DNA of 64,000 nucleotides, taken from positions 1 through 64,000 of the forward strand of contig JALHMT010000012.1 of NCBI GenBank assembly GCA_022843905.1, written 5' to 3'. This document shows positions 1 to 64,000 of the stretch, one piece after another; positions within the stretch are counted from its first letter, which is position 1; each line of letters starts with the position of its first letter. Source of the stretch: Rubrivivax sp. Its GTDB lineage: Bacteria; Pseudomonadota; Gammaproteobacteria; Burkholderiales; Burkholderiaceae_C. The position numbers and the translations under genes are program-made. The notes beneath the pieces are model-generated. The model made no database searches. It saw only the letters and a list, made by a program, of their open reading frames with translations, and was not told the origin of the DNA.

Positions 1-51
1 CGGCTGTGACTTCCCGGGGATCCCAGCCAGCCACTACCGGCGGCGCCGCCC

Positions 52-2732
<2,681 letters not shown>

Positions 2733-3782
2733 TCAGTTCGTGCGGTTCGCAAAGGCTTTAAGCACCGGATCGCGGTCGATCAGCTTCAGGTAGTCGTCGA
2801 CGACGTAGGTCTTGGGGTCGGGCAGGGCCTCGTCGGCACGCAGCGAGCCCACTTCCTTCATGAAGGCCGCGATGGCGTTCATCGACTTGTCGGCGTTCGA
2901 AGGCTGCGCGCCGCGGTTGAACATCGCGAGCTGGGCCGCCAGGTCGAAGGTCGGACGCAGGTCGAACTCCTTGTTCATCGCCGCTTCGGAGATGACCACG
3001 CCACCGGCCTCGTAGTGCTTCTTCATCATCGCCAGGCCTTCGGCCCGGTTGGCGGCCAGGAAGCGCTGCGCGCGCAGGTAGACGGCCAGGAAGCGCGCCA
3101 CCAGCTGCGGGTTCTCCTTGGCCCATTCGGCGCGCACCACTATGTTGCCCGGCACCATCACGCCGGCGTCCTTGCCCGAGCACAGCGGCTTGGCGCCGGC
3201 CTTCTCTTCCACCGTGTAGGTGTTGGGCGCCCACAGGCCGCCCACCGAGGCGCTGCCCGAGCTCATCGCGGCGATGATCTCGGCCTGGCCCATCGAACGC
3301 ACGGTGACGTCGGCCTTGCCCAGGCCGAACTTCTGCAGGCAGGAACGTGCCGCGAGGTCGACCGTCGAGTTGCCGGTGAGGAACACCGTGCCGCCCTTCA
3401 GCGAGGCCGGGTTCCTGATGATCGCGTCGGCGTTGGGGCCGTTGACGTACAGGCCGTTGGTGGCCGACTGGTCGTCGCTGAAGGCGATGGTGTGCAGGCC
3501 GAAGCGCACGGCGCCCAGCACCGCAGGCACGCTGCCGGTGTAGCCCACGTCCCAGCTCTTGCTGGCGGCGATCTGCGGCGCGCCGGCCGGGAAGTTGGTG
3601 ATGGTGACCTTCAGGCCGACGTCCTTCCACCAGCCTTTCTGCTCGGCCACCAGGAAGGGCACCGAGCCCAGCAGCGCGGGCTGCGAGCTGATGCGCACTT
3701 CCTTCAGGTCCTGCGCCAGCGCGGCTGTGGTGGCCAGGGCCGCCAGCGCGGCGACCATCGTGTTCAGGATCAGCTTCTTCAT
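2733..3782 (-). CDS. ABC transporter periplasmic receptor (SsuA/TauA/NMT1 type)
   Basis: 349 residues. The N-terminus is a classic Sec signal peptide: MKK, a hydrophobic stretch rich in Ala/Leu, and a cleavage site near ALAQ. The mature part reads like the NMT1/sulfonate/taurine receptor family, with phrases such as VRISSQPALLG near the start and LVARFLAVYLRA in the second lobe. It should bind the substrate in the periplasm and deliver it to the two permeases encoded upstream. The gene follows the ATPase with a 55-base gap and precedes the HisD-like gene. Families of this fold serve sulfonates, nitrate, thiamine precursors and aromatic acids, so substrate identity is open. Confidence 0.85.
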   Translation of the reverse strand: MKKLILNTMVAALAALATTAALAQDLKEVRISSQPALLGSVPFLVAEQKGWWKDVGLKVTITNFPAGAPQIAASKSWDVGYTGSVPAVLGAVRFGLHTIAFSDDQSATNGLYVNGPNADAIIRNPASLKGGTVFLTGNSTVDLAARSCLQKFGLGKADVTVRSMGQAEIIAAMSSGSASVGGLWAPNTYTVEEKAGAKPLCSGKDAGVMVPGNIVVRAEWAKENPQLVARFLAVYLRAQRFLAANRAEGLAMMKKHYEAGGVVISEAAMNKEFDLRPTFDLAAQLAMFNRGAQPSNADKSMNAIAAFMKEVGSLRADEALPDPKTYVVDDYLKLIDRDPVLKAFANRTN

Positions 3783-3837
3783 GGTGAGGGGCTCCAGGTG
3801 GGGACAAAGAACGGGGTGGGGGGTCGATGGGGGCAGG

Positions 3838-4635
3838 TCAGTGGTCGCCCGGGTCGTGCTGCTCGCGCAGCAGGCGCCAGATGCGGGTGCGCAGGTGCAC
3901 GAAGGACTCGAGGTCCATCACGTCCTCGATGCGTTCGTGCCGCTGCCAGTTCTCGGCCTCGCGCACGGGCTTGATGTCGATGATTTCCTTGATGGCGCCG
4001 GGGCGGCGCGTCATCACCACCACGCGATCGGCCAGGTAGACGGCTTCCTCGACCGCGTGCGTGATGAACATGACGGTGCGCGGATTCGCGCGGCCCACGC
4101 GCAGCAGCTCTTCCTGCATCACCGTGCGCGTCTGCGCGTCGAGCGCGCCGAAGGGCTCGTCCATCAGCAGCACGTCGGGGTTCAGCACGTAGGCGCGCGC
4201 GATGGCCACGCGCTGCTGCATGCCGCCCGACAGCTGGTGCGGGTAGGCCGTCTCGTAGCCTTCCAGGTTCATCAGCTTCAGGCTGCCCGCCACGCGCTCG
4301 GCGGCTTCGTCGCCGGGCACGCCCAGCGAGCGCAGGCCGAAGCGGATGTTGTCCTGCACCGTCTTCCAGGGGAACAGCGCGAACTGCTGGAACACCACGG
4401 CGCGGTCGGGCCCGGGCTTGGTGACCGTCTTGCCGCCCACCTTCACGCTGCCGCTGCTGGGGAACTCCAGGCCTGCGGCCATGCGCATGCAGGTGGTCTT
4501 GCCGCAGCCCGAAGGGCCGACCACCGCGACGAACTCGTGCTCGCGGCAGACGAAGCTCACGCGGTCGAGCGCCAGGAACTCCTTGCCGTCGCGGCGGAAA
4601 CTGCGGGACACGTTGTCGAGCACGATGTCGGCCAT
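3838..4635 (-). CDS. ABC transporter ATP-binding protein (SsuB/TauB class)
   Basis: 265 residues. Walker A is GPSGCGKTT (40-48), the Q-loop lies in VVFQQFALFPW, the ABC signature is LSGGMQQ (135-141), and Walker B with the catalytic Glu is VLLMDEP (155-161). The length and the FALFPWKTV segment match the nitrate/sulfonate/taurine ATPase subfamily. It is a cytoplasmic subunit that energises uptake through the permeases at 4642-5421 and 5560-6336. Only 6 bases separate it from the upstream permease, so the two are co-translated. A downstream C-terminal extension of about 40 residues after the switch His region is normal for the family. Confidence 0.92.
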   Translation of the reverse strand: MADIVLDNVSRSFRRDGKEFLALDRVSFVCREHEFVAVVGPSGCGKTTCMRMAAGLEFPSSGSVKVGGKTVTKPGPDRAVVFQQFALFPWKTVQDNIRFGLRSLGVPGDEAAERVAGSLKLMNLEGYETAYPHQLSGGMQQRVAIARAYVLNPDVLLMDEPFGALDAQTRTVMQEELLRVGRANPRTVMFITHAVEEAVYLADRVVVMTRRPGAIKEIIDIKPVREAENWQRHERIEDVMDLESFVHLRTRIWRLLREQHDPGDH

Positions 4636-4641
4636 GGCGGG

Positions 4642-5421
4642 TCAGAGTCCTCGTTGACGTTGGATGCGCAGCTCGACTCCGCGCAGCGCGACGTCGATCA
4701 ACATGCCGAACAGGCCCACCGTGATCATGCCGACCATCACGATGGAGGTGTCCAGCGCGCCCTGGCCGCGCACCATCATCAGGCCGATGCCGCTGTTGGC
4801 GGCGATGAGCTCGGCGCCGATCAGGCTCTGCCAGCCCGAGCCCGCGCTGATGCGCAGCCCGGCGATGATGGACGGCAGCGAGGCCGGCAGCAGCACCTCG
4901 CGCACGATGCGCAGGCCCGAGGCGCCGTAGACCTGTGCCGCCTCGACATAGCGGCGGTCGACGAAGCGCGCGCCGCGGTAGGCGTTGATGAGGCAGGGCG
5001 GGAAGGCGCCGGCGAAGATGATCAGCGTCGGCCCGCCGATGCCGGTGCCGAACCACAGCGCGGCGAAGGGCACCCAGGCGATGGGCGCGATGAAGCGCAG
5101 GCTGTCGAACAGCGGCGTGAGGATCTTGTCGAGCCAGCCGTACCAGCCCATCAGCAGGCCCAGCGGCACGCCGATGGCCGCGGCCAGCAGGAAGCCGCGC
5201 AGGTAGCGCTCGATGCTGGCGGCCAGGTGGCCCTGCAGCGTGTGGCCCGAGAACGGGGTGGTCAGCAGCGCGAAGCCCCGCTCCACCACGTCCCAGGGCA
5301 GCGGCAGGAAACGCCGCGGCGCCAGTTCGACCCAGGCCGCGAAGGTCCACAGCGCGAAGAAGGCGACCAGGCCGGTGATGGACAGCATCACCAGGCGCGA
5401 GCGGGTCAGCGGTTCACCCAT
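4642..5421 (-). CDS. ABC transporter permease (SsuC/TauC class), first of two
   Basis: 259 residues with about six hydrophobic segments. The EAA loop that docks with the ATPase reads EAAQVYGASGLRIVREVLLPASLP. It is an inner-membrane protein of the BPD_transp_1 family. The operon carries a second, different permease immediately upstream, so the channel is probably a heterodimer; taurine and alkanesulfonate systems normally use one permease gene. The start at MGEPLTRSRLVML keeps a short cytoplasmic leader before the first membrane helix. Confidence 0.88.
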   Translation of the reverse strand: MGEPLTRSRLVMLSITGLVAFFALWTFAAWVELAPRRFLPLPWDVVERGFALLTTPFSGHTLQGHLAASIERYLRGFLLAAAIGVPLGLLMGWYGWLDKILTPLFDSLRFIAPIAWVPFAALWFGTGIGGPTLIIFAGAFPPCLINAYRGARFVDRRYVEAAQVYGASGLRIVREVLLPASLPSIIAGLRISAGSGWQSLIGAELIAANSGIGLMMVRGQGALDTSIVMVGMITVGLFGMLIDVALRGVELRIQRQRGL

Positions 5422-5500
5422 GGCCGGCCTCCCTGCAGTTCACAGCGACGCTGGATGCACGAACCCACTGCATCAAGCTGACGCCGCGGACGGGCTTGGC

Positions 5501-5555
5501 CCGGCCGCTGGGGTCGCCCCCTTGAGGGGGTGCGGCGAAGCCGCTACGGGGGTGG
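5501..5555. repeat. Intergenic double-hairpin repeat, copy 2
   Basis: CCCCC-TTGA-GGGGG (5517-5530) followed by GCGGC-GAA-GCCGC (5532-5544) and ACGGGGGTGG. Compared with copy 1, the second stem changes on both sides so that pairing is kept, which points to selection on structure. It lies between the two permease genes of the same operon. Confidence 0.7.
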
Positions 5556-5559
5556 TCCA

Positions 5560-6336
5560 TCATTCCCGCCAGGGCATGCTGCGGCGTTCAATGAAGTCCA
5601 GGATGGCGGTGAGCGCGAAGCCCACGACGGCCACCGCCACCATGCCGACCAGGATCATCGCGGGATAGATGTCCAGCCCCGCCTGGTACAGCACCTTGCC
5701 GACGCCCAGCAGCGCGCCCAGCAGCTCGGCCGCCACCAGCGCGGTGAGGCAGGCCTGCAGCGACAGGCGCAGGCCGGTGAAGATGGACGGCAGCGCGCCG
5801 GGCACGATGACGTCCTTCACCAGCAGCCAGCCGCTCACGCCCAGCATGCGGCTGGCCTCGACCATGGGCCGCTCGATGTTGCGCACGCCCGTGTAGCTGT
5901 TGATGACCGAGGGCACGAAGGCCGCGAACCACAGGATCATCACCTTGGCCGCGTCGTCCAGGCCCAGCCACACGATGGCCAGCGGGATCCAGGCCAGCGC
6001 GGGGATGGGCCGGATGAGCAGGAAGATGGGGTTGATCAGCGCGTCGGCGCGCCGGCTCCAGCCCATCCACAGCCCCAGCGGCACGCCCACCGCGGTGGCT
6101 GCGAAGAAGCCCATCAGGATCAGCTTCACGCTCTGCAGCACGTGTTCGTGCAGGCGGCCCTCGGCGAAGCCTTCGCCGATGAGCATCTGGCGCGCCGCCG
6201 CCATGAACTGCTCGGGGCTCGGAAAGACCTGCTTGTCGATGAAGCCGGTGTTCGAGCCGACGATCCAGAACGCAAGCACCGTGCCCACCGAGGCCAGGCC
6301 GGTCCAGAGTCGGGAGGCGTCGCGCCGAGGGTTCAT
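5560..6336 (-). CDS. ABC transporter permease (SsuC/TauC class), second of two
   Basis: 258 residues from MNPRRDASRLW; an in-frame ATG 57 bases further upstream would add a non-hydrophobic leader and is less likely. About six membrane spans are visible and the EAA loop reads EASRMLGVSGWLLVKDVIVPGALP. It differs clearly in sequence from the neighbouring permease, so it is not a recent duplicate. It is the promoter-proximal gene of the minus-strand operon and faces the divergent MocR regulator across about 115 bases. Confidence 0.88.
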   Translation of the reverse strand: MNPRRDASRLWTGLASVGTVLAFWIVGSNTGFIDKQVFPSPEQFMAAARQMLIGEGFAEGRLHEHVLQSVKLILMGFFAATAVGVPLGLWMGWSRRADALINPIFLLIRPIPALAWIPLAIVWLGLDDAAKVMILWFAAFVPSVINSYTGVRNIERPMVEASRMLGVSGWLLVKDVIVPGALPSIFTGLRLSLQACLTALVAAELLGALLGVGKVLYQAGLDIYPAMILVGMVAVAVVGFALTAILDFIERRSMPWRE

Positions 6337-6387
6337 GCTGGGTCGCAACCTTATCGATCCGCTGCCCGGTGGATTAACACCAGATAC

Positions 6388-6403
6388 GATCAATCGATCA
6401 ATC
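6388..6403. promoter_or_regulatory. Candidate operator: tandem GATCAATC repeat
   Basis: GATCAATC occurs twice in direct tandem in the 115-base divergent promoter region between the ABC operon (start 6336) and the MocR regulator (start 6452). MocR-type regulators commonly bind short direct repeats near their own promoter, so this is a plausible site. No footprint-like symmetry beyond the tandem is visible. Confidence 0.45.
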
Positions 6404-6451
6404 CAGAAACCCGGTGATTTCCTTCGGGTTCACCCTGATGAAGGAGGCCGC

Positions 6452-7972
6452 ATGGCCCGGCAGACACGCACCAGCGACCTGATGTGGCGCAGAGTCTTCA
6501 AGCGTTTCGAGGGCGGCTCGGGCACGCTGCAGGGGCAGCTGCGCGACATGCTGGTGCACCTGGTGATGGAAGGCTTCCTGACGCCGGGGCAGGCGCTGCC
6601 GTCGAGCCGGCTGCTGGCCGAGAGCCTGTCGATCTCGCGCACCACGGTCATGCTGGCGCTGCAGGCACTGGCCGACAAGGGGCTCGTCGTCGGCCTGGCG
6701 CGCAGCGGATACTTCGTCAGCGCACAGTTGCAGGCCACCTACCTGGGGGCGCGCCAGCGCGCCGACACGACGCCCGAGCCTTCGGCGGTGCGCTGGGACA
6801 CGCGGCTCAAGCTGCGGCCCTCGGAGCAGCGCAACATCGTCAAGCCGGCCGACTGGCAGCAGCAGCCCTATCCCTTCATCTACGGCCAGTTCGACGCCAC
6901 GCTGTTCCCCGGGGCCGATTGGCGCGAGTGCGTGCTGGAGTCGCTGCAGACGCGCACGCTGCGTCGCTGGGCGCCCGACCACATCGACCGCGACGACGAC
7001 GCGCTGGTCGAGCAGATCCACCGCCGCCTGCTGCCGGCGCGCGGCATCTGGGCCGAACGCGAGCAGATCCTCGTCACCTCGGGCGCGCAGCAGGCCACCT
7101 TCCTGCTGGCCCAGCTGCTGGTGGGCAGCAACACCGTGGTGGGCATCGAGAACCCCGGCTACCCCGACGCGCGCAACAACTTCCTGCTGCGCACGCGCCA
7201 CGTGAAGGCGCTGCGCGTGGATGACGAAGGCCTGGTGCTGGGCAGTGCGCTGTCGGGCTGCCGCTATGTCTACGTCACGCCCAGCCACCAGTGCCCGACC
7301 ACGGTGACGATGCCGCTGCAGCGCCGGCTGGACCTGCTGGCACGCGCCGAGCGCGAGGACTTCGTGGTCATCGAGGACGACCACGAGAGCGAGCTGAACT
7401 TCTCCGGCGAACCCACGCCGGCGCTGAAGAGCCTGGACGCCAGCGGGCGCGTGATCTACATGGGCAGCCTGTCCAAGACCCTGGCGCACGGCCTGCGCCT
7501 GGGCTACCTGGTGGCGCCGGCCGAGCTGGTGCGCGAGCTGCGTGCGCTGCGTCGGCTGATGATGCGGCACGTGCCCACCAACAACCAGCAGGCCGCGGCC
7601 AGCTTCATTGCCCACGGCCACCAGGAAGCCTTCGTGCGCCGGCTCAACGTGGCCTACCGCGACCGGGCGCGCACCTTGCGTGCGGCGCTGGCGGCGCACG
7701 TGCCGGGGCTGCAGGCGGTGTCGGCGCAGGGTGGCTCGGCGTTGTGGGCCAGTGCCGGCAAGGACGTCGACACGCGCGAGCTGGCCGCGCGGCTCTACAA
7801 GCTGGGCGTGGTGGTGGAGCCGGGTGACGTGTTCTTCGCCGGCACGCGGCGGCCGCGGCACCACCTGCGCATCGGCTACTCGTCGATCCCCGTCGAGCGC
7901 ATCGAGGCCGGCGTGCGCGTGATCGGCGGCGAGCTGGCGCAGCTGTCGCGGGCGGGTGCGCGGCGGCCGTAG
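6452..7972 (+). CDS. MocR-type transcriptional regulator (GntR wHTH fused to aminotransferase domain)
   Basis: 506 residues. A GntR winged helix-turn-helix occupies roughly residues 25-90 (LPSSRLLAESLSISRTTV). A fold-type I aminotransferase-like domain follows from about 125, with the PLP lysine in GSLSKTLAHGLRLGY (K342). Such proteins use PLP, often as an adduct with an amine ligand, to sense metabolites; TauR, PdxR and GabR are examples. The ATG at 6452 is preceded by AAGGAGG at 6441-6447. Its position, divergent from the ABC/HisD-like/DegT operon, makes it the likely local regulator, and an amine-bearing substrate would fit. Confidence 0.92.
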   Translation: MARQTRTSDLMWRRVFKRFEGGSGTLQGQLRDMLVHLVMEGFLTPGQALPSSRLLAESLSISRTTVMLALQALADKGLVVGLARSGYFVSAQLQATYLGARQRADTTPEPSAVRWDTRLKLRPSEQRNIVKPADWQQQPYPFIYGQFDATLFPGADWRECVLESLQTRTLRRWAPDHIDRDDDALVEQIHRRLLPARGIWAEREQILVTSGAQQATFLLAQLLVGSNTVVGIENPGYPDARNNFLLRTRHVKALRVDDEGLVLGSALSGCRYVYVTPSHQCPTTVTMPLQRRLDLLARAEREDFVVIEDDHESELNFSGEPTPALKSLDASGRVIYMGSLSKTLAHGLRLGYLVAPAELVRELRALRRLMMRHVPTNNQQAAASFIAHGHQEAFVRRLNVAYRDRARTLRAALAAHVPGLQAVSAQGGSALWASAGKDVDTRELAARLYKLGVVVEPGDVFFAGTRRPRHHLRIGYSSIPVERIEAGVRVIGGELAQLSRAGARRP

Positions 7973-7986
7973 GGCGGAGCCCACTC

Positions 7987-8008
7987 GCACCCGGCCGGGC
8001 CCGGGTGC
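7987..8008. terminator. GC-rich hairpin between convergent genes
   Basis: GCACCCGG, a 6-base loop and CCGGGTGC form a perfect 8-bp stem just after the MocR stop codon and ahead of the convergent Bug receptor gene. There is no T-run after it, so intrinsic termination is uncertain. The rest of 8009-8204 shows nothing recognisable. Confidence 0.4.
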
Positions 8009-8204
8009 CACCGCCAGACTCAGGCATGCGCAGCGACTTTGCCGTGGGCCCGGCTCTCGATCGTCGTCAGGCCTGATCGTCGAGCAGGCAGGTCTCCCAG
8101 GTCGACGCCTGCGGACCTTGAGGTGCTGAGCCCGGGCCCAACGATGTCCCGGGGATCTCTCAAGCTGCGCTGGAGGCGGTGCAGCGGCACCGCAGCCCGT
8201 TCGT

Positions 8205-9179
8205 TCAGTCCGCCTGCAGGCCGATGCGCCTGACCACCGCGCCCCAGGTCTTGAAGTCCGCCGCCAGGCGCGTGGCGGTGGCTTCGGGCGAATCCGCCAC
8301 CACGGCCTGGTCGCTCAGGCGCAGCCGCTCGGCCACGTCGGCTTGCCGCAGCGCATCACCGAGCGCCTTGGTCATGGACTCGACGATGGGCCGGGGCGTG
8401 CCCTTGGGCGCATGGAGCACCAGCGAGAAGGTCGCGTCGAATCCCGGGAAGCCGGCTTCGGCGACCGTGGGCACCTCGGGCAGCAGCAGCGAGCGCCTGG
8501 CGCCGGACACGGCCAGGGCCACCAGCTTGCCCGCGGTCACCTGGGGCAGCACCGTCGGGCCGGCCAGGAAGCCGCAATCGACCTGACCCCCCATGACGTC
8601 CTGCATGGCGGGCGCCGGGCCCTTGTAGGGCACATGGGTCATGTCGATGCCCGCCACGCCCTTGAAGAGTTCGGTGGTCAGGTGCCCCGGTGAACCGGCA
8701 CCGCCCGAGGCATAGCTCAACGGCCTGGCCTTGGCCAGGCGGACCAGGTCGGCCACCGTCTTCAGCCCGAGCCCCGGGTGGCAGACGAGGGTCTGGCTGA
8801 AGGCGCTGGCGCGCATCACGGGCACCAGGTCTTCGGGCTTGAAGACCAGCTTGGGGTAGACATGCGGGTTCACGGTCAGCTGCGTGTCGGTCGTCCACAG
8901 CCAGGTGTAGCCGTCGGGCGCAGCGCGCGCCGCCTCGGCGGTGCCGATGTTGCCCGCGGCACCGGGCTTGTTGTCGATGAGCAAGGGCTGCTTCAGCACG
9001 GGCTGCATCTTGTCGATGGCGGCGCGCAGCACGATGTCCGACGGGCCGCCGGGCGGCAGCGGCACGATGATGCGCACGGGTTTGTCGGGCCAGCTGCCCT
9101 GGGCGTGCACGCCCAGGGTGGAAGCCAGGCCCAGGGTCAGGGCCAGGGCGGTGGCGGTCATCGAGCGGCGGGTGTTCAT
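8205..9179 (-). CDS. Bug/TctC-family tripartite transporter receptor
   Basis: 324 residues. Sec signal MNTRRSMTATALALTLGL ending near VHAQG, then the family hallmarks RIIVPLPPGGPSD, DNKPGAAGNIG and VPYKGPAPAMQDV. It is a periplasmic solute receptor, normally for small carboxylates, working with a TctAB-type membrane pair. None is adjacent, so it is an orphan receptor. The start is fixed by AAAAGGAGACAAGCCC just upstream. It converges on the MocR gene, and its upstream neighbour, the winged-helix/TPR regulator, points the same way. Confidence 0.9.
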   Translation of the reverse strand: MNTRRSMTATALALTLGLASTLGVHAQGSWPDKPVRIIVPLPPGGPSDIVLRAAIDKMQPVLKQPLLIDNKPGAAGNIGTAEAARAAPDGYTWLWTTDTQLTVNPHVYPKLVFKPEDLVPVMRASAFSQTLVCHPGLGLKTVADLVRLAKARPLSYASGGAGSPGHLTTELFKGVAGIDMTHVPYKGPAPAMQDVMGGQVDCGFLAGPTVLPQVTAGKLVALAVSGARRSLLLPEVPTVAEAGFPGFDATFSLVLHAPKGTPRPIVESMTKALGDALRQADVAERLRLSDQAVVADSPEATATRLAADFKTWGAVVRRIGLQAD

Positions 9180-9337
9180 CGGGCTTGTCTCCTTTTGGGC
9201 CTCGGGTGAAGTAGAGCATGTCGCTGCCCGGTCGGTAAACTGGCGTGACGCGGCCTGCCGCCGCGCTGGCGCGCCTGCTGACGGAGATCGGCCGCACGCT
9301 GTTGAAGCGGGGCTGAGCGCCGCTGGGGCGCCGTGGC

Positions 9338-11002
9338 TCATTGCGCCGGCAAGCCCGCTTCGCGCAGCGTGTCCAGCAGCTGATCCAGCTGCGCCAAGCA
9401 GGCCGGGTCGAAAGTGGGCGCGTAGGTGGTGCGGACCGCGGCCAGGCTGCCGAAGGCCGGGTGTTCGCGGCGCAGCGTGGCCACCCACTCGCGGGCTTGA
9501 TCCAGCGCGCCCAGCCGCCAGGCGGCCACCGCGCCAACCAGAAAGAGCTGCCCGTACGACGGGTTGACCGCCAAGCCGCGCTGCGCCTCATGCAGGGCCG
9601 CCTTCGGGTCACCAGTGGCCACGCTGGCTTCTGCTCGAACCCAGTGCCAGATCACGCGCAGCGGCTCCAGCGGACTCATCTCGAAAGCCTTGTCGCACAG
9701 GGCGCGGGCCTCGTCGTGTCGCCCGTGGCGCTCGGCGGAGTAGGCCAGCAGCCCATACGCGGCCGCATACGACGACGACAGCCGCAGGCAGTGCCGCAAG
9801 GATTCGTCACCCCGTTCGCGCTGCCCCAAGGACCGTGCCGACAGCGACAGCACGTACAGCGCATCGGGGTCGCGCGGGTCGAGCATCACCGCGCGCTCGG
9901 CTTCGGCAAGTGCGCGTGCCAGTTGCTCGGGGCGGGGCTCATCGCTCCAGTGGTAGTTGGCGGCGCGCCAGTCGGCATACGACAGGCACATCCAGCCCTG
10001 GCTCAGATCGGGCGCCAGGGCCACCGCCGAGCGGGCCAGCCGCGTGGCGCGCTGGTTGGTGTCGGGCGTCTGTGCGCGGGCGAACAGCTGCACCCAGGCC
10101 TGCGCGGCGAAGGCGCGTGCCTGCACCTCGGCATCGCTGGCCGGTACCAGGGCTTCGCGGCTGGCCAGGTCGTTGAGCTCGAAGCGCAGCGCCCGCGCCA
10201 GGCGGCCCACCACCACGCCCGCGGTGGCGTGCCAGGCGCTGGCAGGCAGCGTCAGCTCGTCGGCCCAGGTCTGCGTGCCGCGGCGGCCGTCGATCACCTG
10301 CACGCCCACATGCAGCATGTCGCCGCGCTGCTCGAGCTGGCCGTCGACGACGTAGCGCACGCCCAGCTCCTCGGCCAGCTTCTGCGGCGGCGGGTGGCGC
10401 TGGCCGAAGGTGAGCATGGTGCCCAGCGCCACCACGGTCAGGCCCGGCTGTCGCGACAGCTCGAAGATCAGCGCACCGGTGAGGCTCTCGCTCAGGAACG
10501 AGAGCGACTCCGGCAGCCCGCGCATGATGAACGGGAGCACGGCCACCGAGCGCGGGCCCAGGCGCGGCTCGTCGGCCGGCGCGGCAGCGGTACTCGTCAC
10601 CGCCGGGGCGAGCCGATCCAGAGGGGAGACGGTCGGTGGGGCAGCGGCCTCGTGCCCCGCCGGCATCACCGGCTCCACCTTCGTCGCCAGCCGGTAGCCC
10701 TTGCGCGGCACGGTGGCGATGTGGTCCGGCCCCAGCACCTTGCGCAGCTGCGCCACTGCGTCGTAGAGCGAGCTGGGCGTCACCACGAGGCCCGGCCACA
10801 CGGCGTCGAGAAGGTCGTCGGCCAGCACCACCTCGCCGCGCGCCTGGGCCAGCACCACCAGCAGCCGCATGGTGCGGGGCTCGAGCTTGTGCGCGGGCCC
10901 CCCCTGTCCCGCCTGTCCCGCCACCTCGTCCCGGGACACCCACACCTGCCATGGGCCCAGGCTGAATCGGTCAGGCAGTGGGTGAGCGGCGGAGGTGTTC
11001 AC
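9338..11002 (-). CDS. CadC-like winged-helix regulator with TolB-like and TPR regions
   Basis: 554 residues from a proposed GTG start (VNTSAAHPLPDRF). An OmpR/CadC-type winged helix spans about residues 10-105 (LEPRTMRLLVVLAQARGEVV, then VPRKGYRLA). Next is a region opening with RSVAVLPF that resembles the TolB-like sensor module of adenylate-cyclase and CadC relatives. A TPR-rich C-terminal half runs from about 330 to the end. There is no membrane segment, so it is a soluble DNA-binding regulator. A longer reading from an ATG at 11107 would run through the 14-bp repeated element at 11054-11067, so the GTG is preferred. It diverges from the Bug receptor gene at 11248. Confidence 0.8.
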   Translation of the reverse strand: MNTSAAHPLPDRFSLGPWQVWVSRDEVAGQAGQGGPAHKLEPRTMRLLVVLAQARGEVVLADDLLDAVWPGLVVTPSSLYDAVAQLRKVLGPDHIATVPRKGYRLATKVEPVMPAGHEAAAPPTVSPLDRLAPAVTSTAAAPADEPRLGPRSVAVLPFIMRGLPESLSFLSESLTGALIFELSRQPGLTVVALGTMLTFGQRHPPPQKLAEELGVRYVVDGQLEQRGDMLHVGVQVIDGRRGTQTWADELTLPASAWHATAGVVVGRLARALRFELNDLASREALVPASDAEVQARAFAAQAWVQLFARAQTPDTNQRATRLARSAVALAPDLSQGWMCLSYADWRAANYHWSDEPRPEQLARALAEAERAVMLDPRDPDALYVLSLSARSLGQRERGDESLRHCLRLSSSYAAAYGLLAYSAERHGRHDEARALCDKAFEMSPLEPLRVIWHWVRAEASVATGDPKAALHEAQRGLAVNPSYGQLFLVGAVAAWRLGALDQAREWVATLRREHPAFGSLAAVRTTYAPTFDPACLAQLDQLLDTLREAGLPAQ

Positions 11003-11053
11003 AGGCGCCCATGATGCCCCACGGCCGCGTCCCTTCCACCCAGCGCCGAGCGC

Positions 11054-11085
11054 GTTTAGGAACGTTTCGAATCGCTTAAGACCGC
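11054..11085. promoter_or_regulatory. Repeated promoter element, copy 1 (GTTTAGGAACGTTT)
   Basis: GTTTAGGAACGTTT at 11054-11067 recurs exactly at 12666-12679. The next 17 bases also resemble each other, ending in AAGAC in both copies. This copy lies 52 bases upstream of the winged-helix/TPR regulator start and in the shared promoter region of the divergent Bug receptor gene. It may be the regulator's operator or a common promoter. Confidence 0.5.
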
Positions 11086-11247
11086 CCTGGCCGGGGACCG
11101 GCAACACTGCCGCTGTCCCGCACTGTCCTGCGCTTTGGGCACGGCCGGCACGGGTCTGAGAAATCCCCGAGAAGACCTTGAGCCCCGCCTCAGCCTAGGC
11201 CGCGAGCCTGGGGCCACGATGCCGACACCCCAACCGAGGAGATCGAC

Positions 11248-12264
11248 ATGAACCGCAGAACCCACCTGATGGCCCACCTGCTGATGCTGGGCTCGATGGC
11301 CCTGGCCGCCACCCCTGGCCCGGGCTGGGCCCAGGCGCCTGCCGCCTACCCCGGCAAGCCCATCCGCCTGGTGGTGCCGTTCCCTGCCGGCACGGCCCCG
11401 GATGTGCTGGCGCGGCTGCTTGCGCCGGCCTTGAACGAGCAGATGTCGGCCAACGTCGTGGTGGAGAACGTGCCGGGCGCCGGCGGCACCATCGGGGTGG
11501 ACCGCGTGGCCAAGTCGGCCCCCGACGGCTACACGCTGCTGATGTCGGGCGACGCTGCGCTGGTGCTCACCGGCGGTGCCTTCGGCCTGAACCCGCCCTA
11601 CGTGACGCTGCGCGATCTGGCGCCGATCGCGCAGCTCGTCATCACGCCCAACGTGCTGGTGGTGGCCAACGACGTGCCGGCGCGCACCGTGCCGGAACTG
11701 GTGGCGCTGGTGCGCAGCCAGCCGGGCAAGTTCAGCTACTCGTCCAGTGGCATCGGGCTTTCGCAGCACCGTGCCGGCGAGCTGATGAACAGCATGGCCG
11801 GACTGGACCTGGTGCACGTGCCGAATCCGGGCAGCCCTTGGGCCGATGTGCTGGCCGGCCGCACGCAGCTGATGTTCGGCAACATCATGCAGGCGCTGCC
11901 CTTCATCAAGGAAGGCAAGGTCCGCGCGCTGGCGGTCACGTCCACCACGCGCGCCGCCGCGGCGCCCGAGCTGCCCACCGTCAGTGAAAGCGGCCTGCCC
12001 GGGTTCGAGTCGCTGGCCTGGTTCGGCGTGCTCGCACCGGCCGGCACACCGCCGGCGGTGCTGCAGCGGCTGGAGGCCGAACTGCAGAAGGCGATGGCCA
12101 CACCGGCCATCAAGGAGCGCGTGGCCCTGATGGGCGCGATGCCCGGGGTGATGAACCCGGCCGGGTTCACGCGTGTGATCGAGGCCGAGACCCGCCGCTG
12201 GGCCCTGAAGCCGGGGGCCGCGGCCGCGGCACCCGCGACGACCACCACCGCGCAGAAGCCCTGA
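11248..12264 (+). CDS. Bug/TctC-family tripartite transporter receptor
   Basis: 338 residues. A signal peptide of about 30 residues ends near WAQAP. Family motifs are RLVVPFPAGTAPD, ENVPGAGGTIG and DGYTLLMSGD. The C-terminus carries an Ala/Thr-rich tail that is longer than in most relatives. GAGGAGATCGAC precedes the ATG. It is divergent from the winged-helix/TPR regulator and is followed after 17 bases by a VOC-family gene, so receptor and VOC protein are probably co-transcribed. The ligand is unknown; the family binds small organic acids. Confidence 0.9.
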   Translation: MNRRTHLMAHLLMLGSMALAATPGPGWAQAPAAYPGKPIRLVVPFPAGTAPDVLARLLAPALNEQMSANVVVENVPGAGGTIGVDRVAKSAPDGYTLLMSGDAALVLTGGAFGLNPPYVTLRDLAPIAQLVITPNVLVVANDVPARTVPELVALVRSQPGKFSYSSSGIGLSQHRAGELMNSMAGLDLVHVPNPGSPWADVLAGRTQLMFGNIMQALPFIKEGKVRALAVTSTTRAAAAPELPTVSESGLPGFESLAWFGVLAPAGTPPAVLQRLEAELQKAMATPAIKERVALMGAMPGVMNPAGFTRVIEAETRRWALKPGAAAAAPATTTTAQKP

Positions 12265-12281
12265 GCGCGGCAGGCCGCACC

Positions 12282-12671
12282 ATGCTGCTCTCCCTGGGCC
12301 ATGTGACGGTGCTCAGCACCGACCTCGAGCGCACCGAGCGCTTCTACTGCGACCTGCTGGGCCTGCGTGTCGGCCCGCGCCCGGCGATCCGCATCCCGGG
12401 CTGCTGGCTCTACCTCGGGGACCAGCCGGTGCTGCACGTGCTGGCGCGCCAGGCGGCGGCACCGTCGGACGAAGCCCACCCGGTGATCGACCACTTTGCG
12501 CTGGACGCCGAAGACCGGGCCGGCTTCGAGCACCGGCTGCAGGCCGCCGGCCAGCCCTTCGAGAGCCGGCGCCTGGCCGACAGCGGCATCTGGCAGATCT
12601 TCCTGACCGACCCGGACGGCGCGCGCGTCGAGTTGAGCTTTGCGCCACGGCCGGACCCGGCACCGGTTTAG
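12282..12671 (+). CDS. VOC-superfamily (glyoxalase-like) protein
   Basis: 129 residues, the size of a single VOC unit. The N-terminal beta-alpha-beta module contains GHVTVLSTDLERTERFYCDLLGL and the second contains IDHFALDAEDRAGFEHRL. The C-terminus has the DPDGARVEL phrase typical of the fold. Candidate metal ligands are the His in GHVTV and the Glu in ARVEL. VOC proteins include glyoxalases, ring-cleaving dioxygenases, isomerases and resistance proteins, and the sequence alone does not choose between them. It follows the Bug receptor gene closely. Its TAG stop lies within copy 2 of the repeated element. Confidence 0.8.
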   Translation: MLLSLGHVTVLSTDLERTERFYCDLLGLRVGPRPAIRIPGCWLYLGDQPVLHVLARQAAAPSDEAHPVIDHFALDAEDRAGFEHRLQAAGQPFESRRLADSGIWQIFLTDPDGARVELSFAPRPDPAPV

Positions 12672-12697
12672 GAACGTTTTGGACGGCTACAAGACGC
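12666..12697. promoter_or_regulatory. Repeated promoter element, copy 2 (GTTTAGGAACGTTT)
   Basis: Exact second copy of the 14-mer at 11054-11067. It overlaps the stop codon of the VOC gene and precedes the truncated DUF1330 reading frame by about 90 bases. The paired placement ahead of two transcription units suggests co-regulation. Confidence 0.45.
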
Positions 12698-12767
12698 AGC
12701 GCCTGCAGGCCGCGCACAGTGGCACCACGGCCCGCAGCCGTTCTTCAGCCTCCAGCCTGGAGCCGCC

Positions 12768-12848
12768 ATGAGTGCCTATGTGATCTTCGACGTCGAGATT
12801 CGCGACACGTGCAGCTCGGCGCGCAGGTCCTCTGGCGCCTTGCCATGA
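12768..12848 (+). pseudogene. Truncated DUF1330-family gene (N-terminal remnant)
   Basis: A 26-codon frame that begins MSAYVIFDVEIRD, the usual opening of DUF1330 proteins (about 95-100 residues). It then changes to an Arg/Ser-rich stretch and stops. The stop overlaps the start of the next gene as ATGA. The most likely history is a deletion that removed all but the first 13 or so codons. Identity rests on the short N-terminal phrase only. Confidence 0.5.
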
Positions 12849-13495
12849 GCACCGCCGCTGCCACGCCCGAAGACGTCGTCGCCTTCTGGTTCCCCGACGG
12901 CGACGCACCCAGCCCGCAACAGCACCAGCGCTGGTGGCACTGGCGGCAGCGGGGCGGTGCCCACCACGAGGTGGTGGCGCGGTACTCGGCGCTGACGGAC
13001 CGCGCGGCGGCGGGCGAGCTGCAGGCCTGGGCGCATCACGCCACGGGCCGGCTGGCGCTGATCCTGGCGCTGGACGCGTTCACCCGCGCGGTGTGGTCGG
13101 GCACGCCCCGCGCCTGGTCCGGCGGCCCCGCGGCGCGCGAGCTGTGCCTGCAGGGGCTGGCCAACGGCCACTTCGACGCGCTGCCCCGGCTCTGGCACAA
13201 GGCCGCGTTCATGTCGCCGCTGGAGCAGGTCGAGTGCGACGACCCGGCCCGGCACCTGGCCCACCTGGACACGGCCATCGCCATCGCGGACCAGCTGGCC
13301 GGGCAGTCGCCGGCGGCGCTGCGGCCCTGGTACGTGAGCAGCGCCGACCAGTTGCGCAGACACCGCGCCGTCATCGCGCAGTTCGGCCGCTACCCGCACC
13401 GCAACGCGCTGCTCGGTCGCGAGAGCACGCCGCAGGAGCTGGCCTTCATCGCCAGCGGCGACTTGCCTCGCAGGTCGTGGCCACCTTCCACGTAA
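12845..13495 (+). CDS. DUF924-family protein with altered C-terminus
   Basis: 216 residues. Recognisable DUF924 phrases are VVAFWFPDG near the start, a W-rich segment, then LALILALDAFTRAVWSGTP, FMSPLEQVE and YPHRNALLGRESTPQELAFI. The family is all-helical and its function is unknown. The expected end after ELAFL is replaced by SGDLPRRSWPPST, and fragments of a YHS-domain protein begin in another frame exactly here, so the gene is probably joined to foreign sequence by a deletion near 13455-13495. The body may still fold. The start ATG is inside the DUF1330 remnant. Confidence 0.75.
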   Translation: MSTAAATPEDVVAFWFPDGDAPSPQQHQRWWHWRQRGGAHHEVVARYSALTDRAAAGELQAWAHHATGRLALILALDAFTRAVWSGTPRAWSGGPAARELCLQGLANGHFDALPRLWHKAAFMSPLEQVECDDPARHLAHLDTAIAIADQLAGQSPAALRPWYVSSADQLRRHRAVIAQFGRYPHRNALLGRESTPQELAFIASGDLPRRSWPPST

Positions 13496-13791
13496 GCACC
13501 TGCACCACGCCATCGGCATCCAGCCCAGACTTCGACGGCGCGTGCTACCTGTTCGCCAGCACGCAGAACAAGGCGGCCTTCGCGGCGGCCCCGGACCGCT
13601 ACCTGCCCCAGTTCAGCGGCCTGTGTGCCACCGGGATCTCGCTGGGCAAGGAGATCAAGGGCGACCCGACCACCTGGAAGATCGTGAACGACAAGCTGTA
13701 CCTCTTCAGCACGGCCGAGCGCATGCCCGCCGATGCGCAGGCGACCGAGACGGTGGCGCGGGCGAGGGAGAACTGGGGCAAGAGGAGGTAG
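13477..13791 (+). pseudogene. YHS-domain protein, 5'-truncated
   Basis: About 104 codons in a frame different from the overlapping DUF924 end. The readable core is DFDGACYLFASTQNKAAF, then APDRYLPQFSGLCATGISLG and DPTTWKIVNDKLYLF. This is the standard C-terminal two thirds of secreted YHS-domain proteins, whose N-terminus normally carries a signal peptide and a GYDPVAYF-like phrase. Those parts are absent and no ATG precedes the core, only a GTG at 13477. I read it as a remnant left by the same deletion that altered DUF924. Confidence 0.6.
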
Positions 13792-13898
13792 CGGGTCGGC
13801 CTGCGATCGGCCTATCACCGTCGCACCTGACGGTGAGGTTCGGGCGCCCGATCCGCCGCGGGGCTTCAAGGCATCGCGGGCCGACGATCCGCGGTGCG

Positions 13899-14780
13899 TC
13901 ACGCCAGGGCCAGTTGCGGCGCGCGCTGCACCAAGGCCAGGATGTTCGGCAGTGCTGCCTCGGTGGCACGCCGGCCGGCCTCGACCAGGTAGGGCATGGC
14001 TCCGGTGTCGAACAGGCCCACGCGCCTTTCCAGCCTGGGCACGATGCTCAGCAGCCGGGCGCCGCCTCCCTGCGCTTCCGCCAGACGGGCCTGCATGAGG
14101 TTGTTGGTGAGCGCCGAAGTCACCTGCGCCAGCATTCGCGTGGGGCCGTCGATGCGGTAGGGCATCGGCGACTCGAAGCCCAGTGCCAGCACGGCTTGGG
14201 CGTCGAAGGCCGCGCTCACGGGCAGCGGATCGGCGACGAACCCGTCGATCAGGCGGCGCCCGTCCAGGTGCACCGGCGAGAACATGAACGGCAAGGCGAT
14301 GCTCGCGCGCAGCGCCGTCACCAGCGCGCCCTCGCGCAGCACCACGCGTTCGCCGGTGGAAGCGTCCGTGGTGGTGACGCGCAGGGCAATGCGCAGATGC
14401 TCGATGCGCACATCGCCGAAGGCCTGTTCCAAGCGCTGCATCACCGGGCCGTCGTCGCGCAACGAGAAGTCGGCGTCGAACCGGCCCAGGCGCGGCCAGA
14501 GCATCTGCGGCACGGCCTTCCAGCGGCGCTTGCGCGTCACTTCGGGCGACCACAGGGTCGTGGCCAAGCGAATGGCTTCGCACGCATCGTGCCCGGCAGC
14601 GATGAGCGCACCGAACATCGCTCCGGCACTGCAGCCCACCACCAGATCGGGCACCAGGCCCTCCCGAGCCAGCACCTCCACCATGCCGAGCGCGGCAATG
14701 CTGCGCACGCCACCGCTGCCCAACACCAGGGCAAAACGTGGCGGGCAGGTCGGGCTGGGACGATGGGTCGGTGGCGGCAT
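13899..14780 (-). CDS. Patatin-like phospholipase family protein
   Basis: 293 residues from MPPPTHRPSP; a start 30 bases upstream is also possible, and GGGAGA lies at the right distance for the shorter form. The oxyanion loop is GSGGVRS (21-27), the nucleophile elbow is GCSAG (Ser51), and the dyad Asp lies in LIDGFVADPLPV (D179). Patatins hydrolyse acyl esters of membrane lipids or other acyl-glycerols. There is no signal peptide, so it is probably cytoplasmic or membrane-associated. Following the GNAT gene at a 38-base distance, it may form a two-gene unit with it. Confidence 0.85.
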   Translation of the reverse strand: MPPPTHRPSPTCPPRFALVLGSGGVRSIAALGMVEVLAREGLVPDLVVGCSAGAMFGALIAAGHDACEAIRLATTLWSPEVTRKRRWKAVPQMLWPRLGRFDADFSLRDDGPVMQRLEQAFGDVRIEHLRIALRVTTTDASTGERVVLREGALVTALRASIALPFMFSPVHLDGRRLIDGFVADPLPVSAAFDAQAVLALGFESPMPYRIDGPTRMLAQVTSALTNNLMQARLAEAQGGGARLLSIVPRLERRVGLFDTGAMPYLVEAGRRATEAALPNILALVQRAPQLALA

Positions 14781-14818
14781 GGACGTGTCTCCCGATGAAG
14801 CGGCTTGCATGTGAGGCC

Positions 14819-15472
14819 TCAGAGCGCCAAGGCGTGGGGGCCGGCGGGCCAGGCGCGCCGGAGCCACGAACGCAAGCTGGGCCTTACGGCGGGGAGCGGC
14901 ACGGCTTGTGGGGCGAGCCACCGCAGCGCCCTGACGACTTGCTCGTCGTCGGCGGCCGGGCTCAGCGCAAAGCCACAGCGTTTCATGAGGTTCAACATCG
15001 GCAGGTTGCCGTTCAAAACATCGCCATGCAGCCATTGCAGCCCGGCGTTCGTGGCAGCGCGCTGCAGCGACTGCATGGCCCATGCACCCACGCCCAGGCA
15101 CTGCCAGCCGTCGGCCACGACGAGCGCGAACTCGGCGCCGTCGCCGCCCGGCTCGACGACGTAGCGGGCGTCGGCGATCAACTGCTCCGCTCCGTCGACC
15201 TCGGTGGTCACCACCATGGCCAGATGGCGGCTGTAGTCGACCTGACTCATCTGCAGCAAGTGACCCGGCGACAGCCGGAGGGCCCCGTGAAAGCGGTTGC
15301 GCCGCGTCTCGGGCGCCAGACCATCCAGCAACTGCTCCAGCAAGGCGGCGTCTTGCGGCAGGATCGGCCGCATCGTCAGCAGGCGCTCCCGCCGGTGCCC
15401 CCGGGTTTCGATGAGCGTGGCCGGGTAGTGGTGGATCTGGTAGGGCGGGGCGGGTTGCTGTGAGAGTGGCAT
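14819..15472 (-). CDS. GNAT-family N-acetyltransferase
   Basis: 217 residues. The GNAT acetyl-CoA region is visible around ADGWQCLGVGAWAMQSLQRAA, with the loop in altered form, followed by beta5-alpha4 LQWLHGDVLNGNLPMLNLMKRCGF. The N-terminal RPILPQDAALLEQLLDGLAPETRRNRFHG resembles acetyltransferase domains fused to Pat-type protein acetyltransferases, but no CoA-ligase part is present. The substrate could be a protein lysine or a small amine. It diverges from the BTAD regulator at 15654. Confidence 0.82.
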   Translation of the reverse strand: MPLSQQPAPPYQIHHYPATLIETRGHRRERLLTMRPILPQDAALLEQLLDGLAPETRRNRFHGALRLSPGHLLQMSQVDYSRHLAMVVTTEVDGAEQLIADARYVVEPGGDGAEFALVVADGWQCLGVGAWAMQSLQRAATNAGLQWLHGDVLNGNLPMLNLMKRCGFALSPAADDEQVVRALRWLAPQAVPLPAVRPSLRSWLRRAWPAGPHALAL

Positions 15473-15653
15473 GGCATGCTCCAGAAGTGCCGGGTTGCTT
15501 GCTGTTCGCCGTGCCGGGCTGCGATGGGCGGCACGCGCCAGGCGACTGTGTCGGCCTCGCCCCCACTGATGCCCCACCGATAGGAGCAATCGGGCGTCCT
15601 TCTTGCGTTGCTAGACTGCCGTCTCACATGAGCTGCCCTGCGAACCTTCTTCG

Positions 15654-17819
15654 ATGAGGCCCACAAGCCCGCCCGTTGTGCCTGGTGTGCCTTCGGGCGG
15701 AGCGTTCATCGAGGCGTGGCGACGTTGGGACGTCGCGGCGCTCAGCCAGGCTTGCGAGGCGTGGGGCGCACTTCAGGCTGGCGACGCAGCTGAGCTGGCG
15801 TACTGGCGTGCAATGGCTGATTTCATGGTCGAAGACGCCGACGCGCTCACCTGGCTCGACCGGGCCTGGCACGGATTTCGGGCGGGTGGATGCGACGAGC
15901 AGGCTGCCGTGGTGGCCAACGCAGCCTTGGTGTTGTGCCTGTTGGACAGCGGCGCCATGAGCCAGTTGGACGAGTGGCACCTCCGCGTGGAGGCCGGCAC
16001 GCCGGCAGACGTCGGCGAGCCGCTGTCGGACCTTTGGTTGCGGCTCGGACTCCTGGCGCGCGTCTCATTCGACAAGGCGGATTCGGCAGGCGCCGCGCAG
16101 GCGGCAGCAAGTTTGCTGAACGAGTTGCAGCCGCTGAAGGCCGCTCTCTCGCCGCACGAGCGTTTGCTGGTGGCCATGGTGTTGATCGAGTACGACTTTG
16201 CCGTCACGCGCTTTGATCAGATCGACTACCTCGCCAATCTGGTGGAGCACCCAGCGCTTTTCGACGCAGCCGCACCGGCCCTGCGCGCCAGATGGGTGTG
16301 CACGCACGGGTTCGCCCTCTACCACGTGGGCAACCACGAGCGGGCCGAAAGAGTCTGGCGGCGTGCGCTGTCCATGGCGCATGACGCCGGACCGGGCAAC
16401 CTGCTGGGCCTGAAGCTGACGATCGCGCTGGCGCGCCTTCTGCTGGATCGTGGGCGTGTCGAAGAGGCCGACCGCATCATTCAAGCCGTCGATCCTCGCT
16501 GGGGCGGTGGACGAACGCTGCAATTGGTCGAGCTGCAGCAGACGCGTGCAAGGGTGCAGTTGCTGCGCGGCCAGCCGGCTGGTGCTTTGGCCACGCTCGA
16601 CGAGGCCGATCGCCTGGCCGCAGTGGCTGGGCTGTCCCAATCCGAAAACGGAGGCCGCCTGACTGATCGGGCACAGGTCTACATCGCGTTGGACCGTGGT
16701 GACGACGCGCAAGCCGTGTTCGCACGGATGGTGGCAGAACAAAGCGGGCGTTCTGGTCAGGTCTCCATTTCCCTTCAGCATCTGTTGCGGGCCTGGACGA
16801 ACCGCGTTGCCGACCCGGCCGGCAGCCGACAAGACCTGGCGAAGGGCCTGGCGGTGGCACAAGCGGTGCGCTACACCATGTTCTTTCGACTGTTGCCGGG
16901 GATGGCAGCCTCGGTGTGTGCTCTGGCCCTGCGCAGTGATATCGCCCCGCAGTTCGTGGACGAGGTGATTCGAAGCCGGCAGCTGCCCGCACCTGTGGAC
17001 GCCGATGGGCACTGGCCGTGGCCGTTGTGGTTGGTCCTGCTGGGCGGCTTCGACATGCGCCGAGACGGCAAACTGGAGCCGAGCAGCCCCAAGACCCAGC
17101 AGAAGCCACTGGAACTGCTGCGCCTGCTGGCCTGTGCGCGAAACCTGTCGGTCGGAGCGCAGGCGGTGACAGCCGCACTGTGGCCCGACGCCGACGATGC
17201 CGCAGCGCGCAAGAGCCTGGAGATGGCCGTGCTGCGGCTGCGCCGGTTGCTGGGCGATGCCACGCTCCTGCGAGTGAGCGATGGCCGGGTTGCGCTGGAT
17301 GCAGAGCGCGCCAGTTCGGATGTGCAACAGCGGCGCAGGCTGATCGAGCGAATCGAGTCCCTGGCCATGCGTTCGAGCGGTCCGGACGCCGGTCACACCC
17401 TGCAGGCGGAATGCCTGGCTTTGCTGGAGCGCGTCATCGCCCTGTCGCGCGGCGACCTGTTGCCCGGGCTGCCGCCCACGCCCTGGCTGGAGGCCGAGCG
17501 CAAACGATGCCGCGACGACACGGTGCGCGCTGCCATGGCCGCTGCAACGGTGATGGAACGTCTGCAGGTGGGACCGGCCGAGCGCGAGCTGCTGGAGACG
17601 GCACTGCGCATCGAGCCGCTGGCTGAATCGCTGGTGCGGCGCCTGATGCACGCCCACGAGCGGGCTGGTCAACGAGGCGACGCGCTACGGGTCTTCGAAG
17701 GCTACCGTCAGCACCTGAAGGGCCGCGGCGCCAAGCCCGGCGAGCAGATCGAGGCGCAGTGGCGCGCGCTGCTGGCGCAACCGCTGCAGCCGGTGAAAGG
17801 GCCAGCCTCCAGCACATAG
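15654..17819 (+). CDS. BTAD/winged-helix transcriptional regulator with TPR-like N-terminus
   Basis: 721 residues. The first 440 form a long helical, TPR-like region. From about 455 an OmpR-type winged helix begins (LVLLGGFDMRRDG, then QKPLELLRLLACARN and ALWPDADDAAARKSLEMAV). A bacterial transcriptional activator domain fills about 555-715. The order (sensor repeats first, DNA-binding and BTAD last) is seen in betaproteobacterial orphan regulators. No ligand or target is evident. No membrane helix or ATPase motif is present, unlike larger SARP/LAL proteins. It is convergent with the GlxA-type regulator. Confidence 0.82.
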   Translation: MRPTSPPVVPGVPSGGAFIEAWRRWDVAALSQACEAWGALQAGDAAELAYWRAMADFMVEDADALTWLDRAWHGFRAGGCDEQAAVVANAALVLCLLDSGAMSQLDEWHLRVEAGTPADVGEPLSDLWLRLGLLARVSFDKADSAGAAQAAASLLNELQPLKAALSPHERLLVAMVLIEYDFAVTRFDQIDYLANLVEHPALFDAAAPALRARWVCTHGFALYHVGNHERAERVWRRALSMAHDAGPGNLLGLKLTIALARLLLDRGRVEEADRIIQAVDPRWGGGRTLQLVELQQTRARVQLLRGQPAGALATLDEADRLAAVAGLSQSENGGRLTDRAQVYIALDRGDDAQAVFARMVAEQSGRSGQVSISLQHLLRAWTNRVADPAGSRQDLAKGLAVAQAVRYTMFFRLLPGMAASVCALALRSDIAPQFVDEVIRSRQLPAPVDADGHWPWPLWLVLLGGFDMRRDGKLEPSSPKTQQKPLELLRLLACARNLSVGAQAVTAALWPDADDAAARKSLEMAVLRLRRLLGDATLLRVSDGRVALDAERASSDVQQRRRLIERIESLAMRSSGPDAGHTLQAECLALLERVIALSRGDLLPGLPPTPWLEAERKRCRDDTVRAAMAAATVMERLQVGPAERELLETALRIEPLAESLVRRLMHAHERAGQRGDALRVFEGYRQHLKGRGAKPGEQIEAQWRALLAQPLQPVKGPASST

Positions 17820-17829
17820 GCCGCGCGCG

Positions 17830-17878
17830 GCGGTGTCCTGCGCAGCGAGTCCCAGCCGACGGCGCTGCCGGACACCGC
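17830..17878. terminator. Long-loop inverted repeat between convergent genes
   Basis: GCGGTGTCC (17830-17838) pairs with GGACACCGC (17870-17878) across a 31-base loop just downstream of the BTAD regulator stop. Similar arms flank the other convergent spacer near 27538-27578. Without a T-run a terminator role is only a suggestion. Confidence 0.3.
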
Positions 17879-17999
17879 GAAATGACACCGAGCTGGGTTG
17901 GTCCAGGGTTGTGGGACTCCTGCCCGCGCACGGCGCACGGCGTCGAGCACCGACGCCCTGAGACCCGTGGATGGAAGATCGGGTATCCGTCGGGCTGGC

Positions 18000-19091
18000 T
18001 CAGCGGCCTGCACGGGCGCCTGCCAAGTCCTGAGCGGGGTGCGGCCGCTGATCCAGGGCATGGCCTTGGCGGCCGGCATGCAGTGCGCTCGAGAATCCCT
18101 GACGCCAGGCCACTGGCGTCAACCCGAAGGCCTTGCGCATGTGCAGGCGCAGCACCGTGGCCGACGCAAAGCCGGCCCGTTGCGCGATGCGCTCCACCGG
18201 CTCTGCCGTGGTTTCCAGCAACCGCTGCGCCAATGCAAGCCGCTCAGCCAACAGCCATTGTTTGGGCGTCGTGCCCGTCACCTGGCGGAAGTGGCGCGTG
18301 AAGCTGCGGCGGCTCATCGCGGCGCCGTCGGCCATGCGGTCCAGGTCGTGGTCGTCGGCCAGCGACGCGCGTACGCGGTCGAGCAGCGCGGCAATGCGTG
18401 CATCGCCTTGCGTGTCCGTCAGGGGCTGTTCGATGAACTGCGCTTGGCCCCCTTGCCGGTGCGGTGCCACCACCAGCCGACGTGCCACGCGGTTGGCCAC
18501 GTTCGCGCCATAGTGGCGGCGCAGGAGGTGCAGGCCACAGTCCAGCCCGGCGGCCGTGCCGGCCGAGGTGACGACCTGCCCCGCATCCACGTACAGCACA
18601 CCCGGTTTCAGGCGCACCGACGGGTAGCGGCGCGCAAACTCGTCGACCGCCGACCAGTGCGTGGTGGCCTCCTGGTCGTCCAGAAGCCCCGCCTCGGCCA
18701 GCAGGAAGGCGCCCAGACAAAGCCCCACCAGCAGCGCGCCACGTCTGTGCGCGGCCACCAGTGCTTTCAGCACGGCGTCCGGGGGGCGCTCTGCAGGGTC
18801 GCGCCAGCTTGGCACGATGACCCAGTCGGCCCAGCGCAGGGTGCTCAGGCCGTGGCGCGTGTGCACCTCGAAACCGGCCGTGGTGCGCAGCGGCCCGGGC
18901 TCGCCGGCACACACGCGCAGGTCGAAGACCGGCGCTCCGGGGTGCCGATCGCCGAACAGCACGCAAGGAACGGCCAGGTGAAACGGGCTGATGCGGTCGA
19001 AGGCCAACACCGCCACGCGCAGCGGGCGTCCGGCGGGCAGGGCCTGCAACGGTGCGATGGTTTGACGGCGGGGGGATTGGCGTCTCGACAT
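18000..19091 (-). CDS. GlxA-type AraC regulator with DJ-1/PfpI domain
   Basis: 363 residues from MSRRQSPRRQ. The N-terminal half (about 25-190) is a DJ-1/PfpI amidotransferase-like domain with the cysteine elbow GLCLGAF. The C-terminal half holds the double AraC helix-turn-helix, including MSRRSFTRHFRQVTGTTPKQWL and RIAQRAGFASATVLRLHMRK. Relatives regulate catabolism of glycine betaine, carnitine, arginine and similar nitrogen compounds, which suits a regulator in a nutrient region. The C-terminal 25 residues are Gln/His/Arg-rich and atypical. It diverges from the small membrane protein and M20 amidohydrolase genes. Confidence 0.88.
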   Translation of the reverse strand: MSRRQSPRRQTIAPLQALPAGRPLRVAVLAFDRISPFHLAVPCVLFGDRHPGAPVFDLRVCAGEPGPLRTTAGFEVHTRHGLSTLRWADWVIVPSWRDPAERPPDAVLKALVAAHRRGALLVGLCLGAFLLAEAGLLDDQEATTHWSAVDEFARRYPSVRLKPGVLYVDAGQVVTSAGTAAGLDCGLHLLRRHYGANVANRVARRLVVAPHRQGGQAQFIEQPLTDTQGDARIAALLDRVRASLADDHDLDRMADGAAMSRRSFTRHFRQVTGTTPKQWLLAERLALAQRLLETTAEPVERIAQRAGFASATVLRLHMRKAFGLTPVAWRQGFSSALHAGRQGHALDQRPHPAQDLAGARAGR

Positions 19092-19202
19092 GGTTGGCCC
19101 GAAGCTTTCGCTCATTGTCTTTCAGGCCACTCGCGCGGGCCCGCCAGGGTGACCAGAATGCCGGTCCCTCTGCTGCACTCGCGCCTGACCGTGCCCCTGT
19201 CC

Positions 19203-19595
19203 ATGTCTTCCCGATGGCTCAACATCGCCCTGCTCGCCGGCGTCGCCTACTTCTGCGCCATGGCCGTGGCGCACTTCTTCGGCATCAAGTGGCCGCTGCT
19301 GTTCGTCTACTACGACGTGCCCTTTCACGCCTACCAGGACAAGATCATCTCGTTTGCCGTGGTGGCCTACGCCTGCCTGTGGTGGAGCGCCGCACGCGAA
19401 CGCAGCGTGGTGCCGGCCGCGCTGCTGGCCCTGGGCTTCACCGTGGTCGGCCTGGCGGCGGTGAACCTCTCGGACGCGCTGGCCTCGGTGCTGAACGGAC
19501 GTTCCACCCAGGCCTACTGGTGGCAGACGGCCATGTTCGCTGGGTACTGGGTCTTGTTGTTTGTGCTGTACCGGCGCACCAGCGCCAAGGCCTGA
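19203..19595 (+). CDS. Small inner-membrane protein, about four helices, function unknown
   Basis: 130 residues from MSSRWLNIALLAGVAYF; an ATG at 19158 would add 15 residues. Four hydrophobic segments are visible: ALLAGVAYFCAMAVAHFF, IISFAVVAYACLWW, ALLALGFTVVGLAAV and MFAGYWVLLFVLY. No family name comes to mind. It ends 11 bases before the M20 amidohydrolase start and so probably shares its mRNA. Confidence 0.65.
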   Translation: MSSRWLNIALLAGVAYFCAMAVAHFFGIKWPLLFVYYDVPFHAYQDKIISFAVVAYACLWWSAARERSVVPAALLALGFTVVGLAAVNLSDALASVLNGRSTQAYWWQTAMFAGYWVLLFVLYRRTSAKA

Positions 19596-19606
19596 GGGGC
19601 GTTGCG

Positions 19607-20845
19607 ATGAAGCCAACTGCCCCGCCGCCCGCCCTTGACGCGCTGCGCGCGCAAGAGGCCGAGATGATCGAGATCCGGCGCGAGATCCACGCGCAGCCGG
19701 AACTGGCCTATGAAGAGCATGTGACGTCGGCGCTGGTGGCCGAACGCCTGGAGCGTTGGGGCTGGGAGGTGCACCGTGGCCTGGGCGGCACGGGGGTGGT
19801 CGGCACCCTTCGCCATGGATCGAGTCCGCGCCGCATCGGCATCCGCGCCGACATGGACGCGCTGCCGGTGCAGGAGACCAGCGGCAAGCCCTGGGCCAGC
19901 AAGGTCTTCGGCAAGATGCACGCGTGCGGGCACGACGGGCACACGGCGATGCTGCTGTCCGCGGCGCGACATCTGGCCGCCACGCGCCAGTTCGACGGCA
20001 CCGTCCATGTCGTCTTCCAGCCGGCCGAGGAGGGCGGCGGTGGCGCGCGGCGCATGATCGAAGAGGGCTTCTTCGACCTGTTTCCTTGTGACGCCATGTT
20101 CGCGATGCACAACGTGCCCGGCCTGCCCGAAGGCCGCTTCTCCATCGTTGCGGGGCCGGCCATGGCCAGCGCCGACACCTGCATCATCCGCGTGCACGGC
20201 AAGGGCACCCACGCGGCCATGCCGCAGGCAGGCGTGGACACGGTACTGGTCACCGCCTCGATCGTCGTGGCCTTGCAGAGCATCGTGTCGCGCAACCTGC
20301 ACCCGCTGGAGATGGGCGTGGTCACCGTGGGCGCAATGCAGGCCGGGCACGCCCCCAACGTCATCCCGGCCGAGGGCGAGCTGCGCCTGTCGGTGCGCGC
20401 CTACACGCCGGCCGTGCGCGACCTGCTCGAGCGCCGCATCGCCGAGGTGGCGCAAGCGCAGGCGTCGGTCTTCGGAGCCAGCGCCGAGGTTGACTACCAG
20501 CACCGCTATCCGGTGGTGATGAACGATGCCGACCAGGCCGCGCTGTGTCGCCGTGTCGTCACCGATTGGTGTGGCGAAGATGGCCTGATCCAGAACCCGC
20601 AGCCGGTGCCCGGCAGCGACGACTTCGCGTTCTTCCTCGAACGGGTGCCGGGTTGCTACCTGTTCATGGGGAGTGGCGAGGACCAGCGGGGCGATTGCAT
20701 GCTGCACAACCCGGGCTACGACTTCAACGACCGCGTGCTGTCGACAGGCGCCAGCCTGTGGGTGCGGCTGGCTGAAACCGCGCTGCCTTCGACGCAGCCG
20801 CTCCAGGCTTCAAAGCCGCGAGCCGCGGGTTCCGCAGACCTCTAG
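19607..20845 (+). CDS. M20-family amidohydrolase (hippurate/IAA-amino-acid hydrolase type)
   Basis: 412 residues. Metal-binding motifs are HACGHDGH (105-112), the general-base pair in QPAEEGG, and the C-terminal LHNPGYDFND. The dimerisation domain is present. The family cleaves N-acyl amino acids such as hippurate, N-acetyl-amino acids or auxin conjugates to a carboxylate and an amine in the cytoplasm. The gene lies 100 bases ahead of a Bug receptor on the same strand, suggesting import and hydrolysis of an acylated compound. A second M20 enzyme is at 33894-35084. Confidence 0.9.
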   Translation: MKPTAPPPALDALRAQEAEMIEIRREIHAQPELAYEEHVTSALVAERLERWGWEVHRGLGGTGVVGTLRHGSSPRRIGIRADMDALPVQETSGKPWASKVFGKMHACGHDGHTAMLLSAARHLAATRQFDGTVHVVFQPAEEGGGGARRMIEEGFFDLFPCDAMFAMHNVPGLPEGRFSIVAGPAMASADTCIIRVHGKGTHAAMPQAGVDTVLVTASIVVALQSIVSRNLHPLEMGVVTVGAMQAGHAPNVIPAEGELRLSVRAYTPAVRDLLERRIAEVAQAQASVFGASAEVDYQHRYPVVMNDADQAALCRRVVTDWCGEDGLIQNPQPVPGSDDFAFFLERVPGCYLFMGSGEDQRGDCMLHNPGYDFNDRVLSTGASLWVRLAETALPSTQPLQASKPRAAGSADL

Positions 20846-20946
20846 GGAAGCCCTGATGTCGCACATGCGCATTTTCGATAGGCCGCAGCCCGATGCCGTG
20901 CCCAGAATCAGGCGCATTCAGGCAGAGCTTCAAAAAGGGTACAGGT

Positions 20947-21936
20947 ATGGATCGCCGTACGGTGTTGCGTGTTTCGGGGCTGCTCGCTTCAGCGTGTGCA
21001 GGGCTGGTGTTCGCATCGTCGCCCGCACGAGCGCAGGGGTTTCCTTCGAAGATGCTCAACCTGGTGGTGCCCTACCCGCCCGGTGGCGCGTCTGACTTCG
21101 TCGCCCGGTTGATCCAGCCCGAATATCAGAAGCAGATGGGTCAGCAACTGGTGGTCGAGAACATAGGTGGCGTCGGCGGTGCGCTGGGGGTGCAGCGGGT
21201 GCTGTCGGGCCCAGCCGATGGCCACACGCAGTTGTTGGCCACGCCAATGGAGCTGGTGCTGGCACCGCTGGCGCTGTCGGCAGTCAAGTTCAAGCCCGAG
21301 GACATCCGCCTTGCCGGGATGATCGCCAGCACCTCGGTGGTGCTGCTGGTGCCCGCCAGTTCACCGGCCAGGACGATTGACGAGTTCGTCGCGCTGGCTA
21401 AGGGCAGGCAGTTGAACGTCGGCAACGTGGGCGTGGGGTCGCTGTACCACCTGATGGCCGAGAAGTTCGCTCAGCAGGCAGGCGTCAAGTTCACGCATGT
21501 TCCCTACAAGGGAGGCGGACCGCTGGTGACTGACATCGTGGGCGGGACCATCGATGCATCCTTCTTCCCGCTGGCTGGGCCGACGCCGGGCATGATCAGG
21601 GACGGCAAGATCAGGGCCCTGGGCATATCTGCAGTCAAGCCCCATGCCATGTTCCCTGACGTGCCGTCGATTTCCGGTCACAGGACCTTTCCCGGGTTCA
21701 ACTACGACATCTGGATCGGCGTGCAGGTGCCCAGGTCTACGCCCGATGCCGCAGTCGACCGCATCAACGCTGCCATGAACGCGGTCCTGCAGAACCCAGA
21801 GGTGCGCAAAGGTCTCGAAGGCACGGCCAGTACGGTGGCCGAGCCACTGAACCGTGCCGAACTGGACCGGTTGTACAGAGCCGAGGTCGAACGCTACCAA
21901 GCCATTGCCAAGGACATCAAGCTGACGCCTCAGTGA
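20947..21936 (+). CDS. Bug/TctC-family tripartite transporter receptor
   Basis: 329 residues. The start MDRRTVLRVSG gives a twin-arginine-like leader (DRRTVLR) followed by a hydrophobic core and cleavage near ARAQG, so Tat export is possible. Family motifs are NLVVPYPPGGASD, ENIGGVGGALG and VPYKGGGPLV. It lies downstream of the M20 amidohydrolase. The codon choice and base composition look slightly less GC-rich than its neighbours, but not strongly. Confidence 0.88.
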   Translation: MDRRTVLRVSGLLASACAGLVFASSPARAQGFPSKMLNLVVPYPPGGASDFVARLIQPEYQKQMGQQLVVENIGGVGGALGVQRVLSGPADGHTQLLATPMELVLAPLALSAVKFKPEDIRLAGMIASTSVVLLVPASSPARTIDEFVALAKGRQLNVGNVGVGSLYHLMAEKFAQQAGVKFTHVPYKGGGPLVTDIVGGTIDASFFPLAGPTPGMIRDGKIRALGISAVKPHAMFPDVPSISGHRTFPGFNYDIWIGVQVPRSTPDAAVDRINAAMNAVLQNPEVRKGLEGTASTVAEPLNRAELDRLYRAEVERYQAIAKDIKLTPQ

Positions 21937-22064
21937 ACCCCGCGGGGCCGCCTGCGTGAGGGTCATGGACAAGCAGGGCCGGCCTTGTCTGCTGCGCTGG
22001 TGCAGTGTCAGGGCGCACAAGCCCAGCGCCGTGGCCCAACCAAACTGCGCGCACGACCCTGCCC

Positions 22065-22541
22065 ATGACCATGCCCATGCCTGAGGCCGAGCTGCCGGAC
22101 CCGCCCGAACAAAAGGGCATGTGGTCGTGGCGTGTGGAGACGAGCGAGCTGGACATGCACGCGCGCTCGCAACCCGGTTGGCAGCTGCACTATGAGCAGC
22201 GCTCGCGCGGGCGCTTCGCTGGCCTGGTGCACCACGTCATGCTCCCTGGCGTGCGCCTGGTGCTGGAGCGCTGCAACGTTGCGGTGCGGCAGACCGGGCT
22301 GTTTCCGGAGGGGCACCACGTCTTTGCCTTGGCGCTGGAGTCTGAAGCACCCGCCATCTTCAACGGCCAGCGGGTGGATCCTGGGGCCTTTCGGTCAGTG
22401 CCCGTGGGTCGAGCGGCGGTTTCACCGTTCTGGCGGATGACGTCGACTGTCCAGCGTGACGAGATTGCCGATCCACCTTCTGACGGACCATGCGCCAGAA
22501 CCGGCGCATCACCACAACACCCCTGCGAGCCGACATCATGA
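22065..22541 (+). pseudogene. AraC-family regulator truncated to its N-terminal domain
   Basis: The first 115 or so codons match the N-terminal sensing domain of AraC-type regulators (ETSELDMHARSQPGWQLHYEQ, LPGVRLVLERCNVAVRQ, PAIFNGQRVD). After about position 22410 the reading frame carries low-complexity sequence. It stops at 22541 without any helix-turn-helix. The stop overlaps the amidase start as ATGA. An intact protein would be about 300 residues, so the DNA-binding half is missing and the product cannot regulate in the normal way. Confidence 0.6.
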
Positions 22542-23971
22542 CCATCTTCAACGACTATGAAGCCCACGACGCACTGGGCCTGGCCGACCTGATACGCCGC
22601 CGCGAAGTCTCGGCGGCCGAGGTGCTGGAAGCCGCGATCGAACGCGTCGATGCGCGCAACCCCGCGCTCAATGCGGTGGTGCACACCTTCTTCGACGAGG
22701 CACGCGCCACCGCCGCGCAGCCCTTGCAGGGCCCCTTTGCAGGTGTGCCCTTCATGCTGAAGGACCTGGGCGTGCAGGTGCGCGGCCAACGCGTCACCAA
22801 CGGCAGCCGTTTCTGGCAAGACCAGATCTGCACCAAGGACAGCACGCTGGTGCAGCGCTACCGTGCAGCGGGCCTGGTCCTGATGGGCATGACCTCGACG
22901 GCAGAGTACGGCTTGTCGTGCGACACCACGCCCAGCCTGCAGGGGCCGACGCTCAATGCCTGGGACGCGTCGCGCATGCCGGGCGGATCGAGCGGCGGTG
23001 CGGCCGTGGCGGTGGCCTCGGGCATGCTCCCGGCGGCGCATGCCAGCGACGGCGGGGGCTCGATCCGCATTCCGTCGTCGTGCAACGGCGTGTTCGGCCT
23101 GAAGCCCAGCCGCGGCCGCAATCCGATCGGGCCGGATGTGGGCGAAGGCTGGAATGGCTTGTCGGTGCAGCACGTCATCACACGAACCGTGCGTGACAGT
23201 GCCGCCTTCCTCGACGCCACGCACGGCCCGGAGTCTGGCGATCCGTATGCCGCGCCCACCTTCTCCGGCAGCTACCTCCAGGGCATCGGCCAGCCCGGGC
23301 CGCGGCTGCGCATCGCGTTCCAGCAAGTCGACCACTTCGGCGGTGCGATGCACCCGGTCACGGCGGCGGCGGTGCGCGAGACGGCCAAGCTGCTCGCGGG
23401 CATGGGCCACCACGTCGAGGAAGCACGCCCCACGTTCGACGCCGCGGCCTTGAAGTGGGACATGTTCACCATCGTCGGCTGCAACCTGCTGCAGGCCTTG
23501 TACCAGCGTGCCCGGTTGCTGGGTCGGGCGGTGACGCCCGACGACGTGGAGCACGTCACGTGGCTGTGGGCCGAGCGCTGCCGCCACCGCACCGGCCAGG
23601 ACATGGCACGCGCCATCGGCACCATCCACGCCACGGCGCGGGCGATGGGCCGCTTCTTCGAAGCGCACGACGTGCTGCTCACGCCGACCTGCGCCACACC
23701 GCCGCTGCCCGCGCGCACGGTGGACATGCGACTGGAAGATCTGGACGAGTACTACGAACGCCTGTACGGCAACAACACCTTCACCACGGTCTACAACTGC
23801 ACCGGGCTGCCTGCGGCCAGCGTGCCGCTGTGCTGGGCCGATGGCCTGCCGATCGGCGTTCAGATCGCCGCCGGCCTGGGCCACGAAATGCGGCTGCTGC
23901 AGCTGTCGGCAGAACTCGAAGTGGCGCAACCCTGGGCCGCGCGCCGCCCTGCGCGGGCCGTCTCGGGTTGA
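22538..23971 (+). CDS. Amidase-signature hydrolase
   Basis: 477 residues. The Ser-cisSer-Lys triad is visible: Lys in PFMLKDLGV, and the serines in MPGGSSGG and SDGGGSIRIPSSC. It hydrolyses an amide or related C-N bond in the cytoplasm; members range from acetamidase to GatA, and there is no GatB/GatC partner here. The start MTIFNDYEAHDALGL fits the family opening. It is convergent with the following Bug receptor and sits behind the broken AraC gene, so its former regulator may be lost. A second amidase is at 45921-47351. Confidence 0.9.
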   Translation: MTIFNDYEAHDALGLADLIRRREVSAAEVLEAAIERVDARNPALNAVVHTFFDEARATAAQPLQGPFAGVPFMLKDLGVQVRGQRVTNGSRFWQDQICTKDSTLVQRYRAAGLVLMGMTSTAEYGLSCDTTPSLQGPTLNAWDASRMPGGSSGGAAVAVASGMLPAAHASDGGGSIRIPSSCNGVFGLKPSRGRNPIGPDVGEGWNGLSVQHVITRTVRDSAAFLDATHGPESGDPYAAPTFSGSYLQGIGQPGPRLRIAFQQVDHFGGAMHPVTAAAVRETAKLLAGMGHHVEEARPTFDAAALKWDMFTIVGCNLLQALYQRARLLGRAVTPDDVEHVTWLWAERCRHRTGQDMARAIGTIHATARAMGRFFEAHDVLLTPTCATPPLPARTVDMRLEDLDEYYERLYGNNTFTTVYNCTGLPAASVPLCWADGLPIGVQIAAGLGHEMRLLQLSAELEVAQPWAARRPARAVSG

Positions 23972-23993
23972 GGCCGTGGTGGCCGCGGCGCCG

Positions 23994-24980
23994 TCAGTTG
24001 TCCGCCGTGAAGCCCACGGCCTTGACGATCGGGCCCCAGCGTGCAGTGTCGCTCTTCAAGGTCTGGGCCAGCGTGGCGGGGCTCGACGGTGCGGGCTCCA
24101 GACCGAACGGCGCCAGCAACTCAGCCATCTCGGGCGCGAGCAGTGCCTCGTTGAGTGCGATGTTCAGCCGCGCCACCACCTCATCGGGTGCGCGTGCTGG
24201 CAGGTAGAAGCCGAACCACTCGGAGAACGCCATGTCCTTGTAGCCCTGCTCTACGAAGGTGGCGGTCTGCGGTGTGAAGCGGCTGCGCCGCGCGCCAGAA
24301 CTGCCGAGCAAGCGCACCTTGCCGCCGCCCAGATGCCGCAGGAACTCCCCCAACGGCGAGACCAGGGCCGGCAACTGCCCGCCGATCAAGTCGGCAATGG
24401 CTGCCTGCGAACCCCGATAGCCGACATGGGTGACCTCCACCCCCGCTGCGCGCCCGAGCATGACGCCGGTGAAGTGCAGCGTGGAGCCGGTGGCTGGCGA
24501 GCCCACGCTCGCCTTGCCCGGGTTGGCTTTGCACCAGGCCATGAAGTCGGGAATCGTGCGCACGGTCTCGGGCACGCCCGTGCCGACTGCAAATCCGTAG
24601 TCGAACGTGGCGCCCTGCGACACCGGCGTGACGTCGACCAGTGGGTCGTAGGGCAGCTTGCGGTAGGTGTGCGGATAGACGCCCAGTATCGACATGGGCG
24701 ACACCAGCACCGTGCTGCCGTCTGCGGCCGCGCCTTTCAAGCTGGTGACTGCCACCTGACCGCCGCCGCCGACGCGGTTTTCCACCACGGCAGCCTTGGC
24801 AAAGGCCGGCACCAGCTTGTCGGCCACGCGGCGCGACAACGCGTCGATCGCGCTACCCGGCGGAAAGCCCAGAACCAGCTTGCAGAGTTCCACCGGCCGG
24901 TTGCCCTGGGCGCGGGTCTTGCCAGGGCCGAGCAGCGCAGCGGCTCCCAAGGCGACCATGGCTCTGCGGTGCAGGCGCAT
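23994..24980 (-). CDS. Bug/TctC-family tripartite transporter receptor
   Basis: 328 residues. The leader MRLHRRAMVALGAAALLG ends near TRAQG. Motifs differ a little from other members: LVLGFPPGSAID replaces the usual VPFPAGG, and ENRVGGGGQVA replaces ENxPGAGG. The gene follows the deacetylase-fold gene by 18 bases on the same strand, so the receptor may import that protein's ligand. It converges on the amidase with only 22 bases between stops. Confidence 0.88.
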   Translation of the reverse strand: MRLHRRAMVALGAAALLGPGKTRAQGNRPVELCKLVLGFPPGSAIDALSRRVADKLVPAFAKAAVVENRVGGGGQVAVTSLKGAAADGSTVLVSPMSILGVYPHTYRKLPYDPLVDVTPVSQGATFDYGFAVGTGVPETVRTIPDFMAWCKANPGKASVGSPATGSTLHFTGVMLGRAAGVEVTHVGYRGSQAAIADLIGGQLPALVSPLGEFLRHLGGGKVRLLGSSGARRSRFTPQTATFVEQGYKDMAFSEWFGFYLPARAPDEVVARLNIALNEALLAPEMAELLAPFGLEPAPSSPATLAQTLKSDTARWGPIVKAVGFTADN

Positions 24981-24998
24981 CGTTCGTTCTCCTTCAGG

Positions 24999-26105
24999 TC
25001 AACGGATGAGGGGCAGCAGGCGTTCGGCACGGCCGATCATCTCGGCCTGGTGAGGCTGCAGTTCCTGCATACCCATGTGCTCGATGAGATGGCGGTAGGG
25101 GTCTTCAACCGGCGTACGGATGCCGGAAAGCTCTTCCAGCACCGCCAGTGCGCAAAACGGTGTGTAGGCGGGCATGAAGCCGCCTTCGGTGATGAACAGC
25201 AGCCGCCCACCGCACAGCGCCTGTGCGCTCTCCTTGAGCCGCTTCGTCATCCCGCGATAGGTTTCGCTGTATGCCATGGTGCGGCCCAGCGCCTCCAGAG
25301 CGTTGCCCGCGTAGCCGCAAGCCACCACGATCAATTCAGGCTTGAAGCGCTGCAGTGCCGGCAGCACGACGCGGTCGAAGGCGTGCAGATAGGCGCCATG
25401 ACCGGCGCCCGGCGGCAGCGGCACGTTGAGGTTCATGCCCAGGCCGGGCCCGGCGCCGTTCTCTTCGACAAATCCGCTGTCGGGCGGATAGAACTGAATC
25501 TGGTGCAACGACAGCGTCAACGTCAGCGGGTCTTCGTAGAACGCCTTCTGCGCGCCGTTGCCATGGTGCACGTCCCAGTCCACCAGGGCGATACGGCCCA
25601 GCCCGAACAACTGACGCAGGCGCTTGACCGCGACCACGCCGTTGTTGAGCATGCAAAAGCCACGGCCCTTGTCCGCTTCGGCATGGTGACCGGGCGGCCG
25701 GTTCAGCACGTAGGCATTGGCCACTTGGCCTTCGATGACCGCACGGCCGGCGGCAAGGCAGCCCCCGGTGGAAAGCGCGGCGATTTCGAAGCCCCCGGGG
25801 CCGAAGGGCGTCAGGTCGCCCGCGTCACCACCGCCGGCCTGGCTGAGCGCCGCAAGGCGGTCCAGGTACGCGGGCTCGTGGAACAGCAGCAGCTCGTCGC
25901 GCGTGGCAGAAGGCACATCGTCGATGGCGTGCAACTGCCGCTTCAGGCCGGACACGTCCAGCAGGTTCACGATGCGCCGTCTCGCTTCGGCGTTGTCCAC
26001 ATGCTCGCCCGGCTGGATGTAGCCGCCCGGCGGCAAGAAGGCCGCAGCTGCACCCGGGCTGTGCCACGCAAAACGTTCCTGCCAGACGAACCCGGTCTTG
26101 GCCAT
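24999..26105 (-). CDS. Class II histone-deacetylase-fold protein lacking a zinc ligand and the catalytic Tyr
   Basis: 368 residues. The arginase/deacetylase fold is clear, with RPPGHHAEA (H140-H141) and DWDVHHGNG (D178, H180). In bacterial HDAH enzymes the zinc ligands are Asp-His-Asp and the oxyanion residue is Tyr. Here the third ligand position is A266 (CGYAGNALEALGR) and the Tyr position is F310 (ITEGGFMPAY). Both substitutions are read directly from the DNA. Deacetylase activity is therefore doubtful, and a ligand-binding or altered catalytic role is possible. GGGAGC precedes the ATG. It is probably co-transcribed with the Bug receptor at 23994 and diverges from the LuxR regulator. Confidence 0.85.
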   Translation of the reverse strand: MAKTGFVWQERFAWHSPGAAAAFLPPGGYIQPGEHVDNAEARRRIVNLLDVSGLKRQLHAIDDVPSATRDELLLFHEPAYLDRLAALSQAGGGDAGDLTPFGPGGFEIAALSTGGCLAAGRAVIEGQVANAYVLNRPPGHHAEADKGRGFCMLNNGVVAVKRLRQLFGLGRIALVDWDVHHGNGAQKAFYEDPLTLTLSLHQIQFYPPDSGFVEENGAGPGLGMNLNVPLPPGAGHGAYLHAFDRVVLPALQRFKPELIVVACGYAGNALEALGRTMAYSETYRGMTKRLKESAQALCGGRLLFITEGGFMPAYTPFCALAVLEELSGIRTPVEDPYRHLIEHMGMQELQPHQAEMIGRAERLLPLIR

Positions 26106-26163
26106 CTCTTGCTCCCGCTGTGTCCCGTTGATCTCCACTGTAGGCACAGCGGCCTCGGCACAA

Positions 26164-26225
26164 CACCTCTGCATGGCCCCGTGCAAATGAACGGGGCCGG
26201 AGCGGAGCGAGAGATGCCAGAGGTG
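26164..26225. promoter_or_regulatory. Nested inverted repeats in divergent promoter region
   Basis: GGCCCCGT (26175-26182) and ACGGGGCC (26191-26198) form a perfect 8-bp inverted repeat with an 8-base centre. Outside it, CACCTCTGCAT (26164-26174) mirrors ATGCCAGAGGTG (26214-26225) with one extra base. The region is 125 bases long, between the deacetylase-fold gene and the LuxR regulator. It is a good candidate operator for that regulator. Confidence 0.5.
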
Positions 26226-26230
26226 ACACG

Positions 26231-27205
26231 ATGAGCCAGCGCGACCTGGCGCGCCTGAGCGAGATGCTGCAGGACGTTCACCAAGCAGCGCAGGGGGCCG
26301 ACTTCGAGGAGTTCCCGCATCGGGTGCTGCGGACATTGCAGCGCGGCTTGAAGGTCGACAAGGCATGGTGGGGCGTCAATGCCGATCGCAACATCCACAC
26401 CTCGGTCAGTCTGAACCTGCCGGCCGACCATCTGGCGCTGTGGCAGCGCACGAAGGAGTGGGACCCGATCGCCGAAGCAGCCATCGCGCAACCGGGCGTG
26501 ACAGCGATGTTCAACGCCGACCGCTTGCGCGCGACGCCGCGCAAAGCCCGCTGGCTGAAGCAATTCAGCATCGCGCATGTGCTCAGCACCACGTGGCCGC
26601 ATTCGGCGCTGAACATCACCTCGTTCCTCTCGGTCTATCGCACGTACCAGCCCTTTACGGAAGCCGATCGCCACTTCAAGCAACTGCTGATGCCGCACCT
26701 GGCGCTGGCTCAGGCCTCCAACTGGGCGCGCCACCTGCAAAGCCGGGCAGCGCTTTCGGGCGACCGTGAGCCATCCGCGCTGGCCATCGTCGATGCGTCG
26801 GGCTTGATGCATTGCGCCGATTTGCAAACTGCAGCGCTGCTGCGGGAAGAGTGGCCGGCTTGGCAGGGGCCCCGACTCGCCGCCCCGCTTTTGCCGCTGT
26901 TGCAGGCGCCACACCGCCCCTGGACAGGGCGCCGGATCCAGGCGCAAGCACGGCCCGAACCGCCCCAGCGCGGCCTGTGGTTGGTGCGCCTGACGCGTAT
27001 CAGTCGCGGCAGCCTGCTGTCGCCTCAAGAACTGGCCGTGGCATCAACCTATGCCCGCGGCCTGCATCACAAACAGGTGGCGCAGGTGCACGGCCTGGCA
27101 CCAGCCACAGTGCGCCACTACCTGCGCAACGTGTACACCAAGCTCGACATCAGCAACAAGGCCGCACTGGCGCGGCTGGCGGCGCAGGAGCAGTGGAAAG
27201 CGTGA
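26231..27205 (+). CDS. LuxR-family transcriptional regulator
   Basis: 324 residues. The C-terminal LuxR helix-turn-helix runs about 258-315 (LLSPQELAVASTYARGLHHKQVAQVHGL, then ATVRHYLRNVYTKLDISNKAAL). The N-terminal 200 residues have no receiver phosphorylation site and no obvious autoinducer-domain signature. It diverges from the deacetylase-fold and Bug receptor genes and is their likely regulator. The ATG has GAGGTGAC a few bases upstream. Confidence 0.85.
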   Translation: MSQRDLARLSEMLQDVHQAAQGADFEEFPHRVLRTLQRGLKVDKAWWGVNADRNIHTSVSLNLPADHLALWQRTKEWDPIAEAAIAQPGVTAMFNADRLRATPRKARWLKQFSIAHVLSTTWPHSALNITSFLSVYRTYQPFTEADRHFKQLLMPHLALAQASNWARHLQSRAALSGDREPSALAIVDASGLMHCADLQTAALLREEWPAWQGPRLAAPLLPLLQAPHRPWTGRRIQAQARPEPPQRGLWLVRLTRISRGSLLSPQELAVASTYARGLHHKQVAQVHGLAPATVRHYLRNVYTKLDISNKAALARLAAQEQWKA

Positions 27206-27578
27206 CCACTTCGGCCAGAGCCAGTCATCCGATTCACTGCTTGTCCACCTCCCCAGCGACCGGTTCCAAGGTGTTGCGGACATGAATCCGATGGTCAACA
27301 TGATCTGGCTTTAGGCCTGACATGCGCCAGGCCATACGGTGCAGTGTTGCGAAGCTGACCGCCTCGCTCGCGGTGCGTCGGCGCCGTCTGTGGGTACGCT
27401 GCCGCAGGCAACGCCTGATCCGCCGTGCATGCCGTTCCGGCGGGCCGGTCGGCAAGGCGGCGACATCTGATGCCACGGCGAGGCTGCGGGACGGCCTGGA
27501 CCTTATGCGGCACCACTGGCCTCACATTCCGGAGCCGGACACCGCAGGCTCCGCGGCAGCGGTGCCCTTCGCGGTGTC
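27206..27578. other. Gene-free spacer between convergent genes
   Basis: 373 bases with no reading frame I can recognise on either strand. It contains the inverted repeat GACACCGC (27538-27545) and GCGGTGTC (27571-27578), the right arm touching the RidA stop codon, and a smaller GGAGCC/GGCTCC hairpin inside. These may act in termination. Confidence 0.5.
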
Positions 27579-28067
27579 TCAGTCCTGCCGCAACAGCACC
27601 TCGCCTTCAATTTCTACCGGGATGCCAAACGGCAGTTCGGCCATGCCAACGGCGCTCCTGGCATGAGCGCCAACCTGCTGGCCGAACACTTCAAGGATCA
27701 GGTCGGTGAATCCGTTGATGACCGCGGGCTGGCGGTCGAAGCCGGGCGCCGAGTTGACCATGCCGAGGATGTGCACCCAGGCCTCGATCCGGTCCAGGCT
27801 GCCCAGCTCGCGCTTCAAGCTGCCCAGTATCGCCAGCGCCGTCAGCCGCGCTGCCGCGTAGCCCTGCTCCACGGTCACTTGGGCGCCCACCTTGCCCAAG
27901 GGCTGCGCCACGCTGCCGTCGGCCAGCGTGGGGCCATGGCCGGAGAAACGGGCCCGCTGGCCCAGCACACGGACCCAGGGAAAGGGCAAGGTGGTGCCCG
28001 GGGGCATCTTCAGCGGCTCGGGCAACACCAGGCCCAGTTGGGCGAGGCGGTCATCGATAGAAGGCAT
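27579..28067 (-). CDS. RidA/YjgF-family protein
   Basis: 162 residues. It shows RidA-like phrases such as GQRARFSGHGPTLADG, YAAARLTALAILGSLKREL, AWVHILGMVNSAPGF and AVGMAELPFGIPVEIE. Canonical RidA deaminates reactive enamine/imine intermediates made by PLP enzymes. This longer form belongs to the broader family in which the catalytic Arg is not always present, and activity is not assured. AAAAGGAGTTCC precedes the ATG. It follows the M81 gene by 66 bases on the same strand. Amine-metabolism neighbours fit an imine-clearing role. Confidence 0.85.
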   Translation of the reverse strand: MPSIDDRLAQLGLVLPEPLKMPPGTTLPFPWVRVLGQRARFSGHGPTLADGSVAQPLGKVGAQVTVEQGYAAARLTALAILGSLKRELGSLDRIEAWVHILGMVNSAPGFDRQPAVINGFTDLILEVFGQQVGAHARSAVGMAELPFGIPVEIEGEVLLRQD

Positions 28068-28133
28068 GGAACTCCTTTTCAAGGTGTCGGCGCGTGGGCG
28101 CGGGCTCACACGTAGAGGTTGTCGGGCAGGCCC

Positions 28134-29615
28134 TCAGGAGCCCGTACCCGACCAGGGATCGGCCACTCGTGGCCAGAAGTTGGGGTCGCGGTGACGGAAG
28201 GGCAGCGCGGCGATGTCGGCCGTGAGCAAGCCAGGCGAATCGGCGTACAGCACTTCGCGAGCGATCGGTGCAAAGGCGGCATGGAAGTGCTGCATGGACT
28301 TCACCACCACGGCATGTTTGCGGTTCAGGTCGATGCCCAAGCCGGTGAACAGATCGGTGCCAATGACCTGCTGGCAGCGCGATGTCAGCACCAGGTCGAT
28401 GCCCTCGGCTGTGCTCACCCAGGCCGAGGCACCCAGGGGGCTTTTGGCGCCGAAGGCGGTCTGTTCGTGGTTGTCGGCCAGCGCCCGTACGGTGACGCGC
28501 AAGTCCACGGGGGAGCCTGAGGTCGGTCCGGATTTGCCCGCCACGCGCAGGGCCAGCGTCGAGCCCAGGCCCGCCTCGAAGCACAACTGCACGGCGCCTG
28601 GGTCCCACAAGCCGCCCAGTGCGACGTTGGGGATGCCGAGCGACAGGACAGCCTGCAGCGCGAAGCTGCTGTCGCCGCGGGCACCGCCGCCCGGGTTGTC
28701 TGCCATGTCGGCCACGACGATCGGTCCCGCCTCAGACAGGGGCGGCAGCTCAGCCACGCGCCGCATCGCGGCCGCCATGGCCAGCGGTGGCTGGTGCAGA
28801 GCATGACGCAGGGCCCAAAGGCGCTGGCCGAGTTCTGACGCCAGACGCGCGGCCAGGGCGTCGTTGCCGTCGGTGATCACCCAGAGACGGGCGCCAGCCT
28901 CTGGCACGTCGCCAAACGCGAAGCCGTGCGTGTGCGAGATCGAGAGCACGCCGTTGTGTCCTTCGAGGGCCTGCAGTTCCCGCACAAAGCTCTTCAGGGG
29001 CTCGCGCGTGGTGGGCCAACTGCCCGCCATGCGGCAGTCCCAGACCGCGGTGACGGGGCGGATGCGGCGCTCCGCGGTGTCGATGGCCAGTTGCGCCACT
29101 TCAGCGGCGCGCTCATCGATGTCGGTGTGCGGGTAGGCCTTGTACGCCACCATCAGCGTGGCATGCCGAAGCATGCTGCGCGTGACATGCCCGTGCAGGT
29201 CCAGCTCGACGCCAATGGGCACGTCGGGGCCGACGATGTCGCGCGCGCGTTCGAGCAGGTCGCCCTCGCAGTCCAGGCAGTCCTCGGCCGTCATGGCACC
29301 GTGCAGCATCAACATCACGGCCTGCACCGGCAGCGCGGCGCGCAAGTCGTTCAGCAATTCGTCGCGCAGTTGCTCGTACACCGGCTGCCGAATGGGGCCG
29401 AGTGGTACGGCGGCGGCGAACAGGCCTTCGACCACTTCCCATCCTCGCAACGAGACCACGCGGCGCACGGTTTCGATGGCGCTCAGGTAGCCGCCCGGGT
29501 CCACGCCGCTCGCCGCCCCGCGGCGGATGCCTTCGGATTCGAAGGCTCCCAACCCGGTAGGGATCGGCGAGTAGGAGTTGTTCTCGGCCAGCAGGCCGGC
29601 CAGGAAGAGTTTCAT
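28134..29615 (-). CDS. M81-family (MlrC-like) metallopeptidase homologue
   Basis: 493 residues, the normal family length. The opening KLFLAGLLAENNSYSPIPT contains the conserved Glu, VELDLHGHV supplies the Asp-x-His metal pair, and DNPGGGARGDSS is the family signature. MlrC was named for cleaving linear microcystin products, but most members sit in catabolic clusters with unknown peptides or amides. It starts the minus-strand M81-RidA unit and diverges from the MFS operon, so it may share its control region, which holds the TTTCT-N5-GGAAA palindrome. Confidence 0.88.
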   Translation of the reverse strand: MKLFLAGLLAENNSYSPIPTGLGAFESEGIRRGAASGVDPGGYLSAIETVRRVVSLRGWEVVEGLFAAAVPLGPIRQPVYEQLRDELLNDLRAALPVQAVMLMLHGAMTAEDCLDCEGDLLERARDIVGPDVPIGVELDLHGHVTRSMLRHATLMVAYKAYPHTDIDERAAEVAQLAIDTAERRIRPVTAVWDCRMAGSWPTTREPLKSFVRELQALEGHNGVLSISHTHGFAFGDVPEAGARLWVITDGNDALAARLASELGQRLWALRHALHQPPLAMAAAMRRVAELPPLSEAGPIVVADMADNPGGGARGDSSFALQAVLSLGIPNVALGGLWDPGAVQLCFEAGLGSTLALRVAGKSGPTSGSPVDLRVTVRALADNHEQTAFGAKSPLGASAWVSTAEGIDLVLTSRCQQVIGTDLFTGLGIDLNRKHAVVVKSMQHFHAAFAPIAREVLYADSPGLLTADIAALPFRHRDPNFWPRVADPWSGTGS

Positions 29616-29677
29616 CGGGGGCGGGGCCAGTGGGGGCCAGTGGGCCCCATCGGGGGCCGGCGGCGACGCAGCGGTTT

Positions 29678-29726
29678 AGCTTGACCGTTCTTTGTCAATG
29701 TGTCAAGCTTGTTTCTGAAATGGAAA
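29678..29726. promoter_or_regulatory. Control region of the MFS operon: two inverted repeats
   Basis: AGCTTGAC (29678-29685) and GTCAAGCT (29702-29709) form a perfect 8-bp inverted repeat with a 16-base centre. TTTCT-GAAAT-GGAAA at 29712-29726 overlaps the proposed MFS start codon at 29720. The second element matches those at 38243-38257 and 38350-38364, so it is the proposed XRE-cupin operator. No Shine-Dalgarno is visible before the ATG. Confidence 0.5.
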
Positions 29727-31081
29727 ACGCAACAGAAACTCGCCCCTCGCCTTCGGCCGCCGCACCGGTGCCGCGGGGTGCAGCCGAGCCGCCGTGGCCA
29801 AGCGCCTCGGTGGCACAGGCGTTTGTCCTGGTGATGCTGGTGGCGGCGACGTTCTCGTTCGTGCACCGCTACGTGCCGTCCGTGCTGGTCGATCCCATCA
29901 AGCAGGAGATGGGCATCAGCGACCTGCAGTTCAGTTTGCTGCAGGGAACGGCCTTCGCGGTGCTCTACGGCGCGGCGTCGCTGGTGTGCGGGTTCCTGGC
30001 CGACCGTGTGCACCGCCGCAACCTGGTCGTGCTGGGCGTTGCGGTCTGGACGCTTGGCACGGTTCTCTTTGGCTTGTCCACCAGCTTCACGGGCTTGCTC
30101 GCCAGTCGTGCCATGGTGGGCCTGGGAGAGGCTGCGTTGGGGCCTGCCAGTGTTTCGATGCTGTGCGACTACTTCCGCCCTGAGCGGCGCGGCAGGGCCA
30201 TCGCGGTGTCGTTCTTCGGGGCCACGCTGGGCAGTGCATTGGCCTTTGCCGCGGGGGGGCACATGCTGGAAGCGGCGGCTGCCGGCCGCTACGCCGGCCT
30301 GCCCTGGGTGGGCGATCTCGCGCCCTGGCGCCAGGTGGTGGTGTTGATGGGTGTGAGCGGGTTTCTGCTGGTGCCCGCCATCCTTGCCTTTCCCGAACCG
30401 CAGCGCCGCGCCCAGGAGGTTGCCGAGCACGTGGGCAACCGGGCGCAGGAGCTGTGGGCCATGCGCGACCGCATCGTGCCCGTGGTGCTGGCGGGTGCCA
30501 CGGTGGCGCTGGCCGACTTCGGCTTCAGCATCTGGGCCACCGCGCTGCTGACGCGTACGCACGGCTTCAGCGTGGCTGATGCCGGAACGGTGCTGGGCGT
30601 CTGCATGCTGGTTGCCGGGGTGGGCGGCGGCTGGCTTGGCGGTGTGCTGTGCGACCGCGCACACGTGCGCTCACCACTCACTGGACGCATCGACACGGTC
30701 GTGCGCGCAGCGATCGCGATGCTGTTGTCGGCCTGCCTGCTGCTTCTGCCCGGTGGTTGGGCCGCCGTCGCGGCCTTTGCCTGTTGGCAGGTGGCCGCCA
30801 ACGCGGCCTATGTCGGCTGCGCTTCGACCTTGCAGGACCAGGTCAGCGGACGCACCCGTGGCATTGCCGCGGCCTTGTCCTTGTGCATGTCGATCGGATT
30901 CGGCCTGGGCCTGGGCCCCACCTCGGTGGCCGCGCTGAACCAGCAGATCGGTGGTGGAGGCGACGCCTTGTCCTCCAGCCTGCTCATCGTGCTGCTCGCC
31001 GCAGGTTCCGCCACTCTGGCTTGCGCCTGGTTGCTGCGGCGTCGTCTGGCCCGGCGAGGGTTGTCGCCGGGCCATGCTTGA
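29720..31081 (+). CDS. Major facilitator superfamily transporter
   Basis: 453 residues with about twelve hydrophobic segments. The loop 2-3 motif reads GFLADRVHRRN, and helix 4-5 has RAMVGLGEAALGPASVSML, typical of spinster/organic-anion type MFS proteins. It is an inner-membrane importer or exporter. It is the first gene of a plus-strand series: MFS, flavoprotein, deacetylase, M20 amidohydrolase, XRE-cupin regulator. The start lacks a ribosome-binding site, so a leaderless or poorly translated message is possible; no other plausible start was found before the first helix. Confidence 0.87.
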   Translation: MENATETRPSPSAAAPVPRGAAEPPWPSASVAQAFVLVMLVAATFSFVHRYVPSVLVDPIKQEMGISDLQFSLLQGTAFAVLYGAASLVCGFLADRVHRRNLVVLGVAVWTLGTVLFGLSTSFTGLLASRAMVGLGEAALGPASVSMLCDYFRPERRGRAIAVSFFGATLGSALAFAAGGHMLEAAAAGRYAGLPWVGDLAPWRQVVVLMGVSGFLLVPAILAFPEPQRRAQEVAEHVGNRAQELWAMRDRIVPVVLAGATVALADFGFSIWATALLTRTHGFSVADAGTVLGVCMLVAGVGGGWLGGVLCDRAHVRSPLTGRIDTVVRAAIAMLLSACLLLLPGGWAAVAAFACWQVAANAAYVGCASTLQDQVSGRTRGIAAALSLCMSIGFGLGLGPTSVAALNQQIGGGGDALSSSLLIVLLAAGSATLACAWLLRRRLARRGLSPGHA

Positions 31082-31129
31082 TGCAAGGGCCCGAGGTGGG
31101 AGAGCAATGATGTCCTGGAGTGTGCAGCC

Positions 31130-32827
31130 GTGAAGCTTGAGTGCGATGTGTTGGTGGCCGGGTCGGGAGCCGCGGGCCTGGCGGCCGCGGTGACTGCGGC
31201 CCACCAGGGGCTGCGCGTGGTGGTGGTGGAGAAGGCGCCCGTGTTCGGTGGAACCACGTGCTTCTCTGCCGGCCTGGTGTGGATCCCCGGCAGCCGCCAG
31301 GCGCGCGCCGCCGGCATCGAAGACGACCCGGCGCTCGCGCTGCAGTACCTGCGCGGTGAGGGCGGTGCCTACACCGACGAAGCCAAGGCCGAGGCCTACG
31401 TGCGCCAGGCGGCTGAGATCTTTGCCTGGTTCGAAGACCACACGCATGTCAGCTACCACCTGTCTCCTCTGTGGCCCGACTACCACCAGGGTGTCGCAGG
31501 TGCCTCCCGCGGGGGCCGCTCGCTGGGGGCCAACCCGTTCGACGCGCGACGCCTGGGCGCACGCATGCGCGACCTGCGGCCCCCGCTGGCCAGCACCACC
31601 ATCTTCGGCGGCATGATGGTCGGCCGTGAGGATCTGATTCATTACTACGGCATGTCCAAATCCTGGCAGAGCCGTGGGGTGGTGGTGCGCAGGTTCTTGC
31701 GCTACGTGATGGACCGATTGGGTGGCCATGGGCGCAGCACTCGGCTTTCCAACGGCAACGCGCTGGCGGCCATGCTCGCGCTCAGTGCCTTCGAGCGGGG
31801 TGTCGATCTGCGGTTGAACACGCCCATCAAGCAATTGCTGGTGGAGGACGGTTGTGTCTCGGGCGCTCTGGTGCAGACGCCCGAAGGGCCGTGCGAGATT
31901 CGAGCGCGTGCGGGCGTCGTGCTCGCCTGCGGCGGGTTTCCGGCCAACCCTGAAATGCGCGCGCGCTACTACGCCCATGTCTCGGCGGGCAAGAACCACC
32001 GCACCGCTGCGCCGGCTGACAACACCGGCGACGCCTTGCAGTTGGCCAGCCAGGCCGGCGTGGCACTGAAGGACGCGCAGCATCACCCGGCGGCCTGGAC
32101 GCCGATGTCGCTGGTGCCGCAACCCGATGGCACTGATGTGCCCTTTCCGCACTACAACGATCGCGGCAAGGCGGGCTACATCGCAGTGGACCGGCGCGGG
32201 CGGCGCTTCATCAGCGAGTCGCTGTCGTATCACGACTTCGTGCCGGCCATGGTCCACGCCTGCCGAGACGATGCCGAGGTGTGCAGCTGGATCGTTTGTG
32301 ACAGTCGCGCCATCCGCCAGTATGGCCTAGGACGGGTGCCGCCCTGGCCCTTGCCCATCGGGTCCTTCATCGGCAGCGGCTACCTCAAGCGCGGGCAGAC
32401 GCTGGATGAACTGGCGCAGGCCTGTGGCATCGATGCCGCAGGCCTTCGTCAGACGGTGGCACGGCTGAACGCCGGCGCAGGGCGCGGCATCGACGAAGAG
32501 TTCAACAAGGGTGCTGATGTCTACGAACGCTTCAATGGCAGCCGTGGCCATGTTCCCAACCCGTGCGTGGCACCCATCGAGCAAGGGCCGTTCTACGCCG
32601 TGAAGGTGGTGCCGGGTGACATTGGCAGCTTCGTGGGTCTTCAGACCGACGAGCACGCCCGGGCGCTTGACGTGCAGGGCCGGCCCATCGAGGGCCTTTA
32701 CGTGGCAGGCAACGACGCTGCCAGTTTCATGGGCGGCACCTATCCCGGTGCCGGCATCACCCTGGGCCCGGCGATGATCTTCGGCCACATCGCGGCCCGG
32801 CACGCCCTGCAGCGTCTGCCAGCCTGA
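31130..32827 (+). CDS. FAD-dependent oxidoreductase (fumarate reductase/3-ketosteroid dehydrogenase type)
   Basis: 565 residues from a GTG start. The N-terminal dinucleotide fold reads VAGSGAAGLAAAVTAAHQ with the acidic strand end VVVEKAP. GGTTCFSAGLVWIP follows, and the C-terminal FAD-binding phrase is GNDAASFMGGTYPGAGITLGP. The class moves hydride to or from activated C-C bonds. It is closer in layout to 3-ketosteroid dehydrogenases and flavocytochrome c than to amine oxidases. It sits 48 bases after the MFS gene and 20 bases before the deacetylase gene, so it is probably part of the same operon. Confidence 0.87.
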   Translation: MKLECDVLVAGSGAAGLAAAVTAAHQGLRVVVVEKAPVFGGTTCFSAGLVWIPGSRQARAAGIEDDPALALQYLRGEGGAYTDEAKAEAYVRQAAEIFAWFEDHTHVSYHLSPLWPDYHQGVAGASRGGRSLGANPFDARRLGARMRDLRPPLASTTIFGGMMVGREDLIHYYGMSKSWQSRGVVVRRFLRYVMDRLGGHGRSTRLSNGNALAAMLALSAFERGVDLRLNTPIKQLLVEDGCVSGALVQTPEGPCEIRARAGVVLACGGFPANPEMRARYYAHVSAGKNHRTAAPADNTGDALQLASQAGVALKDAQHHPAAWTPMSLVPQPDGTDVPFPHYNDRGKAGYIAVDRRGRRFISESLSYHDFVPAMVHACRDDAEVCSWIVCDSRAIRQYGLGRVPPWPLPIGSFIGSGYLKRGQTLDELAQACGIDAAGLRQTVARLNAGAGRGIDEEFNKGADVYERFNGSRGHVPNPCVAPIEQGPFYAVKVVPGDIGSFVGLQTDEHARALDVQGRPIEGLYVAGNDAASFMGGTYPGAGITLGPAMIFGHIAARHALQRLPA

Positions 32828-32847
32828 GCATCGCGAGGACCACGCTC

Positions 32848-33893
32848 ATGCTCATCTTCCATGGCGCCGCCCACCGCTCGCACGACCCCAGCCCGGCCAT
32901 GGCGCGCGCAGGCCAGCCGCCGAATTTCGACACGCCCGATCGCGTGGATGTGGTGCTGGACGCTTTGCGGGCCCAAGGGGCGCACCGGCTGCAGTTGGCT
33001 GGCGACGCCGGCCTGGCACCCATCGCGCGGGTGCATCGGGCCGACTACCTGAACTTCCTGCAGACAGCCTGGGAACGCTGGCCGCGCGAGCGTGGTGCGG
33101 AGCTGGCCTTGCCCCAGTTCTGGCCAGGTCCTGGCAGCCCAGCCGGCGGTCCGCCCGCACGCTGCCCTGACTCTGTCGTGGCCCAGCTCGGCTGGTTTGC
33201 CGGTGATGCCATCGCGCCCTTGATGGCCGGCACATGGGCAGCGGCCTATGGGTCCGCCCAGGTGGCGCTGTCGGCCCAGCGCGCTGTGACCGAGGGCGTG
33301 CGCTCGGCGTTCGCCCTGTGCCGTCCGCCCGGGCACCACGCCGGCACTGCACGCCTGGCCGGCTATTGCTACTTGAACAACGCAGCGATCGCCGCGCAGG
33401 CCTTCATCGACGGCGGGCTGCGCCGCGTGGCGGTGTTCGATGTGGATTACCACCACGGCAACGGCACCCAGGAGATCTTCTACGAGCGAGCCGACGTGCT
33501 CGTCTGTTCCGTGCACGCCGACCCGGCCGAGGACTACCCGTTCTTCGTCGGGCGTGCCGATGAGATCGGTGCGGGGCCCGGTGAAGGCTTCAACCTGAAC
33601 TGCCCGCTGCCGGCCGGCAGCGACTGGCCGACCTGGCGCGCGGCGATGGAGACGTGCTGCCGTCGTATCGAGGCCTTTGCGCCTCAGGCCCTCGTGGTGT
33701 CGTTGGGCGTGGACACGCACCGTGACGACCCTTCCGGCGGCTTCAAGCTCGACAGCAGCCATTACGTCCTGATGGGCCGACGCATGGGCGAGCTGGGTCT
33801 GCCGACTCTGTTCGTCCTGGAAGGCGGCTACGGGCTCGAGGTATTGGGCGTGAACGTCACGAACGTAATGGCGGGCTTTGAGGGGGCAGCCTC

Positions 33894-33897
<4 letters not shown>
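32848..33897 (+). CDS. Acetylpolyamine amidohydrolase-like deacetylase
   Basis: 349 residues. The whole active site of the deacetylase superfamily is present: H163-H164 (RPPGHHAG), zinc ligands D200 and H202 (DVDYHHGNG) and D289 (LGVDTHRDDP), and catalytic Y328 (LEGGYGLEVL). Spacing matches acetylpolyamine amidohydrolase of Mycoplana with a constant offset of five, as I recall that enzyme. Expected reaction: hydrolysis of an acetyl or other acyl group from an amine such as acetylputrescine. GAGGA precedes the ATG. Its stop overlaps the next start as ATGA. Confidence 0.88.
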
Positions 33898-35084
<1,187 letters not shown>

Positions 35085-35151
35085 CACTGAGGCAACCGCA
35101 CCTTCAGGCGTGCCGACCGGCCCTTCCAGACCCCTTGACCCGACCACACAC

Positions 35152-35895
35152 ATGAGTGATTCCGAGCCTCAGCTCCACAACCTGCCCGCTCGCCCCGGGG
35201 CGGTGGTGCGGGCCGTGCGCGAGCAGCGCGGCTGGACATTGGCCGAAGTCAGCGAGCGCACGGGCTTGTCGGTTTCCACCCTTTCGAAGGTGGAAAACGA
35301 CAAGATGTCGCTCACCTATGACAAGCTCTCGCGCATCAGCAAGGGGCTGGCCATCGACATCGGGCAGCTCTTTGCCGCGGGCTCGGCCCCCAGCGGCGCA
35401 GCGCCTGCGCGGATGGCCGGCTTCTCAGGCCGGCGCAGCGTGTCCCGCAGCGGCGAGGGCAGCGTCATCGACACGCCCAACTACGGACACGTGTACCCGG
35501 CCACCGATCTCCTCAACAAGCAGATGGTGCCCATCTTCGGCCAACCGAAAGCGCGCACACTGGGGGAGTTCGGCGAACTGCTGCGCCACAGTGGTGAGGA
35601 ATTTTCGGTGGTGCTGGAAGGTGCAGTGACGTTCCACACCGAGCTCTATGCCCCGGTGCTGCTGCAGGCCGGCGACTCGGTGTACTTCGACAGCAGCATG
35701 GGGCATGCCTACCTGCGCGTGGGCGACGGGCCCTGCCGTGTGCTGACCGTGTGCTCCGACGGGCCATCGCTGGCGGCGGCCGGCTATCCGCCAGCCATGG
35801 CCGAGCCGCAGGTTGTACGGGCACCTGCACCGAAGGAAGTGACCGCACCCGCCCCGGCGAAGCCACCCCCAAAACCCAAGACTCGAAAACGCTGA
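35152..35895 (+). CDS. XRE-family regulator with C-terminal cupin
   Basis: 247 residues. An HTH_3 domain spans about 15-75 (VREQRGWTLAEVSERTGLSVSTLSKVEN) and a cupin beta-barrel about 115-205 (EEFSVVLEGAVTFHTELY, SVYFDSSMGHAYLRVG). The tail is Pro/Ala/Lys-rich. Regulators of this design, PuuR for example, often control amine or amino-acid catabolism and bind short palindromes. It ends the MFS operon and is the best candidate to recognise TTTCY-N5-GGAWA. A TTTCCACC/GGTGGAAA inverted repeat inside its own helix-turn-helix codons (35273-35296) may be coincidence. Confidence 0.88.
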   Translation: MSDSEPQLHNLPARPGAVVRAVREQRGWTLAEVSERTGLSVSTLSKVENDKMSLTYDKLSRISKGLAIDIGQLFAAGSAPSGAAPARMAGFSGRRSVSRSGEGSVIDTPNYGHVYPATDLLNKQMVPIFGQPKARTLGEFGELLRHSGEEFSVVLEGAVTFHTELYAPVLLQAGDSVYFDSSMGHAYLRVGDGPCRVLTVCSDGPSLAAAGYPPAMAEPQVVRAPAPKEVTAPAPAKPPPKPKTRKR

Positions 35896-35928
35896 TTCTC
35901 GCGGCGCGAACGCCAGCAGGCGCCGCTG

Positions 35929-36807
35929 CTACAGACAGACGGTGCCGCGCATCATCTCCACGCACTGGCCAGCAAGCCACACGCGCACGCCATCGTCGCC
36001 ACGTTGGGCGCCGGCATGCAGCACACTCGGGCGGCCGATCTCCGCACCCATCTGCATCACGATCCGGTTGCTCGGCGCACCATCCCGCTCCAGCAGCAGG
36101 CCAGCCAGCGCGGCCGTGGCGCTGCCGCAAGCGGGATCTTCGGTCACGCCATACAGCGGGCCGAAGACGCGCGATCGCAACTGGTCGCCGTCGCGGGCGT
36201 ACAGACACAGCATGAAGCGGCCCTGCGGCCCCAGCCAGCGGTCTGCCGCCGCCCGGAAAGCCGAGGCATCGGGCGCGGCGCGCGCCAGCACGTTGACCGA
36301 GACCTCGGCGCACACAGCGTCGAGGCCGACCGAGGCCACATCGGTGCGTCGGATGTCGCCCGCGTCCAGTTTGGCGCACGGCGCCAGGTCGGCCGCGCTG
36401 GGAGCGGCACCCAGCCTCAGCGCCTGAGGTGCCATCAAGCGGCAGATGCGCAACTCTCCGCCCTCGCGCTCCACGCCGATCTCCACCAGCCCGCTGCCGC
36501 CCTCGAAGGTCAGGCGGCCTTGGGTGTCGCGCCCCTGCGCCGCCAGCACCCAAGCGGTGCCGATGTTCGGGTGGCCAGCAAAGCCGATCTCGGCCGACGG
36601 CGTGAAGATGCGGACCTTGGCGGTGTGGCCAGAGTCATCGGGTGGCAGCACGAAGGTCGTCTCGCTGAGGTTGAACTCGCCGGCCAGGGCCTGCATCGTC
36701 GCAGTGTCCAGACCGCGGGCGTCGGCGAAGACGGCCAGCGGGTTGCCGCCGAATCGGCGGTCGGTGAACACGTCCAGGGTGACGAACTCGTAGGAACGGG
36801 CCATCAC
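35929..36807 (-). CDS. PhzF-family isomerase/epimerase-like protein
   Basis: 292 residues. Family marks are FTDRRFGGNPLAVF, the catalytic Glu in NLSETTFVLPP (E49), IFTPSAEIGFAGHPNIGTA and TEDPACGSATAAL. The fold is that of diaminopimelate epimerase. PhzF isomerises a phenazine precursor, but most members have unknown substrates. No phenazine genes are nearby. Its start overlaps the stop of the aminotransferase gene, with which it forms a coupled pair read from the promoter region at 38.2 kb. Confidence 0.87.
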   Translation of the reverse strand: MMARSYEFVTLDVFTDRRFGGNPLAVFADARGLDTATMQALAGEFNLSETTFVLPPDDSGHTAKVRIFTPSAEIGFAGHPNIGTAWVLAAQGRDTQGRLTFEGGSGLVEIGVEREGGELRICRLMAPQALRLGAAPSAADLAPCAKLDAGDIRRTDVASVGLDAVCAEVSVNVLARAAPDASAFRAAADRWLGPQGRFMLCLYARDGDQLRSRVFGPLYGVTEDPACGSATAALAGLLLERDGAPSNRIVMQMGAEIGRPSVLHAGAQRGDDGVRVWLAGQCVEMMRGTVCL

Positions 36808-38219
36808 GCGGCTCCCCGGCGCTGGTCCGCGCTCAGCATCGCCGTGGCACGTGCAATGGCCCGGTGCAGCATCTCGGCAATCTGGTCGGCATCGCTGCGC
36901 GTGAGCATGAGCGGGGGCGAGATGCCCACAATGTCGTTCACGGGCAGCGGCCTGGCCAGCAGCCCTTCTTCCATGGCCAGGCCTGCAACCTGGGCCGAAA
37001 ACTTCAGCGTAGCGTCAAGCCGCCGCCGCGGCGGACCCTCGGCCACGAACTCCACGGCCTGCAGCAGGCCGGCGCCGCGCACGTCACCCACGAGCGGGTT
37101 GGTGGCCAGGCGCTCGCGCAACTGCGCAAGCAGATAGCCGCCCACCTCGGCGGCGTTCTCGCAAAGCCCTTCTTCTTCGATGATGCGGATGTTCGCCAAG
37201 GCGGCGGCGGCGCCCAGGGGGTGCGCCGAGTAGGTGTAGCCGTGCGCAAAGAATCCGTGCGTCCGCGCGCCGTCCTGCAGCGCCTGCCAGACCTTGGGGC
37301 CGACCAGCGAGGCCGACAGCGGGGCGTAGCCACTGCTCAAGCCCTTGGCCAGCGTGATCAGGTCGGCCTCGATGCCATAGCCGTCGACGGCCAGCATGTG
37401 GCCTACGCGGCCGAAGGCGGTGATCACCTCGTCGGCGATCAGCAGCACGTCGTACTTGCGCAGCACGGCCTGGATGGCTTCCCAGTAGCCCGCCGGGGGC
37501 GGCAGGATGCCGCCGGAGCCGACGACGGGCTCGGCAATGAACGCGCCCACGGTGTCGGGGCCCTCGGCCAGGATGAGCCGTTCCAGTTCGTCGGCGCAGC
37601 GTTGCGAGAACGCGCGCGGGTCGGTCTCGGGCGCCCAGAAGGCGTCGGGCGCGAGCGTGTGCTTCGCCAGCGCAAAGGGCAGGTCGAAACCGCTGTGATA
37701 GTTCGGCAGCCCCGTCAGGCTGGCCGTCATCGTGGTGGCACCGTGGTAGCCGCGCTGGCGCGCGATGATCTTCTTCTTCTGGGGCTTTCCGATGACGTTG
37801 TGGTAGTACCAGACCAGCTTGATCTGCGTCTCGTTGGCGTCTGAACCCGACAGGCCAAAGAAGACGCGCTTCATGCGCCCGCCTGTGAGCGCGATCAGCT
37901 TCTCGGCCAGCACGATGGCTTTCGGGTGCGAGGCACCCGCGAAGATATGGTAGTAGGGCAGCTCGGCCGCCTGCTCGGCAATGGCGTCGACGATGGCTTG
38001 TCGGCCGTAACCCACATTGACGCAGTACATGCCCGACATGCCGTCGATGACCGAGCGTCCGTGGGCGTCGGTCACACGAATGCCCGATGCACTTTGCACG
38101 ATGCGCTGGCCCGGAACGCGGCCGGCCGCAAAGTCGTCGGCGCGGGTAAAGGGGTGCAGCAAGGAGTCGCGATCGCGCTGCTCCAGCGTCGGGGCCGCTG
38201 CGGGGCTGTCAAGGGCCAT
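36804..38219 (-). CDS. Class III omega-aminotransferase
   Basis: 471 residues. The PLP lysine is in LITLAKGLSSGYAPLSA, with YHGATTMTASLTG and LLIADEVITAFGR upstream. The N-terminal LLHPFTRADDF and MSGMYCVNVGYGRQ resemble beta-alanine/putrescine:pyruvate aminotransferases (SpuC-like). It would convert a terminal amine to an aldehyde with pyruvate as acceptor. TTTCC-GTTTT-GGAAA lies 24 bases upstream of the start, ahead of the CTCCTGGAGA ribosome-binding region. It is divergent from the TonB receptor. Confidence 0.88.
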   Translation of the reverse strand: MALDSPAAAPTLEQRDRDSLLHPFTRADDFAAGRVPGQRIVQSASGIRVTDAHGRSVIDGMSGMYCVNVGYGRQAIVDAIAEQAAELPYYHIFAGASHPKAIVLAEKLIALTGGRMKRVFFGLSGSDANETQIKLVWYYHNVIGKPQKKKIIARQRGYHGATTMTASLTGLPNYHSGFDLPFALAKHTLAPDAFWAPETDPRAFSQRCADELERLILAEGPDTVGAFIAEPVVGSGGILPPPAGYWEAIQAVLRKYDVLLIADEVITAFGRVGHMLAVDGYGIEADLITLAKGLSSGYAPLSASLVGPKVWQALQDGARTHGFFAHGYTYSAHPLGAAAALANIRIIEEEGLCENAAEVGGYLLAQLRERLATNPLVGDVRGAGLLQAVEFVAEGPPRRRLDATLKFSAQVAGLAMEEGLLARPLPVNDIVGISPPLMLTRSDADQIAEMLHRAIARATAMLSADQRRGAA

Positions 38220-38242
38220 GGTGGTCTCCAGGAGAAAAGTAG

Positions 38243-38257
38243 TTTCCGTTTTGGAAA
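38243..38257. promoter_or_regulatory. Candidate operator TTTCC-GTTTT-GGAAA
   Basis: A perfect 5+5 bp inverted repeat 24 bases upstream of the aminotransferase start. It is one of only three matches to TTTCY-N5-GGAWA found at promoters in the window. Confidence 0.55.
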
Positions 38258-38349
38258 TGTAGCGCCAGGCGACCTCACTTGTCCACTCTAGGCAAGGAGG
38301 CGCGATGGCGGAATCCCCGGCTCTGCAGGCACCGTGATTGCATCAGAGG

Positions 38350-38364
38350 TTTCCGCAATGGATA
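38350..38364. promoter_or_regulatory. Candidate operator TTTCC-GCAAT-GGATA with adjacent TTGACA
   Basis: Same spacing as the site at 38243 but with one mismatch in the right arm. TTGACA follows at 38370-38375 and could be the -35 box of the TonB receptor promoter; no consensus -10 box is visible. GAAAC also repeats directly at 38381 and 38394. Confidence 0.5.
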
Positions 38365-38427
38365 TTGTGTTGACATGATGGAAACTTTTCGCAGAAACTG
38401 TGTCACCTACTGGAAAGGATGGACTCC

Positions 38428-40635
38428 ATGACCCAGATCGTTCCCCGTCTACGTCATTCCCCGGTGGTGCTTGCCATCGCCATGCTGGCCCCCTGGGCGG
38501 CGCACGCCCAGCAAAGTGCTCCCGCGCAAACGGGCTCGGGCAGCGGGCCAGCGGCGTCGGACTCCGCCAGCACACAGAAGATTGAAGTCACTGCGCTGAA
38601 GACACGCCAGAGCCTGCAAGAGGTGCCCGCATCGGTCACTGCACTGACGGCTGACGACCTGGCTCGCTCCGGCCTCGTGAACGCGGCCGACCTTCAGCAA
38701 AAGGTGCCTGGCCTGAGCCTGTCCTCCGGTGGGCGCGAGACCAATCTGGCCATCCGCGGCGTGTCCAACAACGTGCGCAGCATCGGCGCCGATCCGTCCA
38801 ATGCCGTGCACATCGACGGCGTCTACCTGCCTCGTTCCAGCATGGTGCTGACCGAGCTGTTCGACCTCCAGCGTGTCGAGGTGTTGAAGGGCCCGGAGGG
38901 CACGTTGTACGGCCGCAATGCGACGGGTGGCGCCATCAACGTAGTGACGCGCGCGCCCACCGCCCAACCCGGAGCGGAAGGCTTCCTGGGCTTCGGCTCG
39001 CTGGGCCTGCGGCGCACGCAGCTGGCGGCGGGTGGCGGCACGGACGACTTGTCCGGTCGCATCGCGGTGGCGTATACGAAGGACGACGGCTACACGCGCA
39101 ACCTGAGCACGGGTACTGGGCTGGACACGAACGATTTCAAGGCTTTCCGCGGCAAGCTGCGTGTTGCGCTGGGCAAGACGGCTGATCTCACCCTGCTGGC
39201 CCAGGCGTCCGACGACAAGGGCACGATCGGCTACGGCGTGTCCACCGACACATCGATCACCGGGCCGCTGTACCCGTACTCGCTGGGTGATCCCGACTAC
39301 CGCCTGACTGCGGCGGACCACCGCACCGACGCCCGACACATCCGCCTCGATTCGCCGGTCAGCAGCTCGCGCAAGACCCGCGTCCTCGCAGCCACCGTGA
39401 ACTGGGACCTCGGCTCGGTCGGGTTCAAGTCCATCACCGGACTCACGAGCTTCAAGAGCGGCGACCAGAACGACGTCGACTGGACGGGCGCCAAGCTGGA
39501 AACCCAGGACACCACCACGGACGTCAAGTCCACTTCGCAGGAGTTCCAGCTCTACAGCCAAACGGACGGGCCCCTGGAGTGGACGGCGGGCATCTTCCTC
39601 TACCGCGACAAGGGCACCGAGACGCTGGACTGGCGGCTGCACGGGCCCGTCAACTGCGGCGCGCCGGGCAGCTGCGACTTCGCACGCCAGACGGTGAAGA
39701 GCAGCGGTCGCTCAGAAGCGGTCTTCGGCCAGCTGACTTACCGCTTCACGCGCGAGTGGTCTGGCCTGCTGGGTGCGCGCTACAGCCGGGACACCAAGGA
39801 CGGCGATGCGACCAACCGGCGGTCGGGGGCGAACTTCACTGGCGACGTCAGCTTCTCGTCGTTCACGCCGAAGGCGCAACTGCAATGGACACCCTCGAAG
39901 GGGCTGATGGCGTACGCCGGTGTGTCCAAGGGCTTCAAGAGCGGCGGCTTCAACTTTGGTCGCGCCGGGATCGAGAAGTTCGAGCCCGAAAGCATCGTGG
40001 CGACCGAGGTCGGCGTGCGCAGCACCTTGATGGGCGGGGCGTTGTCGCTGAACGCCTCCGCCTTCAACTACGACTACAAGGACCTGCAGTTGCGCACGGC
40101 TGTGCTGGACGCGGTGTCCGGCAACTTCGTGGTCAGCGTCAACAACGCCTCCAAAGCCAAGGTTCAGGGCCTCGAGCTGGGCGCCGATCTGGCGCTGGGT
40201 GCCGGCTTCAGTGGTGGCCTGGCGGCCGCCTACATTGACAGTGAACTGCAGAACTACGTGTCTCCATCGACTCGCCGCGACCTCAGCGGACTGCCGTTGC
40301 CGCTGACGCCCAAGAGCAGTGGCTCCGTCTGGCTGGATCACCGCACCTCGGTGGCCGGGGGGCAGCTGCGCAGCCACGTCGAGTACAACTACCGCAGCAG
40401 CGTGATCTTCCCGTTGACGCTGGACCAGGCGAACAACAAGGGAGAGGCGTATGGCCTGGTCAATGCCTCGCTGCGCTGGACCGCCCCGAAGGACGCCTGG
40501 TACCTGCAGGCCGGCGTGCTGAACGCCACCGACAAGCTTTATCGCACGATGCGCGCCGACTACATTTTCGGCGGTGTGGTGGAGAGCTTCGGTGCGCCGC
40601 GCACCTACGAGATCCGGCTCGGCTTCAAGTACTGA
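38428..40635 (+). CDS. TonB-dependent outer-membrane receptor
   Basis: 735 residues from the ATG at 38428, which has AAGGA eight bases upstream; an ATG at 38419 has no spacing for a ribosome site. A signal peptide ends near AHAQQ. The plug domain contains QEVPASVTALTADDL and VEVLKGPEGTLYGRNATGGAINV. The barrel ends in EIRLGFKY with the terminal aromatic expected for outer-membrane insertion. It carries two FKSG phrases about 170 residues apart, encoded by near-identical GCTTCAAGAGCGGC, relevant to the deleted paralogue at 48.7 kb. The cargo is unknown; iron complexes, sugars and aromatic compounds are all known for the family. Confidence 0.93.
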   Translation: MTQIVPRLRHSPVVLAIAMLAPWAAHAQQSAPAQTGSGSGPAASDSASTQKIEVTALKTRQSLQEVPASVTALTADDLARSGLVNAADLQQKVPGLSLSSGGRETNLAIRGVSNNVRSIGADPSNAVHIDGVYLPRSSMVLTELFDLQRVEVLKGPEGTLYGRNATGGAINVVTRAPTAQPGAEGFLGFGSLGLRRTQLAAGGGTDDLSGRIAVAYTKDDGYTRNLSTGTGLDTNDFKAFRGKLRVALGKTADLTLLAQASDDKGTIGYGVSTDTSITGPLYPYSLGDPDYRLTAADHRTDARHIRLDSPVSSSRKTRVLAATVNWDLGSVGFKSITGLTSFKSGDQNDVDWTGAKLETQDTTTDVKSTSQEFQLYSQTDGPLEWTAGIFLYRDKGTETLDWRLHGPVNCGAPGSCDFARQTVKSSGRSEAVFGQLTYRFTREWSGLLGARYSRDTKDGDATNRRSGANFTGDVSFSSFTPKAQLQWTPSKGLMAYAGVSKGFKSGGFNFGRAGIEKFEPESIVATEVGVRSTLMGGALSLNASAFNYDYKDLQLRTAVLDAVSGNFVVSVNNASKAKVQGLELGADLALGAGFSGGLAAAYIDSELQNYVSPSTRRDLSGLPLPLTPKSSGSVWLDHRTSVAGGQLRSHVEYNYRSSVIFPLTLDQANNKGEAYGLVNASLRWTAPKDAWYLQAGVLNATDKLYRTMRADYIFGGVVESFGAPRTYEIRLGFKY

Positions 40636-40672
40636 TTGCCGTCGACAAACCCTGTCAGGACGAGGCAACCGC

Positions 40673-41812
40673 ATGACTGCGCAGCTTGACAGCTCGACAG
40701 GACAGATGGGACTGATGGGATGCGAGTTCGTGGACGTCGCGTCGCGCACTCCCGAAGTCCCGCATGGCATCCAGCTCGATGCGGTGCCGGTGGATGCCGA
40801 ACAGGTGCGTGCGCTGCCGGGCGACCACATGCAACGCCTGCTGCCCCCTCCCCGGACGGTGCTGATGAATGCCTATACGGCGGGCGACACGAGCTGGCTG
40901 CGGATCGACTCCACTTACCCTGAGCAGATGAGGCAGCGCTTGGCGCTGCTGGCGACACGGCGCGCCTGGGTGGTCGACCGGCTGGATTCAGAAGCGGTCT
41001 TGCTGGCCGAGACCGAGTTGCGCGACCGCGTCGTCCAGTGGCTCACCACCGAACATCCGCGCGCATTCACCCAGCAAGGCGATCACGTCACTTGCCACCT
41101 GACCGGGGTGGTCGTCGACGTCGGGCCGCATGGCGCGCAGCCGATGGTGGCCGTGGCGGCGCTGGCCACCGAGGACTTCCTGCTCATGCTGCCGGCAGAA
41201 GCGGACGCGCAGGGCCAGGTCAGCTATCGCCTGATGAGCGGCGCACTGCTGTTTCCGAACGGCTGGTCGTTGCGCAGTTGCTTCGACCGGCCTGACCCGG
41301 GGCCGCTGGACGAGCAACGGCGCGCGCAGTGGGAACAGGACCGCCAGCTGAGCCGGGACCGGGCGCGGCTGGGCCGGTCGACGCGGGAGATCCACCAGGG
41401 CGCGGTGCCGCAATACGAGGCTCACCTCGCAACATCGGTGGACCGTGCGTTTCATGCCATGCGGCCTGAACGGGTGGTCTGGAGGCGAAACTGGGGCCCC
41501 CACCTGTCGCCCAGGCTGTTCCGTCATGCCGATGCGCTGGACGTCGTCCCACCGATGACGTCTGAACGGCTGCTGGAGCAAGGCTTCATCCGCTCCGAGC
41601 ACCAGACGCTGGTGAAGCTGCCGCGCACTGCTGCGATCGCGTTCGGCCTGAAGACCTACCTCTGGCCCATGCGGGACATGTTGGCGGACCCTGACGTCCG
41701 CAGCGCACTTGACGTCGCCGCACAGCGGACGTGGCCAGAGACGCGCGAGTACATGCAGGGTCGCCACGAAGTCCTGATGGCCTTGCTGAGTACCCCGACG
41801 CAAGCCCGATAA
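40673..41812 (+). CDS. Haem-dependent oxidative N-demethylase family protein (DUF3445)
   Basis: 379 residues. The C-terminal [19 protein letters not shown] and [22 protein letters not shown] resemble the conserved end of DUF3445, whose characterised member is a haem-b oxidative N-demethylase with a PAS-like fold. The expected reaction is removal of a methyl group from a secondary or tertiary amine with oxygen, releasing formaldehyde. It follows the TonB receptor by 37 bases. The TAA stop overlaps sequence left from another gene (41811-41900), so the 3' side is a rearrangement point. Confidence 0.75.
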
Positions 41813-41900
41813 AGGGTTTGGCGAAGGCAACTTCAAGGCCTTGTTCGAGTCGCTGGAACGCGACCAATTGCGTCGTGGTGCCAGGAGGACGGCGGCCTGA
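41811..41900 (+). pseudogene. C-terminal tail of a 4-hydroxyphenylpyruvate dioxygenase gene
   Basis: Thirty codons in a frame different from the demethylase: [20 protein letters not shown], then RRGA and a stop. This is the near-invariant C-terminal helix of bacterial 4-hydroxyphenylpyruvate dioxygenase. Nothing upstream belongs to that enzyme, and the fragment touches the stop codon of the demethylase gene. It is a relic of a deletion or recombination. Confidence 0.65.
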
Positions 41901-41974
41901 CTGCAGACGACCCGCCCATGGTCGGTGAATCTCCGTCGCATCCGGGCCGAGGTCGATCCGAAATGCCAAGCTGA

Positions 41975-42232
41975 ATGGTGAGATTCCAAGACGACGAGCG
42001 GCGAATGCTGCTGGCACAGCCCGGCATAGGCCCGACGGTCATCGCGCGCATCGAGGCCGCGGGCATCCACTCTCTCGCGGCACTGCAATTGGCCGGTGTG
42101 CGAAGCGTCGTGGAGATGGTGTGCCTTGGACTCGGCACGGTAGCCTGGTCGAACCGGAGCAGAGCGCTTGCACGTGCGTTGGAGCATCTGGAGTCAGACT
42201 CAAGGCATGGCGTTCCGAGGCGCGATGCCTGA
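41975..42232 (+). CDS. Small helix-hairpin-helix-like protein
   Basis: 85 residues. MVRFQDDERRMLLAQPGIGP, then ARIEAAGIHSLAAL, has the GIG hairpin and second helix typical of a helix-hairpin-helix unit, which binds DNA without sequence preference. The start overlaps the stop of a short upstream frame ending RAEVDPKCQAEW. The same overlap, with a similar tail, occurs at the broken second copy at 49503. No function can be assigned. Confidence 0.6.
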   Translation: MVRFQDDERRMLLAQPGIGPTVIARIEAAGIHSLAALQLAGVRSVVEMVCLGLGTVAWSNRSRALARALEHLESDSRHGVPRRDA

Positions 42233-42672
42233 CCCGCCCCTCCATTGAATCCTCTTCACTTGGAGAGGCCGGCGCCGCGCGCAGACTGCTGCTTGCATCG
42301 CGGCCATCCTGGTGCGTCCGATGACCGAGAAGATCCTCACTCCCCACCCACCTTGGGCTGGATCCACAGCCGCCGCCCAGGAGCCGGGCGCGCGAGTCCG
42401 GGCAAGACTTCGCAGCCTGAACGACGCCGGCCGCCATAGACACCTCGCACCAGGCTGCAACGCCAACCCGCAGCCGGGGCGGCGTTGATCGTCATGGCCG
42501 CGAGGCACCATCTGAACCAGGGTCAACCTCGAGGACATGGTCACCCGCGAGCGTTTTTCGCGCTGAGTGGCCCCTCAGAGCATGCTTGCGCGCCGTCACG
42601 GTGGCCAACTCCAAGCGCTTCAGACCGTTGCAGGACCGTCACAGGTCGACCCTGAGGGCGTTTGAAACTAAC
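42233..42672. other. Gene-free spacer
   Basis: 440 bases with no recognisable gene on either strand and no repeat beyond a short CGCGA/TCGCG hairpin near 42550. It should hold the promoter of the Crp/Fnr regulator, but no clear -35/-10 pair stands out. Confidence 0.4.
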
Positions 42673-43413
42673 ATGCCCCCGCCAGCCGGGCGGCGTGCCG
42701 GGCTGAGCGCTGCATATGGAGTGACTGTCTTGGCGCAAAGCCCTTCCATTCTTGCTTCCTGGGACGCCTGCGTGGACCACACCGGCCCCTGGATGGCGGT
42801 GCAGACCCTCGGGCACTCGCGCCAGGTGCCGGCCGGAACGCTGCTGTACGACCAGGGTGCTCCGCACCGCTACTTCTACCTGATCCGCGAGGGCTTCGTA
42901 CGGTGCTCCATGCTGCACGGCAGCGGCCGCCGCCTGCTGCTTGAGCTGATGGGACCAGGGACGATGTTCGGCGAAGGCGCTGCTTTCGACGGACATCCGC
43001 GCTACGTCCACGCTGAGACCGTTACGGACGTGCGCCTTTCCGTGTACACGAAGGAAGATGTCCTTGGAGCCCCCGATCCGGCTGTATTGCTGCAAAGCAT
43101 CATCACGATCATGGCCACCAAGCAGCGCGTGCTGGCACGCAAGCTGTTGGAGTTCAACAGCGAAGACCCGGAAGGGCGTCTGCGCCACCTGCTGGCCAAG
43201 CTGGTGGCCGTTCAGCGGCGCGCCAGCCGCGAGGACGAGCATCGAGCCGCACAGGTCTGGCTGAGCCAGGAAAGCCTGGCCGAAATGTGCGGCATGAGCC
43301 GTATCAGCGCCGCGCGGGCCTTGCGCCGTCTCGCAGACGCAGGGCTGGTGCGCACGCACGCGCGCTACGTGGAGGTTCTGAACGGGCAAAGTCTCACGGA
43401 ACCCGCGCACTGA
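42673..43413 (+). CDS. Crp/Fnr-family transcriptional regulator
   Basis: 246 residues. The cyclic-nucleotide-binding-like beta roll spans about 45-155 (RQVPAGTLLYDQG, LMGPGTMFGEGAAF). The dimerisation helix follows, and the Crp helix-turn-helix is near the C-terminus (LSQESLAEMCGMSRISAARALRRLADAG). It has no N-terminal cysteine cluster of the FNR type, so it does not sense oxygen through an Fe-S cluster. The N-terminal start is uncertain: ATG 42673 or GTG 42721. A second, fragmentary copy of its N-terminal region lies at 48076-48215. Confidence 0.87.
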   Translation: MPPPAGRRAGLSAAYGVTVLAQSPSILASWDACVDHTGPWMAVQTLGHSRQVPAGTLLYDQGAPHRYFYLIREGFVRCSMLHGSGRRLLLELMGPGTMFGEGAAFDGHPRYVHAETVTDVRLSVYTKEDVLGAPDPAVLLQSIITIMATKQRVLARKLLEFNSEDPEGRLRHLLAKLVAVQRRASREDEHRAAQVWLSQESLAEMCGMSRISAARALRRLADAGLVRTHARYVEVLNGQSLTEPAH

Positions 43414-43456
43414 CGCGCGCGTAGCTGCAGCCAAGGCCCACACGCTGCCGCGTGCC

Positions 43457-43477
43457 CCAGCATGCCCGACATGCTGG
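43457..43477. promoter_or_regulatory. Perfect inverted repeat CCAGCATG-N5-CATGCTGG
   Basis: Eight-bp arms (43457-43464, 43470-43477) in the 158-base spacer between the Crp/Fnr gene and the following Bug receptor gene. It could be an operator or a terminator for the regulator gene; there is no T-run. Confidence 0.4.
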
Positions 43478-43571
43478 TGACCGCAAAGACCGGTCTCCGA
43501 TGTATCTGGAGATATTGGGTTGCGCGCGAGTCTTGCCTAGACTGGCTGAAACCCGGTGATTGGAGACTTGC

Positions 43572-44540
43572 ATGCATCGAACTCTGCGTCGCGCGCTCGT
43601 GCTTCTGGCGGCTGCTCTTGTGCCCACCTTGGCCGCTGCCCAGCTGTACCCGTCAAAGCTGATCAAGATCGTCGTACCCTATGGCGCTGGGGGCGCAACA
43701 GACGTGTTCGCCCGAGCCTATGCAGCGGAGCTCGGGGCGCGCCTCAAGCAAACGGTCGTGGTCGAGAACGTGCCCGGCGCGGGCGGAACGATCGGAGCAC
43801 AGCGCGTCATGGACGCCGCCGCCGATGGCTACACACTGATCGTGTGCACAGGCATCGAATTCGAGATGCTGCAGATCGCCGACCCGGATAGCGCCAAGGG
43901 CCGTCGGACAAACCTGACTCCAGTTGCGCTGATCGGTACACAGCCAATGGTGCTGGTGGCCAGGCCTGCCCTGGGTCTGCGTAGTGCCGACGAGCTCGTA
44001 CGCGCCGCGAAGGCGCGCCCGGGCGCCCTCTCCCTCGCTTCGGCAGGGCCCGGCACAAGCCTGCATCTGACCGGGGAGATGATCAAGAAGGCAGCTGGCA
44101 TTGACCTGCTGAACGTGCCTTACAAGGCAACCCCGCAGATGGTGACCGACCTGGTTGGTGGCAACGTCGACATGGCCCTGCTGGCCATGCCCACAGCCAT
44201 CCCACATGTACGCAGCGGCACGCTGCTGGCGCTCGCCGTCACGGACTCAACTCGCTCGGTAGCGCTGCCTGACACGCCGACGCTGGCAGAGTCAGCCTCC
44301 GTGAGGGGTGTCGACACCAAGGTCTGGTACGGAGTCTTCGGCCCTCCAGGGTTACCGGCCAGCCACGTCCAGACCCTGGGCGAGGCGAGCTCCGCGATGC
44401 TGCGCGATGCTGCCTTCAGGGAGAAGCTTCTTGGGATGATGATCACCCCCGCGCAACAGTCAAACGCAAGCGAACTGGAAGCCGTTCGCACGACGCAGCT
44501 GGCGGGCTTCCTTCGCGCGCTGGGAGCCGGAGGGCGGTAG
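43572..44540 (+). CDS. Bug/TctC-family tripartite transporter receptor
   Basis: 322 residues from MHRTLRRALVLLAAALV, with GGAGA just upstream; a TTG 12 bases earlier is less likely. Cleavage is near AAAQL. Motifs are KIVVPYGAGGATD, ENVPGAGGTIG and VPYKATPQM. It lies behind the Crp/Fnr regulator and ahead of the aminotransferase-amidase pair, all on the plus strand, so it may import their substrate. A strong nested hairpin follows the stop codon. Confidence 0.9.
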   Translation: MHRTLRRALVLLAAALVPTLAAAQLYPSKLIKIVVPYGAGGATDVFARAYAAELGARLKQTVVVENVPGAGGTIGAQRVMDAAADGYTLIVCTGIEFEMLQIADPDSAKGRRTNLTPVALIGTQPMVLVARPALGLRSADELVRAAKARPGALSLASAGPGTSLHLTGEMIKKAAGIDLLNVPYKATPQMVTDLVGGNVDMALLAMPTAIPHVRSGTLLALAVTDSTRSVALPDTPTLAESASVRGVDTKVWYGVFGPPGLPASHVQTLGEASSAMLRDAAFREKLLGMMITPAQQSNASELEAVRTTQLAGFLRALGAGGR

Positions 44541-44553
44541 GAGGCGCAGAACA

Positions 44554-44600
44554 CGACGGCGGCGCATGCCGGTGAGGCGTATGCGCCGGGTTCGCCGTCG
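44554..44600. terminator. Nested hairpin after the Bug receptor gene
   Basis: CGACGGCG (44554-44561) pairs with CGCCGTCG (44593-44600), and inside it GCGCAT (44562-44567) pairs with ATGCGC (44581-44586). The 14-bp interrupted stem begins 13 bases after the stop codon. It has no U-run, so it could be a processing or stability structure instead. Confidence 0.45.
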
Positions 44601-44712
44601 GATCGAAGATGGAATCGGCACCGGGCGCTCCTGAGCTGGCCGTGGACGGCATCTTCAGCGCCATCAGGGAAGTGCCCCTGCAGACCAGCCGTCAGCAGCC
44701 GTACCCAGGACC

Positions 44713-45924
44713 ATGAAGAGCACCGACTCCTTCCTCGACCCGCGCATGTCGGCCTTCGGCGAGTCGCGCAGCAGCATGGCCGTGTCGCGGCTCACGCGTG
44801 CCAGGAACGCGGGCGCAGACATCGTGAGCCTGCTGGTCGGCGAACCCGATTTCGACACGCCGGCGCACATCCGCAAAGCGGCCTGCGATGCGATAGCAGC
44901 GGGCCACACGCGCTACACCGTGTCGGCTGGCATCCTGCCGCTGCGCGAAGCGGTCTGTCGCAAGCTCGCGCGCGACAACGGTGTGGCGTGCGACCCCTCG
45001 CGAGTCATCGTGACCACCGGCGCCAAGCAGGCGATCTTCCTCGCCTTCATGGCCACCGTGGGACAGGGCGACGAAGTGATCGTGCCCGCGCCCTACTGGG
45101 TGTCCTACCCGGAAATGGTGCGTCTCTTCGGCGGCACGCCAGTGATCGTGCCCGGCCACCCGGCGCGCGGACTGAAGGCCGACCCCGCGGCGCTGGCTGC
45201 TGCGATCACTCCACGCACCAAATGGCTGGTGCTGAACTTCCCGGCCAATCCAACCGGCGCCAACCTCACGTTGCAGGATGCCACCGCGCTCGCGCGCCTG
45301 CTGGAGGAGCACCCCCACGTCCGATTGATGACCGACGAGGTCTATGAGCACGTGGTCTTCGCTGGGGGACTTGCCTCTCATCCCCTGGCACTGGCGCCAA
45401 GGCTGGCCGACCGGGTGCTGATTGTGAACTCGCTGTCGAAGACTTATGCGATGACGGGCTGGCGCGTGGGCTACGCCGCCGGACCGCAGGCGCTGATCGA
45501 CGCGATGGTCTCGCTGCAATCGCAATCGACCAGCAACACCTGCACCGTCGCGCAGCATGCGGCGCTTGCGGCTCTGGACGGACCTCAAGGATTCATCCAG
45601 GCCTGGCGAAGCGAGTACGCGTCACGCTGGCGGCTCTTGGTGCGGCGGCTGGACGGCCGCTTCGGTCTGCGCTGCGTCGAACCCGAAGGCGCGTTCTACG
45701 TCTTCGTCGACTGCTTGTCGGTGATCGGCCGTGTCCGTCCGGACGGCAGGCTGATCGAGCGCGATGGCGATGTAGCCGACTACCTGTTCGATCACGGCGT
45801 CGCCGTGATCGAAGGCGACGCATTCGGCATGTCGCCGTGGTTCCGGGCGTCCGTGGCCACGAGCGAGATGAATATCGATAAGGCATGCGACCGCATCGTC
45901 GCCGCACTGGAGCGGCTGCAATGA
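44713..45924 (+). CDS. Class I/II PLP aminotransferase (aspartate aminotransferase type)
   Basis: 403 residues. The PLP lysine is in NSLSKTYAMTGWRVGY. Other family marks are VSLLVGEPDFDTPAHI, NFPANPTGANL and TDEVYEHVVF. It follows the pattern of AspC-like aminotransferases of the I-alpha group. Its stop overlaps the amidase start as ATGA. The pairing suggests an amidase that frees an amino acid or amine, then a transamination. ACCAGGACC precedes the ATG. Confidence 0.9.
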   Translation: MKSTDSFLDPRMSAFGESRSSMAVSRLTRARNAGADIVSLLVGEPDFDTPAHIRKAACDAIAAGHTRYTVSAGILPLREAVCRKLARDNGVACDPSRVIVTTGAKQAIFLAFMATVGQGDEVIVPAPYWVSYPEMVRLFGGTPVIVPGHPARGLKADPAALAAAITPRTKWLVLNFPANPTGANLTLQDATALARLLEEHPHVRLMTDEVYEHVVFAGGLASHPLALAPRLADRVLIVNSLSKTYAMTGWRVGYAAGPQALIDAMVSLQSQSTSNTCTVAQHAALAALDGPQGFIQAWRSEYASRWRLLVRRLDGRFGLRCVEPEGAFYVFVDCLSVIGRVRPDGRLIERDGDVADYLFDHGVAVIEGDAFGMSPWFRASVATSEMNIDKACDRIVAALERLQ

Positions 45925-47351
45925 CCGCTGACGACGTCTGCGCCCTGTCGGCCGAAGCCATCGTCGCCGCGGTGCGCGCGCGCCAACTCACAGCCGTGCA
46001 CGTGATGGAGTGCCACCTGGCCCGCACCGAGCGCCTGGAGCGGGTTCTGAACACCTACGCGACGCTGGATGCGCAAGGCGCGCTCCGCGCCGCGCACGGC
46101 GTTGACGCCCGCATCCGCGCGGGCCACGACCCAGGACCACTTGCCGGCTTGCCCGTGAGCGTCAAGGACCTGATCGCGGTTGGCGGCATGCGCCAGGCCT
46201 TCGGCTCTCGCCTGCTGAACGACAACGTCGCCGCCACCGATGCGCCATCGGTGGCGCGGCTGCGCGCCGCGGGTGCGTGTATCACCGGCAAGACGACGAC
46301 CAGCGAACTCGGATCGAAGGCGGTGGGCGACTCGCCGCTCACCGGCATCACACGCAACCCGTGGAACACGCAGACCACCGCGGGTGGATCGAGCGCGGGC
46401 GCGGCGGCGGGTGTCGCCGCGCGAATGGTCCCGGTAGCCTTGGGCACCGACGGCGGCGGCTCGATCCGAATCCCTGCGTCGTTCTGCGGGCTCGTCGGCT
46501 TCAAGGCGACCTTCGGGCGCGTGCCGGTTTGGCCCCCATCGGCGACCCCGGCGGTTGCGCACGTGGCGCCGGTGGCCCGCTGCGTGCGGGATGTCGCGCT
46601 GCTGCTGGACGTGATCAGCGGTCACGATGCACGTGATTCCGGCAGCATCGCCGAAGCTCCGATCGATGCCACGGCTGAGCTTTCCAAGGGTGTGCGGGGG
46701 CTGCGGGTCGGCTGGGTGGCGTCACTCGGCTACGGACATGTCGATGCAGAGGTCGAGGTGGCGTGCCGTGAAGCGGCCAGTCGGCTCTCGGGTGAGGGCG
46801 CGATCGTGAACACCATGGCTTCACCGCTGTTCGAGACGGATCCCGGCGTCGCGTGGAACGAACTCTTCTACGGCGTCATCGGCGAGCGCGTGCGCCAGCT
46901 CGCGGGCGGCGACGTCGCCAATGCGGACATCGATGCCGCGCTGAAGGCCGTGTTGCTGCATCGCCGGACGGTCTTGCCGGGAGCTGTTGCGCGACTGCGC
47001 GATACGTGTATCGGACGTGTGCGCGACGCGTTCGAGCGCTTCGACATCCTCGCCATGCCGACCATGCCGATCACGGCGCCGCTCGCGGGGATTGACGTGC
47101 CGCCGAGCCACGAGGGCCGCAACCCGGTCGACTGGTCCTACTTCACCTACCCATTCAACCTGTCCGGCAATCCGGCGGTGTCGATGCCGGTGACGCTGTC
47201 GCGAGCGGGCATGCCGATCGGGTTGCAGCTCGTGGCGAGGCGGGGCGATGACTTGACCTTGATCGCCGCCGCCGCCGCGTTGGAGCGCGTCCTGTGGGCT
47301 GGCGCCCCGGACTCGACCCGGGGTCCACCATCGATCTGCTGGGGTGCGTGA
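45921..47351 (+). CDS. Amidase-signature hydrolase
   Basis: 476 residues. Lys in LPVSVKDLIAVGG and the serines in TTAGGSSAGAA and GTDGGGSIRIPAS complete the Ser-cisSer-Lys triad. It is distinct from the amidase at 22538. The coding sequence for its C-terminal segment (47087-47252) is repeated, with about 20 differences, at 48229-48394. The first 52 bases of that repeat are identical, so the second copy arose from a closely related gene. It is translationally coupled to the aminotransferase. Confidence 0.9.
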   Translation: MTADDVCALSAEAIVAAVRARQLTAVHVMECHLARTERLERVLNTYATLDAQGALRAAHGVDARIRAGHDPGPLAGLPVSVKDLIAVGGMRQAFGSRLLNDNVAATDAPSVARLRAAGACITGKTTTSELGSKAVGDSPLTGITRNPWNTQTTAGGSSAGAAAGVAARMVPVALGTDGGGSIRIPASFCGLVGFKATFGRVPVWPPSATPAVAHVAPVARCVRDVALLLDVISGHDARDSGSIAEAPIDATAELSKGVRGLRVGWVASLGYGHVDAEVEVACREAASRLSGEGAIVNTMASPLFETDPGVAWNELFYGVIGERVRQLAGGDVANADIDAALKAVLLHRRTVLPGAVARLRDTCIGRVRDAFERFDILAMPTMPITAPLAGIDVPPSHEGRNPVDWSYFTYPFNLSGNPAVSMPVTLSRAGMPIGLQLVARRGDDLTLIAAAAALERVLWAGAPDSTRGPPSICWGA

Positions 47352-47425
47352 GAATGAATGCTGGGCCAAGTCCGGCATGACTGAATGGACGAGGCTTCGT
47401 GTTGGTCTGGCTCCCTTTGGTGGGT

Positions 47426-48052
47426 TCAGGGAGTGGCGGATTCCAGGCTCGCGAGCAGCGATCGCACCGGCGCCTCACGCCACGCGATCAAAGGCCCGGT
47501 GTTGATGCGCGTCTTGCCGTAGACGAGCCACACCACGTCGACCTCGCCGATGTCCTTGTCAATGCGGAAGCGGCCGGGGTTCTCGTGTGCGACTTCCAGC
47601 GCGGTGAAGCCGGAGTCGAACTCGCCAGCCAGCAGCCGGCGGGCCGTGTCGGAGTTGGATATGGTGTGCACCTGCACTTCAAACTTGGAAGGCTCGAAGT
47701 AGCCCGCGGTCGGCAGGATGTAGCCCACCGACTTCGGCGTCTCGACCTCGGCGCGTGTAAGCAGCCCCATGGGGCGCGTGCGGCCAATGAAGCAGTCGAC
47801 GATGAAGATCTCCTTGTGGTGCGCCTCGATGGTCTCGGCCACTTTGTGGTGGGCGCAAACCTGGATCATCAGGTCGACCTCGCCGCGGCGCATCATCTCC
47901 AGCGCCTCGATGAAGTCCTCGATGAAGACGATTTCTGCACCCGCCAGCTTGTGGAACTCCACATAGCGGCGCGTGTTCAAGTCGTGGTTGCTGCCCGAGG
48001 GGCCTAGGGTTGCGATCTTCAATGGCTTGCCGTGGGGAGCCGAAGCATTCAT
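47426..48052 (-). CDS. Prephenate dehydratase-like/periplasmic-binding-fold domain protein
   Basis: 208 residues. The opening KIATLGPSGSNHDLNTRRYV resembles the prephenate dehydratase start (IATLGPxGTFS), and the rest follows the same two-lobe fold: DFIEALEMMRRGEVDLMIQV, then ISNSDTARRLLAGEFDSGFT. There is no ACT domain, and the catalytic TR(F) motif is not seen. BacA-type prephenate decarboxylases share this short layout. No signal peptide is present, so it is cytoplasmic. It is convergent with the amidase. Function is open. Confidence 0.6.
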   Translation of the reverse strand: MNASAPHGKPLKIATLGPSGSNHDLNTRRYVEFHKLAGAEIVFIEDFIEALEMMRRGEVDLMIQVCAHHKVAETIEAHHKEIFIVDCFIGRTRPMGLLTRAEVETPKSVGYILPTAGYFEPSKFEVQVHTISNSDTARRLLAGEFDSGFTALEVAHENPGRFRIDKDIGEVDVVWLVYGKTRINTGPLIAWREAPVRSLLASLESATP

Positions 48053-48075
48053 CCTAAGCGTGTGCCAAGCGCGGC

Positions 48076-48215
48076 GCTGTATCTGGAGAGCGTGTCCTGG
48101 CGCAAAGCGTCTACGTTCTTGCGTCCCGGGACGCCTGCCGGGACCGCACCGGCCCTTGGCTGGCGGCGCATTCGCCCTGGCAACTGCGCACCGTGCTGGC
48201 GGACACGGCAGGCTC
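48076..48215 (+). pseudogene. Crp/Fnr regulator N-terminal fragment
   Basis: The DNA resembles 42711-42845 of the intact regulator. The shared phrase TGGCGCAAAGC is followed by codons for ASRDACRDRTGPWLA, against ASWDACVDHTGPWMA in the intact gene. It fades after about 140 bases and never reaches the helix-turn-helix. No start or stop belongs to a normal gene. Confidence 0.65.
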
Positions 48216-48228
48216 ATGTGGCGCGTGT

Positions 48229-48394
48229 GGGGATTGACGTGCCGCCGAGCCACGAGGGCCGCAACCCGGTCGACTGGTCCCGCTTCACCTACCCAATCAA
48301 TCTGTGCGGGAATCCGGTGGTGTCGATGCCGGTGACGTTGTCGCGAGCGGGTATCCCGATTGCGTTGCAGTTCGCAGCGCGGCGGGGCCAGGAC
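48229..48394 (+). pseudogene. Amidase 3' fragment
   Basis: Matches 47087-47252 of the amidase gene, with 52 identical bases at the left end and scattered changes later. Only the last third of the coding region is present, joined directly to the Crp fragment, so this is a recombination product. Confidence 0.75.
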
Positions 48395-48429
48395 CGTCCG
48401 CGTTCCTCGTCGAGCTCTGTGCGGAGATC

Positions 48430-48635
48430 AAGCGTGGCGTCCACCGCCGTGCCGTTGCGCATCATCATGTCGTGGTGCTGCAGCAGGTCGTTGACCACCT
48501 GAAGCATGTCCACCACCAGCTTGTGCATCTCTAGCATCTGGCGAAAGCGCAGGATCGTCAAGAAGCCAGGCCGTGGAACGGTCGACAACCGCCAACTCGT
48601 TGTACAGGGGCGCGCCGTGAGGCGCCTTGTCCATC
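48430..48635 (-). mobile_element. IS5-family transposase fragment
   Basis: Reading on the minus strand gives MDKAPHGAPLYNELAVVDRS in one frame and ILRFRQMLEMHKLVV followed by NGTAVDATL in another. This resembles the N-terminal to first-DDE-Asp region of IS5 transposases and implies a frameshift near 48565. Neither end of the element can be seen. Confidence 0.6.
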
Positions 48636-48641
48636 GCCGGC

Positions 48642-48795
48642 TCCGTCGAGTTTAGGTCCATCACCGCATTCACGAGGTTCAGGAGCGGTGGTTCCAACTT
48701 CGGACGCTCCGGGATCGAGAAGTTCGAGCCCGCACGCATCGTGGCGACCGAGGTCGGCATACGCAGCACCTTGATGGGCGGCGCGCTGTTGCTGA
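48642..48795 (+). pseudogene. TonB-dependent receptor fragment with internal deletion
   Basis: One frame joins GSVEFRSITAFTRFRSG (compare GSVGFKSITGLTSFKSG of the intact receptor) straight to GGSNFGRSGIEKFEP, then IVATEVGIRSTLMGGALLL (compare the segment about 170 residues further on). Deletion between the two FKSG-coding repeats explains this. The fragment ends exactly at the IS66 terminus. Confidence 0.75.
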
Positions 48796-49200
48796 GTAAG
48801 CGTCAACCAGCCGGAGTTCGTGCTTTGGCAACCCGCCCGGTGTAAGTCTGAGCGCAACGGGTTGTCGGCGAACAGCGTCTTCCACCGCCTGGGGGTGAGT
48901 TCGCTGACGCGAGCAGCCGGGTGCTGTCCGACGCGCTGCAGCACATCGACCAGAGAGGTGTACGGATCGATGCCCTGTGTGCGGCACGTGGCGATCAGGC
49001 TTTGCACGATGCCAACGTGTTTGGCGCCCACTTCGGTCCAACAAAGAAGCCAGTATTTTCGACCTGTGGGGATCGGGCGCAGGGCGCGCTCGATATGGTT
49101 CGTATCGATAGCCACTTCGGGGTCGTCGAGAAAAACTCTCAGCCCCGCACGACGCTCTTGCACGTAGGCCAGCGCCTTCGTCAACGGGTTGCTCGGCAGC
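48796..49200 (-). mobile_element. tnpC: IS66-family element, 3' part with one terminus
   Basis: The minus strand encodes the C-terminal domain of the IS66 transposase: NPLTKALAYVQERRAGL, DTNHIERALRPIPTGRKYW, EVGAKHVGIVQSLIATC and FADNPLRSDLHR. The plus-strand sequence GTAAGCGTCAACC at 48796 is the usual IS66 terminal repeat. The remaining three quarters of the element and the other end are missing. Confidence 0.75.
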
Positions 49201-49502
49201 AAGACCAGTTTGAAGGCGGCGAGGTCATCGCTAGGTGCCAGGAAGACATTGGACTTGCCCACGTTCGACCAACCAACCCCGGAGCCCTTCAGCAGGAGAT
49301 TCACTGGCTTGGACCGAAGACCGATGGGGCACGGCTTCTCAGCTACCGACCACCTCGACGACAACGTTCAACCGGCTGCAGCTGGCCGGCGAGCCATGGC
49401 TCGCGGCGGCACCGGGACCCCAGCCCCGGTGCAGAAGGGCCGCGTTCGATCGCCGGTTCCCCGTTACATGCGTGCCGAGGTCAGGCCGAACGGTCAAGCT
49501 GC
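49201..49502. other. Unrecognised spacer in the graveyard region
   Basis: 302 bases lying between the IS66 fragment and the helix-hairpin-helix remnant. The last 50 bases read RYMRAEVRPNGQAAW-stop, resembling the RRIRAEVDPKCQAEW tail before the intact helix-hairpin-helix gene. The remainder could not be assigned. Confidence 0.4.
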
Positions 49503-49570
49503 ATGGTGAAGTTCCAAGAACACGAACGGCGAATGCTGCTGGCGCAGATGTCGAGGGTCGGCGTCGGCCA
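49503..49570 (+). pseudogene. Helix-hairpin-helix mini-gene remnant
   Basis: MVKFQEHERRMLLAQ matches the first 15 residues of the protein at 41975 with three changes, then the sequence departs. The stop-start overlap with the upstream tail is also kept. Only the N-terminal codons remain. Confidence 0.6.
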
Positions 49571-49663
49571 ACCGATGTCCCGCGTGATTCCTTTGACCTC
49601 TCTGGACAGGAGGTCACTCAATCTTGAGGGCGACTCTGCTGCCAGCGAGGCCGACTTGAACGC

Positions 49664-50110
49664 TCAGGCGCCGCCGATCAATTCCAGCGTGAATCCGCGC
49701 GCGTCGCGCACGTAGGCCACCCACTGCCCGGCGAAGGGCCCGCCGGGCAGGAACTGCAGCTGGCCTGCGACTGCGAAACCGAAGGTCTGGGCTTGGGTGG
49801 CGGTTTCCCCTACCGAGTCCACCTGCAGGGCCAGATGCGCGGCGCCGATGTCGCAGGGCCGGGGCGCCGTGCTGGTGGCACTGCCCGGCGCGCTGTACTG
49901 CAGCAGTTCCACCACCTGCCCGCCTGGCAGTGTGGCCATGCACACGCGGGCCTGTGCGCCCGGCACGCCGGTGATGTGGCCCAGCGTGTCGCCCACGGGC
50001 ACCTGCCGGATCTCGCCGACGTCTGCCCCCAGCACCTGCCCGAAAAAGGCCAGAATGTGCGGCAGGTCATGCACCGTGAGCCCGGTGTGGATGGTGTGCA
50101 GGACGGCCAT
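49664..50110 (-). CDS. VOC-superfamily (glyoxalase-like) protein
   Basis: 148 residues. LHTIHTGLTVHDLPHILAFF begins the first module and AAHLALQVDSVGETATQAQ the second, with RDARGFTLELIGGA at the end. Possible metal ligands are the first His and the C-terminal Glu. It is the most downstream gene of the minus-strand ester-catabolism block, 6 bases after the aldehyde dehydrogenase. A lyase or isomerase role on a hydroxy-carbonyl compound is possible. Confidence 0.8.
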   Translation of the reverse strand: MAVLHTIHTGLTVHDLPHILAFFGQVLGADVGEIRQVPVGDTLGHITGVPGAQARVCMATLPGGQVVELLQYSAPGSATSTAPRPCDIGAAHLALQVDSVGETATQAQTFGFAVAGQLQFLPGGPFAGQWVAYVRDARGFTLELIGGA

Positions 50111-50116
50111 GGGCCC

Positions 50117-51583
50117 TCAGTGTCCCGAGGCCTTTGCAGCGCCCAGCGGCGGGTTCTCCCAGTAGACGTGCTTGGTACTGAGAAAGTCGCTCAGGCCTTC
50201 CACGCCGTGCAGCCGACCGTAGCCGCTTTCCCTGAAGCCCCCGGTTTCTGATTCCGGGAACAGCTTGTTGTGGGCGTTCATCCAGACCGTGCCGCACTTG
50301 AGTTCACGCGCCATGGACTGGCCTGCCGAACGATCGGCCGACCAGATGCTGGCCGCCAGCCCGTAGCGCGTGGCGTTGGCGCGGGCGATGGCGTCCTCGC
50401 GGTCACGGTAGCGCTCGATCACCAGCACCGGGCCGAACAACTCGTCCTGGATGTAGTGCGAGCGCAGGTCAGCCACTTCCACCAGGGTGGGCGTGATGAA
50501 AGCCCCGCGGGCCAGGGGGCCGGTGGGCACCCCGCCCTGCAGCCACACGCGGCCGTGCTGCGCAGCGTCCTGCGCCAGGCGCGCCACGCGATCGCGGTTG
50601 GCCAGGTCGATCAAGGGGCCAAGCTGTGAAGTGGGCTCATGGCCCGGGCCCGGCACCAGGCTGCTCAGGCGCTCAGCCAGTGCCCTGGCGAATTCGTCAA
50701 AGCGGCCCTCATGCACCAGCACGCGCGCGATGGCGGTGCATTGCTGGCCGGCCATCGGCAGGGCCCCCGCCACCAGCCCGGCCACGGTGGGCGCCAGCGG
50801 CGCATCGGGCCACACGATGGCCGGCGCCTTGCCACCGAGTTCGAGCGACAGGCGCTTGAGCGTGCCGGCGGCATCGGCCGCGATGCGCTTGCCGGTGGCC
50901 GAAGAGCCGGTGAAGCTGATGACGTCGATGTGCGGCGACTGGCTGATGGCGCGGCCGATGGCGGCGCCCGACTCGGTGAACGAACACACCACGTCGGCCG
51001 GCAGGGCCGTGATGCGGGTCAGGCACTCCAGCGCCAGCTGGTTGACCAAGGAGGTCTGATGCGCGGCCTTGATCACCACCGTGCAGCCGGCCGCCAGCGC
51101 GGGTGCCAGCGAGCGGATGAGCAGGATCACCGGCGCGTTCCAGGGCACGATGATCGCCGCCAAGCCCGCGGGCTCGCGGCTGAGCTGCGAGTAGCAACCG
51201 TTGTCGATCTCGGCCACGCGCCCCCACAGGTTGCGGGCCAGCCCGGCGTAGAAGCGCAGTTCGGACACGGCGGTGGCGATCTCGCCCCGTGCTTCGCGCG
51301 CCAGCTTGCCGTTGAGCGTGACCAGCCATCGCTCGATCTCGGGCGCTCGGGCCTGCAGGTTGGCTGCGAATTCCAGCAGCACCGATTCGCGCAGGCGTGG
51401 GCTGCGTGACCACGGCCCGGCATCAAAGGCCGTGCGCGCGGCTTCGATGGCCGGCAGTGCTTCGTCAAGCATGGCGTCGCTGAACTGCGCCGCCACTTCT
51501 GACGTGGCCGGGTTGATGCAATCGCCCGCCGCGCCGGCGCCGGCCGTCCAGCGGCCGCCGAAGTAGTTCAAGGCACGTTCCAT
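50117..51583 (-). CDS. NAD(P)-dependent aldehyde dehydrogenase
   Basis: 488 residues from MERALNYFGGRW; starting at 51607 would add 8 residues and overlap the upstream Bug stop as ATGA. The catalytic Cys is in MAGQQCTAIAR, the general-base Glu in LELGGKAPAIVW, and the cofactor loop in SFTGSSATGKRIA. The usual KPSE nucleotide motif is KAAH here, which may alter cofactor choice. It oxidises an aldehyde to an acid. With the SDR at 54183 it could take an alcohol released by the sulfatase to a carboxylate. Confidence 0.9.
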   Translation of the reverse strand: MERALNYFGGRWTAGAGAAGDCINPATSEVAAQFSDAMLDEALPAIEAARTAFDAGPWSRSPRLRESVLLEFAANLQARAPEIERWLVTLNGKLAREARGEIATAVSELRFYAGLARNLWGRVAEIDNGCYSQLSREPAGLAAIIVPWNAPVILLIRSLAPALAAGCTVVIKAAHQTSLVNQLALECLTRITALPADVVCSFTESGAAIGRAISQSPHIDVISFTGSSATGKRIAADAAGTLKRLSLELGGKAPAIVWPDAPLAPTVAGLVAGALPMAGQQCTAIARVLVHEGRFDEFARALAERLSSLVPGPGHEPTSQLGPLIDLANRDRVARLAQDAAQHGRVWLQGGVPTGPLARGAFITPTLVEVADLRSHYIQDELFGPVLVIERYRDREDAIARANATRYGLAASIWSADRSAGQSMARELKCGTVWMNAHNKLFPESETGGFRESGYGRLHGVEGLSDFLSTKHVYWENPPLGAAKASGH

Positions 51584-51603
51584 GGTGTTCGGTCGTCCTG
51601 ATT

Positions 51604-52590
51604 TCATTCAAGCCGGATACCGGCATCTCGGACCGTCCGCGCATAGCGCGCCCGCTCCTGCTCGATCCTGGCCACCGTCTGCTCGGGGCTCAGAGGCTGT
51701 GCCACGTAGCCAAAGTCCACCAGCTTGCTGCGCACCTCGGGGTCGGCCATCAACTGGGTGACGTCCTGGCTGATTCGTGCAGCGACGGCGGCGGGAAGCC
51801 CGGGCAAGCCAAACAAGCCCACCCAGCTGGTGGTCTCGAAGCCTGCAGGTCCACCGGACTCGGCCACCGTCGGCACGTCGGGGTGTGTGGGCAGCCGCTG
51901 CGGCGCGGCCAGCGCCAGGAAGCGCAACTTGCCGGCGCGCTGCAGCGGGCCGGCGCTGGCCGGCGAGCCGAAGGCCCAGTTCACGTCCCCGCCCGCGACG
52001 GCTGCATACAGCTGCGAGGTTTCCCTGAAGGGGATGTGGTTCATGCGGGTGCCGCTGGCCGTCTCCAGCGCAGCCGCACCCAGGTGGGCGATGCTGCCCA
52101 CCTGCCAGGACCCGTAGCTCACTTGCCCAGGCTGGTTGCGTGCGGCCGCCAGCAGGTCGGCCACCGTTCGCCAGGGTGAGGCCGAAGCGACTGCGATGAA
52201 GAAGTAGCCGCCGTGGAGCGGCGTGATGGGCCTGAAGTCGTTCACCGGGTCATAGGGCAGTGCCTTGTACAGGTGCGGTGCGGCGGTGAAGTTCAGCCCG
52301 TCGATGTGCAGCAGCGTGTGGCCGTCGGGTGCTGCCTTGCGCGCTTCGGCCACGGCGATGAAGCCGCCGCCGCCCGGCCGGTTGTCGATCACCACGCTCT
52401 GGCCCCATGCCCTTGCCAGCCGTTCGCCCAGGAAGCGCAGCATGGCATCGGGCCCCGATCCCGCAGGGAACGACGTGATCAGACGCACGGGCTTGCCAGG
52501 AAACTGCTGCGCGAAGCTGGCCGCCGGTGCCAGAGCGGCCGCAGCCAAGGCGCCCAGCACGGTACGTCGGTGATGTGAATGACTGTTCAT
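51604..52590 (-). CDS. Bug/TctC-family tripartite transporter receptor
   Basis: 328 residues. MNSHSHHRRTVLGALAAAAL has a possible twin-arginine-like leader (HRRTVLG), cleavage near SFAQQ. Motifs are RLITSFPAGSGPD and DNRPGGGGFIA. It sits between the sulfatase/PMH gene (14-base gap) and the aldehyde dehydrogenase. Close packing argues that it binds the same substrate or a related one. CCTGGAGACCGC precedes the ATG. Confidence 0.9.
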   Translation of the reverse strand: MNSHSHHRRTVLGALAAAALAPAASFAQQFPGKPVRLITSFPAGSGPDAMLRFLGERLARAWGQSVVIDNRPGGGGFIAVAEARKAAPDGHTLLHIDGLNFTAAPHLYKALPYDPVNDFRPITPLHGGYFFIAVASASPWRTVADLLAAARNQPGQVSYGSWQVGSIAHLGAAALETASGTRMNHIPFRETSQLYAAVAGGDVNWAFGSPASAGPLQRAGKLRFLALAAPQRLPTHPDVPTVAESGGPAGFETTSWVGLFGLPGLPAAVAARISQDVTQLMADPEVRSKLVDFGYVAQPLSPEQTVARIEQERARYARTVRDAGIRLE

Positions 52591-52604
52591 GCGGTCTCCA
52601 GGCA

Positions 52605-54176
52605 CTACCAGGTGCCGTAATGGATGCCGTGCTCCTTGGCACGGTCGGTTCGCTGCGCGACCTCGGCGTCGTCCATGGTCAGGCGCGGGTGCTGGTCGTT
52701 CAGCCAGGCGTGCAGGCGCTCGTCCAGGCGCTGGCGCTCGGCGGCCAGGCGCGGGTCCTGGCCCAGGTCCACGTATTCGTCCGGGTCGTCTTCCAGGTTG
52801 AAGAGTTGCGGCGCGAAGCCTTGCCAGCGCACGTACTTCCATTGCCGCTCGCGCACCATCCAGCCGCGGCATTCGCCCGGCCTGCGGTTCAGCAGCAGCC
52901 GTGCGCGGCGGAACGAGTAGTCGATTTCCGCGAAGACGCAGTCGCGCCAGGCCGCAGGGGTGTCGCCATGAACCCAGGGCATGAGCGAACGACCCTGCGT
53001 GCGGTCCAGCGCGGGCCGGATCTGCAGCGCGTCCAGCGCGGTAGGCACCACGTCCACTGCTTCGGCCATGGCGCTGACGCGCTGGCCGCGGGTGGCATCG
53101 GCCTCGGGGCGCGGGTCGAACACCATCAGCGGCGACTGAATCACCTGGTCGTGGAACAGGTCCTTCTCGCCCAGGTGGTGGTCGCCGCCGTAGTCGCCAT
53201 GGTCGTTGGTGAAGACGATCAGCGTGTGGTCCAGTTGTCCGCTGTCCTGCAGGGCCTGGATGACGCGGCCGATGTGGTGGTCCAGCTGCTCGATGAGGCC
53301 CATGTAGACCGGCCGCACCTGGCGCACCACCTCGTCACGCGCGAAGGTCTGCGACTCTTCCATCTGCATGTAGGCCGCCACCACCGGGTGCGGTGCGTCG
53401 AGCTCGCTGGCGCGCTTCTTGACGGGCAGCATGTCGTCGGCGCTGTAGCGGCGGTGGTAGGGCGCCGGTGCCAGGTAGGGCCAGTGCGGCTTCACGTAGG
53501 ACAGGTGCAGCGCCCAGGGCTCCTGGCCCTGCTCGGCCAGGAAGCGCAGCGCGCGGCCGGTGACATAGGCCGTTTCGGAGTGTTCTTCGGCCACGCGGGC
53601 GGGAAGGTGCACGTTGCGCAGGAACCAGCCGCTGGCGGTGGTGCCATCAGGGCCGTCGGCGCCCACCACGTGGTCGGTCCAGGGGTCGGCACCGGCATAG
53701 CCATGCGCGCGCAGGTACTCGGCGTAGCCGCTCTCGGCCCCAGGCGGGCCGTGGCCCTCGATGCGGTCGACTTCGACGAAGCCGCCGCTGGCATGGTGGC
53801 GCCAGCCGGGTGAGCCGGGCGGCACCCCCAGGCGCTTCAGGCCCGCCGTGTCGGCAATCACATGGGTCTTGCCGACGAGGTGGAGCTTGCGGCCGGCCGC
53901 GGCCAGGTAGTCACCCAGGGTGGGTTGCTCCACCGGGAGTGGCACGCGGTTCCAGGTGACGCCGTGCGAGCCCACATAGCGCCCGGTGTAGGTGGACATG
54001 CGCGAGGGGCCGCAGACGCCGGCCTGAACGAAGGCGGCGTCGAAACGCACGCTGCGAGCGGCCAGCGCATCCAGGTGGGGGGTGCTGATGTTGGGGTGGC
54101 CATTGCAGGCCAGGTGGTCCCAACGCAGCTGGTCGCTCATCACGAACAGCAGGTTGCGCAACGGGGTGTGTGTCAT
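52605..54176 (-). CDS. Sulfatase-family hydrolase, phosphonate monoester hydrolase-like
   Basis: 523 residues. The formylglycine signature is VCGPSRMSTYTGRYV, with the modified Cys at C55 (C-x-P-S-R). Metal and phosphate/sulfate-binding parts include LFVMSDQLRWDH at the N-terminus and FTNDHGDYGGDHHLGEKD. The flanking phrases (GPSRMSTYTGRYVGSHGVTWN and VGKTHVIADTAGLKRLG) resemble phosphonate monoester hydrolases, which also cleave sulfate esters. There is no signal peptide, so it is cytoplasmic. A formylglycine-generating enzyme or anSME gene is not in the window, so maturation must come from elsewhere. It is coupled to the SDR with a 6-base gap. Confidence 0.9.
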   Translation of the reverse strand: MTHTPLRNLLFVMSDQLRWDHLACNGHPNISTPHLDALAARSVRFDAAFVQAGVCGPSRMSTYTGRYVGSHGVTWNRVPLPVEQPTLGDYLAAAGRKLHLVGKTHVIADTAGLKRLGVPPGSPGWRHHASGGFVEVDRIEGHGPPGAESGYAEYLRAHGYAGADPWTDHVVGADGPDGTTASGWFLRNVHLPARVAEEHSETAYVTGRALRFLAEQGQEPWALHLSYVKPHWPYLAPAPYHRRYSADDMLPVKKRASELDAPHPVVAAYMQMEESQTFARDEVVRQVRPVYMGLIEQLDHHIGRVIQALQDSGQLDHTLIVFTNDHGDYGGDHHLGEKDLFHDQVIQSPLMVFDPRPEADATRGQRVSAMAEAVDVVPTALDALQIRPALDRTQGRSLMPWVHGDTPAAWRDCVFAEIDYSFRRARLLLNRRPGECRGWMVRERQWKYVRWQGFAPQLFNLEDDPDEYVDLGQDPRLAAERQRLDERLHAWLNDQHPRLTMDDAEVAQRTDRAKEHGIHYGTW

Positions 54177-54182
54177 GGCCGA

Positions 54183-54938
54183 TCAGACGAAGATGGCGCC
54201 ACCTTCGACACAGAGCGTCTGCCCGGTCATGAAGGCGGCGTCGTCGCTGGCCAGGAAGCTCACCGTGCCCACCAGGTCGGCGGGCAACGCGTCGCGCTGA
54301 ATGGAACGCGACTTGCGGATGGCCTCGCCGAACTTGGCCATGTGGTCGTCGTTCTTCAGGATCTGGTCCGACAGCGTCAGGCCCGGCGCGAGTGCATTGG
54401 CGGTGATGTTCCAGGCGCCCAGCTCGCGTGCCAGCACGCGCGTGAAGGTGATGACCGCGCCCTTGCTCGTCACGTAGTGCGCCATGTTGGCCAGGCCCTT
54501 GAGCGCGGAGGTGGACGCCACATTGATGATGCGGCCCCAGCGCTGCGCCTTCATGTGCGGTGCCACGGCCTTGGCGCAGTTGAAGGGGCCCAGGGTGTTC
54601 ACGCGCATGACCTGCATCCACTCGTCGGCGCTGTACTCCTCGAAGGGCCTGTTCACCAGCGTCGAGAACAAGGCGGCGTTGTTGATCAGGATGTCGATGC
54701 CACCCAGACCCGCTTCCACGGTCTGCACCGCAGCCTTGACCGAAGCTTCGTCGGCCACGTCCATCGCCACGCCCAGGCACCGACTGCCCGTGGTGTCGTG
54801 AGCACGCGCCGCATCGTGCGCGCCACGCAGGTCGCCGATCGCCACCCTGGCACCGTCGGCCAACAGGCGCTGAACGAATGCATTGCCCAGACCGGTGGCG
54901 CCACCGGTGACGAGTGCAACCTTGCCTTGTAACTTCAT
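54183..54938 (-). CDS. Short-chain dehydrogenase/reductase
   Basis: 251 residues of the classical SDR type: TGGATGLGNA, LINNAALF, and the catalytic S...YxxxK with Tyr and Lys in HYVTSKGAV. VGTVSFLASDDAAFMTGQTL and VEGGAIFV complete the fold. It acts on a hydroxyl/carbonyl pair with NAD(P), probably on the alcohol freed by the adjacent sulfatase-type hydrolase. It precedes that gene by 6 bases. Confidence 0.92.
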   Translation of the reverse strand: MKLQGKVALVTGGATGLGNAFVQRLLADGARVAIGDLRGAHDAARAHDTTGSRCLGVAMDVADEASVKAAVQTVEAGLGGIDILINNAALFSTLVNRPFEEYSADEWMQVMRVNTLGPFNCAKAVAPHMKAQRWGRIINVASTSALKGLANMAHYVTSKGAVITFTRVLARELGAWNITANALAPGLTLSDQILKNDDHMAKFGEAIRKSRSIQRDALPADLVGTVSFLASDDAAFMTGQTLCVEGGAIFV

Positions 54939-54999
54939 GCGGGCCTCATGACACGGATTGGTGGTCGGAACGTGGGCTGACGGAGGGCGGGTGCGGCGC

Positions 55000-56055
55000 T
55001 CACTCGGGCTTGATGCCCGCGTCCTTGATCAGCCTGCCCCACTTGGCGTAGTCACCGCGCTGCATGCCGACCAGTGCCTCGGTGGTGCTGGCCACGGGCT
55101 CCATGCCCTGGGCCAGCAGGCGCTCGCGCAACTCAACGTTGGCGAAGATCCTGGCCATGAGCTGCTGCGCGGAAGCGACCAGGGCTGCGGGCGTGGCCGC
55201 GGGTGCGTACAGCCCCAGCCAACCCACACCCTGCACGCCGGGAAAACCGCTTTCGATCAAGGTGGGCACCTGGGGCAGCTGCGGTGCCCGCGCGCCACCG
55301 GTCACAGTCAGGATCTTCAGCCGCCCGGACTGAACCAGCGGCAGGCTGGAGGCCAAGGTGTCGAACATCACCTGGATCTGCCCCGCCATCAAATCACTGC
55401 GCGCCTGACCCTCAGAGGCATAGCCCACCCAGGTGAGGTCGGCCCCTCCTTGCTGGCGCAGCAGTTGGCCTGACAGGAAAGGCACCCCGCCACGGCCACC
55501 CACGCTGGCGTAGTTCATGGTGCCGGGTTTGGCACGCGAAGCGGCCACCAGTTCCTGCACCGTGCTGACGCCCAGCGCAGGCCGCACCGTCAACACGATG
55601 ACGTTGTTGATCAACAGCGAGATCGGCGCGAAGTCCTTGTCCGGGTCGTACGCCAGCTTGCTGTTGAAGTGCGGGTTGACGGTCATGATGCCGGCGTTGC
55701 CCAGCAGCAGCGTGTGACCATCGGGCTCGGACCGTGCCGCGGCCACCGCGGCCAGTGCCCCATCTGCGCCGGGACGCAGGTCGATGATCATCGGCTGCCC
55801 AGTGAGTGCGGTGAAGCGCTCGCCAACCAAGCGCGCCATGAGGTCCCCAGCCGAACCGCCAGGCGCAGGAATGATCAGCTTGACCGGCTTGTTGGGCCAT
55901 GCCGGCCCTTGCGCATGCGCTTGTGGTTGAACGCCCAGGCCCATCGATGCCGCGCAGGCCAGGGCCATCGCCAGGGCTCGACGCCGGGGCTGCGATGGGG
56001 CGTTCCCGATGGGCAGCGCGGTACCTCCGGCCATACCGCGCGTTGCCGCGTTCAT
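55000..56055 (-). CDS. Bug/TctC-family tripartite transporter receptor
   Basis: 351 residues from MNAATRGMAGG; a shorter start nearer the hydrophobic core is possible. The leader is unusually long, with PRRRALAMALACAASMGLGV before cleavage near AHAQG. Motifs are KLIIPAPGGSAGD and DLRPGADGALA; the usual ENxPGAGG is weakly kept. It lies 7 bases after the porin gene, so outer-membrane entry and periplasmic capture are encoded together. Confidence 0.88.
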   Translation of the reverse strand: MNAATRGMAGGTALPIGNAPSQPRRRALAMALACAASMGLGVQPQAHAQGPAWPNKPVKLIIPAPGGSAGDLMARLVGERFTALTGQPMIIDLRPGADGALAAVAAARSEPDGHTLLLGNAGIMTVNPHFNSKLAYDPDKDFAPISLLINNVIVLTVRPALGVSTVQELVAASRAKPGTMNYASVGGRGGVPFLSGQLLRQQGGADLTWVGYASEGQARSDLMAGQIQVMFDTLASSLPLVQSGRLKILTVTGGARAPQLPQVPTLIESGFPGVQGVGWLGLYAPAATPAALVASAQQLMARIFANVELRERLLAQGMEPVASTTEALVGMQRGDYAKWGRLIKDAGIKPE

Positions 56056-56062
56056 CACCGGC

Positions 56063-57166
56063 TCAGAACAGGTGGACGATACCGGCGGCCAAGGCGCTCG
56101 GATCCGAGCCATTGACAGAGGGGCGCAGACGCGCGTAGTACGCGGCGGGTATCAGGCTCAGCTTGGAACCCGCGTTGTTGCTGACGCGAGCGTAGTTCAC
56201 GTACAGGCTGGTGCGCTTGGACAGGCTGTAGTTGTAGTACGCCGCCATCGTGGTGCCCTTGGGTTCTGGCAGGCCGGCGGCCTTGAAGTCACCTTTGGTC
56301 TGGCCCACCTGCAGGCCCAACTTCCCTGTTGAGCCGACAGGGAACACGGCACCGAGCCAGTAGGACGTGGTGTTGTCGCTGGGAATGGCACGGTCACGCG
56401 AGGCCACCGGCGTGACTTGGTGGATCCTGTACCAACCGGCATTGACCGTCACCCAGGCGAACTCATAGCGCCCTCCAAGGCCGGCTTCCGTCTGGTTGTC
56501 CACCGCGAGGTTGCTCCCGGTTGCGGTGCGTTCCTTGCTGGTCTGGTAGGCAGCAGCCAAGTTCAGTTTGCCGGCGCGGTAGTAGCCGCCAAGAGCGACG
56601 AAGCGCCCCTGCTCCTTGGGCGCGACGCTGTTCTCCAGACCCGCCGAGACAGCCGCCCGAATCGTGAGCCCACCGACCACCGGCGAGGTGTAGAACACGC
56701 CATTGCTCGCGCGGCCGATCAGGTTCTGGCTGATGCTGCCGTTGTTGCCGTAGTAGCCGATGCCGCCGAAGTCGGTCTGGTTGAGCATCGGGATCAACGG
56801 CGTACCGGTGCGGCCCAGGGCCAGCTGGCCCCACTTGCGGCTTTCGATGCCCACGATGGACGTGCGTCCGAAGTTGGCATTGGCGCCAGGCAGCATTTCG
56901 CCCGTATCCGCGCGGATGCCCATGTCCAGGCGGAAGATGGCCGCCAGGCCGCCACCCAGGTCTTCACGACCTGAAAAGGCGACACGGCTCGAAGTCACCG
57001 TACCCGCTCCAAGCTGCTTGATCTTGCCGTTGGGGTCCCCCGTGTTCACGGCCTCGACGCTCATGTCCATGGCGCCGGAGATGGTCACTTGCGCCTGCGC
57101 ACCGAAGGCAGTGATGAGCAGCACCGCGGCAGCAACCGGGGTGAGAGGGCGGCGGGAACTCTTCAT
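56063..57166 (-). CDS. Gram-negative general porin
   Basis: 367 residues. Signal peptide MKSSRRPLTPVAAAVLLITA ends near AQAQV, then VTISGAMDMSVEAVNTG, the typical porin first strand. GVFYTSPVVGGLTIRAAVS and VNYARVSNNAGSKLSLI are later strands, and the C-terminal Phe (GIVHLF) is the assembly signal. It forms a trimeric diffusion channel in the outer membrane. It starts the unit that includes two Bug receptors, the SDR and the sulfatase-type hydrolase. Confidence 0.92.
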   Translation of the reverse strand: MKSSRRPLTPVAAAVLLITAFGAQAQVTISGAMDMSVEAVNTGDPNGKIKQLGAGTVTSSRVAFSGREDLGGGLAAIFRLDMGIRADTGEMLPGANANFGRTSIVGIESRKWGQLALGRTGTPLIPMLNQTDFGGIGYYGNNGSISQNLIGRASNGVFYTSPVVGGLTIRAAVSAGLENSVAPKEQGRFVALGGYYRAGKLNLAAAYQTSKERTATGSNLAVDNQTEAGLGGRYEFAWVTVNAGWYRIHQVTPVASRDRAIPSDNTTSYWLGAVFPVGSTGKLGLQVGQTKGDFKAAGLPEPKGTTMAAYYNYSLSKRTSLYVNYARVSNNAGSKLSLIPAAYYARLRPSVNGSDPSALAAGIVHLF

Positions 57167-57615
57167 GGTGTGTCTTTCCGGTTGATGCAGTCGAAGGGGC
57201 AGTTGGCACATGATTCTATAAACACACCACCGTAACTAAAAGAGATACAACAACGCCGAAGATCCGGACATACCCTGAGCCGCACCACTGCCAACTCAAG
57301 GGGCTGCGCGAACGGTGCGCGTCTCCTGGCAGGTCTCCCTGCCTTCTGTTCCGCTAATGCGGCCAAGGCCGCTGCGCTTGGTGATGCGCGCAATCGTCCG
57401 ACCCAGCCCGACCGAGCCGTGGAGGACACCTCTCAGAGGACCGGGCTGGCGATGGCAGTTTCTTATATGTCAATATGATTTCCATGGACCTGCGGCAGCC
57501 TGCAGATGGCAGGTTGGCCTGTAGGCGATCCACCCTGGCAGCCAGCAGGCGCAGGCTCGAAACGCCACCGCCGGCAACAACTCCACCGGCGGTCCCGAAG
57601 CTGCGGTCGCAGACC
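57167..57615. promoter_or_regulatory. Porin promoter region with an AT-rich island
   Basis: 449 bases with no gene. TATAGAAT on the minus strand (57213-57220) may be the -10 box for the porin, about 45 bases before its start. A separate AT-rich island at 57459-57480 holds ATAT-GTCA-ATAT, a short palindrome and possible operator, striking in such GC-rich DNA. Confidence 0.4.
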
Positions 57616-58581
57616 TCAGTTGGGCATCTTGAACCCGGTCTCCTTGATCAGGTCGCCCCACACCTTGTGCTCCGCCTTGAGGTCGGCAGCCACGGTCGCG
57701 GGGGCGGTTGCGCCATCGACCACGAAGCCTTGTGCGGTGAGTGCTTCGCGCAACTTGGGATCGGCCAGGCCCTTGGCAACACGCGATGCAATCGCGTCGA
57801 CGGTCGCCTTGGGCGTCGCGGCCGGCGCCAGCAGGAGGTAGGCGATCGATGCGGTCAGGTCCTTGTAGCCCAGTTCCTGGAACGTGGGCACGTTGGGCAA
57901 CTGGGGCGCGCGCTTTGCGCCGCTCGTGGCCAGGATGCGCACGGTGCCGGCCTGGTGCTCGCGCAGCCACTCGGCCACCCCCGACGAGGCAGCCACCACG
58001 TGCCCGCCGACGACATCGGTGATCAACTGCGATCCGCCACCGCGGTAGGCGGCGTTGTCCAGCGGCACGCCGGCTGCGCGGCCGAGCTTGATGCCGAACA
58101 TGTGCGGAATGCCGCCGAACTGCGGCGTGGCGAAGACGGCGCGCGCGTTGTCCTGCTTGACCCAGTCGAAGTAGGCCTTCAGCGTCGTCGCCGGCACCTT
58201 GGCGCTGACGACGTAGGCCACGTCGAAGGCCGCCACACGCGACACCGGTGCCACGTCTGCCAGCGAATACTTCAGGTTGCCGCGCGTGTGCGGCGCCAGG
58301 GTCAGGGCCCCGGAAGGCGCCATCAGCAGGGTCGTTCCATCGGCGGGCGCCCCTTTGAGCGCATCGAAGCCCAGTGCACCACCGGCACCCGGCCGGTTCT
58401 CGACGATCCAGCGCGTGCCGTCGCTGGAGGCCAGCACATCGGCCACACGGCGCGCCAGACCATCCAGATCGGATCCGGCCACGGTGCCGACGAAGATGCG
58501 GTTCTGGGCCGAGGCGGCGCCGGGTGCGGCAAACAGGGCGGCCGCCATGACGGCACCGGCCAGTGCGAAGAGAGGTTTCAT
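57616..58581 (-). CDS. Bug/TctC-family receptor of a complete tripartite transporter
   Basis: 321 residues. The Sec signal MKPLFALAGAVMAAALFAAP ends near ASAQN. Here the first strand reads NRIFVGTVAGSDLDGLARR, so the usual proline-glycine loop is altered, and the second is ENRPGAGGALG. It is the only receptor in the window with its membrane partners beside it (TctA and TctB upstream on the same strand). Its gene ends 450 bases before the porin start. It should deliver a small organic anion to TctAB. Confidence 0.9.
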   Translation of the reverse strand: MKPLFALAGAVMAAALFAAPGAASAQNRIFVGTVAGSDLDGLARRVADVLASSDGTRWIVENRPGAGGALGFDALKGAPADGTTLLMAPSGALTLAPHTRGNLKYSLADVAPVSRVAAFDVAYVVSAKVPATTLKAYFDWVKQDNARAVFATPQFGGIPHMFGIKLGRAAGVPLDNAAYRGGGSQLITDVVGGHVVAASSGVAEWLREHQAGTVRILATSGAKRAPQLPNVPTFQELGYKDLTASIAYLLLAPAATPKATVDAIASRVAKGLADPKLREALTAQGFVVDGATAPATVAADLKAEHKVWGDLIKETGFKMPN

Positions 58582-58654
58582 CGACGGAACTCCTTCAAGG
58601 GGTGGGAACAGGGTCAAGGGACATGGCGGCCCGCATCGCGGGGCTTCGGCGTAA

Positions 58655-60157
58655 TCAGTCGCGGAATGCGCGGTCGCGGCGCTGCCTGATGGCCGGCAAC
58701 ATGGCGGCAACCAGCATCACCAGCGCCAGCACGATCAGGGTGCCCGAAATAGGGCGCGTGAACAGCACGGTCCAGTCGCCGCGTGCAACCAGCAGGGTGC
58801 GGCGCAGGTTCTCCTCCAGCATCGGCCCCAGCACCATGCCCAGCAGCAGGGGGCCGGCCTCGCAGCGCAGCTTGATGAAGGCAAAGCCGATCACCGCGAA
58901 GACCCCTGCGAGGTAGATGTCGAAGTTGTTGTTCGAGAGCGTGTACAGGCCGATCACGCAGAAGCAGACGATCGACGGGAACAGGTACCGGTAGGGCACC
59001 GTCAGCAGCTTCACCCAGATGCCGATGAACGGCAGGTTGAGGACGATCAGCATCAGATTGCCGATCCACATCGATGCGATCAGGCCCCAGAACAGATCGG
59101 GGTTGTCGGTCATCACCTTCGGGCCCGGCGTGATGCCCATGACCACCATCGCGCCGATCATCAGCGCCATCACCGGATTCGGTGGAATGCCGAGCGTCAG
59201 CATGGGGATGAACGAGGTCTGCGCGGCCGCGTTGTTGGCGCTCTCGGGCCCGGCCACGCCCTGGATGGCGCCTTTGCCGAAGCGCTCCGGCGTGCCGGAG
59301 ATTCGCTTCTCCAGCGTGTAGGCCGCGAACGACGCGAGGATGGCACCGCCGCCCGGCAGCACGCCGAGCACCGAGCCGAGCGCCGTGCCGCGCAGCACGG
59401 CCGGCATGGCCTGCCTGAAGTCCTCGCCCGACGGCCACACGTTCTTCACGTCGCGCGTGAAGACTTCGCGCGACTGTGGCGGCCGGTTCAGGTTGCCGAT
59501 GATCTCGCCGAAGCCGAACAGCCCCATGGCGACCGCCACGAAGCCCAGTCCGTCGGTCAACTCGGGGATGCCGAAGCTGAAGCGCTCGACGCCGGACAAG
59601 GCGTCCGTGTTGATCTGGCCCAGCAGCAGGCCGACCAGGACCATGCCCACCGCCTTGATCACCGAGCCCGAGGCCAGCACCACGGCGCCGACGATCCCGA
59701 CCAGCATCAAGGCGGCGTACTCCGCCGGCCCGAAGGCAAACGCGATGCCGGCCAGCGCGGGCGCGAAGCCCGCCAGCACGAGGGTGCCCACGCAACCCGC
59801 GAAGAAGGAACCCAGACCGGCCACCGCCAGCGCCGGCCCGGCCCGGCCCTGCCGTGCCATCTGATAGCCATCGATGGCCGTCACGACCGAGCTCGACTCA
59901 CCCGGCAGATTGATCAGGATGGCCGTGGTCGAGCCTCCGTACTGCGCGCCGTAGTAGACGCCGGCCAGCATGATCAGGGCCGCCGTCGGATCGAGCGTGT
60001 AGATCGACGGCAGCAGCATCGCGATCGCCGGCACCGGGCCCAAGCCCGGCAGCACCCCGATCAGCGTGCCGATGAACACGCCACCCAGCGCGAAGGCCAG
60101 GTTCTGCAGGCTGAGTGCGACGCCGAATCCGGTGGCCAGGTTGGAGAGCAGGTCCAT
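58655..60157 (-). CDS. tctA: Tripartite tricarboxylate transporter, large permease TctA
   Basis: 500 residues with many hydrophobic segments. The family signatures are GVLPGLGPVPAIAML, GAQYGGSTTAILINLPGE and GAILASFAAYTLEKRISGT. It is the 12-helix inner-membrane subunit that carries the solute with sodium or protons. It lies 11 bases after TctB and ahead of the dedicated receptor gene. Receptors encoded elsewhere in the window might share it. Confidence 0.94.
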   Translation of the reverse strand: MDLLSNLATGFGVALSLQNLAFALGGVFIGTLIGVLPGLGPVPAIAMLLPSIYTLDPTAALIMLAGVYYGAQYGGSTTAILINLPGESSSVVTAIDGYQMARQGRAGPALAVAGLGSFFAGCVGTLVLAGFAPALAGIAFAFGPAEYAALMLVGIVGAVVLASGSVIKAVGMVLVGLLLGQINTDALSGVERFSFGIPELTDGLGFVAVAMGLFGFGEIIGNLNRPPQSREVFTRDVKNVWPSGEDFRQAMPAVLRGTALGSVLGVLPGGGAILASFAAYTLEKRISGTPERFGKGAIQGVAGPESANNAAAQTSFIPMLTLGIPPNPVMALMIGAMVVMGITPGPKVMTDNPDLFWGLIASMWIGNLMLIVLNLPFIGIWVKLLTVPYRYLFPSIVCFCVIGLYTLSNNNFDIYLAGVFAVIGFAFIKLRCEAGPLLLGMVLGPMLEENLRRTLLVARGDWTVLFTRPISGTLIVLALVMLVAAMLPAIRQRRDRAFRD

Positions 60158-60168
60158 CGCCGAGTCCG

Positions 60169-60627
60169 TCAGAAGATGGTGGGCATCACCGGGATGCGCA
60201 GCTTCAAGCCCACGACGAACAGGAGCCAGCTGCCCGTGGTGAGCACTGCCGCAAGTCCCAAGGCCTCGCGCAGCCTGAACTCGCTGCTGGCCAGGGCCGT
60301 GAGCACGATCACCAAGGGCAGCGTGATCAACATGCCGGCACGCGGCAGCAGGAACCCTGCAGCGAGCACCGCAGCCACCACCACCAGCAGGGGGCGCCAC
60401 ACCGGCGGTGCAATGCGCTCCTCCTCGTCGGGGTCATGGCCCAAGGCGCTGACCAGCACGATCAGGCCCACCAGCGCCAGCAGCACCCCCAGCCCGAGCG
60501 GGAAGTAGCCCGGCCCCGGACGCGCCGAGGTGCCCATCCGGTACTCGGTGGCGCCGACCGCGAAGGCCACGCCGACCACGAGGAAGACCACGCCCGACCA
60601 GAAATCCACCTGGCTCCGGATCTTCAT
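60169..60627 (-). CDS. tctB: Tripartite tricarboxylate transporter, small permease TctB
   Basis: 152 residues, with four hydrophobic segments of TctB size (VDFWSGVVFLVVGVAFAVGA and GLGVLLALVGLIVLVSALG are two of them). It is the poorly conserved small inner-membrane subunit. Its start ATG overlaps the stop of the upstream arylsulfotransferase-fold gene as ATGA. Together with TctA it forms the channel. Confidence 0.9.
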   Translation of the reverse strand: MKIRSQVDFWSGVVFLVVGVAFAVGATEYRMGTSARPGPGYFPLGLGVLLALVGLIVLVSALGHDPDEEERIAPPVWRPLLVVVAAVLAAGFLLPRAGMLITLPLVIVLTALASSEFRLREALGLAAVLTTGSWLLFVVGLKLRIPVMPTIF

Positions 60628-62276
60628 GCCTGCATCTCCCCGGCGACGCGTGCCGGCACCGCCACGCGGGCCACGCCGAACACCTCCATCTGCACCACAT
60701 CGTGCAGCGGCACGACCTCGACGTCGAACACCGGGTGCAACGGATCATCGAGCGCGTACTCCCGGATCCGTGGGGTCGACGGCAGGTCGTCGGGGTAGAC
60801 ACGGGTCAGGTCGTTGGCATCGAAGGTTTCGATCTGCAGGCCGGGAAAGCACAGCGAGAAATCCACCAGCACGTTACCGGTGCGCGGCAGCACGTGTGCA
60901 TCGCCCATGGCGAAGCTGACCATGCCTTCTTGCGGATCGGCCGGCGTGGCGAACACCATGCGTGCCGTGCGCGCCGTCTCGTCGATCTCGTAGACCACCG
61001 CACGGCTCAGCGACTCGGCCGCACTCTTCACGCGCTCGCCGGTGAAGGGGATGGCCTGGTGCACGTTGTTGTTGAACAGGACGACGTGGCCCTCGGGCGT
61101 CAAGCGCGGGTTGTGCTGGTGACTCGGCCAGATGAAGTCCTCGCCGACCGCCTTCAGCAGCTTGGCCCGCAGCGCTTCAGACCAGCCGATGTCGCGGGCG
61201 AGGATCCAGCGGATCTCGCCACTGGGCCGGTCGATCTTGAGCACCGCGTCGAGGTTGCGCAGCGACAGCAGCACCGAGTCGTCGCGCGGGTCGTGGTGCA
61301 CGCCATTGCCATGTGTCCAGTCCAGGTGCTGGGGGAATCCACGCACCCACCAGTAGGACCAGAAGGTGTCGTAGCCGATCTTGAACGGGTCGAGGTGGTC
61401 GAAGCTGTTCCAGCGCCACACCACCTCGCCCTGCGGATTGAATTCGATCACCTCGTCGCCCATCACCCACTGATCGCGGCGCGGCGCGGCGGCGTCGGTT
61501 TCGCTCGTGTAGTAGCCCTCGATGCGGCGCGGCACGGCATTGAGCGACAGGTAGTTGCCGTTGGGCAGCGCGTCGGGTTGGTGATGCAGCGTCACCGCCT
61601 GCACCGGGATGGCCCCGGCCGGCATCGGGTTCGGCCCCAGCGCGGCGCCCCAGCAGCGCAGGGTGCGACCGGTCCAGTCGATCTCGGTGGGGCTGTTGCG
61701 CGCGGTGTGGAAGAACAGGTGTCCATTGTCCAGCGTGGCCACCCCGGCAATGCGCGAGGGGCTCCGGTAGAACCATACGATGTCGCCGTCCTCGTCAAGC
61801 GCCAGGATCAGGCCCCATTCGGTGGTGAAGCGGCGCTGCTCGGGCGTCATGCGGTGCGAGCGGCCGAGCGCACGCCGGCGCACGCTCAGCAGCGTCAGGC
61901 CGGGCTCCATGCGGGCGCGCTCGGCGCGGTGTACACGCAAGGGCGGGAAGTCAAGACTGTGCGTCGGTAGCGTGGGTGTCAGCGCAGTCAGCGGCGCAGC
62001 CGAAAACCGCTGCCCCTGCGGGTCCACCAGGGTCACCTCCAGCCGGTATTGCCGGGCCGGCTTCAGGCCGACCACCGGCAGCGAGTTCACGCCGGTCTCG
62101 ACCTGCCAGCGGTAATGGTGTGAACCCGCCTCGCATCCGGCGAGCAGCTCCAGGGTTCCGGGCACGCTCACGTCGACCGCCAGCACCAAGGCCATCGGCG
62201 CAGCCGGGTCCGGGTTCGGCGCCACACAGGGCTCGTGCCGGAACACAGGGCTCGTCAGATGCGCGTTGCTCATCAC
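60624..62276 (-). CDS. Arylsulfotransferase (ASST)-fold protein
   Basis: 550 residues. The beta-propeller repeats contain DWTHGNGVHHDPRDDSVLLS, then RNLDAVLKIDR, and WPSHQHNPRLTPEGHVVLFN, as in arylsulfate sulfotransferases; the conserved His residues are kept. The N-terminus has a small Ig-like domain but no signal peptide, whereas known bacterial ASST enzymes are periplasmic. The reaction expected for the fold is PAPS-independent transfer of sulfate between phenols; the family also includes enzymes of unknown use. It is coupled to tctB, tying it to import of an organic sulfate or acid. Confidence 0.82.
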   Translation of the reverse strand: MMSNAHLTSPVFRHEPCVAPNPDPAAPMALVLAVDVSVPGTLELLAGCEAGSHHYRWQVETGVNSLPVVGLKPARQYRLEVTLVDPQGQRFSAAPLTALTPTLPTHSLDFPPLRVHRAERARMEPGLTLLSVRRRALGRSHRMTPEQRRFTTEWGLILALDEDGDIVWFYRSPSRIAGVATLDNGHLFFHTARNSPTEIDWTGRTLRCWGAALGPNPMPAGAIPVQAVTLHHQPDALPNGNYLSLNAVPRRIEGYYTSETDAAAPRRDQWVMGDEVIEFNPQGEVVWRWNSFDHLDPFKIGYDTFWSYWWVRGFPQHLDWTHGNGVHHDPRDDSVLLSLRNLDAVLKIDRPSGEIRWILARDIGWSEALRAKLLKAVGEDFIWPSHQHNPRLTPEGHVVLFNNNVHQAIPFTGERVKSAAESLSRAVVYEIDETARTARMVFATPADPQEGMVSFAMGDAHVLPRTGNVLVDFSLCFPGLQIETFDANDLTRVYPDDLPSTPRIREYALDDPLHPVFDVEVVPLHDVVQMEVFGVARVAVPARVAGEMQA

Positions 62277-62291
62277 GGCGCTCCGCCCTGT

Positions 62292-63629
62292 TCACACGCG
62301 TGCCAGCGCACGATCCAACCTGGCCAACCCGTCCTCCAGATCGGCAGCCGTGAGGCCAGCCGACACAAAGTAGCGGTCGCCGCGACCGGCGTAGACACCC
62401 TCTTCGATCAGAGCCAAGCGCAGGCGGCGTGCCTTGTCGCGATCCGCGTGTACGGCCAGGTCGCGCGCGGAGTACGCCACCGGAAGAGAACTGAAGTGTG
62501 CGCAGAACACCCCTCGTACGCCTTGCACCAGCAGATCATGCCCATGCTTGCTGGCCAGGCGCTTGAACTCGGCCATGAAGTGCGACTGCATCTGGTCGAT
62601 GTGCCGGTACGCTGCACCGTCGCCGCGCTCCAGCATGCGCATCGTGGTGAGGCCTGCCGTCATGCTCATGGGGGCGGCGTTGAAGGTGCCCGCACCTACC
62701 ACGGCGTTGGTGCGCAGCAGCTCGAAGATGTCTGCCCGCCCGGCCACGGCCGCCAGCGGCATGCCGCCGGCAATGGCCTTGCCGAAGCTCGCCAGGTCCG
62801 GTGTGACCCCATAGTGGCCCTGGGCGCCGCCCAGGCCCATGCGGAAGCCCGTGATGACCTCGTCGATGCAGAACACCACGCCGTACTGCGTGCACAGCTC
62901 GCGCACCCGTTCCAGGTAGCCCGGGCGCGGAATGCAGCAGCCGCCGTTGGTCATCACGCCTTCCATCAGCACCAGCGCGATGTCGTTGCCATGAGCCTTG
63001 AGAAGGGCTTCCAGCGCATCGGCATCGTTCCAGGGAATCTTGAATGACTCGCGCATGGCGAACTCGGCACGCCCTTCCGTGTGCATGGGGTCCGCGGGAT
63101 TCTCCAGCGCATAAGGCGCGGCGGCAGCGTCTTCGTTGACGCGGCCTCCCAGCACGTTGTCCAGCCAGCCGTGGTAGTGGCCCTCGAAGCGAACGAACAG
63201 GCGCCGGCCAGTGAAGGCGCGCGCCAGCCGCACCACCATCTGCACGGCCTCGGAACCCGTGGTCACGAACCGGACACGGTCGGCGCAGGGCACGTGGCTG
63301 ACGATGCGTTCGGCCAGCTCCACCTCGGCCTCGGTCTGCAGCATGCCCGAGGCCACGACGAAGAGCTTCTCCAACTGGGCATGCAGCGCGTCCTGGTACT
63401 CGCGGTTGCCGTGCCCCCAGATGCCCGGGCCCATGCCGATGGCGAAGTCGATCAGTTCACGCCCGTCCACGTCCCACAGTCGCTGCCCCACGGCCCGATC
63501 GATGAACACCGGCGGCTCTGGCAGCGCACGCAGGTTGCTCTGCCGCCCGGGCATGGCCCTGGCGGCGCGTTCGGCCAGGTCCCGAGTCTTGGCGCCCAGC
63601 GCGAAGCGCACCTGTTCCACCGCGTTCAC
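62292..63629 (-). CDS. Glutamate-1-semialdehyde 2,1-aminomutase-like class III aminotransferase
   Basis: 445 residues. The PLP lysine is in PDLASFGKAIAGGMPLAAV and the family signature is VVFCIDEVITGFRMG. The N-terminal AMPGRQSNLRA and FAIGMGPGIWGHG, plus FVTTGSEAVQMVVRLAR and GHYHGWLDN, follow the HemL-like group rather than omega-aminotransferases. Members of this group in catabolic clusters act as aminotransferases or aminomutases on other substrates. It lies 15 bases ahead of the ASST gene and 58 bases after the lipoyl domain. Confidence 0.88.
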   Translation of the reverse strand: MNAVEQVRFALGAKTRDLAERAARAMPGRQSNLRALPEPPVFIDRAVGQRLWDVDGRELIDFAIGMGPGIWGHGNREYQDALHAQLEKLFVVASGMLQTEAEVELAERIVSHVPCADRVRFVTTGSEAVQMVVRLARAFTGRRLFVRFEGHYHGWLDNVLGGRVNEDAAAAPYALENPADPMHTEGRAEFAMRESFKIPWNDADALEALLKAHGNDIALVLMEGVMTNGGCCIPRPGYLERVRELCTQYGVVFCIDEVITGFRMGLGGAQGHYGVTPDLASFGKAIAGGMPLAAVAGRADIFELLRTNAVVGAGTFNAAPMSMTAGLTTMRMLERGDGAAYRHIDQMQSHFMAEFKRLASKHGHDLLVQGVRGVFCAHFSSLPVAYSARDLAVHADRDKARRLRLALIEEGVYAGRGDRYFVSAGLTAADLEDGLARLDRALARV

Positions 63630-63687
63630 TGGATGGCCCTCCGCGCTGCGCGCTGCGGGATTCGCGCCTGGGAGCGGCCCGGCGCGC

Positions 63688-63936
63688 TCATGCCGACACG
63701 TCCGTATCGATGACGCACACGCTGCCGCCCACCGTGGCCTCGCTGCCCGCTGCCACGGTGTGCGACAGCAGCTTGCCGTCGCAGGGGGCCTCCACTTCCA
63801 TCGTCACCTTTTCGCTTTCGACTTCGTACAGCGGCTCGCCTTTGCGAAACACCTCGCCTGGTTGTCTGTGCCAGACGCTGATGGTGGCGGTCTCCATGTT
63901 CATGCCGACGCGGGAGAGTTTGAGATTGACTTTCAT
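63688..63936 (-). CDS. Free-standing lipoyl/biotinyl carrier domain
   Basis: 82 residues, one hammerhead domain only. The swinging-arm lysine is K43 in EVESEKVTMEVEAP. The EKV context fits a lipoyl domain of 2-oxo acid dehydrogenases better than biotin (which normally has MKM). Free-standing domains serve as separate E2-like carriers in some operons. An E1-like gene may precede it (5-base gap), and no E2 catalytic core is visible, so the complex would need a partner outside the window. Confidence 0.8.
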   Translation of the reverse strand: MKVNLKLSRVGMNMETATISVWHRQPGEVFRKGEPLYEVESEKVTMEVEAPCDGKLLSHTVAAGSEATVGGSVCVIDTDVSA

Positions 63937-63941
63937 GGGGT

Positions 63942-64000
63942 TCAGGAGCGGTGGTCCGGCAGGTCCTTGACGGTGGCGACGATGCGCTCGACGCTGGGCA
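63942..64000 (-). CDS. Partial gene, C-terminal end only
   Basis: The last 18 codons end PSVERIVATVKDLPDHRS-stop, running off the window. The sequence resembles the C-terminal helix of E1-beta subunits of 2-oxo acid dehydrogenases (transketolase C-terminal domain), and the neighbouring lipoyl domain supports that. Too short to be sure. Confidence 0.45.
   Translation of the reverse strand, partial: PSVERIVATVKDLPDHRS

What the first reader, a model, noticed from the sequence alone, without database searches (positions are those of the whole stretch)
29712..38364. Three TTTCY-N5-GGAWA palindromes mark a candidate XRE-cupin regulon
TTTCT-GAAAT-GGAAA (29712-29726, over the MFS start), TTTCC-GTTTT-GGAAA (38243-38257, before the aminotransferase) and TTTCC-GCAAT-GGATA (38350-38364, before the TonB receptor) share arms and spacing. 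Scanning by eye, the only other match is inside the XRE gene coding region itself. The XRE-cupin gene lies between these promoters. If correct, one regulator links outer-membrane uptake, inner-membrane transport, deacylation, oxidation and transamination.
Basis: partly seen in the sequence, partly recalled or inferred. Interest (0 to 1): 0.7.

Follow-up and report, generated by a model that had tools for sequence, protein, structure and literature searches.

The report
Paired operators of an XRE-cupin regulon
A gene cluster that seems to take up and break down an unknown amide- or peptide-like compound carries matching DNA switches in front of its operons, and comparison with other bacteria indicates that a regulator encoded inside the cluster (a kind already known from Pseudomonas) binds them, often as pairs two DNA turns apart.

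Summary
In detail: TTTCY-N5-GGAWA lies at 29712, 38243 and 38350 and nowhere else in the window. The whole genome has 9 such places, 3 of them here. The sites persist, with variation, in orthologous clusters. A matrix trained only on the window and close orthologs finds 45 sites beside 19 distant XRE-cupin homologs, against a mean of 5.9 for 300 permuted controls, none of which reaches 45.

A second, weaker 15-mer lies 20 bp from the sites at 29712 and 38350; partners recur at 19-21 bp for 13 of 29 strong sites. The composite site occurs 8 times in 81 same-genus genomes, always in this cluster.

Best reading: the 247-residue XRE-cupin protein is a local, probably autoregulating repressor of four operons (MFS to XRE, M81-RidA, aminotransferase-PhzF, TonB-HODM). 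It works like PsdR or DbuR with its own operator code. Homologs sit beside D-amino-acid/peptide enzymes, suggesting a peptide-like inducer. Binding, repression and inducer are untested. New member of a known kind.

The parts
35152..35895 (+). XRE-cupin regulator, 247 aa (HTH_3 residues 19-71, Cupin_2 residues 141-201)
   Evidence: Pfam HTH_3 4.5e-13 and Cupin_2 4.8e-12; translation
29712..29726 (+). strong operator TTTCTGAAATGGAAA between M81 and MFS
   Evidence: (24.2 bits); kept in orthologs
29692..29706 (+). weak partner operator TTGTCAATGTGTCAA, 20 bp from 29712; read on the minus strand it starts with TTGACA (29706-29701), a candidate -35 box for M81
   Evidence: 7.0 bits; partner present in 6 of 6 M81/MFS promoters, window included
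38243..38257 (+). strong palindromic operator TTTCCGTTTTGGAAA, overlapping the end of the predicted -10 of the aminotransferase promoter
   Evidence: (25.3 bits)
38256..38285 (-). predicted aminotransferase promoter, TGGACA-N18-TACATT
   Evidence: the only promoter-like site found in 38200-38440
38350..38364 (+). strong operator TTTCCGCAATGGATA before the TonB receptor
   Evidence: (19.3 bits)
38370..38384 (+). weak partner operator TTGACATGATGGAAA, 20 bp from 38350; it starts with the candidate -35 box TTGACA (38370-38375)
   Evidence: 13.7 bits; present in 7 of 8 TonB promoters, window included
35282..35296 (+). look-alike TTTCGAAGGTGGAAA inside the XRE gene: codons for LSKVEN, not counted as an operator
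29720..31081 (+). MFS transporter, first gene of the apparent operon that ends with XRE; exact start uncertain
   Evidence: MFS_1 4.4e-39; in L038 and L085 the aligned codon is TTG followed by an in-frame stop
31130..32827 (+). FAD-dependent oxidoreductase, 3-ketosteroid-dehydrogenase-like
   Evidence: no NCBIfam cut-off reached among the 25 families shown
32848..33897 (+). histone-deacetylase-fold hydrolase
33894..35084 (+). M20 amidohydrolase
   Evidence: TIGR01891 345.7 bits, cut-off 153.75
35929..36807 (-). PhzF-family isomerase
   Evidence: TIGR00654 167 bits, cut-off 76.2
36804..38219 (-). class III aminotransferase
38419..40635 (+). TonB-dependent receptor
40676..41812 (+). haem-dependent oxidative N-demethylase-like protein (HODM), right end of the conserved module
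   Evidence: PF11927 9.4e-49; found after TonB in L038, L039, L040, L044, L081, absent in L041
28134..29615 (-). M81 metallopeptidase (MlrC-like)
27579..28067 (-). RidA/YjgF-family protein, left end of the conserved module

Best explanation
The XRE-cupin protein binds TTTCC-N5-GGAAA-type sites as a dimer. At the M81/MFS and TonB promoters a second dimer binds a weaker site two DNA turns (20 bp) away on the same face. Together these sites shut off four operons that run from two bidirectional promoter regions: MFS-FAD-HDAC-M20-XRE, M81-RidA, aminotransferase-PhzF and TonB-HODM. Because XRE appears to be the last gene of the MFS operon, it would also limit its own expression. A compound from the pathway, probably a peptide-like or N-acylated amine, would bind the cupin domain and release the DNA. 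Shown here: the sites, their conservation, the recurring 19-21 bp spacing, the overlap with one predicted promoter and the link with the regulator subfamily. Inferred: operon limits, binding, cooperativity, repression and inducer.
For: Window sites are the top 3 of all window positions for a matrix that excludes them. Their arms, and those of the weak partners, average 0.90-0.98 for the major base in ortholog alignments, the rest of the intergenic sequence 0.67-0.68. A matrix from the window and close orthologs alone finds 45 sites in 19 distant loci, against a mean of 5.9 (max 31) in 300 permuted matrices, and 21 sites with a partner against 0.32 (max 13). 13 of 29 strong sites have a partner at 19-21 bp; other 3-wide bins average 0.30, maximum 3. 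Of 26 strong sites outside the window, 19 lie before XRE itself, M81/MFS, S12, TonB, DAO, RidA or POT genes. The composite site is found 8 times in 81 same-genus genomes, only in this cluster. The aminotransferase operator overlaps the end of the predicted -10. XRE-cupin proteins of P. aeruginosa are local repressors that mostly bind core promoters (PMC7901475, section 7 read).
Against: No binding or expression data were found for this protein. In L041 the TonB site is lost, and in L040, L042 and L044 the left arm of other sites is TTGCY. 4 of 20 representative loci have no site of 14 bits or more outside the XRE gene, and 16 of 29 strong sites have no partner at the 5-bit threshold, the aminotransferase site among them. 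A 4-base spacer form is as common as the 5-base one in the pooled distant loci (24 against 22 hits). At M81/MFS the spacers are as conserved as the arms (0.93-0.97), so conservation there does not single out the arms. At the TonB and M81 promoters the strong site lies upstream of the candidate -35 box, which would also fit activation. No promoter passed the scan at 29600-29760 or for TonB.
Confidence: 0.8

Rival explanations
1. Same regulator and sites, but it activates (or activates some promoters and represses others): the strong site just upstream of the candidate -35 box at TonB and M81 would help recruit RNA polymerase.
For: Strong site, five bases, then TTGAC is kept at 7 of 8 TonB and 6 of 6 M81 promoters, window included. 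An XRE-family activator, NceR, is reported (PMC10470515: title in the listing, passages; DbuR's authors count it among XRE-cupin regulators).
Against: The order of strong and weak site against the gene start is not kept: in L047 the stronger site is the one nearer the M81 start, in the window the weaker. At the aminotransferase promoter the site overlaps the predicted -10. The P. aeruginosa paper found all targets repressed (PMC7901475).
Confidence: 0.15
2. The sites belong to a different regulator encoded elsewhere, and the XRE gene is a passenger.
For: Not every XRE homolog locus has a strong site (16 of 20 representatives do), and binding is untested.
Against: The sites follow the XRE subfamily into loci of other classes whose other genes differ, often lying before the XRE gene itself. 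They are rarer beside XRE homologs under 45% identity (12 sites in 32 loci against 32 in 20; L061 stands in both groups).
Confidence: 0.04
3. The palindromes are chance matches.
For: The pattern was chosen to fit the three sites, and 6 other places in the genome match it.
Against: Conservation, the independent-matrix test and the 19-21 bp spacing. None of the 6 other genome places has a partner site.
Confidence: 0.01

Closest known systems
PsdR of Pseudomonas aeruginosa
   Same: XRE-cupin protein; 5-5-5 operator (TTAAG-N5-CTTAA; PMC10965056, passages); acts on neighbouring metallo-dipeptidase and small-peptide transport genes
   Different: Arms TTTCC/GGAAA instead of TTAAG/CTTAA; partner sites 20 bp away; TonB, M81, aminotransferase and other genes instead of mdpA and dppA3
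DbuR of Pseudomonas putida
   Same: XRE-cupin repressor beside a D-amino-acid oxidase, a Rid2 protein and a transporter; 44 bp protected, including a 20-bp palindrome and the predicted -10 (PMC12724383, passages)
   Different: Palindrome AATTCTCATATATTAGAATT; the window module's FAD enzyme matches best the FAD_binding_2 family, with DAO only as a weaker partial match
PauR/PuuR polyamine regulators
   Same: HTH plus cupin; PauR's targets include gabT2 and davD-davT (PMC7901475, passages)
   Different: PuuR model not met (48.8 bits, cut-off 211); PauR has targets at 12 genome locations
mlr microcystin-degradation genes
   Same: An M81 (MlrC-like) hydrolase with a transporter gene; [quoted passage not shown]
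   Different: MlrC model not met (332 bits, cut-off 999); Pfam shows no S12 hydrolase in the module, the family I recall for MlrB

Membership tests
XRE-cupin local transcription repressors | N-terminal XRE/HTH domain and C-terminal cupin domain | tested here: met
XRE-cupin local transcription repressors | palindromic operator-like sites before the neighbouring operons | tested here: met
XRE-cupin local transcription repressors | sites lie in core promoters | tested here: inconclusive
   met for the aminotransferase; no promoter passed the scan at M81/MFS or for TonB
XRE-cupin local transcription repressors | sites next to the regulator gene | tested here: met
   3 of 9 genome places lie in the regulator's own cluster; composite site only in the cluster
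XRE-cupin local transcription repressors | protein binds the sites and represses | not testable with these tools
   needs gel shift and deletion
XRE-cupin local transcription repressors | release by a pathway metabolite | not testable with these tools
   inducer unknown
PuuR (NF007408) | score above curated cut-off | tested here: not met
   48.8 against 211 bits
PsdR | operator TTAAG-N5-CTTAA | tested here: not met
   arms here are TTTCC/GGAAA; PsdR site from PMC10965056
Microcystinase MlrC (NF041767), for the M81 gene | score above curated cut-off | tested here: not met
   332 against 999 bits

The most novel reading that the evidence does not exclude
This XRE-cupin subfamily, found in alpha-, beta- and gammaproteobacteria, has its own operator code: often two 15-bp sites two DNA turns apart, the second sometimes built around a -35 box. 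It controls mobile modules that take up (TonB, MFS/POT) and dismantle peptides holding D- or modified amino acids. The window's module is a freshwater version for an N-methylated or N-acylated peptide-like compound, perhaps of cyanobacterial origin.
Probability: 0.3. Interest if true: 0.7.

Novelty: new member of a known kind. Interest (0 to 1): 0.5.

Why it matters
It gives a regulator subfamily for which I found no experimental report a precise, cheap-to-test binding code and names its likely targets. The code also outlines the catabolic module it would control, which narrows the search for the substrate. In the passages and sections read here I saw no report of paired operators two turns apart for XRE-cupin proteins, and a search for four spellings of the motif found no paper.

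Tried and rejected
Chance: rejected. The XRE-coding match as an autoregulatory site: rejected, since it is the LSKVEN codon run; none of the 14 best window scores lies in the 67 bp before XRE (alignment). The other 6 genome places as further regulon members: 2 lie in likely coding sequence (L006, L008); none has a partner. L007 scores 22.2 bits, 4 bp before a gene that looks LysR-type by eye, and stays open. The site at 57459 (15.1 bits, above the shuffled maximum) has no partner. Co-variation of the TTGCY arm with HTH residues: the recognition helix STLSKVEN is unchanged, so nothing was concluded. The permuted-arm test ranks TTTCC-N5 only 2nd of 60 in the distant loci, behind TTTCC-N4. Partner-gene counts lean upward for the 45-69% group because several queries were taken from it, and that group holds near-duplicates (L056-L058, L059/L060). 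The 20 representatives are the window, 18 of the 21 loci of that group (L056, L057, L060 dropped as near-duplicates) and L061, which rounds to 45% and so also stands in the under-45% group. The 19 distant loci are these without the window. A Fisher value is not used: promoters travel with the cluster, so carriers are not independent. The structure job was not finished at any collecting call (67-83) and was interrupted; I did not hand it in again, so no fold comparison was made. Paper searches; two listed nothing, and 47 and 71 nothing that looked relevant beyond DbuR.
Full report
Observation. The three 15-mers exist as described. In the own genome the pattern has 9 places, 3 of them within this 8.7-kb stretch; strand matches are 12, against 7 for the reversed control. 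Only 38243 is a perfect palindrome in its arms. The extra match in the XRE gene is TTTCGAAGGTGGAAA at 35282 (one mismatch), the codons of the HTH residues LSKVEN. Look-alikes lie in the XRE coding region of seven other loci, in five of them (L038, L059, L095, L096, L126) near the same codons, in L064 and L088 elsewhere in the gene.

The cluster. Pfam gives HTH_3 plus Cupin_2 for the regulator, and MFS, FAD oxidoreductase, histone-deacetylase-fold hydrolase, M20 amidohydrolase, PhzF, class III aminotransferase, TonB receptor, M81 peptidase and RidA for the others. A haem-dependent N-demethylase-like gene follows TonB. From RidA (27579) to this gene (41812) the order is kept in the close orthologs as far as their contigs reach, except that L041 has 5 kb after TonB without the N-demethylase gene. 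That gene was found in 5 of the 9 close loci examined (L038, L039, L040, L044, L081); L043 and L085 do not reach that side and L042 ends inside TonB. The genes outside the module differ in the three loci listed (L038, L039, L044). MFS, FAD, HDAC, M20 and XRE lie close together on the plus strand (gaps of 48, 20 and 67 bp, one overlap of 4 bp), so XRE is probably the last gene of the MFS operon. No site was seen directly before XRE in the window.

Conservation. The others carry one change, mostly TTGCY for the left arm or AGATA for the right; L041 has lost the TonB site. Arms average 0.90-0.98 for the major base, the rest of the intergenic sequence 0.67-0.68; the spacers of the two M81/MFS sites are as conserved as their arms (0.93-0.97), those of the other three less (0.60-0.80). 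Several named loci and G genomes are the same contigs by length (for example L039 and G102), so the ids overstate the number of genomes; searches use the window and named loci only, and L043 and L081 are two contigs of one MAG.

Distant homologs. One search fetched 59 XRE loci. Sites with at most one mismatch appear beside homologs of 48-61% identity, for instance in the M81/MFS intergenic region of L045, L047 and L049 and twice in G034. In a test of 60 arm and spacer combinations, TTTCC-N5 ranks 1st in 9 close loci (8 hits in 5 loci) and 2nd in 53 distant loci (22 hits in 15 loci; mean of all patterns 6.25), behind TTTCC-N4 (24 hits in 17). L086, at 39% identity, has two exact 4-base forms before XRE. 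A matrix trained on the window and close orthologs alone finds 45 sites of at least 12 bits in 19 distant loci; 300 matrices with permuted columns give 5.9 on average (sd 4.9) and at most 31. A second matrix, which includes some distant sites, gives 32 sites of at least 14 bits in 20 representative loci against 3 in shuffled sequence; 27 of the 32 are noncoding or near a start, a class that makes up 15% of the bases. It gives 12 sites (5 shuffled) in 32 loci of homologs under 45% identity; L061 stands in both groups. Of the 26 strong sites outside the window, 19 lie before XRE, M81/MFS, S12, TonB, DAO, RidA or POT genes, 4 before other genes only, and 3 had no start within the range examined.

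The tandem. Scoring the window with a matrix free of window sites shows two weaker sites, 29692 (7.0 bits) and 38370 (13.7), each 20 bp from a strong one. Across 29 strong sites in 16 of 20 loci, 13 have a partner of at least 5 bits at 19-21 bp; 43 other 3-wide bins (overlapping) average 0.30 and reach at most 3. In the independent-matrix test 21 of the 45 sites have such a partner (at least 4 bits), against 0.32 (maximum 13) in controls. Strong site, five bases, weak site starting TTGAC is kept at 7 of 8 TonB and 6 of 6 M81 promoters. The composite TTTCC-N5-RRAWA-N5-TTGAC occurs 8 times in 81 same-genus genomes, all at these two promoters and in 5 of the 6 genomes that hold the ortholog at 81% identity or more; the sixth, G129, has GGACA at its TonB site. 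The reversed control matches once. TTGACA in the weak site is a candidate -35 box; no matching -10 passed the promoter scan there, so this is read from the sequence. The aminotransferase site has no partner and overlaps the end of a predicted -10.

Mechanism. XRE-cupin proteins of P. aeruginosa repress neighbouring genes, mostly from core promoters, and are thought to bind as dimers (PMC7901475, section 7 and passages). PsdR uses TTAAG-N5-CTTAA, the same 5-5-5 layout (PMC10965056, passages). DbuR protects 44 bp, with a 20-bp palindrome and the predicted -10, before a D-amino-acid oxidase, Rid2 and transporter operon (PMC12724383, passages). By this analogy the protein here most likely represses its own operon and three neighbours. 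The order of strong and weak sites differs between the window and L047, which fits blocking of the promoter better than activation, but activation is not excluded.

What the module may do. Among 21 homolog loci of 45-69% identity, neighbours within 7 kb include S12 hydrolases in 14, DAO in 11, TonB in 11, M81 in 9, MFS in 6, ornithine-cyclodeaminase-like in 4, D-threonine-aldolase-like in 4, RidA in 3, POT in 3 and M55 D-aminopeptidase in 2. Among 32 loci under 45% the numbers are TonB 9, S12 8, POT 8, DAO 2, RidA 1 and M81 0 (with the biases told under Tried and rejected; Pfam names). This points to peptides with D- or modified amino acids; S12 hydrolases have many other substrates (recalled), so the point is not proven. 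The window module shares M81, RidA, TonB and MFS but has an aminotransferase, PhzF, HDAC-like, M20, FAD and N-demethylase genes instead of S12 and DAO, so its substrate is a guess. The M81 gene does not reach the microcystinase cut-off.

Verdict. A real, conserved operator set; a well-supported regulon; a new member of the known XRE-cupin kind with a frequent tandem operator that I did not see described in the passages read. Binding, direction of control and inducer need the bench.

Noticed in passing
window 29681-29698: TTGAC-N8-GTCAA inverted repeat, conserved between M81 and MFS in most rows and overlapping the weak operator; it may be back-to-back -35 boxes or a site for another protein.
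   Followed up: partly
window 29720; L038 and L085 at the aligned codon: The MFS start ATG lies inside the operator. In L038 and L085 the codon is TTG followed by an in-frame stop, so the true start is probably further downstream or differs by species.
   Followed up: partly
window 40676-41812: A haem-dependent oxidative N-demethylase-like gene follows the TonB receptor here and in five close loci, hinting at an N-methylated substrate.
   Followed up: partly
L007 1501-1515 (G000:C63:21897-21911): A 22.2-bit single site 4 bp before a gene that looks LysR-type by eye, elsewhere in the same genome, no partner; possible extra target or chance.
   Followed up: partly
L058 3013-4170, 12276-13931, 15966-17204, 17368-18201: In Paraburkholderia polaris the regulator homolog sits among S12 hydrolases, an alanine-racemase-N/D-serine-dehydratase-domain gene, DAO and an M55 D-aminopeptidase: a likely D-peptide utilisation locus.
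   Followed up: partly
L041 (MAG named Candidatus Planktophila lacus): A contig filed under what I recall as an actinobacterium carries this cluster at 84-93% identity; probably mis-binned.
   Followed up: no
window 24999-26366: A second histone-deacetylase-fold gene lies just outside the module; six close loci show only a 34-38% match, at the place of their own module HDAC gene, so it is not part of the conserved block.
   Followed up: partly
window 57459-57473: TTTCTTATATGTCAA, 15.1 bits, the fourth-best score in the window; no partner site and no link to the cluster seen.
   Followed up: partly
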